DNA of 64,000 bases from Basidiobolus meristosporus CBS 931.73 (lineage: Eukaryota > Basidiobolomycota > Basidiobolomycetes > Basidiobolales > Basidiobolaceae): the NCBI GenBank assembly GCA_002104905.1, contig MCFE01000292.1, positions 38,105 to 102,104 of the forward strand. The letters run 5' to 3'. Position numbers and translations under genes: made by a program. Below, in pieces: positions 1 to 64,000 of this stretch. Within the stretch, counting starts at the first letter, position 1. Each line of letters begins with the position of its first letter. The notes beneath the pieces were generated by a model that saw only the letters and a program-made list of their open reading frames with translations, did not search any database and was not told the DNA's origin.

Positions 1-123
1 AACTACTCCAAGGGAAGCCGTGCAATATACTCTATGGTCACCGTCACTGCCAGCACCTGGGGAGATGTTAGCTTATTGGTCAATACCACCACCAAGAGTT
101 ACACTAAAAGTCGAACATGTTAA
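1..123 (+). CDS. C-terminal end of a phosphodiester-glycosidase (PDG) family paralogue, cut by the window edge
   Basis: Frame 1 is open from the first base to a TAA at 121-123 and gives 40 residues. The stretch IYSMVTVT is identical to the C-terminal strand of the complete PDG proteins at 3009-3770 and 10148-10909, where it also lies about 20 residues from the end. The DNA around it is likewise alignable to those genes. This copy lies on the plus strand, opposite to the other two, and its tail is longer and different in sequence. A longer-looking ORF in another frame (20-223) is a shadow. The active-site part lies outside the window, so I cannot say whether the gene is intact. Confidence 0.65.
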   Translation, partial: NYSKGSRAIYSMVTVTASTWGDVSLLVNTTTKSYTKSRTC

Positions 124-1323
124 CAGATTATTGTTCCAAAATCCATCAAATGTGACAACTGGATACATGCGAAGTTTTATCAAAATCACCACTGAGAGTA
201 GGACCATGAGTCAAATATGCTGATTCCCATGTTCTTGAAACAGTATTATAAATAAATATTGTATTCTCCGTGTCCAGGTAACCCTTAGTGCCAAAGACAT
301 GAATTTTGATTTGGCATTGTTACCCAATATTGCATGAAATTATTTCCAGTAATAACAATGGTATTATGTTGTTCATTTGTATATGTTGCATGTGGTGAAG
401 GTGGTCCCCATATGCAAAGAACTCATGGTACCAAAGAGAAATAGTTGGTAGAATGCAGAATCGTTATTAATTTTTATATATATGGTAATATGCAATGACT
501 CACCTACTGGATGTACTATACTAATCCATGTTCACTTGGTCATGCCCAAATAGATGCGAATGTAAAGCGATATATCTAATCCAAGGCATTTCACTACAGA
601 CAAGTACCGTTTCTATAACATGCCCGGTTGAGTTTTGCCACGCAGGCTTTCTTCATACCAGCAATGAGATGTTGCAAGTAGATTAAATCGAGAATAACCA
701 TCAAATCAAACTATTTTTGGATGCATGACGTCCTTAGTCCCATGGTGGCCAAAAAAAATCAATGAATTTTACACCACCGGCCTAATACAATTTGGGCTAG
801 ACGTACTTCTATTCTCGGCTGAATTTATGCTGTGTTGCCTCCAACAGGCTTGAGGATCTGGTACCACTGGAAGAACCAGAAAGGGTTCAGTACGGCAAAC
901 AAACCTTTTCTGGTGAAGCCATTCAGATCTTGATTGATTACACTTCTGAGATGCGACCAGTTAAGTGAATCCAGAGAAATATTCACATCGCCTTATTTCC
1001 AAATTTGGAACATTCTGATACCCATATCGCTCCTAAGAGGTTAAGGAACGTGATATAGCTTGACCTGCCTGGTTTGTTTCAAACCCGTCGAACGTAATAA
1101 GGGTTGGATCTATATTATTCCTGCTAACTGCCGCCATTCTGATCACAAATCGCCAGCAATCTTGGCTCATTTATGTCGATAGATTTCATGATTGTATACT
1201 TAGCTATCACTAAATTATTACCGTTACTCAACCCCAAAATAAGCTTAGAAGTATCGCTTGAATGGAAGATTCGGTAGAATATAACCGAAGAAATTTGGGT
1301 TGAATAGTGCCGTTATGAGATTG
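124..1323. other. Intergenic, no gene seen
   Basis: AT-rich sequence with no convincing reading frame. A short stretch at about 836-875 resembles the sequence at 4786-4825 downstream of the first duplicated pair (shared AACAGGCTT and ATCTGGTAC), so an older, eroded copy of the cluster may lie here. Confidence 0.5.
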
Positions 1324-1332
1324 TATATAAAG
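1324..1332 (+). promoter_or_regulatory. TATA box of the secreted GPI-like gene
   Basis: TATATAAAG lies 16 bp before the first in-frame ATG (1340) and 43 bp before the second (1367). Other genes here have their TATA box about 41-75 bp before the start codon, which favours 1367. Confidence 0.6.
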
Positions 1333-1366
1333 TTAATCCATGATAAGGAGCATTCCGACTTCAGCG

Positions 1367-2249
1367 ATGTCCTGGTGTTTATATCTTCATCTACTATTCA
1401 TAGTCACTCATACCGTAAATGGCATAGATCACTTTCAACTGGAGGAAGATTCATTCGTATACAGCACTACTAGTCTTCAAAGTCATAAAGTAACCACCGT
1501 GAAAAAGGGTAATACTGTGAAAGTACTTTGCCAGCTTGTGAGCAACGAAAATAACATCACCCAGTGAGTATCATGATTAATTAGTAATATGGAAATGTTG
1601 GCTAATTAATGACAGGATTTGGAGCGAAGTACAATATGGCAGTGCGCAAGGCTATATTCAATACTCCCATATGCATAAAGTGCAGGAATGGATTCCGGGC
1701 GCTCCAAATTGCGCTTGTAGAGACCCCGGGATCCCGACGCTTGGTGAAACGAAATTAACAAGTGACGAAGCTTTCAGAATTTTAACTAACGCAAAAATCA
1801 AGATCCCGAACATATGCATTTCAAATGGTGATAATTGTGTTTCATTACAAGGCTTACGAAACGAGACTACGCAAGGTTTAGTAAGTTTTGTTAAGTCTAC
1901 AAAATGCGGTATATCGCTCATCGGAGGAACTGAAGTATCAACCAGTGAGCCCAAGTACTCTTACAACGATGGATTTAAGGTGGACATGGAATTAAACCCG
2001 TGCCTTGAAAAATACCTCACTACCAATCTCACCTTTATTGGAAACCAACAGAATGGAGATCAAGATGCACTTTATGTTGCATGCAGTTCAAACCTATTTG
2101 TTTTAAGGAAAGATCGAATAAGTGCCGCCTTTTATATTGACGGAGGAAAGAGCCCAAAACCACTTACTGCAAATGAATCTGCAGGCAGAGCAATGACTAT
2201 TATGACTATCTACCTTTTGATTTTTGTACTAGTATATACATGGCTATGA
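1367..2249 (+). CDS. Secreted, probably GPI-anchored cysteine-containing protein (two exons)
   Basis: Exons 1367-1563 and 1616-2249 join in frame across a 52-bp intron to give 276 residues. The Met at 1367 is followed at once by a hydrophobic core (CLYLHLLFIV) and a small residue at TVNG, a good signal peptide. The upstream ATG at 1340 would add nine residues and sits too close to the TATA box. The mature part has eight or more cysteines and several N-glycosylation sequons (NIT, NET, NLT, NES). The C-terminus is a hydrophobic tail after small residues (NESAG), as in GPI-anchored or single-pass surface proteins. I do not recognise a family. The product is likely a cell-surface or secreted protein, lying between PDG-family genes. 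Confidence 0.75.
1564..1615 (+). other. Spliceosomal intron, 52 bp
   Basis: GTGAGT donor, GACAG acceptor, and a CTAAT branch-like motif about ten bases before the acceptor. Removing it joins CA to G (Gln codon) and continues straight into the long downstream frame without a stop. The size and signals are typical of fungal introns. Confidence 0.8.
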
Positions 2250-2784
2250 ATATACTGAACAAGGATAAAATCACCATGAAATGGGCAATACAGCATCAGA
2301 ACAGATGTTTCGGAACAATTTTTAACTAACATGGAGAATGGATTATTTGTTCATTTGCGTCCTGTTGATTGCATCATTAGGAGTTCCATTTTGTCATTAC
2401 ACTGATTGTTACTGGGATAAATCGAGAGATTTTCCATGTGCCATATACCTGGTCTTCGATGAAATGTCAGTTGTACAGCATAGCGCTTCAATAACTCTTA
2501 GTGTGATTTAAATTCCAGTAGCTAGCTTCGATGCTATACCTCCACGTTTCTTCGAGGGTTAACGGTGTGGTAGAAGATTTGTTTAAGCAAGCATTGGTAA
2601 TCAACTTTTCCATAAATAATCTACATAATACTCAAGTCTCCTTTATTTCTGATTTATTCAAAATGCATTTTAAAAGGCTATCAGTATTATATTGCATATC
2701 GCATTCTATCGTCTATATCCGAGCGATGATACTTTTTGTTCATGCGATGAGCATTCGTTATGGACAATAGTTTGGAGTTCGATT
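2250..2784. other. Intergenic; diverged flank of duplicated unit 1
   Basis: No gene. Bases 2628-2662 and 2695-2775 align imperfectly with 7497-7531 and 9833-9915, the two sides of the piggyBac insertion. This stretch therefore represents the paralogous site without the insertion; it contains a TTTTAAAA at about 2671-2678. Confidence 0.6.
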
Positions 2785-3008
2785 TTACACTACTTGGTTG
2801 TTGGACCAAGATGCATAACCGATATAGTTGAGCCATGTGTTACTAAGAATATCGCACACGAATCCTAAAGCTGAAATCTTTGTTCTTTGTATTTATGGTG
2901 GCGCTTAGTAATGGTCCAGTGATCAAGTGTTCGGACAAATTGGTTGAGTAAGATATGATAGCTTTATTAAAGTCAAAATCCGTGAAGTCATTTTCGCAAA
3001 AATCACCG

Positions 3009-3770
3009 TTACTTGCGAACATTGGTCGAGTTTACCCAGCGGGACGGGGTGACAGTTACCATCGAGTATATGCCTGGGCCTTGTTTAAGTTGAGTTACGT
3101 TTCCGAAACCAGCGAGGACATCCTGACCTCCGGCAGTCTTTCCTTTGATCTGGGAGGAATTCGATCCATCAAGCATGACACCAATTTTACAGCCAATGTA
3201 TGTTTTCATTAGGCTTCTCACTTGGCCAGGAGTTGCCGACATTATGCTGACAAGAATAATTTTGTTGTCTGTGCTTCTGTACCCAATTGCTGTCCTTGCT
3301 GAAGTAGAATTGGCTCCCATGGCGCCAACGCGACCCGCATGTTCACTCGCAGTGATATCATCTAGCCACTCTTTATCGGTGTACGCCTTATCCAGATGAA
3401 GACTCAAGCCGCCTACTGCCCATTGAATACTCTCCTTCTGGTAGCCATTAAGGTTGGATATCACATCAGTAGAGAGGAACAGATTCCCGCTGGAGCTTTT
3501 GGTGCATATCATGGTTCCCCTGCTGAAATCCCCGTAGTTATGAGCATCTCCGCCGTTTCTTACGGGCGCACCTCCAGCTTTGCAGACAATTGCCACCAGG
3601 TCCTTGGTAGGCGAGTCCCGATTGAAGTAGCCTCCATTGCAGCCATAGTAGGATGAAGCGTAGACATTAGTGTTGCCCACATCAGCGACGTCAATGGTGG
3701 GGACATCAGCAACAATTGCTGTGACACTGATGCCTTGATAGGTAAATTGGTTGACTCGAGCTTCAGACAT
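3009..3770 (-). CDS. Phosphodiester glycosidase (NAGPA-like, PF09992-type) protein, copy 1
   Basis: 253 residues, single exon. The family signatures are in order: GCNGGYFN (residues 43-50), AVGGLSLHLD (118-127), ARTAIGY (158-164) and VMLDGSNSS (198-206). These correspond to the family's NGGxF, IGGG, xRTAIG and LDGGGS blocks, so the catalytic core looks complete. The family cleaves phosphodiester links to sugars, as in the mammalian uncovering enzyme and many bacterial exopolysaccharide or cell-wall proteins. I infer a glycan-processing role; the substrate is unknown. No signal peptide is visible at the N-terminus. It lies upstream of nothing operon-like but is co-oriented with the DUF6973 gene at 5262-5759. 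It differs from copy 2 at residue 141 (Ala here, Val there). Confidence 0.8.
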   Translation of the reverse strand: MSEARVNQFTYQGISVTAIVADVPTIDVADVGNTNVYASSYYGCNGGYFNRDSPTKDLVAIVCKAGGAPVRNGGDAHNYGDFSRGTMICTKSSSGNLFLSTDVISNLNGYQKESIQWAVGGLSLHLDKAYTDKEWLDDITASEHAGRVGAMGANSTSARTAIGYRSTDNKIILVSIMSATPGQVRSLMKTYIGCKIGVMLDGSNSSQIKGKTAGGQDVLAGFGNVTQLKQGPGIYSMVTVTPSRWVNSTNVRK

Positions 3771-3810
3771 GGGGATTGCGCTTGTCTAGAACACAGTTGG
3801 CCATGGCAGT

Positions 3811-3817
3811 ATTTATA
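3811..3817 (-). promoter_or_regulatory. TATA box of PDG copy 1
   Basis: TATAAAT on the minus strand, 41 bp before the ATG at 3770; the same box is kept in copy 2. Confidence 0.6.
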
Positions 3818-3955
3818 GTATGAGCAGTGACCCATACGCTACATTCACTGTATACTGTGGGGTGTTCACAATGCGGATTACAGATCCAACACCCGTATTT
3901 GATGTAGCTACTTCCCAAGCACAAGAGGGCTTGTAGTTTGGTGTGCAAACTTGCA

Positions 3956-4721
3956 TTGATTCGCTTTCTCATAACCACAAGATATCAAGCGGGGTCAAAG
4001 CTGGGGATACGTTGTGTTACAGTGCCTCACAATACCTTCGGAATATGATGAATAATTCAAGCTATCTACTTTTGGGATGAACGTGGATTTTGAGTACACA
4101 TATCAAAACTTGGTGATGAATGATATACATAATGTGCAATTTAAGATACGATACTCAGCATTTGATACTGATTACAGCTATTTCCAGTTTTAACATCCAT
4201 ATCTCTTTTGCAACCAGATATGTCATGCAATGAAATGCATTCTATGAGGAGTTACTAGTTTCATTAAATATGTACTAGTTCAATCTAATACAAAGGACGA
4301 ATCGTGGAGCATCCTATCAAGATTAGTACAGGAATTTATTTAAAATTGCTCACCAACTCCTCCAAGCTCTTTTGGCCAACCCAAGATCGGATTAGCTGAT
4401 ACATCCATCTGTAATTATTGCTAGGTGGATCAGAAGTACCACAGATATAATAGTGATGGAAAACATCCTTTCTGGTATTGCTATTCCGATCCTGCTAAAC
4501 AGTGGTTTTGAGATATCACCGGATGAATCATAAGCACCAACTGTATCAAAATATTTTTACATGTAATGCATACTAGTTCTAATAGTACCTCACACAAGCC
4601 ATGCAATTGGGAAATCAAAACCATGGCTGAGTCACAGATATCACTGTAATGCTTAACATGCTGTTCCGTGCGCCATAATTCAAAACTTCCCAATCCCAAT
4701 TTTGGGAAGTGGTATGTTGTC
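3956..4721. other. Intergenic between PDG and DUF6973 genes; diverged paralogous flank
   Basis: No gene. Most of it (to about 4610) aligns with 11095-11725 with many substitutions and small indels, far more than the flanking cores. Landmarks shared by both are TTTTGAGATATCACCGGATG and TGCTATTCCGAT. Confidence 0.65.
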
Positions 4722-5261
4722 AGTGTCGAGGATAACCTCCGCATCAGGTTATCTTCACAATGTTGAACATTCAAGCCCATTTGCCTCAAACAGGCTTAGG
4801 AATCTGGTACTACCTGGCCAAGCCGTCTTACAGCCAAACCTGTAGAGCGTGATCGGGGTGGGACTTCTACCATCTACTGTCTGTATTCATTCACTCAAGA
4901 TCCAGGTTTGTATCATACAGTCTGGATTTGACACCCTTGTGACACATGGTTCGATTACTTGATGCTGCGATCGCTAGATCCTAGATGTTCGCGTATGATG
5001 AGTTCTGGTTGAAATCATGGCACTAATGTGCACATTATTCCCTTTTCATTGATGCACTAGACTGCACTCCCTGCAAAACAGGAAAGCCAATCCTGCGAAT
5101 ACGTACAGATGGCGTTCTCACAAATGCTGAGTTAAGCTTATTTCGAAAGCAGTCACCTGCCTACCAGCATTGCCATGCCATTGAGAAGAGTAGATATTTC
5201 AAGGTATGTTTATTTGGGTTACGTTTTCGAGCAAGTGTCGATTAGTCAATTGCACAACGAA

Positions 5262-5759
5262 TCATGGCTTAGGGGCCGTTTGAAGAAGCCCACTCTGTGT
5301 GCCAGCTATACAATCCGATTTGACTCTCATTCTAGCATTATCGGAGTTGGCTTCCTTGGCGGTGGCTGATTTGCCGATCTCTCTGCCTCTTGCGTTGTTG
5401 AAGAGATCCATGGATGAGGCTGCTGCACTATTTTGCCCAAACACTTCGTGAGCATCACCGACTTCCTTTGCCTGAGACTCACCAATACTAATGGTCATCA
5501 ACGCACTCCAATAGCAGTGACGGAACGCATCAGCTTTACCATTTACGTCGGAACCGACTGGGAATGTTTTATCGTTTATCAATGCCTGGGTGGTGTCCAA
5601 AGCCGTACTGGTGTCACGGGCAACCGAAATGCAGTCGAAGATGCCAACTTGGATAGCGCAGTTCCATCCTTCAGCCCACGATTTTTTATGCAACGGAGCC
5701 GCTGACGCCCAAGGAAGGGTGATTAGTGCAAGAGCGCCGATTAGAGTGAATGACTTCAT
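5262..5759 (-). CDS. Small secreted DUF6973-like protein, copy 1
   Basis: 165 residues with a clear signal peptide (about 1-20, ending PWASA). The mature domain carries DAFRHCYW (77-84), GDAHE (101-105) and MDLFNNARGREIG (117-129). This His/Asp/Asn-rich pattern is what I associate with the DUF6973 family, best known from bacterial secreted and polymorphic-toxin-type proteins. Cysteines at 34, 43, 82 and 150 could form disulfides. The conserved H81, H104/E105 and D118/N121-N122 look like active-site candidates, but the activity is not something I can state. A TATA box lies 65 bp upstream. Bacterial origin by transfer is plausible but inferred. Confidence 0.75.
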   Translation of the reverse strand: MKSFTLIGALALITLPWASAAPLHKKSWAEGWNCAIQVGIFDCISVARDTSTALDTTQALINDKTFPVGSDVNGKADAFRHCYWSALMTISIGESQAKEVGDAHEVFGQNSAAASSMDLFNNARGREIGKSATAKEANSDNARMRVKSDCIAGTQSGLLQTAPKP

Positions 5760-5823
5760 TGTGTTTACTGCCGGAAGTTAGAAGAAGGCTGTGTTAGTGA
5801 GGCTTTACTCCGTTCTTCGGTCC

Positions 5824-5830
5824 ATTTATA
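5824..5830 (-). promoter_or_regulatory. TATA box of DUF6973-like gene copy 1
   Basis: TATAAAT on the minus strand, about 65 bp before the ATG at 5759; conserved in copy 2. Confidence 0.6.
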
Positions 5831-6350
5831 GCTGATAGGCAGAAAAGAATTGTCAGACAGTATCAGGATCCTCTTTATTGGTGTTGGATCGCTTATGTTG
5901 GGCCAATATGTTCTGTGAAACGATGGCATTTGCAATGCGAACTCTGATACCCCAGAGAGGGACCCTTTGTTGACTGAGCTGCATGTCGGGTGGTAGAATT
6001 CGGAAAACATATCAGAGCTGCCCTGCAAGCTGGTGGGAAGGTCTTTCGAAGTAGTCAATTACTAGATACTGAGTCATTGCTAGTATCCATACCTTAGTTT
6101 ACCCCCTTGATGTATCACAATTATGGAGATTGGTGGCAACGACTGCGTTCATTGTAGAACATTCGAAGCCTTATTGTGATGTACCGAAAATAGATTGAAG
6201 ATTGTGGTCATTCATACTCTTTATAGTCAGTGTGCACTATTTGTGAAGCATCCAATGAAGGCTTTACTTGAACCGTCATCCGAGGGGGCTTTCGTGATCT
6301 GAGATTCGGCTCCAGCCATGACCTGTATTCTACTCAGCCCTTGTTTCTTA

Positions 6351-7556
6351 GCTTGAGAACTTTCAGGATATAGCAAGAAATACCGGAGATGCCAAGCCGT
6401 GTGTTGTGCACTATCCATAACTTGCATAGTGCTTAACCGAGGTTTCATGAGAGTACGGTATATTTGTGCCTATGATAACAATACCAATTATCTCCTATCA
6501 CTGTAGCGTACAAGCATCTGGTAGCATTGTAGTTAGTAATCTAAAAGGCCATAACTTGTTTACCTAAATAAGGGCTTTTGCAATTGTAGTATCTTCCCGA
6601 ATATAATATCAAGAAATGATTGTTAGCTGTGAAGATGAAATATTCACTGTATGTGTAGAGTTCTCCAGGATATTATTCACCCACTATGATGATAACAATA
6701 AGTCTGTTTCTTTGAAATTTTGTACTTGTTACTAAATCTACATTACATAGAATAAAGGCTACCAGTTCAGCAACTCGAACTATTTTTGTTTCTTAATTCA
6801 ATAGCAGTTTCTTATAAACATGTTTCCAGCAACGGTTGAATAGTTACAGAGCTCAAAAAATACCCCGGACTGTGTTATCAGAACTGTAGTGCTATTAGCA
6901 TTTGGTTTTTAAAACACTTTCAGTTTTGCTTTCCCCTATTAGCAATTACCGAGAAGGACCTATGAAAATACTGTCACGAAATTGGAAGTGTTGCTCATCA
7001 TTGCAATTAAAATTGCAACTTCCCTACCCAATATTGATTGGTATTTCTTTGATTTCTTTGATTCAAACTGTTGATATATCTCAAGTTTCAATTAAGCAAA
7101 TTGCTAAATTATTAGCTTTTGACCGGAGATTTAGTTTGTAATATATTAGCTAATACTCTGAATTAGTGAAATCCTGGAGCTTATCAAATTGATCTGACTT
7201 CGCAAAATGACTTCAAACCATGACGTTGTTTCCGGCAGATTTTTTTAAAACACTTGTATCGTTAGTCCACAAGCTCTCCTAAAAAAAGATATACAGCATC
7301 TAAGGACTCGGAGCATGTGTCGATCACCATTGGATGTGGTTTACCATAAAAGAATGATTTAAAGCTATCTCCTTGATAAATAAGCGTTGCAAAGTCACGC
7401 GGGAAAATTCTCACCCAATCTAAAAGCCATCATAGTTGAGCCGAATTCCTATCAAATATTGTATCACGCATTCGTGATTCTAATCAGCTTAATTAGCACA
7501 ATACTCAAGTCTTCTTTATTTCTGACATATTGCGAATAATTAACAAGTAGAGATTA
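6351..7556. other. Intergenic, AT-rich, no gene seen
   Basis: The first 200 bases align loosely with 15037-15220 (diverged flank of the DUF6973 unit). From about 7497 the sequence aligns with 2628 onward, marking the start of the second PDG unit. The short ORFs in between have no recognisable features. Confidence 0.55.
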
Positions 7557-7560
7557 GCCC

Positions 7561-7582
7561 AATCGGACCATTTGGTCCGATT
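7561..7582. repeat. Palindromic terminal motif of the piggyBac-like element
   Basis: Ten-base arms AATCGGACCA / TGGTCCGATT around a TT spacer. Partial copies occur at about 7747-7765 and 9785-9800. Confidence 0.6.
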
Positions 7583-7847
7583 GTATTTAAATTATTTTGA
7601 CCTCATAGCAAGGATATATGAAGTCTAAATGAAGTTTATGAAATTTCTCTGGTATACACTTTGTGCTGGTATTTTAATTTTTTCAAAATGGTTGCAAATA
7701 CTTTGTCTTATATTACCTTTACTGAAGCAACTTTTGGCAAATTTTAATCGGACCAAATGGTCTAACACTTCATTGATGAATAATGGGTATGGCTTTAAGC
7801 AATTATATTTCAAACATTTAATGGCCAATCCAACTAACTGCGAAGAA

Positions 7848-9639
7848 TTATTGAGCATTATTTGTTTTTTCATATACCACCTTCAAGTGCCTGGTATAGC
7901 AGTCCTTACACATTGGGTGGCCAGGGTTGCAACTGCATGAAAACTCAACCTTAGTGCTTGTAACATGAGCGGCAGTACAAGTTTTGCAAGCTAATCTACG
8001 GCGCTTTGAGCCATAACCTTTACTCATCGACAGGTAAGTGTGATTTTCATCACTTCTGAGTTGCCTCTGACTACCCAAGGGCCCCTTGATGTCTGAACCG
8101 GCCAAATTCTTACAATATTGCAAGAAATTGTATGCTAAAATATCCTTGAAAGAGAAATGAGATACGCCACACTTTTGATAAGAAAATGTACAATAAGTGC
8201 TATAGGCATTGGCGTCACAGATACCCAGGATGAAGCCGTAGAAACGCATCTCCCATCTTTCTGTACATATAACATCATGATAAGATGTCAAATTATCTTG
8301 AAGGTTATTAGCAGCATCAACCGAACCTACAAATATAGTAAATGGAGCACATGTTGTTTCTTCAAGACAGGATTCTACAATACAAGTTGCCAACACTGGC
8401 AACAATATTGGTGGTGGGCATACCACATGGCCAGTAGCAGCGTTTAGTCACTTGCATAATGGAATACAGACCAAGTTCAGCCAGCATCATTGTCATATTT
8501 GGGGATCCGAACCAAGAGTCAGCAATAACGGTACGGCCAGTACCAAACCAAGGCTTGACTAATCGCTTGACAGTGGAAGTCAACTTGGACATACCAGGAT
8601 CATTGTCATATTCCTTCTGTAACCAATCACTCACTGTATCTATTCTCAGGATACAAGCAGTGTGATGGTCTGCTAAAGTCTTGAACTCCTGTCCGATGGG
8701 ATGCGGCTTCCTTGGGACTTTCTTAACATTGGGCAAACCAGCTCCTAACCATTGATTCATTGATTCGTCAATGACTAAATACTTGCAGGGCTCTAAACAA
8801 GTTTTCATGTGCTCATTAAAGGCGTCAATAGTTGATCTAATTTGATAAAGAGCATCGATTTCTTGATGTTCTCGGGAAGGGATTTCAAGAACGTGCATTT
8901 TCAGAATCTCTTTAAATCTTCTATACGACATATATTCCGTAAAGTCAATGTTCATTAAGAAATGAGAAGAGCCTTGCTTCCAGTAAGCTTTTTTGTCGGA
9001 ATGATTGATTAATGCAATCCACATCATGTACTCGGCAAATGTAATGTCAGTCCATGGGCCAATGCTAGTTGCATAAGTATTAATCCTCCAAACGATAGTG
9101 CGAAAGTGATCTAAAGGAAGGAAGAACAAGAAATAATCCAGCGGTGAGGCATTTCTAGCATTTTTCATATTTAACCAAGCTTTCAAGGAGGTAAAACCAT
9201 CAGCTGGCCCACTTGTACGGGAATCAATATATACTTCCCCAGTTATCCAGGTGTCTGCTGCAGTAAGGTCAATTTCATCTTCCTCCTGCTCCTCTTCTTG
9301 GATTGCATCCTCCAATAGGTCTTTAGTAACAATACTCTCGGTAGTATTAGCAGTTGCAGGTTCAATGTTTCCCAAGGTATCATTACTGTTAGTCTTGATA
9401 TACTTTAAACAGTTTTGTGAAAGAGTCAATGTAATCCCCGGTACCAGATCCAAAATGACATCATATTCCAAATTGCCGTTGACTGTTGAGCGTGCAGTGG
9501 TAACTCCCTTGAAGCTCAAACCAGGTGTATTCCAGTCAAAACGCAGAGATAAAAGTCGTTTGACTTCCTTATGTTTGATAAATCGCTTGGATACTGATAC
9601 ACGCACATTAACATCAAGATGTTTACTGGCAGGAGGCAT
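7848..9639 (-). pseudogene. piggyBac-type transposase, frameshifted
   Basis: The first frame (ATG at 9639) gives 425 residues. It has an acidic stretch at 114-124, the DDE_Tnp_1_7 region with YLVIDES (catalytic D291), RKPHPIGQEFK (310-320) and VIADSWFGS (catalytic D374). The frame then runs to a stop at 8362. The rest of the protein lies in another frame (8426-7848): it holds a probable third Asp (ICDANAY) and ends in the usual cysteine-rich zinc-binding domain (CKTC, CSCNPGHPMCKDC). A single indel between 8362 and 8426 explains the break, so this copy cannot make a full-length enzyme. Confidence 0.8.
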
Positions 9640-10147
9640 GGTTTAAGTCTTAAGAAAAGATAAAACGAATATGACGAATTATCAAAACAACTCCAAAAAA
9701 TAAATATTCAGATTCTTGTTTATCAGAATATGATATGAAATAAACAAAGTAAGACACCCATCCAGAAAAAACAATTGTATTTAATTAGACCATTTGGTCC
9801 AATTTGGACCAGCCGAATAGCACTCCTACATCTCATGTCGCATTCTATCATTAGTTTCTCGGCGATAATATTTCCTAGTCATGCATTGCGCATTCTATAC
9901 GGACAATACTTCGGCGTCTGGTTTCACACTACTTGGTTGTTGGACCAAGATGCATAACCGATATAGTTGGGCCATGTGTTACTAAGAATATCGCACACGA
10001 ATCCTAAAGCTGAAATCTTTGTTCTTTGTATTTATGGTGGCGCTTAGTAATGGTCCAGTGATCAAGTGTTCCGACAAATGGGTTGAGTAAGATATGATAG
10101 CTTTATTAAAGTCAAAATCCGTGAAGTCATTTTCGCAAAAATCACCG

Positions 10148-10909
10148 TTACTTGCGAACATTGGTCGAGTTTACCCAGCGGGACGGGGTGACAGTTACCA
10201 TCGAGTATATGCCTGGGCCTTGTTTAAGTTGAGTTACGTTTCCGAAACCAGCGAGGACATCCTGACCTCCGGCAGTCTTTCCTTTGATCTGGGAGGAATT
10301 CGATCCATCAAGCATGACACCAATTTTACAGCCAATGTATGTTTTCATTAGGCTTCTCACTTGGCCAGGAGTTGCCGACATTATGCTGACAAGAATAATT
10401 TTGTTGTCTGTGCTTCTGTACCCAATTGCTGTCCTTGCTGAAGTAGAATTGGCTCCCATGGCGCCAACGCGACCCGCATGTTCACTCACAGTGATATCAT
10501 CTAGCCACTCTTTATCGGTGTACGCCTTATCCAGATGAAGACTCAAGCCGCCTACTGCCCATTGAATACTCTCCTTCTGGTAGCCATTAAGGTTGGATAT
10601 CACATCAGTAGAGAGGAACAGATTCCCGCTGGAGCTTTTGGTGCATATCATGGTTCCCCTGCTGAAATCCCCGTAGTTATGCGCATCTCCGCCGTTTCTT
10701 ACGGGCGCACCTCCAGCTTTGCAGACAATTGCCACCAGGTCCTTGGTAGGCGAGTCCCGATTGAAGTAGCCTCCATTGCAGCCATAGTAGGATGAAGCGT
10801 AGACATTAGTGTTGCCCACATCAGCGACGTCAATGGTGGGGACATCAGCAACAATTGCTGTGACACTGATGCCTTGATAGGTAAATTGGTTGACTCGAGC
10901 TTCAGACAT
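10148..10909 (-). CDS. Phosphodiester glycosidase (NAGPA-like) protein, copy 2
   Basis: 253 residues, differing from copy 1 only at residue 141 (Val for Ala). All family blocks are intact: GCNGGYFN, AVGGLSLHLD, ARTAIGY and VMLDGSNSS. The start was chosen as the first Met 41 bp after a TATA box. The piggyBac remnant lies about 340 bp beyond its 3' end. An intact frame in both copies with almost no difference implies recent homogenisation or a recent duplication. Cytosolic or unconventionally exported, since no signal peptide is seen. Confidence 0.8.
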   Translation of the reverse strand: MSEARVNQFTYQGISVTAIVADVPTIDVADVGNTNVYASSYYGCNGGYFNRDSPTKDLVAIVCKAGGAPVRNGGDAHNYGDFSRGTMICTKSSSGNLFLSTDVISNLNGYQKESIQWAVGGLSLHLDKAYTDKEWLDDITVSEHAGRVGAMGANSTSARTAIGYRSTDNKIILVSIMSATPGQVRSLMKTYIGCKIGVMLDGSNSSQIKGKTAGGQDVLAGFGNVTQLKQGPGIYSMVTVTPSRWVNSTNVRK

Positions 10910-10949
10910 GGGGATTGCGCTTGTCTAGAACACAGTTGGCCATGGCAGT

Positions 10950-10956
10950 ATTTATA
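10950..10956 (-). promoter_or_regulatory. TATA box of PDG copy 2
   Basis: TATAAAT on the minus strand, same position relative to the gene as in copy 1. Confidence 0.6.
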
Positions 10957-11094
10957 GTATGAGCAGTGACCCATACGCTACATTCACTGTATACTGTGGG
11001 GTGTTCACAATGCGGATTACAGATCCAACACCCGTATTTGATGTAGCTACTTCCCAAGCACAAGAGGGCTTGTAGTTTGGTGTGCGAACTTGCA

Positions 11095-11916
11095 TTGATT
11101 TGATTTCGGAACTAGGAATGGGTCGTGTTACAGTGCCTTACAATATATTCAGAATATGATCAATAAATTAAGATACTACTTTTGGGAGGAGTGTGGATTG
11201 AGTACGTATGTTACAACTTAATTGTTGGCACACATAACGTAATTCAAGATGGAATACTCGGTATTTGATGCGGCTCACAGCTATATCCAGTTTTAACATT
11301 GATGTCTATCTTTGAAATAAGATAAGTTAAATGCTTTCTGCGTGCAGCTACTAGTTTCATGAAAAATGTACTAGAGCAATCTAATACACGGGAAGAATCG
11401 TGTGGTGTCATTTCAAGATTGCGCAGTGGTTAGTTCGTAATTATTCATTAACTCACAATACGGTGCTACCCCAGGCTCACTTTGCCAAACCAAAATCATA
11501 ATAGTTGATATATCATCTGTAACTAAGGCTAGGTAGATCAGTGGTGTCACAGATATCATAGTGGTGGAAGACAACTTTTCTTGTCTTGCTATTCCGATTT
11601 TGCTGGACAGTAGTTTTGAGATATCACCGGATGAATCGAGATCTGTCGCTGTTTATAAATATCTCTACATGTAGAACACTCTAGGTCTAGTGAAATCTCA
11701 TACAGGCTTTGCAATTGGCTACCTCTGGACCGAAACTGTTATGAAAGCCCCTATCACCACCCAACACTAGGGCGGTCGATTTGTGATTTTTTCTATCACG
11801 CTAGTTCTTTCTTAAACATGAATGAGGAAAGAAACTATTTATTTGTTCCTTCAAGCGCTAGTGTTTGTTCGCGGAATCAAGAATTATCCACGATAGATTC
11901 ACCGAACTAAACTTGT
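11095..11916. other. Intergenic; diverged counterpart of 3956-4610
   Basis: No gene. Paralogous to the stretch downstream of PDG copy 1 up to about 11725; the last 190 bases have no counterpart that I see. Confidence 0.5.
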
Positions 11917-12405
11917 TCAAGAGATGGTTTGCAGCATACCTTTCCGGGCTGCATCAAGACAGCCATCCATAGCAAGAGCATTCGCGCTTTTTGAGGTTTT
12001 GTAAAGATTCCCGATCTCTCGACCTTGAGCATTGTTGAATAGGTCCATTTTTGACTCAGCCGACAGGTTATTGCCATTGTCCTCATGACTGTCTGCCACT
12101 TTCTGAGCTTGATCTGCGCCGAATCGAATGGTCATCAGGGCATTCCAGTAGCAGTGACGGAAAGCATCCCCTTTGCCATAGTGGAGAGATGCCGAGGAGA
12201 AGTATCCCTTTGGGGCGAGAGCCTGAGCTGTCTCTTAAGCCGTGTCTGCATCTTCCTTAGCATCCAAGCAGTCAAGAGGTCCAATAAGGAATACACAAGC
12301 CACCTTCTCTGATAAGGATGCATTATTTTGTCTCTTGAGCGGCACAGCAAGCGAGATAGCAGGAAGAAGCAGAGTTGCAACACCGAAGATCTGAGCAAGT
12401 TTCAT
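11917..12405 (-). pseudogene. Third DUF6973-like paralogue, interrupted by one stop codon
   Basis: From the ATG at 12405 the frame begins with a good signal peptide (about 20 residues, ending AISLA) and runs 56 codons to a TAA at 12237-12235. The same frame then continues to a natural stop at 11917, with GDAFRHCYWNALMT, ADSHE and MDLFNNAQGREIG. All family motifs are present and no frameshift is needed. It is much more diverged from copies 1 and 2 than they are from each other. It lies between the PDG and DUF6973 genes of unit 2 with no counterpart in unit 1. Unless the stop is read through or spliced out, the gene is dead, and recently so. Confidence 0.75.
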
Positions 12406-12452
12406 TGTAACGGGGTGGTAATTGAATTATGGCACAAACAGACTTGAAACCC

Positions 12453-12463
12453 TTTTATAAATA
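12453..12463 (-). promoter_or_regulatory. TATA box of the DUF6973-like pseudogene
   Basis: TATTTATAAAA on the minus strand about 50 bp before the ATG at 12405; the core promoter survives although the gene is broken. Confidence 0.5.
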
Positions 12464-13407
12464 CCGTTGGCGTAAGGATGCGTGCTACATTTACCATCAA
12501 CCTGAATGCAGAGTACTGCCAAAGAAGTTGTGATCCGTGGAAGTATTCTCATAATCAGTTCCATGTTGTTTCAACTCAATCTACCCTGCCTTTGCGAAAC
12601 TTTGCGTAATCTGGAATACAACAATAACCATGAGAAATGCTAAGCCATGTACAACACTATCATGGGCGGATAGCATACCTAACAGGTCTTTCTGGTGGCT
12701 GTTCCAAGCGATTACTGCCGTTCCAAGTTATATATATTGTGGTGTACACCAGACCCAAATACGCATTTTGGCTACTATGTACAATTGTAAATTCTAGAAA
12801 TGCCAAGTCGAGTGATACTCTATCTGGTTGCACTCTCTAACGAAATAATTCGAGCACTGGTTGATGGCATTGTGTAGGGTATTTTAGGCTACGTTACAGA
12901 GTTCTCTTATTGAGTTGGAGGTTTGAGTGCATAAATTCAGATTGGGGAATGCAGTAAACAAGTATTCATAGCTGCAAAGTCTCACACATTGCTTGCTTTT
13001 TTCCAAGGATCAAGATTAGAAATCGTAGATGTCGGGTATTTCGATCACGACTCTGATACTAGAGATCTGTTGCTATCTGGGATCCATCCATCATGGTGAG
13101 AATCTCAACCGCAGTTCACAGTGTATACGAAATAGCAACCTCTATATCAAGATACCAGGTATCTCGATTACTGGCTGTTCATCTGTGTGGTGTATAACCT
13201 AAAACTAGTGCACCAGGCACAGGTTATGCAGACTAATCCAACAGGAAGTTGTCCAAGATTGTCCACAATCACCGTTAATAGTTGCAATCGGGCCATTCTT
13301 CACAAGCACCCCCGAGCGGCAAAAACTACCGTTGTGAATAACAAGCAATTTCGTGCGCCTTAACGCCAATTGTTCTCAATCTTAGTTTTAGGACGGGGTA
13401 TGCTGTT
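12464..13407. other. Intergenic, no gene seen
   Basis: No convincing frame or repeat. The final 60 bases resemble 4660-4720 before the DUF6973 core of unit 1. Confidence 0.5.
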
Positions 13408-13947
13408 AGTGTCGAGGATAACCTCCGCATCAGGTTATTTTCACAATGTTGAACATTCAAGCCCATTTGCCTCAAACAGGCTTAGGAATCTGGTACTACC
13501 TGGCCAAGCCGTCTTACAGCCAAACCTGTAGAGCGTGATCGGGGTGGGACTTCTACCATCTACTGTCTGTATTCATTCACTCAAGATCCAGGTTTGTATC
13601 ATACAGTCTGGATTTGACACCCTTGTGACACATGATTCGATTACTTGATGCTGCGATCGCTAGATCCTAGATGTTCGCGTATGATGAGTTCTGGTTGAAA
13701 TCATGGCACTAATGTGCACATTATTCCCTTTTCATTGATGCACTAGACTGCACTCCCTACAAAACAGGAAAGCCAATCCTGCGAATACGTACAGATGGCG
13801 TTCTCACAAATGCTGAGTTAAGCTTATTTCGAAAGCAGTCACCTGCCTACCAGCATTGCCATGCCATTGAGAAGAGTAGATATTTCAAGGTATGTTTATT
13901 TGGGTTACGTTTTCGAGCAAGTGTCGATTAGTCAATTGCACAACGAA

Positions 13948-14445
13948 TCATGGCTTAGGGGCCGTTTGAAGAAGCCCACTCTGTGTGCCAGCTATACAAT
14001 CCGATTTGACTCTCATTCTAGCATTATCGGAGTTGGCTTCCTTGGTGGTGGCTGATTTGCCGATCTCTCTGCCTCTTGCGTTGTTGAAGAGATCCATGGA
14101 TGAGGCTGCTGCACTATTTTGCCCAAACACTTCGTGAGCATCACCGACTTCCTTTGCCTGAGACTCACCAATACTAATGGTCATCAACGCACTCCAATAG
14201 CAGTGACGGAACGCATCAGCTTTACCATTTACGTCGGAACCGACTGGGAATGTTTTATCGTTTATCAATGCCTGGGTGGTGTCCAAAGCCGTACTGGTGT
14301 CACGGGCAACCGAAATGCAGTCGAAGATGCCAACTTGGACAGCGCAGTTCCATCCTTCAGCCCACGATTTTTTATGCAACGGAGCCGCTGACGCCCAAGG
14401 AAGGGTGATTAGTGCAAGAGCGCCGATTAGAGTGAATGACTTCAT
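13948..14445 (-). CDS. Small secreted DUF6973-like protein, copy 2
   Basis: 165 residues. It differs from copy 1 at two positions: Val for Ile at about residue 36, and Thr for Ala at 134. The signal peptide (1-20), DAFRHCYW, GDAHE and MDLFNNARGREIG are all intact. The start is the first Met, about 65 bp after a TATA box that is also duplicated. It is co-oriented with, and about 3 kb upstream in transcriptional terms from, PDG copy 2. Expected to be exported; function unknown beyond family membership. Confidence 0.75.
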   Translation of the reverse strand: MKSFTLIGALALITLPWASAAPLHKKSWAEGWNCAVQVGIFDCISVARDTSTALDTTQALINDKTFPVGSDVNGKADAFRHCYWSALMTISIGESQAKEVGDAHEVFGQNSAAASSMDLFNNARGREIGKSATTKEANSDNARMRVKSDCIAGTQSGLLQTAPKP

Positions 14446-14509
14446 TGTGTTTACTGCCGGAAGTTAGAAGAAGGCTGTGTTAGTGAGGCTTTACTCCGTT
14501 CTTCGGTCC

Positions 14510-14516
14510 ATTTATA
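14510..14516 (-). promoter_or_regulatory. TATA box of DUF6973-like gene copy 2
   Basis: TATAAAT on the minus strand, same spacing as in copy 1. Confidence 0.6.
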
Positions 14517-15036
14517 GCTGATAGGCAGAAAAGAATTGTCAGACAGTATCAGGATCCTCTTTATTGGTGTTGGATCGCTTATGTTGGGCCAATATGTTCT
14601 GTGAAACGATGGCATTTGCAATGCGAACTCTGATACCCCAGAGAGGGACCCTTTGTTGACTGAGCTGCATGTCGGGTGGCAGAATTCGGAAAACATATCA
14701 GAGCTGCTCTGCGAGCTGGTGGGAAGGTCTTTCGAAGTAGTCAATTACTAGATACTGAGTCATTGCTAGTATCCATACCTTAGTTTACCCCCTTGATGTA
14801 TCACAATTATGGAGATTGGTGGCAACGACTGCGTTCATTGTAGAACATTCGAAGCCTTATTGTGATGTACCGAAAATAGATTGAAGATTGTGGTCATTCA
14901 TACTCTTTATAGTCAGTGTGCACTATTTGTGAAGCATCCAATGAAGGCTTTACTTGAACCGTCATCCGAGGGGACTTTCGTGATCTGAGATTCGGCTCCA
15001 GCCATGACCTGTATTCTACTCAACCCTTGTTTCTTA

Positions 15037-15642
15037 TCTTGAGAACTTCAGGATATATCAAGCAAGACGAGTGAGTTCAAGCTGTGTGCTACGCCTTTAT
15101 GGGTAAATATTGTACATTCATGGCTTACGTAGTGGTTGACCTAAGTTTTATGAGTGTGGCATATTTTTGCCTGTGACCACGATACCAATTCTACCATTGT
15201 AGCGTGTTCACATCAGGATTCGGAAGTAGAATTCGTCGCATCACGTCCTAGCTATCCTGATGGCATCGCTTGGCTTGAGCCTGTTCCATCAGCAAATGGG
15301 CTCCCCTGAGAATATCTCCGGGAGATCCAATGCGAAGATCCGCCCTATTTCTAACTTGGCCAGCATATCTTCGAGTGGCGGAGGACATCGATCCCTCTTA
15401 TTTTCAGTATGCCGCTAAATTTCACTTCTGCTCAGAATAGCACTGTCACAATGCATGCTAATTTCGTATCGCAAAATATTCAACATTAGTTGTACAACTT
15501 CTATTTAAGTCTTCACAGTAACCTAGCAGTGGGGCTATTAATAACAACGCTATCTTTCCAGATTTCTCAGATGTAGACTAATATTTGGGGTCATTTTTGC
15601 AAGCTTGAATAACACTTGACCAAGTTATTACTCAACAATTGG
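15037..15642. other. Intergenic, no gene seen
   Basis: The first part is the diverged counterpart of 6351-6540. A locally GC-richer stretch at 15225-15400 has no convincing frame. Confidence 0.5.
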
Positions 15643-15966
15643 TTACAGAGAAGTCTGTAATTTAATATCAAATAAGTTGTCTAGCTCATTATCACTACTG
15701 TTTTCTATAGGCATTGAGCTGCCCAGTGTATATGTTGCCCAGACATCAGCTTTTTTGCTTGCTTTATCCCAGTACAAAGTCTGAGTCCACACAGTCATTT
15801 GCAGCTTGGAAGTGACTTTAAATGCTGTCAGAAAGTATGCAAGTACTATCAGCAGACTTAATAGGCAAATTTGAATTCTGGCAGCCATGCTCTTTTGCAG
15901 ATTTTGAAGATATAAGCAATTAACTATTCTCCAATATTTCCAAAATGCTGATACAATCTTGGCCAT
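15643..15966 (-). CDS. Hypothetical small membrane or secreted protein
   Basis: 107 residues, unrecognised. A hydrophobic segment (ICLLSLLIVLAYFLTAF, about residues 32-48) follows an internal Met and a basic residue, so it could be a signal anchor or, from Met27, a signal peptide. The rest is polar with an acidic C-terminus. A TATATA box lies about 65 bp upstream on the minus strand (16031-16036). It is at the border between the gene cluster and transposon DNA, so a chance ORF cannot be excluded. Confidence 0.3.
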   Translation of the reverse strand: MAKIVSAFWKYWRIVNCLYLQNLQKSMAARIQICLLSLLIVLAYFLTAFKVTSKLQMTVWTQTLYWDKASKKADVWATYTLGSSMPIENSSDNELDNLFDIKLQTSL

Positions 15967-16219
15967 ATGGTATGCGTAGTCTCCTACTGAAAAAGGTGTT
16001 CTCTTGTCTGCTCAACAGTGAATACTTGGTATATAAGAAGCTTTCAGTTTTGAGTAACTTGAAATTTTGCTTTCAATATGACAGTATTTTGCAGGCCTTT
16101 TTGTAATTCTTTTACTTGGAGATTTTCAGAGTGATTCTACCAAAATGAGTATAATGTTGCTTTACTATCTGGCTTGCTGAATGCAAAAGTGGAACTTATA
16201 CTTTGACATGGGCTTTGGG

Positions 16220-16480
16220 GCTCTAAAAGATGCTTGGAGACATGGAGAGTTACTGGGAGAACAAGTATAATGTGTGGTCTTGACTTAATGACATATTGAG
16301 TGTAGAAATAGCTTTTACTTTTACATAACCTTGGTAGAAAAGGTGCCTAGAATATGCTCAGGAAGGTCAATTTGTTATATGTAGAAGTCTTGGAACTCTT
16401 TGGACTATTAGAGGCTTTTCATGTCCTGCACACAAGATATCTTAATCAGATTTTCTGAAGATATTCTTGCAAGTTGTTTG
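16220..16480 (-). repeat. Degenerate LTR of family F
   Basis: Loosely alignable with the solo LTR at 18731-19078 (shared GGAGA..TGG..GTGTGG..TTAATGA and later AAGGT..AATATG blocks) in the same orientation. Heavily eroded, no clean ends. Confidence 0.4.
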
Positions 16481-16675
16481 GCTTTAGAACCTCTAAGCTT
16501 GTACATTTTGATCCAAGTGACTTAATTTAGGCAACGCTTTAGTGTATCTCCAAAACCCATAACAGGATGAATAAGTGACATCAAACTTTGTATCAAAGGC
16601 TTGGAAGCCTCTGGATTACTCTTAGCTTCCCTCCCCGTACAAAATCTGAGACTCTGAACTTTTATAATCTTCAGC

Positions 16676-16930
16676 AGTTGTTCTACTGGTATTTTAATGG
16701 TATTTTGCCAGTGTTCAGATGGTGTTTTCCCTTCAGGTTCTCATTTGCAATGCTTAGTGAAGGCAGTAAGCAGCTTATTACCCAGTTAGGTACAAATGCT
16801 AGTTGACCTAGTTGCCTCCTGGAAAATATGTCTGCTTGACTGCACAATAGCTGGTATTGGGATATCAAGAGCTGACAGTTTTGAGATACTTGGAATTCAG
16901 CTGATATCTTGGATGATATTCTGCTGGTGT
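16676..16930 (+). repeat. Repeat family B, single copy
   Basis: Similar to both arms of the inverted repeat at 32140-32410 and 32540-32790 (shared TGATGGTATTTTGC-like and CTAGTTGGCCTAG-like blocks). Non-coding; class unknown. Confidence 0.45.
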
Positions 16931-18730
16931 TTTCTTAATTCTTTAGGGCTCATGTTCTAAGTACTTGAGGTCTTGAAAAGATATTCCAAGTAAAGCCCAC
17001 AAAGGGACTATACAAGAAGTCCAAAGTTCTCTTTGCTCTGATCTAATCAAATAAGCTAACAGAGTACTCATATGTAATTTGCAATCTCTTGTTTGATCAT
17101 ATATTGAAAGTTAAGGTAATGCATATATAGTTATGGCAAAAAAACCCTCTACTGTATCATCAAGATGGTGGAAATGTATTTATTATGTTTTCTCCTTGCT
17201 AAATGCTATACTGGTACATCCATTTTTGTCTGCTTGTCCCTTACCTGCTCTCTCCCAGCAATCTAAAGTTTGTTTGATGCTTGTTTTGGGCTCTCTACCC
17301 TGCTTATAACAGGCTCCTGAGAAAGCCAGGGTTTTTATCACTGCCAGGTCCTTCACTGCTACCTTTACTGTATGCTTCTTGTATTGAACTAAATTCTTTC
17401 TTAATAAATGCTGCATTGATTCTTTTGAAGCTGCCTGCTTGTTCCTTACCAGCAGTCTTCTGGCTATCTAATGTTTTTTGCCACTTGTTTGGAGCTTTCA
17501 GCCCTGCTTGTGACAAGCTCTTGAGGAAGCTACTAGTTTTTAGCCATGGCACCTTTGTTCTGCCTTTGATAGTCTCTGCTATTCTTGAGATACTCTCTTA
17601 CTATATCAATGCTGGCCCAAAATCTGTTTGTTTGCTTGAATCCAGGACAATGATTATGGAGCTGATCATTCATATACTACTAGGCCATGAGTTCCTGATG
17701 ATCTTATGGTATGCAAGTCTTAAGGTGATGCCATGCTAGACTTCTTACAGCCTCTTGAATATTGGCCTACTCTTCATTATTGCACTCAACTGCTTCATAG
17801 ATCTTCAGTGTCTTTTGATTTTTAGGCTTGGGTATAAAAATCATATTTTCTCTCTCCCATGCTGTGATAGGTCTTTCTGTGGGCTTTATCTTTGGGCACT
17901 GTTGTTGTGCTTCAAATACTCTATGGTGTTCCTCTACTGTTACATTAGGAAATGGCTCAACTCTTGGCTGTGACATTGAGCTGCTTGAGTTCCTTCTTTG
18001 CAGCTTGGATATTGCATTCTCTACCTGAAATATTGATTGCTCTATGCATATTTCCTGCTCATCCTGTCTCTGGACTATTTCCTGCCTTCTCTGGGCCATT
18101 GCATTTAATGTAGTAGCCACTGCACCTAGTTGCCTCATAGGTGCTTTGGTAGGAGCTGACAACATACACACTAATACTGGCAGTAGTAATACTATGATGG
18201 TCATTTGCCAGTTTGTACCAGAGGTACTGTGTTTGCTATGTTCTCATCTGCCTGAGCATTATGGTCAGCTTGCAGCTTGGCAGAGATCCTCAATTGCCTA
18301 CATGACAGAGCCTGAGGAGTCCACATTATTACCTTCAGGGGTACACTCTCAATATGGCCTTTTTTGAGTGTAGCCATGCTTGTTGTGCTCAATGTGAAGG
18401 CAAGCTGTTGTCCAACTATTCTTCTGCTGCTGTCAATAGTGCAGTTTGGTTGGGAACCAGACAACTTTGACTTATTTTTTGGTAGCATATATGTGTAAGT
18501 GAGTCAAATCAAGTAGGAAGTAGAGCTGCATATATTGTGTATGTAGTACCACAGCTTTATATATAATGCTTACTATGGAGAAACATCATTGAATTGGACA
18601 CTCATGTAGGTGCAATGTCTCTAGTAACAGGCTCTCTTATATTCACAAGAGTAGTGACAAAAAAGTGATACAATAGCATTGATTGTTGAAAGTCAAGCTG
18701 TTTGCTCCATTAACAAGACTACTTTGATTC

Positions 18731-19078
18731 TGTTGTAGGATTTTTGGAGATATTGGAAGTGATTGGAAGGACAAGTAGATTATGTGGTTTTCACTTAATG
18801 ATTTATTGAATGTAATAGTAGTGTTTCTACTATTGAATGGTCTTGGCATTACAAACAAGTAGAATAGGCTAAGAAAGGTCCCTAGAAGATGTGTGCAAAG
18901 TTTGGGGCTGTTTGGACAACTTTGAGAATTTTCATGTTCTATGTACCTGGTATTTTAGTGAAAATATTCTAAGTAAATCCCAACAGGGAATTTGGTCAGT
19001 ATTCTCTATGATTTTAAGGTAATGAGCTAAGTGACTAAGCTAGGTGAATATTTAGGTGGAATTTCAAGTTTTACAACA
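18731..19078 (-). mobile_element. Solo LTR, family F
   Basis: 348 bp, starting TGTTG and ending ACAACA, flanked by a perfect 5-bp duplication GATTC (18726-18730 and 19079-19083). It is homologous to the LTRs at 40820-41168 and 43783-44131. By comparison with those, its sense strand is minus. It splits the upstream part of family C copy C1. Confidence 0.8.
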
Positions 19079-19083
19079 GATTC

Positions 19084-19218
19084 AATGCCATAAGAGAAGG
19101 GAAAAACAAATATGTGGCTATTGTTACAAACCTCTCAGTACTGAAGCATGCAGACAGCATCAGAACTATTACAAGGATCACAGCCAGTGTTTATCACACA
19201 AGTCAAACATTGGCATTC
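19084..19218 (+). pseudogene. Zinc-finger-like coding relic, opposite to family C
   Basis: The plus-strand frame holds CGYCYKPLSTEACRQHQNYY followed by KDHSQC, a Cys/His spacing that could form a zinc finger. The equivalent site in copy C3 (minus strand, about 47145-47060) encodes CGYCSKPLSHEAYRQCRKYY, so both copies keep much of the pattern on the strand opposite to the coiled-coil gene. This suggests a second, divergently transcribed gene in the ancestral element. Both copies are short and broken. Confidence 0.35.
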
Positions 19219-19826
19219 ATCAGTTACTACTGTACTAAAAATATCCTATCTGCCACTAAATACTTCTATAATGGCACCTAGCCTTTCATGATCACATGGT
19301 ATGCTTGACCTTTCATGATCCGGCCAAATCATATTAGTGAAGAAATCCCAGTTCCTTCTAGAAAGCTCTACTACATTCTAGCAACTTCTGGAAAGCTCCA
19401 AGTCAACTTTACACAATGGAATATTCTATGAAAGCTTCCTTTGAGAATTTATGTAACTCAGTACTATATGTGGTAATTGCATGTCACATGACCTAGTCAT
19501 ATGATCAGCTGACCCTTGGCATATCCCAATGTAATGTTCTAGTCTGTTCTTTAGTATATTTCTATCTTGGCACACTTACTGTGCCTCACCCCAGAACCCC
19601 ATCAGTATTAGCCAATATCTCTTGGCATCCATATTGACACAAAAGACTTGTTCCATTGGATAGTGCCACAAAGTGCCAGCCTATATATGGTGCCAGATTG
19701 ATCTGGCACTCTATGGCACCATCTGGCAGTATAATTTCTACCATGATGCCAGTGGTATGGTACAGTTACTGGTAATTTTACTCAATCTTACTTATGTTGC
19801 TCAGAATAGTGCTTTCCTTGCTTTAT

Positions 19827-20711
19827 TTACTCTTCATAATGCTCCAGACACATTTCTCTCAGTGGATGTCTTCTTGTATGAACATACTGTGCATTAATAA
19901 GTATCTTAACTATTTTACCTATTCTGCTGTTTTCTCCTATATATGACTTTCCTCTGTATTAACCTGCCAATATGCTGAATCTCTTCAGATATCCAAATGT
20001 GTGCTCTACCCTCACTCTGAAATGGTTAAATATCTCATTGTAGAGCTTCTGCTTCTTGCTAAGCACACCATTCCTTGGCTTCCTATAAGCTGTAATATAT
20101 CCTAATCTCTGACAATCCTCTCCTATATAGTCTAAGTCTGCCATACATTTCTCCCCTCTACTGAATTCAGGATGATTCTCTACCCAGAGTGCTTTGTCAT
20201 GCCTACTTCCAGCAAATGGCCCACAAAACCAGATGATGTTACCCTCAATGTCAGACAGTGCTTGAAACTTCACACAGTGTGCCTTGTACTTGCCAGAATA
20301 AAAGTGCCTCTGCCCTCTAGAAGGTCTGTTAATCCTCACTGGGAAGGTATCCAAAATACTCCTGACATGGAACCTGTTGCTGAACACTCTGGGATATGGA
20401 AGTCTATTGGAGCTTCTGAACCTAGTACTCCAAGCTTGCTCTAAGTCAATCATACCCTCTGCAAGGTGGTTCTCCATTGCTGTCAGCTGGGAATGAAAGC
20501 TTCTAGGACTTTTGTTGCCATGGATGGTGGGATAAAACCTTGTAGGGCATTAGTTCTTGTAATAGCAGAGAAGCTTAACAAGGGATCTCCTTGAGTAGAT
20601 TGGGGTTGATGGTCCACAGTACTTGGAATAGATCTCCTCTAGTGTGTCAAAAGGAAATCCAGTGGTAGTGATGGGATTGATGAGAAAAGACCATTCAGAT
20701 GAGTAAGTCAT
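19827..20711 (-). pseudogene. Harbinger-type DDE transposase (DDE_Tnp_4-like), copy 1
   Basis: A single 295-codon frame from the ATG at 20711 to a TAA at 19827, interrupted by two in-frame stops: one about 54 codons in (TAA where copies A and B have a Tyr codon) and one near the C-terminus after FSILAG. Catalytic candidates are the Asp in SILDTF, the Asp in GSRHDKALW and the Glu in RVRVEHTFGYLKRF. INRPSRGQRHFYSGKYK is typical of the DDE_Tnp_4 core. At the position of the TGA shared by copies A and B, this copy has a Cys codon (EDCQR). Confidence 0.75.
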
Positions 20712-21070
20712 ATTAAAATTGGTGGATGATTGTATAGAGGCGGTTTGAATTGATTTGGTGTGATCTGCGTTATTTATCTGACTTTTAATACATTATGGTT
20801 AAATCTCCATCAATTGCCGTGTATCCCATCATTATGTTGCAAAAATCATCCGCAAACAATGCCTTGGTACTTTTATTGATGCTTTAATCCTAGGTCTATA
20901 ATCAAATAGGAAATCTGCAATTGATGAGATCTGATCTGTGTCAATGTGATCCAAGATGCATCATGCATAACATATGGAAAATTCAACAATCACATTAGTT
21001 TTCATATATATTTCACATAAGACCAGGTTGATGCCAATATACTGCTGTATAAGTAACCAAATCCATTGCT

Positions 21071-22318
21071 ATGGTCCCCATACCAAGCCTCAACTCATCT
21101 TTAGTACAACCCAGACAAAACCCATCCCCCAGCTCACAAGCGCAGTCAGGACCAAAAAATTTGATGTTGGATCCATTCAAGTTCTTGCCAAATGATTTTA
21201 GTATGGCCCAAGTGTCTATGATGAGCCTTCATACAGATATTTGGGCACTACTGATTAATCTAGCAGAACTAGATACCTCAGAGAGTCAACAAAGATGGAA
21301 GAATTTGAGTAGAAAGCTGTTGCATGAGCTCTACATCAAGATGCCAGCCAATGTATGTAAGAAGATATATAACAAGACAAGTATTGAAATCAAGAATGAG
21401 CTGAGAGTGAGGGGATTTGACAAAGAAGCTGCACGGGAACAATTTTGTGCGCAATTTGCACAGTACAGGCTGGACGCGTCTGTTTGTGCCTCAACTTTGG
21501 GAACCAAAGAGATTTTGAATGAGTTTTTGCCTCAACTGACTAATGTACTATGTGATATATTAGTAGAGCTAAGTGGCTTCTGAGAGCAATATACACAGGA
21601 CTCATCCAGGCAACAGCTCCAAAGTATCAGACAGAGGGTAAGTGAATACCTTGAGGAATCAGATGGTGAGCTTCAGGAGGAAGATTACAGACCGCAAGCA
21701 ACATTGTCCAGATTGCGCCAGCACGCCTTGCTGGATTCCCTACCATTGCTTGCAACCACAGCGTGCCGGCACACGTCAGTCCAGACCATGCCAACACCCT
21801 TTACCAGAACGCCCCGCATCAAGTCAACGTGCATTGAGTCAACGCACGTGCTTCAGAGCAAAACTACAAGAACTTGCCAAACTGCTCACTTAGACACAAG
21901 TCCATTGGAGCGGACCAAGTTGCGTCAACATGCGGCATCACATCAGACTCAGCCAAGGGCCATCTCAACACGTCAAGGTGCACCTGTGCATGCCATTTTG
22001 CCTGACTATCAGCAAGTTACTTCTGGTGAACTGACTGATGATGACCAACATGAAGTGCCTCAACCACCGGAGCCCTTGGCAAGTAAAAGAATGCATCAGC
22101 ACATGGCACTACAGGCCGGTTCAGTTGGTTCAGTTGGAGCAATTCAGCGCGGCCAAGCTGCAGCATTGCACTCATCAACTAGGAGGCAAAATACTGACTA
22201 CAAATACACAAGTAGCCAAGATGATAGTCAGCTAGGAAGTAGTATAGGTGTGCAAAGTGAGTCACTACCAAATGCTTCAGTAGTAATCCCTGTGAGAAAA
22301 AAACCCAGGAGAAGATGA
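21071..22318 (+). pseudogene. Harbinger accessory protein gene, copy 1 (one in-frame TGA)
   Basis: A 416-codon frame divergent from the transposase, interrupted by one TGA at 21581-21583. The N-terminal third is proline/serine rich, followed by a helical region (about residues 50-165) that includes QQRWKNLSRKLLHELY and RGFDKEAAREQFCAQFAQY. After the TGA come a charged segment (SEYLEESDGELQEED) and a Gln/Thr-rich tail ending in basic RKKPRRR. In Harbinger transposons the second ORF usually encodes a DNA-binding partner of the transposase. I cannot confirm a MYB-like fold here, so that role is by position only. Confidence 0.6.
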
Positions 22319-23060
22319 TGCAATTGCTTTGAGTTGCTCATATTTGTAATGATCCCAACAACCCATTTTTTTGCAATCCAAATCAAGCCATTGCAAATCA
22401 GTGATCATCATATTTTTGATATAAATAATATCAAGGTTGTCTCACATTTGAGACAGAACCCCTATAAATGAGCTCCCTGCATATATATATGTCATCTGTA
22501 ATACCAGTGCAGCTATTGGATCTGTTTTGCACCTACACAATTGCTTGCGTGCTAGCTAAGACACCTTGTCCAATCACTAGGATCAGGGATTTACTTGCTC
22601 AATGGGCAAAATGGGATATTTGATGGCAAATCAGGTAGCTTTTTTAATAGTCAATGAGCCAATTGGGGGCTGCCAGCTTCAGGATACTTTTGGACCAATT
22701 AACCACTGAGATACTGTCCAATTGGAGTGAGGGTAACCAAAATGGTAAGTATCAGTGTAGTTTATAGCGTGATACACATTTATTTCTATTTACATTAAAG
22801 AAACATATCCAAATACTGGATTTTACCTGCCATATTAGCGGTATCCAATTGCGCATGTGATGCAAACATTACAAGTTGGCGCAATCATCCGTGCCAATCT
22901 CATTGTGGCAGATTGTGCCATAGTGTGCAAGATTGTCCCACATAGTGCAGAATTGTCCAAGAACAATCCTGCCTTCTGGTAGCTATAATATTGCACCCAA
23001 TTGTTCTTTACAACTGCGGATTGTGCCACACGCCCTGGCACAGTGCAATGGAACAAGTCT

Positions 23061-23362
23061 AAAGTATAAATAGTTCTATCCCCCCTTATGTATTTCTCAG
23101 TCTGATAAACATAGGTCTTGAATAAACAGTGTTGCCTTGTTGATTCACACCTAAGTCCTTTCCTGGTCCTGCCTTGCCTAGCCCTACTCTCCCACCTTGT
23201 GTCTATACATAACATATGCATACTTGTCACCATGTGCAAATTAAATATGGTGAGTTTGTGACACCTATTGGTTAACCTCAGCCTTCTAAATATGGCCTGC
23301 AGAGTGATAACTTTGCAGAAGAAGGCTAACTGATGGATTGTGAGTCTATCTCCCCTCACAAC
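23061..23362 (+). repeat. Repeat family E, copy 1 (possible LTR half)
   Basis: 23245-23362 is the reverse complement of a sequence at 46832-46955. A TATAAATA at 23065 and an AATAAA at about 23121, before CACAACA at about 23355, look like the promoter and polyadenylation parts of an LTR. If so, Harbinger copy 1 inserted within that LTR, whose left part would lie before 19641. Confidence 0.35.
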
Positions 23363-23439
23363 AGTATCCTGTATGAGCCCAGCAAAGCTTTGATGTGCAA
23401 TGAGACAACACCTGTGGAAAAGAATGCCAAGGATACTTT

Positions 23440-23608
23440 ATGGAGCCAAGTGGGTTAGCCCCAAACTTTGCACACATCTCCTTGGGACCTTTGCAAACAT
23501 ATTCTACAAGTTTACTATACTTTTACACTTAGTATATTATTAAGTGATGACTAAATAATCTATATCTTCTTCCAATTGCTTCTAGTATCTCCAAGACTCT
23601 TACAACAC
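23440..23608 (+). repeat. Partial LTR of family F, inverted relative to its neighbours
   Basis: Ends CTCCAAGACTCTTACAACA and matches the 3' part of the family F LTR in plus orientation, abutting a minus-strand gag fragment. Confidence 0.45.
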
Positions 23609-23609
23609 C

Positions 23610-24149
23610 ATATATATAATATAAGATCAAATTGTCAGCTGTGGACTTTAAGGCTGATACAAGGCCTTGAAACTTGTCTACCAGGCTATTCCAGAGGGTA
23701 ACTATCATATCTTCCTCAGTAGTTAGCACACCAACATATTCCATCTCATCAACCCACAGGGTAATTCTGTTAATTAGAGAGCTCATTTCTTCTCCTGGCA
23801 GAATATTTGTAGTAAGGAATTTTTGTCTAGGGTACATCTACTTGGTGGCTGAACATGACTGGTAGGTGTCTTTTAATGTCTTCTAGGCATTCTTTGCTGT
23901 TTTTGCTGTTGAACATTGATTTATCAATTTGTCTTTAGCATTAAGACAAATGCTTTAAAGGCACTTTGCTCCTTCTTCTGGTACTTTAAGGCTTCTCTCA
24001 CTTTTCTTTAAAGGCATTCTTCTCCCATTGAAATATACCAAGGCCTCTTCTTTGTGGCAGAATCATCATCTTACCTTCCAGACTTGGTAGTTGGATCCAT
24101 CCAACTTTTCAGCAGAGGGAAAAGTTCCAGTATTAGCAGTATTAAGCAT
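23610..24149 (-). pseudogene. Copia-type gag fragment, decayed
   Basis: Starting from an ATG at 24149, the minus strand encodes a copia-like gag N-terminus (AEKLDGSNYQVWK). Later, in other frames, come UBN2-type features (LPGEEMSSLINRITLWVDEM, EEDMIVTLWNSLVDKFQGLV). There are several frameshifts. The start lies just after a PBS-like stretch (24166-24178) and the LTR at 24179-24531. Confidence 0.6.
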
Positions 24150-24178
24150 TGCAGAGTGACAGCTTGGGGCTCATAGCC

Positions 24179-24531
24179 AGTTGTAAGAGTCTTCGAGATA
24201 TTGGAAGTAATTGGGAAAACAAGTATACAGAGTGGTTTTACTAAATGATTTATTTAATATAAAAGTAGTAAATATACCTTTACATGATCTTGGCAAAACA
24301 AATGCAAGGAGTATGCTTGAGAGAATTCCATGAATATGTGCAAAGTATGGGGCTGTTTGGGCAACTTTGCAAAACTTCATGATCTGGGTACATGATAGAT
24401 TTATAAATGTAGCTCAAGTAAATCCCAACATAGTATTTAGTCAGAGTTCTGAAATATTTGTAGGTAATGATCTGAGTGACTAAGTGAAGTGAATACTCAG
24501 GTAGAATCACAAACTTTTAGGGCATACAACA
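24179..24531 (-). repeat. Degenerate 5' LTR of family F
   Basis: Homologous to 18731-19078. It is adjacent on its 3' side (minus strand) to GGCTATGAGCCCC, one base different from the primer-binding site of the young copia element at 59805-59817. Confidence 0.6.
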
Positions 24532-25594
24532 CTATTAGAAATAGATTTGATAAATAAGTCTGTGAACTTCATCATGCATCTAATATATGTGACTTAACTA
24601 CTACTCTAAGATACACAAAGCTGTTTTAAATATCAAGGGTACACATAGTAGGTCACCTGCAATATAAGGGTATTTCATAGCTTGATAGGGCAATGTAAGA
24701 CACACAGTACTCTGAATTCTGGTGCAGGGGTCTGTGATATGTCACAAAATAACTATAATAAGCTATAAGCTCCTGTATAAAATAATTCTATAATATCAAT
24801 TGAGACTTATGTTTGCACCAAAATAATCATATAAGCCTGACCACTGTGTAAGACAGATACCTAGGCCATTAAGTTTTTATGTAGTACAACAGTCCTCACA
24901 CTTTATGTATATGTTCATGGCATATTGTACATGTTTTTTTTGCCAGAACCATGTATAAATATCACTTTTACATTCAATATATCATAGAGCAAAAGCCACT
25001 TAGTTTAGTTGTTGTCCCAGTCACTTACAACATCTACAAGACTCACAGCATATTGTTGGTGAGAAGCTAAGCTTACTTTTAAATACACTAAACCACTGGC
25101 AAGTTCTCATTGCCATTTTCCACCGCCACTATATAGTGATCATTGCATATGTTGGATGCAAGTACTTTTTGAAATATATTCCACATATTTGGTATGGATT
25201 AGCACTTTTAATCTGCTTAGGTTGTTATGAATTCGAGTAGCAATAAATAGTACAAATACATAGACCGGCTTTAGCAATTTTGGATAGCCTGAACCAACTA
25301 TACATCTTCCCAAATCTTCTCTAAGGCTGATTATATATCTCAATGATATGGTTGACCAAGCCTGTGAGAAATCAAAAGATACTTGCGACGCATTACACAT
25401 TGGCATGACTCAGTGGTTATTGGACCAGAAATTACTTTGATTGCTAATCGATTGGCTATGATGTACTGAATAAGCGCAGTCGAATGATTAAGAGTATGGC
25501 CAACGCATAGCAGAGAAGAATACCACCAAAATTCCAATTAGGAGTGGTTACTGCGGATCACCCAACACCGTTCATTCATCAAATCGAGGGCCAC
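24532..25594. other. AT-rich, no gene or known repeat recognised
   Basis: No convincing frame. Probably eroded transposon DNA leading up to the GC-richer island. Confidence 0.45.
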
Positions 25595-26548
25595 TTAGTA
25601 ATCAGCCGGCCGGGTAGTGAACCGACTCGAAGTGGAGGAAAGAATCCAGTTTTCCCCGAAACACAACTGATGACGGCTCATGAATCTCCAGGAGACCGTG
25701 TCCGGTGATGTCCAATGCACCCACATTCGCAACTCCTCCGGTGATTCGTGGCGCGAATTATCGAGAGCGGCGGCATATCCTATGGGCTGCACTTGCCCGT
25801 TCGGTTACAAAATGTGCGGTGCCACCAAGCAATACCAATCCGGAAGCATTGTCCTGCGAATTTTAATATGGATGGCCGGGCACCATTGGCCCTGGAATTA
25901 ATGGATTCGAATGCCTCGCTTTCTGCGCCTGATCCCGAACCGGATTCACTCTTGCTTGTCACTGGTGTCTTGGAAGGGATGCCTGTAGCGGGAGGATCTG
26001 GTTCCATATAACTAGGGTTAACACCACCTGGCTATGCTGTGAGCCAACTCCGCACCTTTGTCCGATCCCGCTGAAAGCATGAGGAGCGCATCTCAGTGTG
26101 AAGCACCGAGTTGAATCCAGGTTGGAGCGGCACCTGGCTGAGAGATCTTGGTCGTACGAGGGGCCCATCCATCCAAAGAAATGGCCGTATTTGGTAACTC
26201 GCTGAAATGTCTATTTGTCATAACTATGCCACCCTAGATTGCGATAGGCCACAGATCACGGCCAACAGCAACACTTGCACCAACTGATGGTTGGGCTTGG
26301 TGGTTGGTACAGAAGCGCCTTGCATCATTCTTGATTGGTGTCGCAGGAACATGAGGGGTCAACGGACCCACCGCACGGATTTCTCCGTGGAAATAGTAGA
26401 TGTTCTGGCTATCAACCGGAAGCAAGACAAGAGTCGACGAGGGCCAAACCCCATCGCAGAATGTGCCATCCGCGATTTTCATTGTATCAGAGTCGCTCAC
26501 CAACCACCGGAGCCAAATCCATGGAAGAATAAGTGTTACATGAGCCAT
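25595..26548 (-). pseudogene. Possible decayed protein-coding gene, unrecognised
   Basis: GC-richer and CpG-rich than the transposon blocks. Minus-strand frames are open for 60-100 codons each but no single frame spans the region. Seen are an SKSESGSGSGAESEAF linker at about 25930 and, in another frame, a Gly/Val-rich stretch (SGLVLLGGTAHFV, then GALDITGHGLLEIHE, VVFRGKLDSFLHFES) with only one stop. This looks like a surface-type or repetitive protein after several frameshifts, or a gene with introns that I cannot place. No family assigned. Confidence 0.25.
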
Positions 26549-26921
26549 ACCCTACTCCAGGTTCCATGGTACAAATGGAGGAATTTTGCGAAACCAATAA
26601 CGAGCAGCTAGCAAAACCTGGTTTTCAAATGCAGCAGGAATGTTCCATCCAATCCACCCGCCATCCGTAGAATCGAATCAATGGCACCATCACACATGCG
26701 GCTGGGTCAGTTCGAGATTGTTCTTTTCGTGCGGTTCCCCTCTGTACCTAGGCAATCGAAATTCCCAGGCCTACGAGGGCGTGGTGAGGTACGTGATTGG
26801 TGGGAGTTGGGATGCGAAGGGCTATAGGAAAACAAGAATCTTCCCAATTTGTCAAGTGGGGAAATGAATTATTGGGTTGACTAATGAGATTGGACGAAGG
26901 AAAAATTTCCCTACCGCTGGC

Positions 26922-26929
26922 TATAAATA
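26922..26929 (+). promoter_or_regulatory. TATA box of the uridine-phosphorylase-like gene
   Basis: TATAAATA, 75 bp before the ATG at 26997. The upstream ATG at 26877 lies before this box, which argues against the longer start. Confidence 0.65.
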
Positions 26930-26996
26930 CCCCCACTGTCGCCTGGGTCAACTACAACGTACAGTTCTTTTTTTCATCGACATCAAAGACTTAGAG

Positions 26997-27866
26997 ATGG
27001 TTTTTGCCAACGCCAACTTCCCAACCTCCCCCGATGGCCGTACCTACCACGTAGAGCTGAAGCACGGGGAGGCTGCCAATCGCATCATCACTGTAGGCGA
27101 CCCAGCCAGAGCCAAGCGCCTGACCAAGTTCCTCGACTCCGATCAACCGGTGTTTGAACTGAGCTCCCACAGAGGCTTCTACACCGCCACTGGACACTAC
27201 AAAGGAGTTCCCGTCAGTATCATTGCCATCGGTATGGGGATCTCCATGATGGATTTCTTTGTGCGCGAGGTTCGTGCCGTCGTTGACGGTCCCATGTGCA
27301 TCATCCGCCTCGGCTCTTGTGGCGCACTCAATGGAGCCAAGCCTGGAGAGTTCATGGTCCCCACCAGCTCGGTGGCCCTCACCCGTAACTACAACTACTT
27401 TGCCCCCAACTCCAACGCCACCAAGCCATACGACATTTCTCTCGAGTTCCCCGCCGACAAAGACCTTACCGACATTTTGACCGACGAGCTGAACCAGGCG
27501 TTCGGTGAGGAGAAGGTCCACAATGGCGTGAACATCACTGCCGACTCCTTCTACTCTTCCCAAGGCCGTGTGGACGGAAACTTCGTTGACGCCAATGAGA
27601 ACCTGTTCGAGGTGATCAGAGAGGAGCTACCCACCGCCGTCTCCCTCGAAATGGAAACCTTCATGTTGTATCACCTTGCCCATTGCTCCACCGGCGCCCC
27701 CGTGGCCGAGAAAAGCAGCCGTAGCATCCACTGCAGTGCATCCATGATGGTCTTTGCTGACCGTGTTACCAACCAATTCATTGATCACTCCATTGTCCCT
27801 GCACTCGAAGAGAAGGCCGGACGTGCGGTTTTCGAGTCCCTAATCAAGTGGAACCCCGAGAACTAG
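26997..27866 (+). CDS. Uridine phosphorylase-like nucleoside phosphorylase (PNP_UDP_1 family)
   Basis: 289 residues from the Met at 26997, single exon, intact. Family marks in order: HGEAANRIITVGDPARAKRL near the N-terminus (phosphate-binding Arg region), GMGISMMDFFVREV, RLGSCGALNGAKPGEFMV, and SLEMETFML with the Glu-Met-Glu that binds the ribose hydroxyls. The family splits uridine with phosphate into uracil and ribose-1-phosphate in the cytosol, a pyrimidine salvage step. Length is somewhat above bacterial enzymes (about 250) and near eukaryotic ones. Codon use is GC-rich, unlike the surrounding transposons. Exact nucleoside preference cannot be told from sequence. Confidence 0.85.
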   Translation: MVFANANFPTSPDGRTYHVELKHGEAANRIITVGDPARAKRLTKFLDSDQPVFELSSHRGFYTATGHYKGVPVSIIAIGMGISMMDFFVREVRAVVDGPMCIIRLGSCGALNGAKPGEFMVPTSSVALTRNYNYFAPNSNATKPYDISLEFPADKDLTDILTDELNQAFGEEKVHNGVNITADSFYSSQGRVDGNFVDANENLFEVIREELPTAVSLEMETFMLYHLAHCSTGAPVAEKSSRSIHCSASMMVFADRVTNQFIDHSIVPALEEKAGRAVFESLIKWNPEN

Positions 27867-27957
27867 ATCCCGGGAGGCAGCCATCATAGTAACATCGTCA
27901 ACATTTCTATTCCCGGAACACCACCCCCGGTTTTATTCCAAATTGTACTTTTATATT

Positions 27958-27963
27958 AATAAA
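27958..27963 (+). terminator. Polyadenylation signal
   Basis: AATAAA about 90 bp after the stop codon of the uridine-phosphorylase-like gene. Confidence 0.5.
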
Positions 27964-28223
27964 TTGTCAATAATTTGAGTTCAAGATATGATAGATTGAG
28001 AAACAAGGTGGTTGCCCGTCGAGGTTGCTTCCCCCTGAAGCCCGACCGACACCAGAATTCCAGCCAGGCTGTCTCTGGCATATCTACCGAGCGCATCCCT
28101 GAGAAGGTATTTCACATGCACGTTTACCCAGTGGGGGGGATGGAATCGCGGTGCAGAAAAGTCGGATGGTTAAGGTTTGCGGGGGGGGAGACGATTCTAA
28201 GGGATCAGGTTTATTTACAGCAA

Positions 28224-28925
28224 TTAGAAGGATTTGTATTCGAGTTCGGCAGTCAGATGCTGCGAGATGGTATCAAAGTTCAAGTAATTCTCTATGGATA
28301 GGTGAAAGCGTTCGGGGGAGCCATAGGTGTACACGATGGACAACGAGGCCGGGGAGAGAATCTTCCTCAGCTGGGCGCTCACGATCATTCTGGCGGAGGA
28401 GTTGAGTATTTTGTACCCATTACGAAACCGGAACATCACCGACTCGTGGATGGTCAACAGGTTGGGCTCGAACCGGACGTGGCAGAGCGAGTCGAAGACG
28501 ATTTGGATGTTGGGCACGAAGGACTTGACCGCGGAGAACATCACCTCTATCACCCCGTCGAGAAATTCCCGCAGTATCTCGCTCGCCTCGACGTTTAGTT
28601 GCTCGATCACCGTTGCCGTTGGGATGGCCCAGAAGTCCAGTGCTTCCTCGAACGAAGGGTCGATATCGAGGGGTCGGGGTACCGGCTTGCCGGTCCGATA
28701 GAACCTTAAGATATGGTCGAACCACTGGGGACTGAAGTCGATGTGGTACTCCCCCTTCTCGTTGGGCCTGGTGAGCTCCTTATTCTCTTGGGCAAACATC
28801 CGACCCAACATGGTGTCGGGATAATTCTGTATCGTTTCCAGCGTGGTCACAAACCGTGCTCCACCCACATTCAGGGTGATCCGAGACTCCCTGCCGTTGT
28901 TGATTGTTTCCCCTTCGATATCCAT
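28224..28925 (-). CDS. KCTD-like T1/BTB domain protein (left gene of a head-to-head pair)
   Basis: 233 residues, single exon. Residues 14-82 form a potassium-channel-tetramerisation-type BTB domain: ITLNVGGARFVTTLETI, YPDTMLGRMF, then GEYHIDFSPQWFDHILRFYR and TGK. No membrane segment or channel domain follows, so it is a soluble KCTD-like protein. Such proteins often self-assemble and act as adaptors, for example to Cullin-3. The C-terminal 130 residues are shared with the paralogue at 30618-31301 but otherwise unrecognised. A TATAAAAG lies 43 bp upstream. Confidence 0.8.
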   Translation of the reverse strand: MDIEGETINNGRESRITLNVGGARFVTTLETIQNYPDTMLGRMFAQENKELTRPNEKGEYHIDFSPQWFDHILRFYRTGKPVPRPLDIDPSFEEALDFWAIPTATVIEQLNVEASEILREFLDGVIEVMFSAVKSFVPNIQIVFDSLCHVRFEPNLLTIHESVMFRFRNGYKILNSSARMIVSAQLRKILSPASLSIVYTYGSPERFHLSIENYLNFDTISQHLTAELEYKSF

Positions 28926-28967
28926 CTGTTTCTGGTCATCTAGACGGGCGCCCTCGTTCGGGCGCTT

Positions 28968-28975
28968 CTTTTATA
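28968..28975 (-). promoter_or_regulatory. TATA box of the left BTB gene
   Basis: TATAAAAG on the minus strand, 43 bp before the ATG at 28925. Confidence 0.6.
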
Positions 28976-28998
28976 CCGCGGCGGTGTTGATGTTACAA

Positions 28999-29340
28999 TC
29001 AACAGTCATCCTTCTTCAAAGAATCTCTGCTCAATCCATCAACTGATTCGCGACGAGTGAGCCAATCCCTTGGATGGATGCGGATCTGTGTGACTCTGTC
29101 GAATGGCAGCGATCTGCTGATGAGATCAGTCAAGCTCTCGGTGCCCCATTGGCCAAGCTGGTGGGAGATCTCGGTTGGCGAATAGACGAAGGCGTGAGTC
29201 TTGAGGAACTTCCGCAAAAATAGCCTCGATCAGCACTCGTTGAGGGAGGGGTTTGGCATACTCCACCCCAGGGGGCAGCCAGCGGTAGAGTTGTTGAGGA
29301 CAGCTCTTCAGGCTGGACCAGCGCAAGTCCCACGATACAG
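28999..29340 (-). pseudogene. Possible coding relic upstream of the left BTB gene
   Basis: Two overlapping minus-strand frames have protein-like composition: one with QQLYRWLPPGVEYAKPLPQR, and a second with HAFVYSPTEISHQLGQWG and later DRVTQIRIHPRDWL. A single frameshift near 29210 would connect them. Not recognised; may be chance. Confidence 0.2.
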
Positions 29341-30560
29341 ACGACTAGGTGCTTGCCGCACCACTACCGACGGCATGGGTTGGGTAATGTGTCCACCCAA
29401 TTGCGAGAACAGCCTTGTCGGAGAAAAAGAAGCTCGTCCTACTGGAGGAGTTTTGAGATTCGCGGATCGGACTGTTTACCGTTAGAGGGTCAGTGGGTGC
29501 AATGGAATCGCTTGCCTGAAGCCATGGAATGTCCATCCGAGACGGGGATTGGCTGGTTGAAACCCGGATGAAGCAATCCGTTCAATCAATGGCCGTTGTG
29601 GGATTGGGCGAATGAGTTGTCCATGCGTTTCATCCCATCTCCATTGCGGGTGAGCTGTTGTTCACAGAGAAGTATGGTTCTCGACCCACTCATGCCCATC
29701 TCCCCCAATTCCCTCCGCCAGGTCGATTCGGCAACGATGCGATTGGCCGCTCAGCTGGATGATTCGCATACCGGCTGCTGCACTCCGTCCATGCTACTCG
29801 ATGGGACTTTTAATCGCTGGCGCGGTCAGCTGGGCGCGGCACCTGCAACACACGCAGCACGGCGCATCGACCCAAGTTGCTATATAAGCGCGTCCCGTCA
29901 TTTATCCAGAAAACCAACCCAACCGGATCATGCTGCCCACCGCTTCACATATATATGTCTCACTCGACTTGTAAAGATAGAGATATTATCAGAGGGATTT
30001 ACCGCAGTGAGGAATCGCACTCGTGATCAACCAGTGCTCCGCGCTGGGTAAAGGGACGGCGCTTTTCCAACAGGTGGCTGCCAACACCTTGAGTTCGCGG
30101 CAACGTCTACAGCCCCTAGACTGGACGATCGCCCATTGGGTGCTGGCTGCACCTGCGCTCAACGCGATCCCCATGCCCTGGTACCGGGGCTCTGGGGCCG
30201 GCTCGAGTGGTGTGGTTACCGCTTTCTGGAGCAGCGATGGATACCACCGAGGCCAAGCGTCGAGACAGCCCAGGGGAGCGACCGATGATTTGACCAGATA
30301 GGCAAGATCAAGTCAGCCACTCAAATTGGCTAGCAGCGGGGTTCCAGCAGATGCTGTTACTGATGCATAATTACCCTTCGTCACACGGATCCCGGTAGGA
30401 GAAGCAATCCCGGTGATTACAACAAGCACGCCGATGGTGCAGTGAGCATCGGGCTGTACGCTAGTCGCTGCGCTCCAAACTTTTTCAAACTGGTTCGGCC
30501 CTGGGGACGGGTGATCAACCTAAAGGGCGGCATGCACGTGGGAAATAAACTACCATCCCC
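29341..30560. other. Intergenic between the divergent BTB genes, no clear gene
   Basis: GC-rich. Several medium ORFs on both strands lack any family signature and overlap one another. The stretch probably contains regulatory DNA shared by the head-to-head BTB genes. Confidence 0.45.
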
Positions 30561-30568
30561 TATATATA
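30561..30568 (+). promoter_or_regulatory. TATA box of the right BTB gene
   Basis: TATATATA, 50 bp before the ATG at 30618. Confidence 0.6.
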
Positions 30569-30617
30569 GGCCCGCCAGCTTCCCCCATTATGCGGAGACC
30601 TCGAGCTCAGCATCCTC

Positions 30618-31301
30618 ATGACATTCACCGAAACGAGACCCAGCGACACCAAAGAGTCCCCCATCATACTAAACATCGGCGGGGAGAAATTCGTCACCAC
30701 CCTGGGGACCCTTAGAAGCCAGCCAGACACCATGCTGGGCAGGATGTTCGCCGAGCACAACCAATCCATCACCAAGCCGAACGACGACGGGGAGTACTTC
30801 ATCGACTACAGCCCCGAATGGTTCGACCGGATCCTGGAGTTTCATCGAACTGGTAAGCCCCTGCATAGGCCAAAGAACGCTAATTCCTTCGACCAGATCA
30901 TCAACTTCTGGGCGGTCCCCTCCCAATCGGTTGCCGAGGAGCTCAACTCCCAGGCGAGTCTGGTGTTGAAGCAGTTCCTGGACGTGGTGGTGGAGATCAT
31001 GTTCCAGGCCGTGGGGTTGTTCAGCTCTAACGTGTGCATCGTGCTGAACCGCGGGGGTGCCCACAAAGTGTGGTTAGGTTCGGTGGACCATGAGATGGAG
31101 GAGAAAACGATGAGCCAGCTGAACCATGGCTACCAGATCATCCGTTCCCCCGCCAAGGAGATCGTCATCCGCTACCTGGAGAAAACGTTCGGGGCCTCGG
31201 TGTGCGTGGTGTCGAACGGCAAGCACGTCTACAGTATTAAAATCAGCAACTATCTTAATTACGAGGAGATTTCCAGAAATATCTTTGACTCTTTGGAGTA
31301 G
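30618..31301 (+). CDS. KCTD-like T1/BTB domain protein (right gene of the pair)
   Basis: 227 residues, single exon, paralogous along its whole length to 28224-28925. The BTB core spans about 15-82: IILNIGGEKFVTTLGTL, QPDTMLGRMF, GEYFIDYSPEWFDRILEFHR and TGK. The second half shares FWAVPSQSVAEELN and ends in SNYLNYEEISRNIFDSLE, matching the paralogue's ENYLNFDTISQHLTAELE. No membrane span. The two genes are divergent and about 1.7 kb apart, so they probably arose by inverted duplication. Adaptor-type function is inferred from the family. Confidence 0.8.
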   Translation: MTFTETRPSDTKESPIILNIGGEKFVTTLGTLRSQPDTMLGRMFAEHNQSITKPNDDGEYFIDYSPEWFDRILEFHRTGKPLHRPKNANSFDQIINFWAVPSQSVAEELNSQASLVLKQFLDVVVEIMFQAVGLFSSNVCIVLNRGGAHKVWLGSVDHEMEEKTMSQLNHGYQIIRSPAKEIVIRYLEKTFGASVCVVSNGKHVYSIKISNYLNYEEISRNIFDSLE

Positions 31302-32100
31302 CTGCTCCCTCCCCCCCTCCCTCTTCACTTACGCCTCCCACTCCCCGCAAACAATAAACTCACCACTTCCGTTGACCCTTCGGGCCGATGGTTCGTCGCA
31401 CCCATCGAAGGTGGTAACGCGGGTGAACGTACACGTCACCGGTGCCACCTTGGATGCGTTGGATGCGCTTAGAGAGCCCATTTTAGAATAGAGTATAATA
31501 AACCAGGGTTAGGAACGCCTATATTGAACACCCTTTCCCGAGTTCAAGAAACAGCAACCGAACGGGCGGAGCTTGGACGTCACGAAACGGAGACCCTAGC
31601 AAACAGCGGGATGCTGAAGACAATTCAGCACCCCACTGGTGCGTGTTTCGATGGATCAAGGTCTCCGATAGTGCTACACATATGTCCACTGTAGTACTTT
31701 CGAAAAAACTCCTTCGTTGCTGTGGCGACGGGGTAGCGAGGGTCAGTCCTGCACACGCATGTACCTTAGATCCTGGCCGCCATCCAATGGTTGCAATTGA
31801 AGGTTGGATGGGGCCCGGCCGATCAGGATCGGCTCAGTCACGTGGGACGTATATGGGATCTGTCGGTTTGCACCTGACTTCGCATACACTGTTTGCATTT
31901 TGATCATGGTGTGCATATGGACACAAACAGAAAAATCCTTTGATAGATGCAAGACCTTGGATTTTTGGGCACTATTTGAAAGCGTTTCCACTGATCTTTG
32001 CTTAACAACCAATACAACCCTTAAAAGTGCCAACTCATTGGTGCAACACCCATCCTCCCATTATTCTCACCTGATCTACTCCACCAACTAGGGTCAGTGG
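31302..32100. other. Intergenic; end of the GC-rich island
   Basis: No gene. A polyadenylation-like AATAAA occurs at about 31497. Base composition shifts to the AT-rich, CpG-poor transposon type at about 31.9 kb. Confidence 0.5.
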
Positions 32101-32139
32101 CCATTTATACCCCATAAGAAAAAACACTAAGAAAAGGTA

Positions 32140-32790
32140 GAATGCCTCACAATATCAGCTGAACTCCAACTTTCCCAAAATGTCAACTCTCAATATCTTG
32201 GGTACTAGCTTCACAGCAGAGAAGTAGACATCCTTTCCAGGGGGAGACTAGGCCAACTAGCATTCATACCAAATATGATGTTCAGCTGCTCATTACTTCC
32301 ACTAGAAATTGCAACTGAAGATCTGAAGGAGAAACACCAGCTGAATACCAGCAGAAATACCATCAGAATATCAGCAGAAGACCAGCCAAAAGCTCCATGA
32401 ATCCAAACTTGGAGATTTTCCATAGAGACCTCAAAAGAATTCCAGCGCATTGGAAGTACAAGGCAAATTATGGATATCCCCATATAAGGTTGGTACAGCT
32501 ATCCCTATGAAAGATCTCAAACTTGTAACTCACCTGATTTCCAGCTGGTATACTGCAGGTACTCTGATGGTATTTTGCTGCTATTCAGCTGGTGTTTTTG
32601 GTTCAGAATTTCAAATGCAATATTTGATGGAAGTAATGGCAACTAATTACCAAATTTGACATGGATACTTGTTGGCCTAGCCTCCTCCTTGAGAATTGGT
32701 TTGCTTGCCTGCCCATCAGCTAACAACAGTGATATTGGGAGTTGTCAATCACAAGAAACTTGGAGTTCATCTGATATTAAGATGGTATGT
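32140..32790. repeat. Inverted repeat of family B (arms 32140-32410 and 32540-32790)
   Basis: The left arm reverse-complemented aligns with the right arm (shared CTGATGGTATTT, TATTCAGCTGGTGTTT, GTTGGCCTAG and TTGGAGTTCA/TCTGATATT). A third copy sits at 16676-16930. The arms are well diverged, with a 130-bp spacer. No coding capacity seen. Confidence 0.5.
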
Positions 32791-33229
32791 TGCTGGCCTT
32801 TTCTTAATTTTGCTTGTAAGGGATGTGCAACCCTAGCTGGGGCACACTTTGTGTCTAGCTTGGGACCTGTTGGTGGTTTACTGCTAATACTGGTACACCA
32901 AAAACCACTAGGCAGTATGATAATGACTCTTGTGTAGTGTGCATAACTTTACCTAATACTACTTGAATCAGGCATGACTTATGAACTTCAGGCCCTGGAG
33001 TCCTCAATTTGGGTAGGTGTAGAAGTTTGTCACTAAAACACTGGCTGTTGTTGAAATTTGCTTTGCAGAGTATATGTCTGAGAAAGATTTGTAATTTTGC
33101 CTGAATATTCTTGCCACTTGTGTTGTAAAGATTTGTAATTGCATCTAAATATCTACTTAACTTAGTCTCTTAGATTTACCTGCAAATCTTGGTGAACAGG
33201 ACATGTATTTCCACCATGTTGTTCAAACA

Positions 33230-33415
33230 GGTGCAAACTTTGCCATCATGTATTTGGGATCTTTCAGAGCATATTCAAGTAGTTTGCCTTGCCAAGGCCA
33301 TTCAAAAGTGTAAATTCAGGTCCTGCATTCAAAGAGTCCTTAAGTGAGAATCCAAAAATCTACTTGTACTCCCTGTTACTTTCAATATCTCCAAGAATCT
33401 TACAGCACACTATAT
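33230..33415 (+). repeat. Partial LTR of family F
   Basis: Matches the 3' part of the family F LTR in plus orientation, ending TCAATATCTCCAAGAATCTTACAGCA. Confidence 0.4.
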
Positions 33416-33729
33416 GCACAAGGCTGTTAGTTGATGGAATGTCAACTAATGCCTTACTGGTGTTTCCCCCTCTGCTGAAATGTTGGATAGGTCCAAGTAT
33501 CAAGTCTTGAAGGTGAAGGCAAAGATGCTACTACAGAGAATCTTGTAATGGGAGAAGAATGCCATCTTAAAGAAGATGAAGGATCCCTAAATTACCATAA
33601 GAGAAAACAAGGTGCTTTAAACTGCATTTGCCTTAACATTAACCCTATGATAAATACTGGTAATGATCCTGTCTAAAGGCTGTCACAATATTAAGTCCCA
33701 TGACTAAGAGGTACTGATCCTGTCAGGAC

Positions 33730-34960
33730 ACCATGCAATATGTGTATGGTGAAACTTCAGTTATACTTCAAATGCCAATTGCATTGACCTATACATGTCC
33801 CAATACCCAACACTAATATGAAGCCCAACACCACACTCACCAAGTAACTCCATTAAAATCCACCATTCAATAAGTATTTCTGCTCTATCACCCTTTTTCC
33901 ATGACTTTTGCAGGATCCCTGTGGCTTTATACCACTGTTCATTCACTGGTTCCTAGATATCCTGATCCTCATCAGGCATTGCAAGGTCTAGCACCTCATC
34001 TGCCAGTATTTGCAATAAATCCTTGCAGTATTCAAGTGCATTTTCCTGAGCACTGCTCTTGAAGAAGTGCTGCAATATCTTTGTGTGACTATATATGCTC
34101 CAAAACTTCACTGTAGGCATTGCAATTGTCTTTTGAGCTTTTAACAATGTTGCTTTCTTTGTCAGTGGAATCTACACTCTGTCTACTCTGGAGATCATGG
34201 AGGCAGTGGTAGAAAAGTTGCTTTTCACTGCAGGCTCATCTACCTCACTGGAGTGTAGCTCAACTGGCTGTGCTTCCACTCTTGAGAAAACAGCAGTTTT
34301 CTAGTTGGTAATTCATCTTTGCTCTGATGGGATTCAGCCTGTTCTGGGCTGATGGCATTAATTGGTGAGAACTGCAACTTTTTTCTGATGCTTCCCTGTC
34401 TCTGGATTGGGGAGCCCTTTTTTCTTTACCTTTACCTTTGACTCAGTGCTTCAGGTATGGTAGCCCTGCTTGTGATGGGCTCCTGAGGAAGCAGCTGGTT
34501 TTTAGTCATGGCACCCTTGTTCTTATGCCTCTAATAGTTTCTGCTATTCTTGATACACTTTCTTAGCTTGTGGCAGGCTCCTGAGAAAGCCAGCGGTTTT
34601 TATCTCTGTCAGGTTCTTCACTGCTAATGTGACTAAGTGCTTTTTGCATTGAACTGCATTTTCTCCTTAATAATTGCAGCACTGATGCATCTGTTTCTGC
34701 CAGCCTGTCCCTTATTGGTACTCTTCTGGCCACCAGATGTTTCTTTGCCACTTGTATAGAGCTATCAGCACTGCTTGTGACAAGCTCTTGAGGAAGCCCC
34801 TGATTTTTAACTTTGGCACCCTTGTTTTTCTGCCTTTGATAGTTTTCCCATTCTTGATATACTTTGTTATGACTCCCATGCTGGTGCAAATTCTGGTTAC
34901 TTACTTGTATTCAGGATAATTCTCATGGAACAGGTCAAGTGCATTCCACTTGGCCTTGAG
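33730..34960 (-). pseudogene. Family C coding repeat, copy C2, decayed
   Basis: Minus-strand frames encode the C-terminal two-thirds of the family C protein. Repeated segments include LRRKCSSMQKAL and ARRVPIRDRLAETD, and a helical C-terminal part includes HFFKSSAQENALEYCKDLL, WEPVNEQWYKATG and LIEWWILMELLG. There are many stops. The WEPVNE block is shared with copy C3, so this part of the protein was reasonably conserved. Confidence 0.5.
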
Positions 34961-35284
34961 TTACTAATAGTCCCATGTTATGCCAGCCTTGAGATGTGTG
35001 GTTATGTAATGTACTCCATTACTACTATATCTCTAAACCAACATTGCACCAATTTCTTTATTTTGCATTTGCTATTGTAAAACACAAATGAAAGATCAAG
35101 AAAAGCCAACTTTGAAAGATAAAGGCTCAGGACCCTGAAAAGCAATCCACCCAAAAATATTATATCATGCAGAGCACTCAGCAGTCAACACATGTTTAAA
35201 ATAACAGCTCATTTGAAGCAGTACTGAAGGAGTTATCATCAAAAGAGTACAATAACTGTATATACTAGGCCCTATGAAAAATAA

Positions 35285-35710
35285 TATGATCCCATGGGTG
35301 GATCCAATCTGGATCAGCCATCAGGGTCCTGTTTGGAGACTATCATAATATCAGCAGCTTGGAATTAGTGACCCTCTTGATAATCTTATAATGGGACCAC
35401 AATGACATTTTGCTAATTTTACTGACAAACAAAGTTATAAAACTTGACAGGGTTTGATTGGTGCTGCAATGACAATTGCATGGCATTGTTGCGGTCTTAC
35501 TGAGCTCTACAGCTACTATATATGGATCTAACTGGCCAGTATATCCAACTGCCTTATATGGCAAAAAACTGGCCAGTATTTTGACAGCCTCACAGCAAGT
35601 CTCTGATGGCATTATCACAGCAGTTTGGCAGCCTACAGCTAGTTCTGTATAATGATACTGTACCAGTTTAGCAAATAGTATTTCCTTTTTCTACCTCCCC
35701 TTGCGCAATT
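35285..35710 (-). repeat. Remnant of the Plavaka-associated repeat (inverted copy)
   Basis: Reverse complement aligns with about 52110-52540 (shared TTGCCATATAAGGCAATTGGAT-like and GGTCACTAATTCCAAGCTGCTG-like stretches). Harbinger copy A begins at 35719, just beside it. Confidence 0.55.
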
Positions 35711-35718
35711 CATATATT

Positions 35719-36606
35719 AGACTTGTTCCATTGTACTGTGCCAGGGCATGTGGCACAATCTGCATTCTTAAAGAGCAATTGGGCACAATATTGTAGCTAC
35801 CAGTAGGTAGGATTGCTCTTGGACAATTTTACACCATGTGGGACAATCTCACACACTATGGCACAATCTAACACACTGAGGTTGGCACAAATGATTGCGC
35901 CCACTTGTAATGTTTGCATCACGTGCGCAATTGGATACTGCTATTATGGTAGGTAAAATCTGGTATTTGGATATGTTTCTTTAATGTAAATAGAAATAAA
36001 TATGTACCACACTATAAACTACACTGATAGTTACCATTTTGATTACCATCACTCCAATTGGATGGTATCTCAGAGGCTAATTGGTTCAAAAGTATCCTGA
36101 AGCTTTCAGCCCCCAATTGGCTTTTTGCCCAATAAACAACCTACCTGATTAGCCATAAAATATATCATTTTGCCCATTAAGCAAGTAAATTCCTGATCCT
36201 AGTGATTGGACAAGGTGTCATAGCTAGCATGCAACCAATTGTATGGGTGCAAATCAGATCACATGGCTGCACTGGTGCCACAGATGATGTATACATATGC
36301 AGGATGTTTATTTATAGGGGTCCTGTCTCAAATGTGAGACAACCTTGATATTACTTATATCAAAAATTTAGTGATCACTGATTTGCAATGGCTCAATGCA
36401 GATTGCAAAAAAAACGTGTTGTTTGGATCATTACAAATAATAGCAATTCAATGCAATTGCATCATCTTCTCCTAGGCTTTTTCCTCACAGGGATTACTAC
36501 TGAAGTATTTGGTAGTGATTCACTTTGCACACCTAAACTTCTTTCTTGTTGACTATCCTCTTGGGTACTTGTGTATTTGTAGTCAGTATTTTGCCTCCTG
36601 GTTAAT
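35719..36606. mobile_element. Harbinger-like transposon copy A, left segment
   Basis: Begins AGACTTGTTCCATTG after ATT (35716-35718). It continues through the accessory gene's 3' end until it is broken by copy B at 36606. It resumes at 44369 (listed separately). The two A segments together equal the length of copy 1 minus about 133 bp lost at the distal end. Confidence 0.75.
36462..36603 (-). pseudogene. Accessory gene of Harbinger copy A, 3' end
   Basis: Encodes RRQNTDYKYTSTQ to the basic end RKKPRRR, the same C-terminus as 22183-22318. Its upstream part lies at 44373-45474, on the other side of copy B. Confidence 0.7.
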
Positions 36607-37349
36607 AGACTTGTTCCATTGTACCGTGCCAGGGTGCGCGGCGCAATCTGCAGTTGCAAAGAACAATCGGGTGCAATATTATAGCTACCAGAAGGCAGGA
36701 TTGTTCTTGGACAATTTTGCAATATGCGGGACAATCTCACACACTATGGCACAATCTGACACAATGAGGTTGGCACGGATGATCGCGCCAACTTGTAATG
36801 TTTGCATCACGTGCGCAATTGGATACCACTATTATGGCAGGTAAAATCCGGTATTTGGATATGTTTCTTTAATGTAAATGGAAATAAATGTGTATCACAC
36901 TATAAACTACACTGATACTTACCATTTTGGTTACCCTCACTCCAATTGGACGGTATCTCAGTGGTTAATTGGTCCAAAAGTATCCTGAAGCTGGCAGCCC
37001 CCAATTGGCTCATTGACTACTGAAAAAGCTACCTGATTTGCCATTAAATATCCCATTTTGCCCATTGAGCAAGTAAATCCCTGATCCTAGTGATTGGACA
37101 AGGTGTCATAGCTAGCACACAAGCAATTGTGTAGGTGCAAAACAGATCCAATAGCTGCACTGGTATTACAGATGACGTATATAAATGCAGAGTGTTTATT
37201 TATAGGGGTTCTGTCTCAAATGTGAGACAACCTTGATATTACTTATATCAAAAATTTGATGATCACTGATTTGCAATGGCTCAATTTGGATTGCAAAAAA
37301 AAAGGGTTGTTGGGATCATTACAAATGTGAGCAATTCAAAGCAATTGCA

Positions 37350-39624
37350 TCATCTTCTCCTGGGTTTTTTTCTCACAGGGATTACTACTGAAGCATTTGG
37401 TAGTGACTCACTTTGCACACCTATACTACTTCCTGGCTGACTATCATCTTGGCTACTTGCGTATTTGTACTCAGTATGTTGCCTCCTAGTTGATGAGTGC
37501 AATGCTGCAGCTTGGCCGCGCTGAATTGCTCCAACTGAACCAACTGCACCGGCCTGTAGTGCCATGCGCTGACGCGTTCTTTTAATTGCCAAGGGCTCCG
37601 GTGGTTGAGGCACTTCATGTTGGTCATCATCAGTCAGTTCACCAGAAGTAACTTGCTGATGGTCAGGCAAAATGGCACGCTGTAGTGGGGTGACAGTGAC
37701 ACCCACTGACAGATGTGCTCATTCCCTTATTTTCTACTTCCCTATATCCCTACTACACTTATTTTAGTTTTATCCCATTTGTCTTACCCGATCAGTACTA
37801 TCCCATAAGCCGGTTGACTATCACACGTGCTTACCTTATTGCATAAGTTACCCCTCACTTTATGTAAGATTACTAGCTACAAGTGCTTCTATATTAGGCA
37901 AGTACCTGCGCCAGTACCCCTGACACATGATCAACCTGTGTCACCATCCCTACCATTTCCATACCATATATGGTATCCCCATGTTACACAGGTTTCAGAA
38001 TACTGATTCCTGATGGGTTGGATGTGCTGTGCCTCTTAGAACCTTCCAGCACCTACTTAGAGCATTCTTAGGTCATTCTGATGTCATTAAGATTTCTATT
38101 GATATCCGGAACGTTCTGGAACACCATGATTAGTAATCACTTAGCCAGTGAGAAAAGTATATAAGGGAGGCTATCCCTCTACAATAAATCATCATCCCTT
38201 TTATCAATATACCAACTTGTTGATTAGTGTGATCACTGCTACCTGCTGCTACCTGAACTTCCAACCCCAGCCCACAGGACACTCTCAGGAAACCGTGCTG
38301 ACAGCCAACTGACCATGGAGGCACTACTTGTGAGGAATACTCAGAGTAGGTATCTTTTATTATATTTGATTCTTTCCCAAGTTTGTTCTTGTATAGGCAA
38401 AGATACTTTTCTGTCTTTGTAACTATTGACCACAGCTGCATTCTTATCAAGTCCCTGCTGGTGGAGTTTACAGTTGTTTTGACTTTGGAAGCTTTACTAC
38501 ATTGTCATCTCAAAGGATGCTGAACCCAGCTCATACTTTTGTTAAGACGCCAACTAAGTTGGGGATTGTAGCTCAATAGTTTTCCCTTGACAAGCTTGTG
38601 GCTTTATTCCCCTTCACATTAGATTAGAAACAGAACCCAAGTATTCCTAGCAAGCTTTTGCCAGAGGTTATTGCACCTAGTGAACACCCCACACACAAAA
38701 CACTTGAGGAGTGTTGGATGTATCTCTCCCTTGTACCTATACAGCACCACAACGCGCAGGCGTGCCTTGACACAACTTGGTCTACTCCAATGGACTTGTG
38801 TCTAAATGAGCAGTTTGGCAAGTTCTTGTAGTTTTGCTCTGAAGCGCGTGCGTTGACTTGATGCGCATTGACTCAATGCGGGGTGTTCTGGTAAAGGGTG
38901 TTGGCGTGGTCTGGACTGACGTGCGCCGGCGCGCTGTGGTTGCAAGAGATGGTAGGGAATCCAGCAAGGTGTGCTGGTGCGATCAGGACAATGTTGCTTG
39001 CAGTCTGTATTCTTCCTCCTGAAGCTCACCATCTGATTCCTCAAGGTATTCACTTACCCTCTGTCTGATACTTTGGAGCTGTTGCCTGGATGAGTCCTGT
39101 GTATATTGCTCTCAGAAGCCACTTAGCTCTACTAATATATCACGTACTACATTAGTCATTTGAGGCAAAAACTCATTCCAAATCTCTTTGGTTCCCAAAG
39201 TTGAGGCACAAACGGACGTGTCCGGCCTGTACTGTGCAAATTGTGCGCAAAATTGTTCCCGCGCGGCTTCTTTGTCAAATCCCCTCACTCTCAGCTCATT
39301 CTTAATTTCAATACTTGTCTTGTTATATATCTTTTTACATACATTGGCTGGCATCTTGATGTAGAACTCATGCCACAGCTTTCTACTCAAATTGTTCCAT
39401 CTTTGTCAACTCTCTGAGGTATCTAGTTCTGCTAGATTAATCAGTAGTGCCCAAATATCTGTATGAAGGCTCATCATAGACACTTGGGCCATACTAAAAT
39501 CATTTGGCAAGAACTCAAACGGATGCAACATTGACTTCTCCGGTCCAGACCGTGCCTGTGAGCTGGGGGATGGGTTTTGTCTGGGTTGTACTAAAGATGA
39601 GTTGAGGCTTGGTATGGGGACCAT
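37350..39624 (-). pseudogene. Accessory gene of Harbinger copy B, interrupted
   Basis: Same product as 21071-22318, frame-compatible across the solo LTR once that is removed. Contains at least two in-frame TGAs: one after DTSES (where copy 1 has Gln) and one after LSGF (also present in copy 1). Retains many CpG-rich codons (GCGCG) in the 38.75-39.3 kb part, unlike copy A. Confidence 0.65.
37681..38751. mobile_element. Solo LTR, family D
   Basis: 1071 bp beginning TGTAGTGG and ending CACCACA, flanked by ACGC (37677-37680 and 38752-38755). It lies in the accessory gene of Harbinger copy B. Its 3' 640 bp recur at 49311-49954. It contains a TATA-like TATATAAGG at about 38158. Confidence 0.65.
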
Positions 39625-39983
39625 AGCAACAGATTTGGATACGTATACAGCAGTATATTGGCATCAACCTGGTCTTTTATGAAATATATATGAAAACTAA
39701 TGTGATTGTTGAATTTTCCATATATTATGCATGATGCATCTCGGATTGCGTTGACACGGATCAGATCACATCAATTGCAGATTTCCTATTTGATTATAGA
39801 CCTATGATTGAAGCATCAATAAAAGTACCAAGGCATTGTTTGCGGATGATTTTTGCAACATAATGATGGGATACATGGCAATTGATGGAGATTTAACCAT
39901 AATGTATTAAAAATCAGATAAATAATGCAGATCGTGCCAAATTGATTTCAACCGCCTCTATACAATCATCCATCAATTTTAAT

Positions 39984-40819
39984 ATGACTTACTCATCTGA
40001 ATGGTCTTTTCTCATCAATCCCTTCACTACCACTGGATTTCCTTTTGATACACTAGAGGAGATCTATTCCAAGTACTGTGGACCATCAACCCCAATCTAC
40101 TCAAGGAGATCCCTTGTTAAGCTTCTCTGCTATTACAAGAACTATTGCCCTACAAGGTTTCATCCCACCATCCATGGCAACAAAAGTCCTAGAAGCTTTC
40201 ATTCCCAGCTGACAGCAATGGAGAACCACCTTGCAGAGGGTATGAATGACTTAGAGCAAGCTTGGAGTATTAGGTTCAGAAACTCCAATAGACTTCCATA
40301 TCCCAGAGTGTTCAGCAACAGGTTCCATATCAGGAGTATTTTGGATACCTTCCCAGTGAGGAATAACAGACCTTCTAGAGGGCAGAGGCACTTTTATTCT
40401 GGCAAGTACAAGGCACACTGTGTGAAGTTTCAAGCACTGTCTGACATTGAGGGTAACATCATCTTGTTTAGTGGGCCATTTGCTGGAAGTAGACATGACA
40501 AAGCACTCTGGGTAGAGAATCATCCAGAATTCAGTAGAGGGGAGAAATGTATGGCAGACTTAGCCTATATAGGAGAGGATTGACAGAGATTAGGATGTAT
40601 TACAGCTTATAGAAAGCCAAGGAATGGCGTGCTTAGCAGGAAGCAGAAGCTCTACAATGAGATATTTAATCATTTCAGAGTAAGGGTAGAGCACACATTT
40701 GGATATCTGAAGAGATTCAGCATATTGGCAGGTAAATATAGAGGAAAGTCATATATAGGAGAAAACAGCAGAATAGGTAAAATAGTTAAGATACTTATTA
40801 ATGCACAGTATGTTCATAC
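39984..40819 (+). pseudogene. Harbinger transposase copy B, stop codon and LTR insertion
   Basis: Frame from MTYSSE (39984) with TGA at 40581-40583 after YIGED, continuing in the same frame through KQKLYNEIFNHFRVRVEHTF until the LTR element at 40820. DDE candidates are as in copy 1. The upstream Met at 39942 would add 14 residues not shared by copy 1. Confidence 0.75.
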
Positions 40820-41168
40820 TGTTGCAATATTCTGAGGAGTATTGGAAGTGATGTGGAGAACTAGAAGATTTACATATTATTCACTTGTAGATTTATTGAT
40901 CAAAAGTATGGTATTTATACTTTTGATAAAGTAGAGGAAACAAACGTGTAGAGTTTGTTAAGGAAGGTCCCAAGAATATGTGTGCAAAGTTTGGGGTCTT
41001 TTGGACGACTTTGAGAAAAATAATAATCTGGGTACCTGACAATTTGGTGAAAATATTCTAAGTAAATCCCGACAAGAAATCTAGTCAGGACAGAATGCTA
41101 ATCACAGAATAAGATCTATGTGACTAAGTTAGCATGAATATTTAGGTGACAATTCAATAATTACAACA
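40820..41168 (-). repeat. 3' LTR of the family F element
   Basis: 349 bp, TG...CA ends on the sense strand; nearly identical to 43783-44131. Confidence 0.8.
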
Positions 41169-41180
41169 CTCCCACCCAAC
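41169..41180 (-). other. Polypurine tract of the family F element
   Basis: GTTGGGTGGGAG on the minus strand immediately before the 3' LTR. Confidence 0.6.
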
Positions 41181-41503
41181 AAAATATTCATGAGTAATAA
41201 ATACATATTGTGAGTGTGCAATCTGTAATAAGCGTATAAGATTTAACTGTTTTGCATACTGGACTAATATATTATCCAAAGGTGTATGCATTTGTGTTTA
41301 ACTTAATAGAACAAGTAACTTGGAATTCAGTATGCATATCTACTTAGTAATATGCCTAAAAATCTGAATGATCTGATCATAATACTAAACATCAACTTTG
41401 ATCAGTTGTACGGGCTTGAATAATATGCTGAGTCTAATTGACAGATCGTAATAATGGTATATAGCCTCTGGGCTATCCAATGCTTCTTATTTGAGCAAAA
41501 TTG

Positions 41504-41740
41504 ACCCACTTTTGGTCAAGTTAAGGTTTTGTCATTTACGGCAGATCTGGAGTTTCCTTATTTCCGGCCAACAGTCTACTCCATTTAGACAACTTCACTG
41601 TGTGTCCATATTAGGCTCAGGGACAGTTACTTCCATCATATAGATGCTATATGAGGTAAAAAATAGTGACCTACTTTGGGTCAAGTTAAGGTTTTGTCAT
41701 TTACGCCTAATCCGGATTATCCTTGTTTCCTGGCACTGTG
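41504..41740. repeat. Direct repeat pair inside the family F element
   Basis: Two copies of about 65 bp (41504-41575 and 41669-41740) share GGTCAAGTTAAGGTTTTGTC and then TTTACG, spaced about 165 bp. Confidence 0.6.
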
Positions 41741-43769
41741 GCACATATAACATGGCCAAAAAAAGAAGATTTTTGCTCAACTCTGAGCTGGGATGGCCTG
41801 CTCCCACTTGAACCACGTCTGTTTAGTGATTCAGATCCACAAATATGATCTAGAATGGTCATCTTTGTCTTCTTTAAATAGCAATAACTTTCTTTGGACT
41901 GATTACTTCATATGCGGTAGATTCAAAGTCCATTTGCTTCTTGATTTACCCAGTTTGGTATTGGACAACACCATGGGTTGTTTGGTAGCTATTCTTAGAG
42001 TGCTTCTACTGATTTGGATTGATACAGCTGCTTTTGTCTTATCAGAATATACTTGTAGAATAGAGATTGGCGCTTTTCCAGAAGTGAGATTCTCCTTAAC
42101 AAGGGCTTTGATTATCCTTATTCTCCTGATAGTTATTTTCAACCTTGAGCTCGGTTTCCAAGGCTAACTGATCTTCTCAGTGTCTTCAGAATCCATAAAA
42201 ACCATCTGGTTGATCCTTGCACCTTTTTCTTTCAGCTCCATAGACAGCAGACATCAAGACTTCTGCACTAAATAATCTGTTCCAATGTATACTACAATAT
42301 CTAACAGATCCTGTTGAAGTTTCAAGGCTCTTCTGGGGTTTCTAGCTTGAGAACTTCGTACAAGAGGCTCCATAGAACATATCTGCATTGCCAGATAGTC
42401 CAAATATGGCCTACATAAGTTTTGGCACCATTTGGGAAGTACCCTAGTTTGCGGTAGTAGTATTTTCCATTTTTTCTTCTTTTCTTTTTCTGCTGATGAC
42501 CCAGGGATAATTCCTTTTGTGGGGTGGTTCTGGACTTCCTTGCAGGTGGGACCACGGTGTTTTTGAGCACAAGAGTCTCCATGACATCATTGTTCCAGAA
42601 TATCTGACTATTTGAGAGTGAAATAATCAAAATCGGCATCCACTTAGATCATTCATAACTTTTGATAGAGTTGACCAAATTTGATCAAATAAACTGCATT
42701 TGATAGCTAGCTTCATCAATACTTCGGTATCAGACTCCAATATATCAGTATTTTGAGTTGCAGAACTTGGCGGTGACTTGATCAATCAAAATTCTTCTGA
42801 TCTGATCCAGAGAAGTTAAATATCACCAAGTGTTTTCTCCCACTGTAATAAGTGATATATATATAACAAGTATAAAGTACTATGTTATCTTCTGAGTGGC
42901 TCTTAGCTGTGTACTGACCAACTGTTGATTGGTTGTATACTCCAATCAGGCTTGCAATTATATGCTTAACTCCTTTGGCTGGCGGTAGAATCTTCATGAG
43001 TTGATTTTGCTAAATTTGTATAATACTTTCTCCCACTGTTTTGAGACTTAAACAGAGTGATAGCACGTCTAACAGCTCCATATTTAGCTCCTGGTACACT
43101 GGTTTCAGTATCAAAACACTTGATACAATTATAGCATTCTTCTAATGGATTGTGTAGTACATATCCGTACTCCAGGTGGATATATATGTATTATATATCA
43201 TTGGGATCCTTACAATTCAGGAAGCTTGTTTCTGAGATCTTTTTCCATCAGTAGATAGTCCAGAATGGTGGCTAACAGCTCCAGTACTTGCATTCTCAGC
43301 TGTATTTTGAGTGGCAACAGATTTTTGGTAAAATCCTCCTCTGGCAATCATTTAATAATGATCTATTTTTCTTTTTTGCAATTCAGGATAATATCCTATC
43401 CAAGAGCTCGTCTAACAGTCAATTGGGGTCATATGAATACATATTGCAGTATATTTCATTGTAGATCTGGACCCTCAATTGCTGGAATTACGCAATTTTC
43501 TTCAGTAGTGGTAGAGCACCAACATACTATATTTCTTGACACAATTACATGCCAGTTTGATTGACTCTTCTTCATAACTAACTTGGATAGTTACTGAAGG
43601 CATCTTTTGAAGGCAAGGCCTTCTTCTCCACAGCAATATCCTCATAAACATAGTCCTTTAGCAGCGGTAGTCTTCTTTAACCTTAGCAGAGCAATAGTGC
43701 GGAAAGTCTTTCTCCAGACTAGCAGAAAAGGATCCAAAGCATAGTAGACACCAAGAGGACAGCAAGCTC

Positions 43770-43782
43770 GGGGCTCATAACC
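43770..43782 (-). other. Primer-binding site of the family F element
   Basis: GGTTATGAGCCCC on the minus strand, abutting the 5' LTR; identical over 13 bases to the site at 59805-59817. Confidence 0.65.
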
Positions 43783-44131
43783 TGTTGCAAAATTCTGAGG
43801 AGTATTGGAAGTGATGTGGAGAACTAGAAGTTTTACATGTTATTCACTTGTAGATTTATTGATCAAAAGTATGGTATTTATACTTTTGATAAAGTAGAGG
43901 AAACAAACGTGTAGAGTTTGTTAAGGAAGGTCCCAAGAATATGTGTGCAAAGTTTGGGGTCTTTTGGACGACTTTGAGAAAAATAATAATCTGGGTACCT
44001 GACAATTTGGTGAAAATATTCTAAGTAAATCCCGACAAGAAATCTAGTCAGGACAGAATGCTAATCACAGAATAAGATCTATGTGACTAAGTTAGCATGA
44101 ATATTTAGGTGACAATTCAATAATTACAACA
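43783..44131 (-). repeat. 5' LTR of the family F element
   Basis: 349 bp, followed by CATAC target duplication at 44132-44136. Confidence 0.8.
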
Positions 44132-44372
44132 CATACAAGAAGACATCCACTGAGAGAAATGTGTCTGGAGCATTATGAAGAGTAAATAAAGCAAGGAATG
44201 CACTACTCTGAGCAACATAAGTGAGATTGAGTAAAATTACCAGTAACTGTATCATACCACTGGCATCATGGTAGAAATTATAGTGCCAGATAGTGCCGTA
44301 GAGTGCCAGATCAATCCAGCACCATAAACCGGCTGGCACTATGTTGCACTATCCAACGGAACAAGTCTAATG

Positions 44373-45474
44373 AGTGCAATGCTGCAGCTTGGCCATGCTG
44401 AATTGCTCCAGATGATGCAACTGAGCCGGCCTGCAGTGCTACATGCTGACATGCTCTTTTACTTGCCAAAGGCTCTGGTTTTGGAGGCACTTCATGTGAG
44501 TAATCATCAGTCAGTTCACCAGAAGAAACTTGCTGATAGTCAGGTGTAATGGCGCGCGCAGATGCAACTTGATGCGCTGACATAGCCTTTGGTTGAGTTT
44601 GATGTGGTGCTGCTTGTTGACACAACTTGGCCTGCTCCAATGGACATGTGTCTTTTTGAGCAGTTTGGTGGGTTCTTGTGGTTTTGCTCTGAAGCAAGCG
44701 CATTGACCCAATACATGTTGAGTCAATGTGGGGCGCTCTTGTGAAGGGTGTTGGTGTAGTTTGGACTGACATGCACTGGTGCGCTGAAGTTGCAAGGGAT
44801 GATAAGGAATCCAGTAAGGTGTGCTTGCGTGATCTAGACAATGTTGCTTGCGGTCTGCATTCTTCCTTTTGAAGCTCACCTTCTGATTCCTCAAGGTATT
44901 CACTTACCCTGTGTCTAATACTTTGTAGCTGTAGCCTGCATGAGTCCTGTGTATATTGCTCTTGGAAGCCACTTAGCTCTACTAATATATCATGTAATAC
45001 ATTAATCATTTGAGGCAAAAACTCTTTCAAAATCTCTTTGGTTCCCAAAGTCAAGGCACAAACAGACACGTCCAGCCCATACTGAGCAAATTGCGTGCAG
45101 AAACGTTCCCGCGTGGCTTCCTCATCAAATCCCCTCACTTTTGGCTCATTCTTGATTTCAAAACTTGTCTTGTTTTATATCTTCTTACATACATCTGCTG
45201 GCATCTTGATGTAGAACTCATGTCACAGCTTTCTACTCAGGTCCTTCCATTTCTGTTGACTCTCCAAGGTATCTAGTTCTGCTAGATTAATGAGTAGTGC
45301 CCAAATATCTGTATAAAGGCTCATCATAGACACTTGGGCCATACTGAAATCATTTGGCAAGAACTTGAATGGATCCAACATTGCCTTTTCTGGTCCAGAC
45401 TGTGCTTGTGAGCTGGGGGATGGGTTTTGTCTGGGTCAAACTAAAGTTGAGTTCAGACTTGGTATAGGGACCAT
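44373..45474 (-). pseudogene. Accessory gene of Harbinger copy A, 5' part
   Basis: ATG at 45474 corresponds to copy 1's start at 21071; an early TGA lies about 13 codons in. From 45138 the frame is open through FDEEATRERFCTQFAQYGLD and LSGFQEQYTQD, with Gln where copies 1 and B have TGA, down to the copy B insertion. The apparent ORF end at 44311 is inside copy B's terminus and is a chance fusion. Confidence 0.65.
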
Positions 45475-45833
45475 AGTGATGGATTTGGATACTTATACAG
45501 TGGTGTGTTGGCATCAACCTGGTCTTATATGAAATATTTATGAAAACTAATGTGATTGTTGAATTTTCCATATATTAAGCATGATGCATCTTGAATCACA
45601 TTGACACAGATCACATGATATCAATTGCAGATTTCCTATTTGATTATAGACTTGTGAGTAAAACATCAATAAAAATACCTGGTCATTGTTTGAGGATGAT
45701 TTTTGCAACACAATGATGGGATACATGGTAATTGATGGAGATTTAATTATAACGCATGGAAAATCAGATAAATAAAGCTGATTGTGCCAAATCAATTTGA
45801 ATCACATTGGCCTGTTCATCTACCAATTTTAAT

Positions 45834-46712
45834 ATGACTTACTCATCTGAACGGTCTTTTCTCATCAATCCCATCACTACCACTGGATTTCATTTTGACA
45901 CACTAGAGGAGATCTATACCAAGTACTGTGGTTCATCTACCCCAATCCACTCAAGGAGATCCCTTGTTAAGCTTCTGTGCTATTACAAGAACTATTGCCC
46001 TACAAGGTTTCATCCCACCATCCATGGCAACAAAAGTCCTAGAAGCTTTCATTCTCAGCTGACAGCAATGGAGAACCACCTTGCAGAGGGTATGAATGAC
46101 TTAGAGCAAGCTTGGAGTATTAGGTTCAGAAACTCCAATAGACTTCCATATCCCAGAGTGTTCAGCAACAGGTTCCATATAAGGAGTACTTTGGATACCT
46201 TCTCAGTCAGGATTAACAGACCTTCTAGAGGGCAGAGACACTTTTATTCTGGCAAGTACAAGGCACACTGTGTGAAATTTCAAGCACTGTCTGACATTGA
46301 GGGTAACATCATCTGGTTTAGTGGGCCATTTACTGGAAGTAGGCATGACAAAGCACTCTGGGTAGAGAATCATCCAGAATTCAGTAGAGGGGAGAAATGT
46401 ATGGCAGGCTTAGCCTATATAGGAGAAGATTGACAGAGATTAGGATGTATTACAGCTTATAGGAAGCCAAGGAATGGTGTGCTTAGCAGGAAGCAGAAGC
46501 TCTACAATGAGATATTTAATCATTTCAGAGTGAGGGTAGAGCATACATTTGGATATCTGAAGAGATTCAGCATATTGGCAGGTAAATACAGAGGAAAGTC
46601 AAAAATGGGAGAAAACAGCATAATAGGCAAAATAGTTAAGATACTAATCAATGCACAGTATATTCATACAAGAAGACATCCACTGAGAGAAATGTGTCTG
46701 GAGCATTGTTAA
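45834..46712 (+). pseudogene. Harbinger transposase copy A, one in-frame TGA
   Basis: 293-codon frame with a single TGA at 46431-46433, the same site as in copy B. INRPSRGQRHFYSGKYK, SRHDKALW and RVRVEHTFGYLKRF are all intact. The ORF is the least damaged of the three transposase copies. Confidence 0.75.
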
Positions 46713-46768
46713 GAGTAAATAAAGCAAGGAAAGCCCTACTCTGAGCAATATAAGTAAGATTGAGTAAA

Positions 46769-46960
46769 CTGTTTCAACAGGTGTTGTGTTATAGATTATT
46801 GGGATTTGACCAGGCTAATGTATGGTTCTGTTGTTAGGGAAGATAGGCTCACAATCCAACAGTCAGCCTTCTTTGTTAGAGCTATCACTCTGTGTGCCAT
46901 ATTCAGAAGGCTGAGGTGAGCCTAAAAGTGTTACAATCTCACCTGACTCAGTTTGCGCAA
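46769..46960 (-). repeat. Repeat family E, copy 2
   Basis: Reverse complement matches 23245-23362 (shared GACTCACAATCCA-type and CATATTTAGAAGGCTGAGG-type stretches). It begins exactly where Harbinger copy A breaks off, so it may be the truncating insertion. Confidence 0.45.
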
Positions 46961-47069
46961 GGTGACAAAGACAGTTAGGTGCCAATACAAAAGTATCAAC
47001 TGGCCAACAAGATAATGTTGGTATAGTAGTGACTGATGAATAGATAAATATAACTAGTGTGGCAAAGCA

Positions 47070-49310
47070 CTGCCATGATCCATATAATACTTCCTACACT
47101 GTCTGTATGCTTCATGGCTGAGAGGCTTGCTACAATAGCCACATGGTCTTTTTTCTCTTCAATTATGGTGTTGAATCAAAGTAGTATTGTTCATTGGGCA
47201 AACAGTCAAACCTTCAACAACAAAATGCTGTTATATCACTTTTTAGTTAATACTCATGTAAATTTACAACAGTCTTGTATTTGAGACATTGCACATACAT
47301 GAATGCATATTCAGTGATGACCTGCCATAGTAAGCATTATGAGTAGAGTTGTGGCACCACATACATATGTATATGAAACACTATTTCCCCTTTAGTTTGA
47401 CTCACTTCCATATATATGCTGCCAAAAAATAAAGCAAAGTTGTATGGTTCCCAGCCAAACCCCACCACTGATGGCAGCAGAAGAACAGTTGGACAACAGC
47501 TTGCTTTGACATTCAGTGCAACAAGCAGAGCTACATCCAAAAAAGGCCATGTTGACAGTGTGCCCACAGAAGGTAATGATGTGGACTCCTCAGGCTCTTA
47601 GTCAAGTAGGTAATTGAGAACCTCTGTGGAGTTACAAGCTGACTGTTATGCTCAAGCAAATGAGAATGTAGCAAATGCAGTACTCTTAGTTGAAGACAAG
47701 CAAGTGGCCATCATAACATCACCACCACCCATATTAGCAAGAGTGTTGTCAGCTTGTACCAAAGCATTAATGAAGCAATTAGGTGCAGTGGCTGATAGGA
47801 TAGATGCAATGGTCCAGAGAAATCAGGAAATAGTCCAGAAACAGGATGAGTGGATAAAACATATAGAGCAATCAATATCCCAGGTAGAGAAAGCAGTATC
47901 TTTGCTGCTAAGAAAAAACTCAAGTAGCTCAGTGTCACAGCCAAAAATTGAGCCATTTCCCAATGTAACAACAGAGGAACACCATACTGTCTTTGAAGCA
48001 CAACAACAGTGCCCAAAGATAAAGCCCACAGAAAAACCTATCACAGCTTGGGAGGGAGATATTGTGGTGTTTATACCAAAGCCTAAAAATCAAAAGACAC
48101 TAAAGATCCATAAAGCTGTTGAGTGCAATAACAAAGAGTGGGCTAATATTCAAGTGGCGGTCAGAAGTGTATAACACCATTACTGTAAGGCCAGCATATC
48201 ATGGGGTCATCAGGAACTCAAGGCTAAGCAGAATGAACTTGACTTATTCCATAGCATTATCCTGGATTCAGATGGGCAAACAGATTTTAGGGCAGCATTG
48301 GTATGCTAAGAAAGTATTGTAAGAGTAGCAGAAACTAGCAAAGGCAGAAGAATGAGGGTGCCATGTCTAAAAACCAGTGACTTCCTCAAGAGTCCATTAC
48401 ATGCAGGGTTTAAAGCTCCAAACAAGCATCAAAGAAATTTCAGGTAGCTGGAAGAGTGCCAATAAGGGATAAGCAAGCAGACATGGATGCACCAGAACAA
48501 CTTTTATCAAGGAAAAAGTGTAGTACCACTCAAGTAGCCAGCAGTTAAAGTAGCTGTGAAGGATCTGTTGGTTGTAAAACCAGCAGCTTTCACAGGAGCC
48601 TATCACAACCATAGCTGAAAGTTCTAAACAAGCGGAAAAGAAACATTAGGTTGCCAGAAGAGTGCCAGCAAGGGACAGGCAGGCCAAAAAGGATGTGTCT
48701 GCGCAGAATTTATCAAGAAGAAAGTGTAGTTCATTTCAAGAAGCACTTGAACAAAGTAGCAGTCAAAGATCTGGCTGTGTTAAAGCAAAAGGTAAAGGGA
48801 AAAATGTATACCCAAGCCTGAGAAAGGGAGGCAGGCAAAAAAAACTACAGTTCTCAGCAATTAACACCACAAGCCTGCAACAGACTGAATCCCATCATTG
48901 CCAAGAAGAATTACCAACAAGAAAACAGCTACTTTCACAAGTGTTGGAAGCGCAGCCAGTTGAGCTTCACACCAGCAAGGTAGATGAGTTTGCAGAAAAA
49001 GGCAATTTGTCTACCATAGCCTCCACATCCTCCATTTTTGATAGAGTGGAGATCCCACCAGCAGACAAGGCCACAATGTCAAGCACTTGAAAGATTATCA
49101 TGATGCCTTCAGTGGAGCTTTGGAACATTAATAGCCACACCAAGAGGTTGTAGCACTTCTTCAAGAGCAGTGCTCAAGAAAATGTACTTGAATATTGCAA
49201 GGATTTATTGCAGAGACTAGAAGATGACAGGCTAGACCTTGCCATGATGGCTCAAGACCAGGACGTGTGGGAACCAGTGAATGAAAAATGGCATAAAGCC
49301 ATTGGGTTCT
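47070..49310 (+). pseudogene. Family C coding repeat, copy C3 (best preserved)
   Basis: The longest open stretch (47614-48174, 186 codons) encodes a Thr/Val-rich lead, then a coiled coil (LGAVADRIDAMVQRNQEIVQ, continuing KQDEWIKHIEQSISQVEKAV), SSSSVSQPKIEPFPNVTTEE and AVECNNKEWANIQ. Further frames to 49310 hold segments similar to one another (KCSSFQEALEQSSSQ), then a helical C-terminal part (HFFKSSAQENVLEYCKDLL, WEPVNEKWHKAIG). Altogether the ancestor may have been 600-900 residues. No enzyme motif is visible. The upstream 47070-47170 encodes the zinc-finger-like relic on the minus strand. Confidence 0.55.
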
Positions 49311-49954
49311 TGAACCTCCTGGAACACCATGATTAGTAATCGCTTAGCTAGTGAGAAAAGTATATAAGGGAGGCTATCCCTCAACATTCAATCACCATCC
49401 CTTTTATCAATATACCAACTTGTTGATTGGTGTGATCACTGCTACCTGCTGCTACCTGAACTTCCAACCCCAGCCCACAGGACACTCACAGGAAACCACA
49501 CTGAGTGCCAACTGACATTGGAGGCACTACCTGTGAGGAATACTCAGAGTAGGTACCTTTCATCATATTTGATTCTTTCCCAAGTTTATACTTGTACAGG
49601 CAAAGATACTTTTCTGTCTTTGTAACTATTGACCACAGCTGCATTCTTATCAAGTCCCTGCTGGTGGAGTTTACAGTTGTTTTGACTTTGGAAGCTTTAC
49701 TACATTGTCATCTCAAAGGATGCTGAACCCAGCTCATACTTTTGTTAAGACACCAAATAAGTTGGGAATTGTAGCTCAATAGTTTTCCCTTGACAAGCTT
49801 GTGGCTTTATTCCCCATCACATTAGACTAGACACAGAGCGCAAGTATTCCTAGCTTACTCTTGCCAGAGTTTATTGCACCCAGTGAACACCCCAAACACA
49901 AGACACTTGAGAAGTGTTGGACATATCACTCCCTTGGACCTATACACCACCACA
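49311..49954. repeat. Family D LTR fragment
   Basis: Strongly similar to 38107-38751, including TATATAAGGGAGGCTATCCC and the CACCACA end. The 5' third is missing; it abuts family C copy C3 inside a coding block. Confidence 0.7.
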
Positions 49955-49999
49955 CTGGGATGCTACTTACCATATATATGGTACAAGTAGACAACCATC

Positions 50000-51494
50000 A
50001 TGTGGCTGGCAAAATATGATCCAGAGACTGTCCTGATTCCAGCATGTGTAAGCAGTTGCATGGCATTCACATCCAAAAATGCTACCATTGCAACGTGCCC
50101 AAATTGTCAGGAATCCATCACCATTGAGGGAAAACATTGCTCACACTCCAGATATATTCTGGTAATACCCCACCTGCAGATGCTGATGCAGTCCAACAAA
50201 TATTGCAAAGCTATACAGTACCACACTCAGTATCAATCAAGTGCAAACATATCCAATATATTCAATGGCAAACATTACAAATAGCTAAGAAGCAAGGGCT
50301 ACTCTGAAGGTATGTATGACCATGCCTTTACTTTAGCACTTGAAGGATTCTCATTAAACAAGTACTCTACCTGCAATTCCTGCTGGCCACTGATTCTCAT
50401 CTATCTGAATCTGCTACCCATCTTACAGTATCAGAGTAAAAATCTGATGGTAGTCTCACTGGTATCTGGGCCTAAATCCCCGTCTAACCTGGATAGCTAC
50501 CTGTATCCATTGCTGGATGAATTTTGTATGCTCTCCAGCAGGATTACAGTAAATGACCACCATGTAAAAGCGCACATTGTTATCTGCATTGGAGATGCCC
50601 CAGCCATCAGCAAGATAGCAGGTTTTTCCAGGCACAATGAATGGGATTGCTGTCAAATGCATGCAATCCAGGGGACTTATTCCATAACTCACACACATTA
50701 TTATTACCCAAGCACCAGCACTAAGAACATCATCTTTCCACATAGAGAACATACAGAAGTAAGCATGCAATTACAGCAAAGCTGGCAAGCTATAAATCAT
50801 TGGACAGAATATGGAATCAATCAGAAACCAGAGACACCTAAGATAGAGAGTATCTGTTGGAGCAAAAGCTTTTCCTGGGAGCAATGGATTTGCTTTTCAA
50901 CAATATCCCTATTCTCATGACCATGTTGTACATTGGGCATTTTGAGGTCAATGAGCCCTTCAAGATACCAGAGAAATGTGAAAGAATTGGCAAGATATTA
51001 CAGAGTATCCACTACCCTAGGTACTTCTCATGGGCTTCAATTAATACTCATACGCATATGCAACAATACAAATGCAAAGACTGCATGAACTGGATATGTA
51101 CTTATTCAAGTGGTGTTCCAAAGCCATTCCTATCAAGAGTACATTGGAAGCATTGGGAGTCATATGTGGACATTGAGGAATATTTATCCAGAAGCAGATC
51201 ACCAATGCCAACTTGACGCATCTACAGCTGTTGTGTGAGGAGTTTGTGATGGGATTTGAGTGGCTATACTACAAACATAAAACTGAATGTGTATATCTCT
51301 GCCACTACTGTATCCCTTCTCTACTCCTTCTTGCACAGTGTGTGGGGAATATTGAGCCTTGCTTCACCTTTTGGGAGCTTCCTATGGAGCAGATGTGTGG
51401 GGAGATAGCACAACAAGTCAAGGCGCAGGTACTACCATATCCCAATCTCATCAAGAATATTACCTTCAAGACCATCATGGATGTGATGAGTTGA
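50000..51494 (+). pseudogene. Plavaka/tnp2-type transposase, decayed
   Basis: Frames 50000-50920, 50857-51216 and 51213-51494 are successive parts of one protein separated by one stop and two frameshifts. Tnp2-like marks are SGPKSPSNLDSYLYPLLDEF, HIVICIGDAPAISKIAGFS, HYYYPS, and near the end CVGNIEPCFTFWELPMEQMC with LPYPNLIKN. These match the order in fungal Plavaka (CACTA-like) transposases: a GP+P+nLDSFL block, a GD+PA+xK block with RNase-H-type aspartates, a HYYxP block, and a W+FPMER block. Not functional. Confidence 0.7.
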
Positions 51495-51834
51495 CACCTG
51501 GAAGACAGCCAGAAAGAGTTGCAAAACACTGAGGACAAATGTGCACATGGAGACACCTATGCCTACAGCATTAAGAAGCTAAGCAGCCCCAATGTGTGGG
51601 TAATCAGTTAAGTAATGCAAAGTTGGGTTGGGTGCAACAAGCAACTAATATCTATTAGGATAACTCTACCAAGGTATGCCAGATTTCTCATGGTTGCAAG
51701 CCAAGTTCTAAACCATTCAATATGGAATTCACACAAACAAATGTTAGAGCTCACCTATAAGCAGGACTAGAATCTAGAAGGGAGAAGGAATATATTGGCT
51801 AAGTACCAAGAAGTTCTTTGCAGATATTCAGGAG
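51495..51834. other. Spacer between transposase relic and downstream repeat
   Basis: Eroded 3' part of the Plavaka-like element; no intact frame. Confidence 0.35.
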
Positions 51835-52540
51835 GTATTCATGGCAGATGTGGCAACAACCAAGCATATGTTTGCAAGATGTATATGTTACTAGCAGTAC
51901 AATGTATATGGCAACTTTGCAGGTATCACACTAAAAAGCCGTAAAGTTGAGGTGATAGAAGTGTGTCAAACGTGGCAGGTGTGCATGTTTGCAGAGGTTA
52001 GTAAGCAGGAGGCCATACTTTTTTTGATTTGAACTATATCTGGAATACCCAAGGTAGTAGTGGGTAAGAAAATAAAGAGGGGTGATTCTACAGTAGAATA
52101 TATGAAGTGCATAAGGGGAGGTAGAGAAAGCAAATACCATTTGGTGAATTGGTAAGGTAGCATTATACAGAGCCAGCAGTAGGCCATCATTCTGCCAATA
52201 TAATGCTATCAGAGTCTTGCTGTGACGCCGTCAAAATACCATCAAGTTTCTTGCCATATAAGGCAATTGGATGTCCTGGCTAACTGGATCCACTCAATAG
52301 TTTTAGATTGCCAAAAGACTGCAACCATACCATGCAAATATTTTCACAGCACCAATAAAAAATTGTTAAGCTTTATCCCTTTATTTGGTTGCAATATTAG
52401 CAAAACTCCATCATGATCCCATTGTAAGATTGTTAGGAGGGTCACTAATTCCAAGCTGCTGGTATTATGACTGTCTCTAAACAGGATCCTGATGGCTGAT
52501 ATGGATTGGATTCACCCATGGGACCAAATAATTTTTCATA
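51835..52540 (+). repeat. Plavaka-associated repeat, copy 1
   Basis: Directly repeated at about 54285-54935 (shared CAACCAAGCATATGTTTGCA, GAAGTGTGTCAA, TTTGGTGAATTGGTA-like, TTCCAAGCTG) and inverted at 35285-35710. Non-coding. Confidence 0.6.
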
Positions 52541-52543
52541 GGT

Positions 52544-52799
52544 ATCTGGTACTCAATACCCGTAGCACTCTGAGTCTAGATCCTTTGGCTTGTATCATGT
52601 CACAAAAATGCATGGCACTATATAGATCTACTGGTACAATCTGGCACTATATTTGAATATTATCATCAAAGTAAAACTCATACAATGCACTTATAGTGCT
52701 AGATAGTAACAGTATATCAAGATGGTGCCATGCATTTTTGTGACATGATACTAGCCAAAGGATCTAGACTCAGAGTGGCATGGGTATTGAGTACCAGAT
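52544..52799. mobile_element. MITE with long terminal inverted repeats
   Basis: 256 bp. The left arm starts ATCTGGTACTCAATACCC and the right end is its inverse; the arms remain alignable for about 85-90 bp including TGTCACAAAAATGCATGGCAC. No coding capacity. It follows TTTTTCATAGG, where the paralogous repeat at 35285 has different sequence. Confidence 0.7.
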
Positions 52800-52949
52800 G
52801 CATGTCTTCAGTTCTTCTGTGATCTTACACATCCTGCACAACATATGATCCAAAAAAAAGTCAACAAAAGGATTTTCCCTAGCACAATGAGTGAAGCACA
52901 GGGGCTGCTTTGCATGAAGATGAAGAGCTATGTTTCACACTCTATGGCA

Positions 52950-53035
52950 GAAATTTGGTCTGCTATGCCTCTCTGGCACACAATGGCACTATCTGGCACT
53001 CATAGCTCAATGTGGCACTCAACAACAGAACAAGT
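52950..53035. repeat. Harbinger-like terminus (diverged)
   Basis: Several TGGCAC motifs and GAACAAGTCT ending at 53035 resemble the transposase-side end of the Harbinger family. The next three bases are ATT. Confidence 0.4.
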
Positions 53036-53389
53036 CTATTGGCTACATATGGAGAAGTGCTGTTGTATTGTATTCTGGTTAGTTTGGGGCTTGTTCTACA
53101 ATATAAAGATTGATCAACAATTTACAACAACCTCCAGTATGTTAATACTGAAATAGTTTATTGGGAGTTTATTATTCCAATAGAAGATATAGCTTTAACT
53201 AATATGCACAGTCTTAGGCTCAAAATATACTACAGGCAGTGTTTCTTACTTCTACAGCAGTGTTCTGACCTTCTGTTGACTATTGGGCTTATTTAGCTTT
53301 ATAGTAGCTCATTCTTATTTGGAAGTCTCTATTGTTTCCAAGAAAATATTTCCTAACATGGAGAATCCAAACTCCTGGTTAACCCAAAG
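53036..53389. other. No gene or known repeat seen
   Basis: AT-rich, no supported feature. Confidence 0.4.
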
Positions 53390-53615
53390 GGGTATGGTGT
53401 AGGAGTCTCTAGAGGGATCTCTTGACCTAAAGGAGTGACTTAATGGGTGCCTTTAGAGTAAAGAGGCTGCATATAGTGGTCTCTGATGTGGACTTTGCAC
53501 TAAAGGGTGCTTAAAGGTGTTTATTTAGAGTAAAGGGGTTTCTTAAAGGGTCTCTAAAGTGGTGTCTAAAAGGGTGTTGTCAGAGTAAAAGGGTTTCTTA
53601 GAGGGGACTTTTCCA
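53390..53615. repeat. Degenerate tandem repeat
   Basis: Irregular repetition of AAAGGGTG, AGAGTAAAGGGGTTTCTTA and GGTCTCTA-like units with period roughly 30-60 bp. Confidence 0.5.
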
Positions 53616-54284
53616 ACAGAAAAGTGGTAGTGATCTTGTAGAAGTTGGATTGGATTCTTGTGAGCTTTGCAGTCTCTTTGATGATGTAGTACCAATCTAA
53701 GTCAGAATACTATACAGTGCAAGTGATGTTAGGGAAGTCTTATAACCATTAAACTTGTAATTGTAGTGCAGAGACTTGGGAAAGAGAGGCTGTCCTTTAT
53801 TTTTCAGCTGGGGAAGTTATATATATGAAAACTCTGAAGGATCAAATTTTTTGTGCGTTTTAATAAGCAATACATGTGGTACAAAGCTAATATTATGCAG
53901 TAGCACAGATTGGATATGGGCGCAGTACCTGTGAGCATATTAAGTGATTTGTTTGGCTGGTTCAAAAGCTACATGCAACTGCAGCCACCATAGTGATCAG
54001 CAATAGAGGCCTTGTATAAATAGTTATTGGACTCATTTGCTCATAACTCCGTAAGTACTGCTTCTAATGAGTTGTATCTTAAAATATGTGTTGGCTACTG
54101 AGCATTGTGCATGACATAATACTCTTGAGTGGATTACTAGTCAGGGTCTGGGGCTTTTGCTCTTAAGAGTTGGAATTTCTTGATCAATCATTTGTAGGCT
54201 ACAATAGCAAAAGCAAAATGAAGAAATGAGTGCAATATTGCTTTTCAGATATTGTAGAAATGTAATACTTTCTCTTACCGCAGC
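53616..54284. other. No gene or known repeat seen
   Basis: AT-rich, no supported feature. Confidence 0.4.
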
Positions 54285-54935
54285 TCTTTGCAAATATTTA
54301 GGAGGCATTTATGGCAAAAGTGGTGGCAACCAAGCATATGTTTGCAAGACGTATATGTTACCAGCAATACAAGGTATATGCCAACTGTACAAGTATCACA
54401 TCAAAAAGTCATAAAGTTGATGCAATAGAAGTGTGTCAATTTAAGTCAGTGTGCATGTGTAGAGGCTAGTAAGCTGAAAGCCATAGCTTTTTCTATTTGA
54501 ACTATATGTGGAATACCCACAGTAGCAATGGGTAAGCAAATAAAGAGGGGGGCTTCAACAATGGAATATATGAATGGCACAAGGGGATGTAGAAAAAGAA
54601 AATTCCATTTGGTAAATTGGTACAGTAGCATTGAACAGAGCTAGCTGTAGGCTGCCATACTCCCAGTCTAATGCCTGCTAAAGTTAATAATAAGGCTATC
54701 AGTACACCATAAGGTATCTTGCCATATGAGGCAATTGGATGTATTGGCTAGCTATGCTCACTCATATAAGTGTAGAGCGCATTAAGCCCATTGGAATGCC
54801 ATAAAGTTCTGCTCAAAAGACTGCTAAAACACCATCAGGTTTTATACTTTATTTGGCAGCAAAATCAGCAAAATGCTGTTACAGTCCCATCATAAGATTG
54901 TGTGGAGGGTCAATAATTCCAAGCTGTTGATGAAC
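54285..54935 (+). repeat. Plavaka-associated repeat, copy 2
   Basis: Diverged direct copy of 51835-52470; contains GCAACCAAGCATATGTTTGC and AATTCCAAGCTG. Confidence 0.6.
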
Positions 54936-55232
54936 AACAGGTAGAAAGTTTAATGATTTGTTGCTTTCTTGAATCCCATGACATTACTCCATTATAGCCA
55001 AGAAAGGTGTATTTGTGATTGATCTTCTGCATATACGTTTAGTTGCTAATCAGCTCTAGAGTATTGCACAAGATCCTGTTTAAATTATTTTTAGGTGTTC
55101 CTTAAGCATATCAGTAGTCCCTTTCAGATATCTGGTAATCCACTCAATGACTGTAATATTATGAGATTTATAGTCCTGATAATGCTGGCTAGCCCTATGA
55201 AAGCTTATTTTGATGATCCCATCAAAAGGCCA

Positions 55233-56232
55233 TTATAAATTCTGGGTTCTGTGACTAAGCAGTGTTGACCCCATCAGGACAGTGTGTAAAGACAATAAAA
55301 TGATGATTGCACTCCAGATTTTGCTAAATACTTTGTCAAATTCTTCAACACAACAATACAAAAGCAGCTTTTGAATGGTCCTCTGCCAATTCTCACTTTC
55401 TAATCCCAAAGACTCTATCACCTCCTACACTTGTGTGCATTGATTGACTATTGCCTCTTTTTCATACTCCTCACTTACTGCCTCAACTATTTCTCTTACT
55501 TCTCATACATACAAATTGATCTAATTCTGTTGAAACTTCAGTTGTACCTCAATTTCAAAATGTATTGACCTATAGAAGCCCCTATACCCTACACTAGCAT
55601 TAAGCCTAACCCTACACTCAACAAGTAACTCCATTAAAATTCACCACTCAATGAGTACTTCTGCTAAAACATGCTGGTTCCTTGACTTTGGCAGGAACCC
55701 AACAGCTTTATGCCACTGTTTGTTCACTGGTTCCCACACATCCTGGTCTTCAGCCAGCACTACAAGGTCTAGCCCTCATCTGCTGGTACAATAAATCCTT
55801 GCAATATTCAAGTGCGCTTTCTTGAGCACAGCTCTTGAAGAAGTTCTACAGCATCTTGGTGTGCCTATTAATGTTCCAAAACTTCATTGAAAGCATTGTG
55901 ACAATATTTCAAGCTCTTGACATTGTAGCCTTGTCTGCCAGTGGGTTCTCCACACTGTCATCAATGCAGAATGTGGAGGCTGTGGTTGACAAACTGCCTT
56001 TTTCTGCAAACTCATCTACCTTGCTAGAGTGTAGCTCAACTGGCTGCGCTTCCAACTCTTGCAAAAACAGCTGTTTTTGGGTTGGTAGCTCTTCTTGGGT
56101 ATGATGGGATTGAGTCTGCTTTGAGATTGCAGCATTAATTGGCAAGAACTGCAGTTTTTTTTGAATGCCTTCCTGTCTCAGGCTTGGGTAGACATTTTTC
56201 CCTTTACCTTTTGCTTTATCACTGCCAGGTCT
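55233..56232 (-). pseudogene. Family C coding repeat, copy C4, C-terminal part
   Basis: Minus-strand frames hold QPVELHSSKVDEFAEKGSLS, AQESALEYCKDLL and, further on, a helical stretch (55421-55233) with LGLESENWQRTIQKLLLYC, possibly the true C-terminus. It continues upstream at 58442 after the copia-derived block 56233-58441. Confidence 0.5.
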
Positions 56233-56601
56233 TGTTGAAATATTGGACTATTTGGTACCATTCAGCAGCTAAAAATTTACTTAACAATTCTAGACTAGTC
56301 TTAGTTGCTGTAGGACTCATTTATTGCCTTAACTTTGCCACTTTCTCCATATATATGATCTTACAATTACTCCCCTATAGTCATGATTAAATTAGCACTA
56401 TTACCAAACATTATGTACTAACCCTGAAATTGTTACAGAATGCTTCTGAATATTGAGAAACCCTCCCTACTTAGTGTTACAGCTGAATTACTTCTACAAA
56501 AGTATAAATACTGAGCTTCTTTATGAATAAACAACAGTTCAACTATTATCACTATTTCTTGATAAGTTCCTTATATCCAAATCACTTCTTAAATTGCAAC
56601 A
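56233..56601 (+). repeat. Copia LTR (5' LTR of the half element)
   Basis: 369 bp, TGTTGAAA...TTGCAACA, preceded by GGTCT. Followed by GGTTATGAGCCAC, a primer site with one base changed from the young element. Confidence 0.75.
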
Positions 56602-56637
56602 GGTTATGAGCCACAATTGCCTTAATCAATTCTAAAG

Positions 56638-58020
56638 ATGACTTCTACCAGCAAACAGAGCAATACCAACATCTTCCCTTTAAAGGAGAGGTTTGATGGG
56701 AAGAACTACAAACTTTGGAGAATCAAGATGCAGATCCCTCTTGAGGAAAGAAAACTTTGGAACATAGTAAGAGGAAAGGAAGTTGAGCCCAAAGGAACAG
56801 CAGAAGATGTGGAGAAGTTTCAAGAGAAGGAGAGAAAGGCCTTCAATGCCATATGCATCAATGTGCAAGACTCCTTCATTGGACAAATCCATGCCTCAAA
56901 TACTGCCAAAGCAGCATGGGAATTCTTAGAGAAGATCTTCAGAGCAAAGTCAGTATCAAGCAAGCTTTATTTGAAACAAAAGTTCTTCAACATGAGAAAG
57001 AAGCCAGACAATGACATGCTACAACTCATTATCAGAATGGAGACACTTGCAGAAGAACTTTACAGTATTAATGCTGGTGTAGATGATGAAGAAAAGATAC
57101 TCACTCTGCTTTGCAGCCTACCAGACAAGTATGAGCCACTCATACTTTCTTTTGAGAGCAGAGAAGACAACTTGACTTTAGACTATGTCAAAGGAAGGCT
57201 TCTCCATGAAGAACTCAGACGTAATGATCAAGCAGAGAAAATTGAAGATAATGCTTTATTCAGTTCAGAAAGGCACACAGAAAAGAAGGGAAAGCAACAA
57301 AACCAAAGAAAACCTGGCTGCTGTATCTACTGTAAAAAGCCAGGACACTGGGCAAGAGAATGCAAGAAGAAAGAAGCAGACAAAAAACAGAAACTAGAGC
57401 AGGCAAACCATATAACTACTGATGAACAGTTATTTGTAACTGTACAAGAGAGTGCAAGTAACCAAAGTAATGAATGGTATATTGACTCTGGAGCATCACA
57501 GCATATTTGTGGCAAAAGGATTGGTTCAGCATCTTAAAGACTATTCCCGTAAGAAAGGTTTATCTGGGAGATAACTCTGCATTGGAAGCTACCGCCAGTG
57601 GGTCTATACAACTAAATATGAGTGATAACTCAGGGGCAACAACAGCAAAACTGACTGACGTACTCTATGTACCTGGAATAGCTAAGAACCTACTCTCAGT
57701 CAGTAAAGCAACTACTCAGGGATTGAAATTTGTTTTTACTAAGCTGAGCTGCTCAATATTGAGTGAAAATGGACAAAAATTAGCTTTGGGAATCAGAGAT
57801 CACAATATATACAAGTTACAATGCAAGATCATTGTACCTGAGTATGTCAACATTGCTGAAACTGATGAAACCAACTGGGAGACATGGCATAGGAGGCTAG
57901 GACACATAGGGGAACAGAAAATGAGTCAATTGGTGAAAAATCAACTAGTTTTGGGCCTAAATTACACAACTCCAATCAAAATGAATGTCTGTAAGGGATG
58001 TTCATATGGCAAACAAGCTA
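56638..58020 (+). pseudogene. Copia gag-protease-integrase fragment, frameshifted and truncated
   Basis: Nearly identical to the first third of the intact polyprotein at 59841. Gag, the zinc knuckle (CIYCKKPGHWAREC) and the protease DSGASQHICG are intact up to about 57515, where a 1-base deletion shifts the frame. The frame recovers at 57507-58031 through the HHCC region (WHRRLGHIGEQ, CKGCSYGKQAR). The sequence then jumps at 58020 to non-copia DNA, so the integrase core, reverse transcriptase and RNase H are missing. Confidence 0.8.
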
Positions 58021-58072
58021 GGCTTGGGTAGACATTTTTCCCTTCACCTTTTGCTTTATCACCGCCAGGTCT
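58021..58072. repeat. Second copy of the copia target flank
   Basis: Repeats 56181-56232 (from GGCTTGGGTAGAC to GCCAGGTCT) with a few substitutions; it is family C sequence. Confidence 0.75.
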
Positions 58073-58441
58073 TGTTGAAATATTGGACTATTTGGTACCA
58101 TTCAGCAGCTAAAAATTTACTTAACAATTCTAGACTAGTCTTAGTCACTGTAGGACTCATTTACTGCCTTAACTTTACCACTTTCTCCAGATATATTATC
58201 TTATGATTATTCCCCCCTAGTTAGGATCAAATTAGCACTATTGCCAAACATTATGTACTAACCCTAAAACTGTTACAGAATGCTCCTGAATATTGAGAAA
58301 CCCCCCCTACTTAGTATTACAGCTGTATTACTTCTACAAAGGTATAAATACTGAGCTTCTTTATGAATAAACAACAGTTCAGCTATTATCACTATTTCTT
58401 GATAAGTCCCATATATCCAAATCACTTCTTAAATTGCAACA
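58073..58441 (+). mobile_element. Solo copia LTR
   Basis: 369 bp flanked by a perfect GGTCT duplication (58068-58072 and 58442-58446). The flank after it (TTCACTGCTAC) continues the family C repeat. Confidence 0.8.
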
Positions 58442-59435
58442 GGTCTTTCACTGCTACTTTGTCTGAGTGCTACTTGTAATGAACTATGTTTTCCCCCTGA
58501 CAGGTGCTACTCTGAATCATCTGTTTGGCCTACTTGTCCCTTGCTGGCACTCTTCTGGCAACCTGACGTTTCTTTTCTGCTTGTTTAGAGCTCTCAACCA
58601 TACTTGGTACAGGCTCCTGTAGAAGCCACTGGTTTTTATCATTGCCAGGTCCTTGACTGCTACTTTGATTGAGTGCTTCTTGAGTGGTACTATGCTTTTT
58701 CCTTGATTAATGTTGTGCTGGTGCATCTGTGTCTGCCTGCTTATCCCTAATAGGCTCTCTTCCAGCTACCTGACATCTCTTTGATGATAATCTGGAGCTT
58801 TTGGCCCTGCTTGTAACAGGCTCTTAAGGAAGCCACTGGCTTTTAGCCATGGCACCCTTGTTCTTCTGCCCTTGATAGTTTTTGCTATTCTTAAGATACT
58901 TTCTTAGCATACCAATGCAGGCACAAAATCCATTTGCCTGTTTGAGTCTGGGATAATGCTCATGGAACAAGTCAAGTGCATTATGATTGGCCTTGAGTTT
59001 CTGCTGGTCCCATGGTATGCTGGACTTAAGATGATGGTGTGCTAGACTTCTGGCAGCCTCTTAAATATTAGCCCACTCTTCATTATTGTACTCAATGGCT
59101 TCATGGATCTTCATTGACTTTTGATATTTAGGCTTGATATAAACACCACATTGTCTCCCTCCCATGCTGTGATATGTTTTTCTGTTGACTTTACCTTTTG
59201 GCACTGTTGTTGTACTTCAAAAACAGTATGGTGCTCCTCTGCTGTTACATTTTGAAATGGCTCAATTCTTGGCTGTAGCATTGAGCTACTTGAGTATCTT
59301 CTTTGCAACAAAGATACTGCTTTCTCTACCTGGGATATTGATTGCTCTACTCCTTTGATCTGCCCATCCTGTTTCTGGACTATTTCCTGATTTCTCTGGG
59401 CCATTGCATTTATCCTATCAGCAACTGCACCTAAT
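58442..59435 (-). pseudogene. Family C coding repeat, copy C4, N-terminal part
   Basis: Minus-strand frame 59464-59111 keeps the coiled-coil block (LGAVADRINAMAQRNQEIVQ) and EPFQNVTAEEHH; downstream segments to 58442 hold KCSS/PNK-type repeats in several frames. Cut on its 5' side by the young copia element. Confidence 0.5.
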
Positions 59436-59804
59436 TGTTGAAATATTGGACTATTTGGTATCATTCAGCAGCTAAAAATTTACTTAACAATTCTAGGCTA
59501 GTCTTAGTCACTGTAGGACTCATTTACTGCCTTTACTTTGCCACTTTCTCCAGATATATGATCTTATGATTATTCCCCTATAGTCAGGATCAAATTAGCA
59601 CTATTACCAAACATTATGTACTAACCCTGAAACTGTTACAGAATGCTCCTGAATATTGAGAAACCCTCCCTACTTAGTGTTGCAGCTGTATTACTTCTAC
59701 AAAGGTATAAATACTGAGCTTCTTTATGAATAAACAACAGTTCAACTATTATCACTATTTCTTGATAAGTTCCTTATATCCAAATCACTTCTTAAATTGC
59801 AACA
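59436..59804 (+). repeat. 5' LTR of the young copia element
   Basis: 369 bp, TGTTGAAA...TTGCAACA. Contains a TATAAATA at about 59706 and AATAAA at about 59729, likely promoter and polyadenylation signals. Confidence 0.85.
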
Positions 59805-59817
59805 GGTTATGAGCCCC
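59805..59817 (+). other. Primer-binding site of the young copia element
   Basis: GGTTATGAGCCCC directly after the 5' LTR; the tRNA it would pair with was not determined. Confidence 0.65.
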
Positions 59818-59840
59818 GATTGCCTTAACCTATTCTAAAG

Positions 59841-62800
59841 ATGACTTCTACCAGCAAACAAAGCAATACCAACATCTTCCCTGTAAAGGAGAGGTTTGAT
59901 GGGAAGAACTACAGACTTTGGAGAATCAAGATGCAGATCCACCTTGAGGAAAGAAAGCTTTGGAATATAGTAACAGGAAAGGAAGTTGAGCCCAAAGGAA
60001 CAGCAGAAGATGTGGAGAAGTTTCAAGAGAAGGAGAGAAAGGCCTTCAATGCCATATGCATCAATGTGCAAGACTCCTTCATTGGACAAATCCATGCCTC
60101 AAATACTGCCAAAGCAGCATGGGAATCCTTGGAGAAGATCTTTAGAGCAAAGTCAGTATCAAGCAAGCTTTATTTGAAACGAAAGTTCTTCAACATGAGA
60201 AAAAAGCCAGATGATGACATGCTACAACTCATTACCAGAATGGAGACACTTGCAGAAGAACTTTACAGTATTAATGCTGGTGTAGATGATGAAGAAAAGA
60301 TACTCTGTCTGCTTTGCAGCCTACCAGACGAGTATGAGCCACTCATACTTTCTTTTGAAAGCAGAGAAGACAACTTGACTTTAGACTATGTCAAAGGAAG
60401 ACTTCTCCATGAAGAACTCAGACGTAATGACCAAGCAGAGAAAATTGAAGATAATGCTTTATTCAGTTCAGAAAGGCATACAGAAAAGAAGGGAAAGCAA
60501 CAAAACCGAAGAAAACCTGGCTGCTGTAACTACTGTAAGAAGCCAGGACACTGGGCAAGAGAATGCAAGAAGAAACAAGCAGACGAAAAACAGAAACTAG
60601 AGCAGGCAAACCATATAACTACTGATGAACAGCTATTTGTCACTGTACAAGAGAGTGCAAGTAACCGAAGTAATGAATGGTATATTGACTCTGGAGCATC
60701 ACAGCATATTTGTGGTATAAAGGATTGGTTCAGCAACTTAAAGACTATTCCCGTAAGAAAGGTTTATCTGGGAGATAACTCTGCATTGGAAGCTACCGCC
60801 AGTGGGTCCATACAACTAAATATGAGTGATAACTCAGGGGCAACAACAGCAAAACTGACTGACGTACTCTATGTACCTGGAATAGCTAAGAACCTACTCT
60901 CAGTCAGTAAAGCAACTACTCAGGGACTGAAATTTGTTTTTACTAAGCTGAGCTGCTCAATATTGAGTGAAAATGGACAAAAATTAGCTTCGGGAATCAG
61001 AGATCACAATATATACAAGTTACAATGCAAGATCATTGTACCTGAGTATGTCAACATTGCTGAAACCGATGAAACCAACTGGGAGACGTGGCATAGGAGG
61101 CTAGGACACATAGGGGAACAGAAAATGAGCCAATTGGTGAAAAATCAGCTTGTTTTGGGCCTAAAATACTCAATTCCGATCAAATTGAATGTTTGTAAAG
61201 GATGTTCATATGGCAAACAAGCTAGGCAACGTTTCAAGAGCTCAGAAGGCATCAATACCACCGAAATATTGGCTATTGTACACTCAGACATATGTGGCCC
61301 CATGAGAACACTGTCCTTTGGAGCCAAGAGATACTTTATGACGTTTATTGATGACAAGACAAGATATACATGGGTGTACTTCCTCAAAACAAAGGATGAA
61401 GCTTTAGAGACGTTTAAGCACTTCAAGAACATGGCAGAAACACAAACTGGGTGTAAATTGAAGGTACTACGAAGTGACAATGGAGGAGAATACTGCTCAA
61501 AGGAGTTTGCAAAATACTGCTTGTCTACTGGTATACTTCAACAGACCACAGTTCCTCATACTCCACAGCAAAATGGAGTAGCAGAACGTGCAAACAGAAC
61601 AATAGTAGAGATGGGAAGATCTATGCTACATGATAAGGGAATGGACTACAAGTTTTGGGCTGAATCTGTTGCTACCGCTGTATACATCAAGAACAGATGC
61701 CCAACAACAGCACTACGTGATTCTACACCCTTTGAAGCATATACAGGCAAAAAACCAGATCTCCAGCACCTCAGGATCTTTGGCAGTGATGTTTTTTATC
61801 ACATCCCTGACAAAAAACGCTCAAAGTTGGAACCAAAGAGTAGAAAAGGGATCTTTCTTGGGTATTGTGAAGGTACTAAAGGGTATAGAGTGTATGATGG
61901 CGAAATTCAGAAGCTGATCAAGAGCAGGGACGTTGTATTTGAGGAGAATTCAGATCAGAAAGCCACAGAAATCATTGGCCAGCTGCCTGATGATGCAATC
62001 AACACAAATGAAGAAGATACGTACCAAATCCAGCCAGAGATGGAAGATACTTCTACCAGTTCCAGATCAGAACAGATTATCCCAGTTAGGAGATCTACCA
62101 GAATAAGAAATGCCCCTGGATCCTGGTGGCAGACATCCAATGATCATGAAGAAGCTTATCTTGCCTTATGTGCCGAACCTCAGAATCTGGAACAGGCAAT
62201 GCAAGGTCCAGATGCTACTAAGTGGCAACAAGCCATGCAGGAGGAGTACCAATCACTGATCAAGGCAAAAACGTGGGAACTGGTAGATTTACCAAATGGG
62301 AGAAAGCCAATAGGATGTAGATGGGTCTATAAGATCAAGATAACCTCAAATGGTGCCGTTGATAAGTACAAGGCTAGATTGGTAGCTAAAGGCTATTCCC
62401 AGATCCAGGGACTAGACTTTAAGGAAACATTTGCTCCGGTTGCCAAGTTTAACTCTATTAGGACAGTTCTAGCCCTGGCAGCTGTACACAGTCTAGATCT
62501 ACACCAAATGGACGTCAAAACAGCCTTTCTAAATGGGGATTTGCAAGAAACTATATATATGGAGCAACCAGAAGGTTTTACCGATCCAAAAAGCCCCCAT
62601 AAGGTGTGCAAACTTAGAAAATTGTTGTATGGGCTTAAGCAGGCACCCAGAGCATGGTATAACAAGATTGACACATATCTAGAGGAAATTGGGTTCTCTC
62701 GTAGCACTGCAGATCACAGTATATATGTGAAACAGCTCAAAAAGGGTGTGATCATCCTAGTTCTTTATGTGGACGACCTAATTATAGCTACAAGTGATCA

Positions 62801-63758
62801 AGAGGCACTTAAACAGACGAAATCAGATCTCTTCAGCAAGTTTGAGATGAAAGATCTTGGAAAATTGAGCTATTTTCTTGGAATTGAGGTCAAATTTGAC
62901 ATACCTACGCAGAAAATTGTGCTGAATCAGTCTAAGTACATCAGGGACATTCTTAGACGCTTCAAAATGGAAAATTGCAAACCTGCAGCAACCCCTATGG
63001 ACAATAACCTGAAATTAAGCAAATCTCAGCCAGTTATAGATGAAAACGGCTCAAATATGGACCAAAACTTTCCCTATCAATCAATGGTTGGTAGCCTAAT
63101 GTACTTGATGGTGTCTACACGTCCAGATATTGCAGTAGCAGTTGGAATAGTCAGTCAATTCATGCAGAATTATGGATCAGATCAAATTGCAGCAGTTAAG
63201 CGGATTTTCAGATATCTACAAGGTACCATAAATATGGTACTGGAATACTCTGGAGCAGCTAATAGGCAAAAATTTGATGGTTATAGTGATTCAGATTGGG
63301 GTAGGGATCTGATTGACAGACGCTCTACCACAGGCTATGTATTTCTTTATGCTGGTGCAGCTATTACTTGGAATTGCAAGAAACAACCAACTGTGGCACT
63401 ATCTACAACTGAAGCCAAATATATGGCTGCATGTCAAGCAACTAAGGAGGCTATATGGCTACAAAAATTATTCAAAGACTTAGGTTTTAATTCAGGTGAA
63501 CCAACATGTATTTACAAGGATAATCAAAGTTGTATTTCATTAGCTAGAAATCCTACTAATCATGCCAGAACTAAGCACATTGATATACAGCATCACTTTG
63601 TGAGGGAAGCTGTAGAAAATAACTTAGTAGAGCTGGTTTACTGCCCAACTGACAAAATGGTGGCAGACATATTGACAAAACCACTAGCTAGGCCACAGTT
63701 TGAGATCCTTAGAGAGAAATTGGGATTAAGAAATTATTTAGTTGAGGGGGAGTGTTGA
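59841..63758 (+). CDS. Copia gag-pol polyprotein, intact
   Basis: 1305 residues in one frame. Gag (UBN2-type) occupies about 1-225. The CCHC zinc knuckle is C229, C232, H237, C242. The protease is at D283-S284-G285. The GAG-pre-integrase zinc site is H418, H423, C452, C455. The integrase catalytic triad is D483, D546, E582 (35 residues between the last two). Reverse transcriptase has MDVKTAF (D891) and YVDD at 976-979. RNase H has D1150, E1191 and D1227. The domain order (integrase before reverse transcriptase) defines copia. The stop codon lies six bases into the 3' LTR. No break was found, so this copy may be active. Confidence 0.95.
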   Translation: MTSTSKQSNTNIFPVKERFDGKNYRLWRIKMQIHLEERKLWNIVTGKEVEPKGTAEDVEKFQEKERKAFNAICINVQDSFIGQIHASNTAKAAWESLEKIFRAKSVSSKLYLKRKFFNMRKKPDDDMLQLITRMETLAEELYSINAGVDDEEKILCLLCSLPDEYEPLILSFESREDNLTLDYVKGRLLHEELRRNDQAEKIEDNALFSSERHTEKKGKQQNRRKPGCCNYCKKPGHWARECKKKQADEKQKLEQANHITTDEQLFVTVQESASNRSNEWYIDSGASQHICGIKDWFSNLKTIPVRKVYLGDNSALEATASGSIQLNMSDNSGATTAKLTDVLYVPGIAKNLLSVSKATTQGLKFVFTKLSCSILSENGQKLASGIRDHNIYKLQCKIIVPEYVNIAETDETNWETWHRRLGHIGEQKMSQLVKNQLVLGLKYSIPIKLNVCKGCSYGKQARQRFKSSEGINTTEILAIVHSDICGPMRTLSFGAKRYFMTFIDDKTRYTWVYFLKTKDEALETFKHFKNMAETQTGCKLKVLRSDNGGEYCSKEFAKYCLSTGILQQTTVPHTPQQNGVAERANRTIVEMGRSMLHDKGMDYKFWAESVATAVYIKNRCPTTALRDSTPFEAYTGKKPDLQHLRIFGSDVFYHIPDKKRSKLEPKSRKGIFLGYCEGTKGYRVYDGEIQKLIKSRDVVFEENSDQKATEIIGQLPDDAINTNEEDTYQIQPEMEDTSTSSRSEQIIPVRRSTRIRNAPGSWWQTSNDHEEAYLALCAEPQNLEQAMQGPDATKWQQAMQEEYQSLIKAKTWELVDLPNGRKPIGCRWVYKIKITSNGAVDKYKARLVAKGYSQIQGLDFKETFAPVAKFNSIRTVLALAAVHSLDLHQMDVKTAFLNGDLQETIYMEQPEGFTDPKSPHKVCKLRKLLYGLKQAPRAWYNKIDTYLEEIGFSRSTADHSIYVKQLKKGVIILVLYVDDLIIATSDQEALKQTKSDLFSKFEMKDLGKLSYFLGIEVKFDIPTQKIVLNQSKYIRDILRRFKMENCKPAATPMDNNLKLSKSQPVIDENGSNMDQNFPYQSMVGSLMYLMVSTRPDIAVAVGIVSQFMQNYGSDQIAAVKRIFRYLQGTINMVLEYSGAANRQKFDGYSDSDWGRDLIDRRSTTGYVFLYAGAAITWNCKKQPTVALSTTEAKYMAACQATKEAIWLQKLFKDLGFNSGEPTCIYKDNQSCISLARNPTNHARTKHIDIQHHFVREAVENNLVELVYCPTDKMVADILTKPLARPQFEILREKLGLRNYLVEGEC
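63744..63752 (+). other. Polypurine tract of the young copia element
   Basis: GAGGGGGAG directly before the 3' LTR, inside the end of the coding frame. Confidence 0.7.
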
Positions 63759-64000
63759 AATATTGGACTATTTGGTATCATTCAGCAGCTAAAAATTTAC
63801 TTAACAATTCTAGGCTAGTCTTAGTCACTGTAGGACTCATTTACTGCCTTAACTTTGCCACTTTCTCCAGATATATGATCTTATGATTATTCCCCTATAG
63901 TCAGGATCAAATTAGCACTATTACCAAACATTATGTACTAACCCTGAAACTGTTACAGAATGCTCCTGAATATTGAGAAACCCTCCCTACTTAGTGTTGC
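63753..64000 (+). repeat. 3' LTR of the young copia element, truncated by the window
   Basis: First 248 of an expected 369 bp; nearly identical to 59436-59683. Confidence 0.9.

Follow-up and report, generated by a model that had tools for sequence, protein, structure and literature searches.

Duplicated genes in the window

The gut fungus Basidiobolus meristosporus (strain CBS 931.73) carries a cluster of repeated genes on a contig of 102 kb. The window, that is, the whole stretch of DNA analysed here, is the right-hand 64 kb of this contig, and a window position is the contig position minus 38104. Window positions are used below unless the contig is named. All copies are known from one assembly of one strain. 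PDG and DUF6973 are each represented by copies B and C, with the following features.

1581..2246, plus strand: SEC family gene, member of the repeated module
2679..2786, no strand: diverged left flank of PDG B, 67.6% identical to 9818-9925 and 84-85% to copy A
2787..3961 (contig 40891-42065), minus strand: near-identical core of PDG copy B, from segmentation, 99.49% identical to 9926-11100
3009..3770, minus strand: PDG coding sequence B, 253 aa, NAGPA / phosphodiester glycosidase domain (Pfam PF09992, E 8.4e-07)
4001..4610, no strand: diverged right flank of PDG B, 75.7% identical to 11112-11718
4602..4721, no strand: diverged left flank of DUF6973 B, 66.7%
4722..6350, minus strand: near-identical core of DUF6973 copy B, 1,629 bp, 99.39% identical to 13408-15036
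5262..5759, minus strand: DUF6973 coding sequence B, 165 aa (Pfam PF22322, E 2.8e-23)
6351..6509, no strand: diverged right flank of DUF6973 B, 76.2%
8362..9639, minus strand: transposase-domain ORF (DDE_Tnp_1_7; PF13843, E 1.1e-32) between the two units
9818..9925, no strand: diverged left flank of PDG C, from segmentation and a separate flank search
9926..11100, minus strand: near-identical core of PDG copy C, from segmentation; at the left edge it putatively received B-like sequence, from site patterns
10148..10909, minus strand: PDG coding sequence C, 253 aa, 1 residue different from B, from translation
11112..11718, no strand: diverged right flank of PDG C, from segmentation and a separate flank search
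11923..12390, minus strand: third DUF6973 copy, old and not homogenised, protein 46% identical, one in-frame stop
13283..13407, no strand: diverged left flank of DUF6973 C, from segmentation and a separate flank search
13408..15036, minus strand: near-identical core of DUF6973 copy C, from segmentation
13948..14445, minus strand: DUF6973 coding sequence C, 165 aa, differing at 2 residues, from translation
15037..15205, no strand: diverged right flank of DUF6973 C, from segmentation and a separate flank search

A third PDG copy (A) lies upstream of the window at contig 35542-36625. The frames of A, B, and C are all open, and their proteins are identical or 1 residue apart; coding sequence B has the same score as copy A and is 100% identical to it. 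Comparison of PDG with solved structures gives two ribosomal matches only, both at chance level. The predicted structure of SEC is poor (mean pLDDT 56.8). At gathering scores, Rfam has no match in the window. The cluster also contains gene fragments interrupted by in-frame stops.

Near-identical cores inside diverged flanks

The core limits were obtained by three-state segmentation with parameters chosen by the analyst. The PDG cores of B and C are 1,175 bp long and differ by 6 mismatches without gaps, while the DUF6973 cores show 10 mismatches, also without gaps. A preliminary description had placed the PDG core of about 1170 bp at 2785-3955 and 9924-11094, a few bases from the measured limits, and the DUF6973 core exactly where it is found here. 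Its figure of about 99.5% identity also agrees with the measured values. As it had proposed, the flanks are alignable and diverged; they are homologous, collinear, and 67-76% identical. For PDG, the left flank is 108 bp long, and the right flank (610 bp, 9 gap openings) begins beyond 39 unalignable bp in copy B. For DUF6973, they are 120 bp on the left and 159 bp on the right. Each flank searched alone recovers its partner, with E values of 2e-11 and 2e-103 for the left and right flanks of PDG, and 3e-8 and 5e-15 for those of DUF6973.

The identity is not restricted to coding sequence. In the noncoding part of the PDG core, 4 of 413 sites differ, against 184 of 711 in the flanks (Fisher 4e-35). 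The corresponding numbers for DUF6973 are 8 of 1131 and 76 of 271 (Fisher 5e-49). Difference rates for PDG and DUF6973 are thus 0.97% and 0.71% in the noncoding core and 0.26% and 0.40% in the coding sequence, against 26-28% in the flanks.

Mismatches are strongly clustered along the alignments. In all six copy pairs tested, out of nine in all, none of 2,000 column shuffles matched the observed longest run or variance-to-mean ratio; the latter is 9.9-26.1, against a shuffle maximum of 3.5. Seven control pairs of transposons, chosen by the analyst, have ratios of 0.57-4.06. For three of the seven, only 2, 0, and 0 of 2,000 shuffles reached the observed values, indicating that some unevenness is normal here.

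Other units of the cluster

The two pairs noticed in the preliminary description are both real, but the phenomenon is larger. Near-identical cores are found in five units over about 40 kb: PDG, DUF6973, MEM (a membrane protein), AAA-ATPase, and X, an intergenic segment. The MEM, AAA-ATPase, and X units are upstream of the window on the same contig. Diverged homologous flanks are present on both sides in PDG B-C, DUF6973 B-C, and AAA 2-3, on one side only in MEM, AAA 1-3, PDG A-B, and PDG A-C, and on neither side in AAA 1-2 and X.

AAA copies 2 and 3 have a common tract at contig 21135-22284, with diverged homologous sequence at both edges. The common tract of copies 1 and 2 (contig 21696-22494, 799 bp) has unrelated immediate flanks on both sides. 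An AAA copy without about 1.6 kb still carries a common tract. The tract of X is 863 bp long, and its immediate flanks are unrelated on both sides. At both places X sits between a PDG gene and an AAA gene, indicating that X too is in a collinear position. The tract ends vary by pair also in PDG, where the tract of B-C starts at contig 40891 and that of A-B at 41012.

In MEM, the tract has its start within the coding sequence, with diverged homologous sequence at its left edge, and it is interrupted by a 31-bp island in which 8 sites are mismatched. The DUF6973 tract, for its part, includes 1,131 bp that are not part of the main frame. Contrary to the first suggestion, the tracts are therefore not limited to the gene segments. 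The predicted structure of MEM is moderate (pLDDT 68.4, pTM 0.47). A protein search with the MEM profile scored the 7,994 best-sharing candidates and found three proteins, all of them from Basidiobolus.

Probable direction of copying

The nearest relative was determined at the left edge of PDG only, where the three copies can be aligned without gaps over 171 positions. On the left side of the edge, sites at which A and B agree against C, B and C against A, and A and C against B number 23, 5, and 9. On the right side these numbers are 1, 11, and 0. The switch between the first two classes is significant (Fisher 1.9e-5). Across the edge the identity of B and C rises from 73/108 to 62/63, whereas that of B and A is steady (91/108 and 52/63). 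Because C turns from distant to B-like and the distance between B and A is unchanged, C appears to have been overwritten. The sequence patterns thus point to copying from B-like sequence onto C at this edge. The PDG core has 8 variable sites among A, B, and C and shows no clear direction; these sites are too few, and the direction rests on the edge. The site patterns of AAA and MEM against the C334 and C160 outgroups give no clear direction.

Origin of the near-identical cores

The best explanation of these facts, with a probability of roughly 0.87, is that ectopic gene conversion recently acted within an array of duplicated modules that is itself old. The preliminary description had proposed old duplication plus recent local conversion, and the identity profile, the noncoding identity, and the switch at the PDG edge support it. 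One recent duplication alone is refuted by the non-uniform identity profile along the units.

Alternatively, template switching or break-induced replication could have made copies of gene pieces that were then attached at new sites, with no resident paralogue converted. Unrelated immediate flanks on both sides of AAA 1-2 and X, the unrelated right flank of PDG A, and the gene fragments with in-frame stops would suit such insertion. However, it is unlikely for the cluster as a whole, with homologous flanks on both sides of PDG B-C and DUF6973, diverged homologous sequence at both edges of AAA 2-3 and at the left edge of MEM, and the collinear position of X. For X and AAA 1-2 themselves, a copied-in piece could be as good an explanation as conversion. 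It is still less probable that, through misplaced reads, assembly or polishing homogenised what is truly a single copy or a less similar pair. Such an artefact might be suspected in a single assembly, and Basidiobolus ranarum is described as at least diploid in PMC3281927. Against this, each copy has flanks and substitutions of its own, PDG is near-identical at three places, and the change in site pattern falls on a precise edge; the strain is also reported as PacBio-sequenced (PMC7466969).

Most cores hold genes, and the close agreement of the PDG proteins might suggest that functional cores are conserved while flanks drift. As the cause of the identity, selective constraint is refuted by the noncoding core, which is nearly as identical as the coding sequence, and it has hardly any probability left. 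The shortened AAA copy with its common tract also argues against it, as do the PDG, AAA, and MEM paralogues on C160 and C334, which are only 76-80% identical in DNA. Equally implausible is a mobile element or exchangeable cassette carrying the cores. The transposase-domain gene between the two pairs could be taken as a hint of it, as could a 5-bp direct repeat at the ends of X1, which is equal to the random 95th percentile. Scores for terminal repeats and target-site repeats of all 12 core copies are not above the 95th percentile of 300 random placements, and none of the edge 9-mers is common to three or more families. Near-identical copies of PDG, DUF6973, X, AAA, and MEM were not found elsewhere in the genome, the counts being lower bounds. 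Neither the tract ends nor the number of copies found supports a mobile cassette, and it is rejected.

Proposed mechanism and timing of conversion

Under gene conversion, the starting point would be duplicated modules that had long been arrayed in cis on a single contig, namely PDG, DUF6973, AAA ATPase, MEM, and SEC (a secreted-type protein). Recently, tracts of about 0.6-1.6 kb of one paralogue would have been copied over a second one at a distance of 5-14 kb, with both loci retained. A direct exchange between AAA copies 1 and 3 would raise the distance to 19 kb. The simplest route might be a break repaired by homology with the neighbouring paralogue as the template. The tracts may end where the similarity of the paralogues dropped too low or where the repair patch stopped, which would leave near-identical stretches in surroundings that retain the old divergence. 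No telomere-type repeat array is seen on the contig with four short patterns, except for one 10-base match, which lends no support to a chromosome-end setting.

Seven of ten tracts are homogeneous, with 39 differences in 7,236 bp. Conversion possibly took place in one episode. In that case, a few patchy strand-exchange events could have converted every stretch still able to pair, and four gene families and the intergenic segment would have been converted at once. Two registers could be considered, one about 12.3 kb apart (MEM and AAA 2-3) and the other about 7-8.7 kb (PDG/DUF6973 B-C).

Comparison with known systems

Tandem duplicates such as the fetal globin genes are the classic case of interlocus conversion, with a near-identical, sharp-ended segment in older, diverged duplicated flanks. 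The Basidiobolus tracts are likewise near-identical and sharp-ended inside diverged duplicated flanks, but they belong to five units of one multi-family cluster. Variant surface gene systems driven by conversion are a further parallel. One of them, Babesia ves1 (PMC4066756), resembles the present cluster in that its families are clustered, include fragments, and recombine in cis. In Basidiobolus, however, the visible result is homogenised copies, known from sequence alone.

Recursive ectopic gene conversion between proximal paralogues is reported for Aspergillus flavus and A. oryzae (PMC12844118). There, as here, nested paralogue groups of a fungus are repeatedly overwritten in cis, with deletions and gene losses. 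The pairs listed there are 47-174 kb apart, whereas the Basidiobolus pairs are 5-19 kb apart. Orthologues from a second species anchor the inference in Aspergillus, while the present case comes from one species and other gene families. Meiosis had not been documented in Basidiobolus as of 2012, according to PMC3281927. Judged by titles and the beginnings of abstracts, no paper on gene conversion or concerted evolution in Basidiobolus was found in the library searched.

The process is known already, and the cluster of B. meristosporus adds a clear new case. As a natural record of interlocus conversion it is clean, and it comes from a fungal genus that diverged early. As the tracts make old duplicates look recent, within-genome gene trees of these families are misleading. 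As most tracts are similar in age, it can be asked, and tested, whether conversion occurred in a burst or as a steady process. It can be speculated, with considerable doubt, that the cluster was overwritten in one episode and that such overwriting may be a recurrent way for Basidiobolus to keep lineage-specific linked modules coordinated.

Near-Identical Cores in Diverged Flanks

The genome assembly of Basidiobolus meristosporus CBS 931.73 comprises 89.0 Mb in 1,311 contigs, and the window is C527:38105–102104. PMC7466969 gives the origin of the strain as gecko dung and the sequencing as PacBio.

The first 54 kb of contig C527 is a cluster of five repeated families: PDG (NAGPA domain, PF09992), DUF6973 (PF22322), AAA ATPase (PF00004, E 1e-17), MEM (membrane proteins), and SEC (secreted-type proteins). 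The two gene pairs of the preliminary description, PDG and DUF6973, are present as described, but the extent is larger, and the cluster reaches beyond the window with further near-identical tracts. Tracts were delimited by segmenting pairwise alignments into three states (unrelated, diverged, and identical), with parameters set by the analyst.

Near-identical tracts from segmentation (contig coordinates unless marked)
PDG B–C core, window 2787–3961 / 9926–11100: 6 mismatches in 1,175, no gaps
DUF6973 core, window 4722–6350 / 13408–15036: 10 mismatches in 1,629, no gaps
PDG A–B, 35542–36625 / 41012–42095: 9 mismatches in 1,084
PDG A–C: 6 mismatches in 1,054
MEM, first part, 12567–13372 / 24808–25613: 2 mismatches in 806
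MEM, island between the two parts: 8 mismatches in 31 bp
MEM, second part, 13404–14217 / 25645–26458: 6 mismatches in 814
AAA copies 1–2: 5 mismatches in 799
AAA copies 1–3: 8 mismatches in 589
AAA copies 2–3: 8 mismatches in 1,150
X (intergenic segment), 18569–19431 / 32456–33318: 2 mismatches in 863

When the two units are aligned in 100-bp steps, identity is not uniform: core interiors are 98–100% identical, versus ~69–81% in the aligned right flank of PDG. Each of four flanks, searched alone, retrieves its partner (E 2e-11, 2e-103, 3e-8, and 5e-15), which indicates true homology rather than forced alignment. The segmentation and these separate searches bear out the earlier picture of near-identical cores inside diverged homologous flanks. 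The right flank of PDG A is unrelated to the other copies in the segmentation.

In all six copy pairs tested, of nine in total, none of 2,000 column shuffles reached the observed mismatch clustering. The variance-to-mean ratio (VMR) of mismatches is 9.9–26.1 in cluster pairs versus 0.57 to 4.06 in seven transposon control pairs, which were chosen by the analyst from a self-comparison and of which three exceed nearly all or all shuffles.

G+C content is 0.46 in the PDG core and 0.35–0.36 in its flanks (window 2679–4610), and 0.46 and 0.42, respectively, for DUF6973 (window 4602–6509). Coding content may explain the higher values of the cores.

Evidence for Gene Conversion

Noncoding differences, counted outside the main reading frame and thus possibly including unrecognised exons, number 4/413 in the PDG core and 8/1131 in the DUF6973 core, versus 184/711 and 76/271 in the flanks. 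The noncoding core is nearly as identical as the coding core, which favors conversion. So do the staggered tract edges: AAA pairs share different, overlapping stretches, and the PDG A–B tract starts 121 bp inside the B–C tract. The MEM tract starts within coding sequence, which also favors conversion; the differences between the MEM proteins lie close to the N-terminus and within the island, plus one more residue.

The three copies align gap-free at the left boundary of the PDG tract. Sites grouping AB|C, BC|A, and AC|B number 23, 5, and 9 to the left and 1, 11, and 0 to the right (Fisher 1.9e-5). Across this edge B–C identity rises from 73/108 to 62/63, while B–A is unchanged (91/108 and 52/63). 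Because only C switched affinity, C appears to be the recipient of B-like sequence here.

In all 12 core copies, terminal inverted repeats and target-site duplications score no higher than the 95th percentile of 300 random placements; one copy of X (X1) just reaches that value, through a direct repeat of 5 bp. No 9-mer is common to the core edges of three or more families. Such core ends likewise favor conversion. X and AAA 1–2 may be copied-in pieces rather than conversions.

AAA copy 3 lacks ~1.6 kb of gene found in copy 2 (contig 33319–33399). The gap falls between X and the AAA tail, both of them near-identical stretches, and ~70 diverged bp adjoin it.

Age and Register of the Tracts

Seven of the ten tracts were pooled for age comparison. 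PDG A–B (0.83%), PDG A–C (0.57%), and AAA 1–3 (1.36%, the highest) were left out, since each of their copies already enters through another tract. The pool contains 39 differences in 7,236 bp (0.54%) and is homogeneous (chi-square 4.19, 6 df, p 0.65), in a test of low power and with a segmentation that seeks stretches near 99.4% and is thereby biased towards homogeneity.

Contig 1–56,000 contains 46 exact direct matches of at least 30 bp. All but one fall within the tracts; the exception is 33 bp long, at 18245 / 30685, and is part of a 116-bp stretch of 91.4% identity. In the same listing, the remaining aligned pieces of at least 100 bp outside tracts are at most 84% identical; parts of one SEC remnant reach 87–88% in the segmentation. 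Tracts of intermediate age are therefore few.

The copy spacings of MEM (12,241 bp) and AAA 2–3 (12,265 bp) are in nearly the same register; that of X is 13,887, and B–C spacings are 7,139 for PDG and 8,686 for DUF6973. The pattern fits few events rather than many, without proving it.

Other Features of the Window

For DUF6973 (window 5262–5759 and 13948–14445), a profile of 12 sequences finds a chain of solved structure, 9uu0_A, a T6SS effector of Bacteroides fragilis (E 3e-11); the match covers the conserved region AFRH...HE...DL-NN--GR. By eye, the fungal proteins start with a hydrophobic, signal-like stretch. The literature search found no paper naming DUF6973.

DDE transposon-like repeats lie at window 19876–21928 (with a PF13359 domain), 38767–40819, and 44617–46669, at 90–95% identity in direct and inverted orientation. 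The 38767/44617 pair diverged unevenly (VMR 4.06).

Relatives and Known Cases

Among the published cases found, the closest comes from Aspergillus, where nested paralogues undergo ectopic conversion (PMC12844118). Searches for Basidiobolus with "gene conversion" or "concerted evolution" returned nothing on the subject, judged by title and the start of the abstract. The process is already known, and the C527 instance is new relative to the literature found.

PDG protein searches of the genome give 12 matching stretches (ten on C527 and one each on contigs C160 and C334), and DUF6973 gives three, all on C527. DNA searches, which are lower bounds on copy number, match PDG, AAA, and MEM on C160 and C334 at 76–80%, and AAA on contig C1035 at 68%. 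At E 0.05, Pfam returns nothing for MEM (three members scanned) or SEC (two). A MEM profile, scored against the 7,994 best-sharing candidates, finds three matches, Basidiobolus proteins only. The AAA ATPase is presumably BCS1-like. The SEC sequence (contig 23387–24368; window 1581–2246) is suggestive of a signal peptide, of an SH3b-like stretch interrupted by an intron, and of a motif resembling one in M15 peptidases.

PDG, MEM, and SEC frames are present on both C160 and C334. A 614-aa AAA frame is found on C334, and the C160 AAA match is weak (64%). PDG, MEM, and SEC thus co-occur on three contigs (C527:1–54000, C160, and C334), two of which, C527 and C334, also carry a long AAA frame. This joint occurrence suggests a linked functional module.
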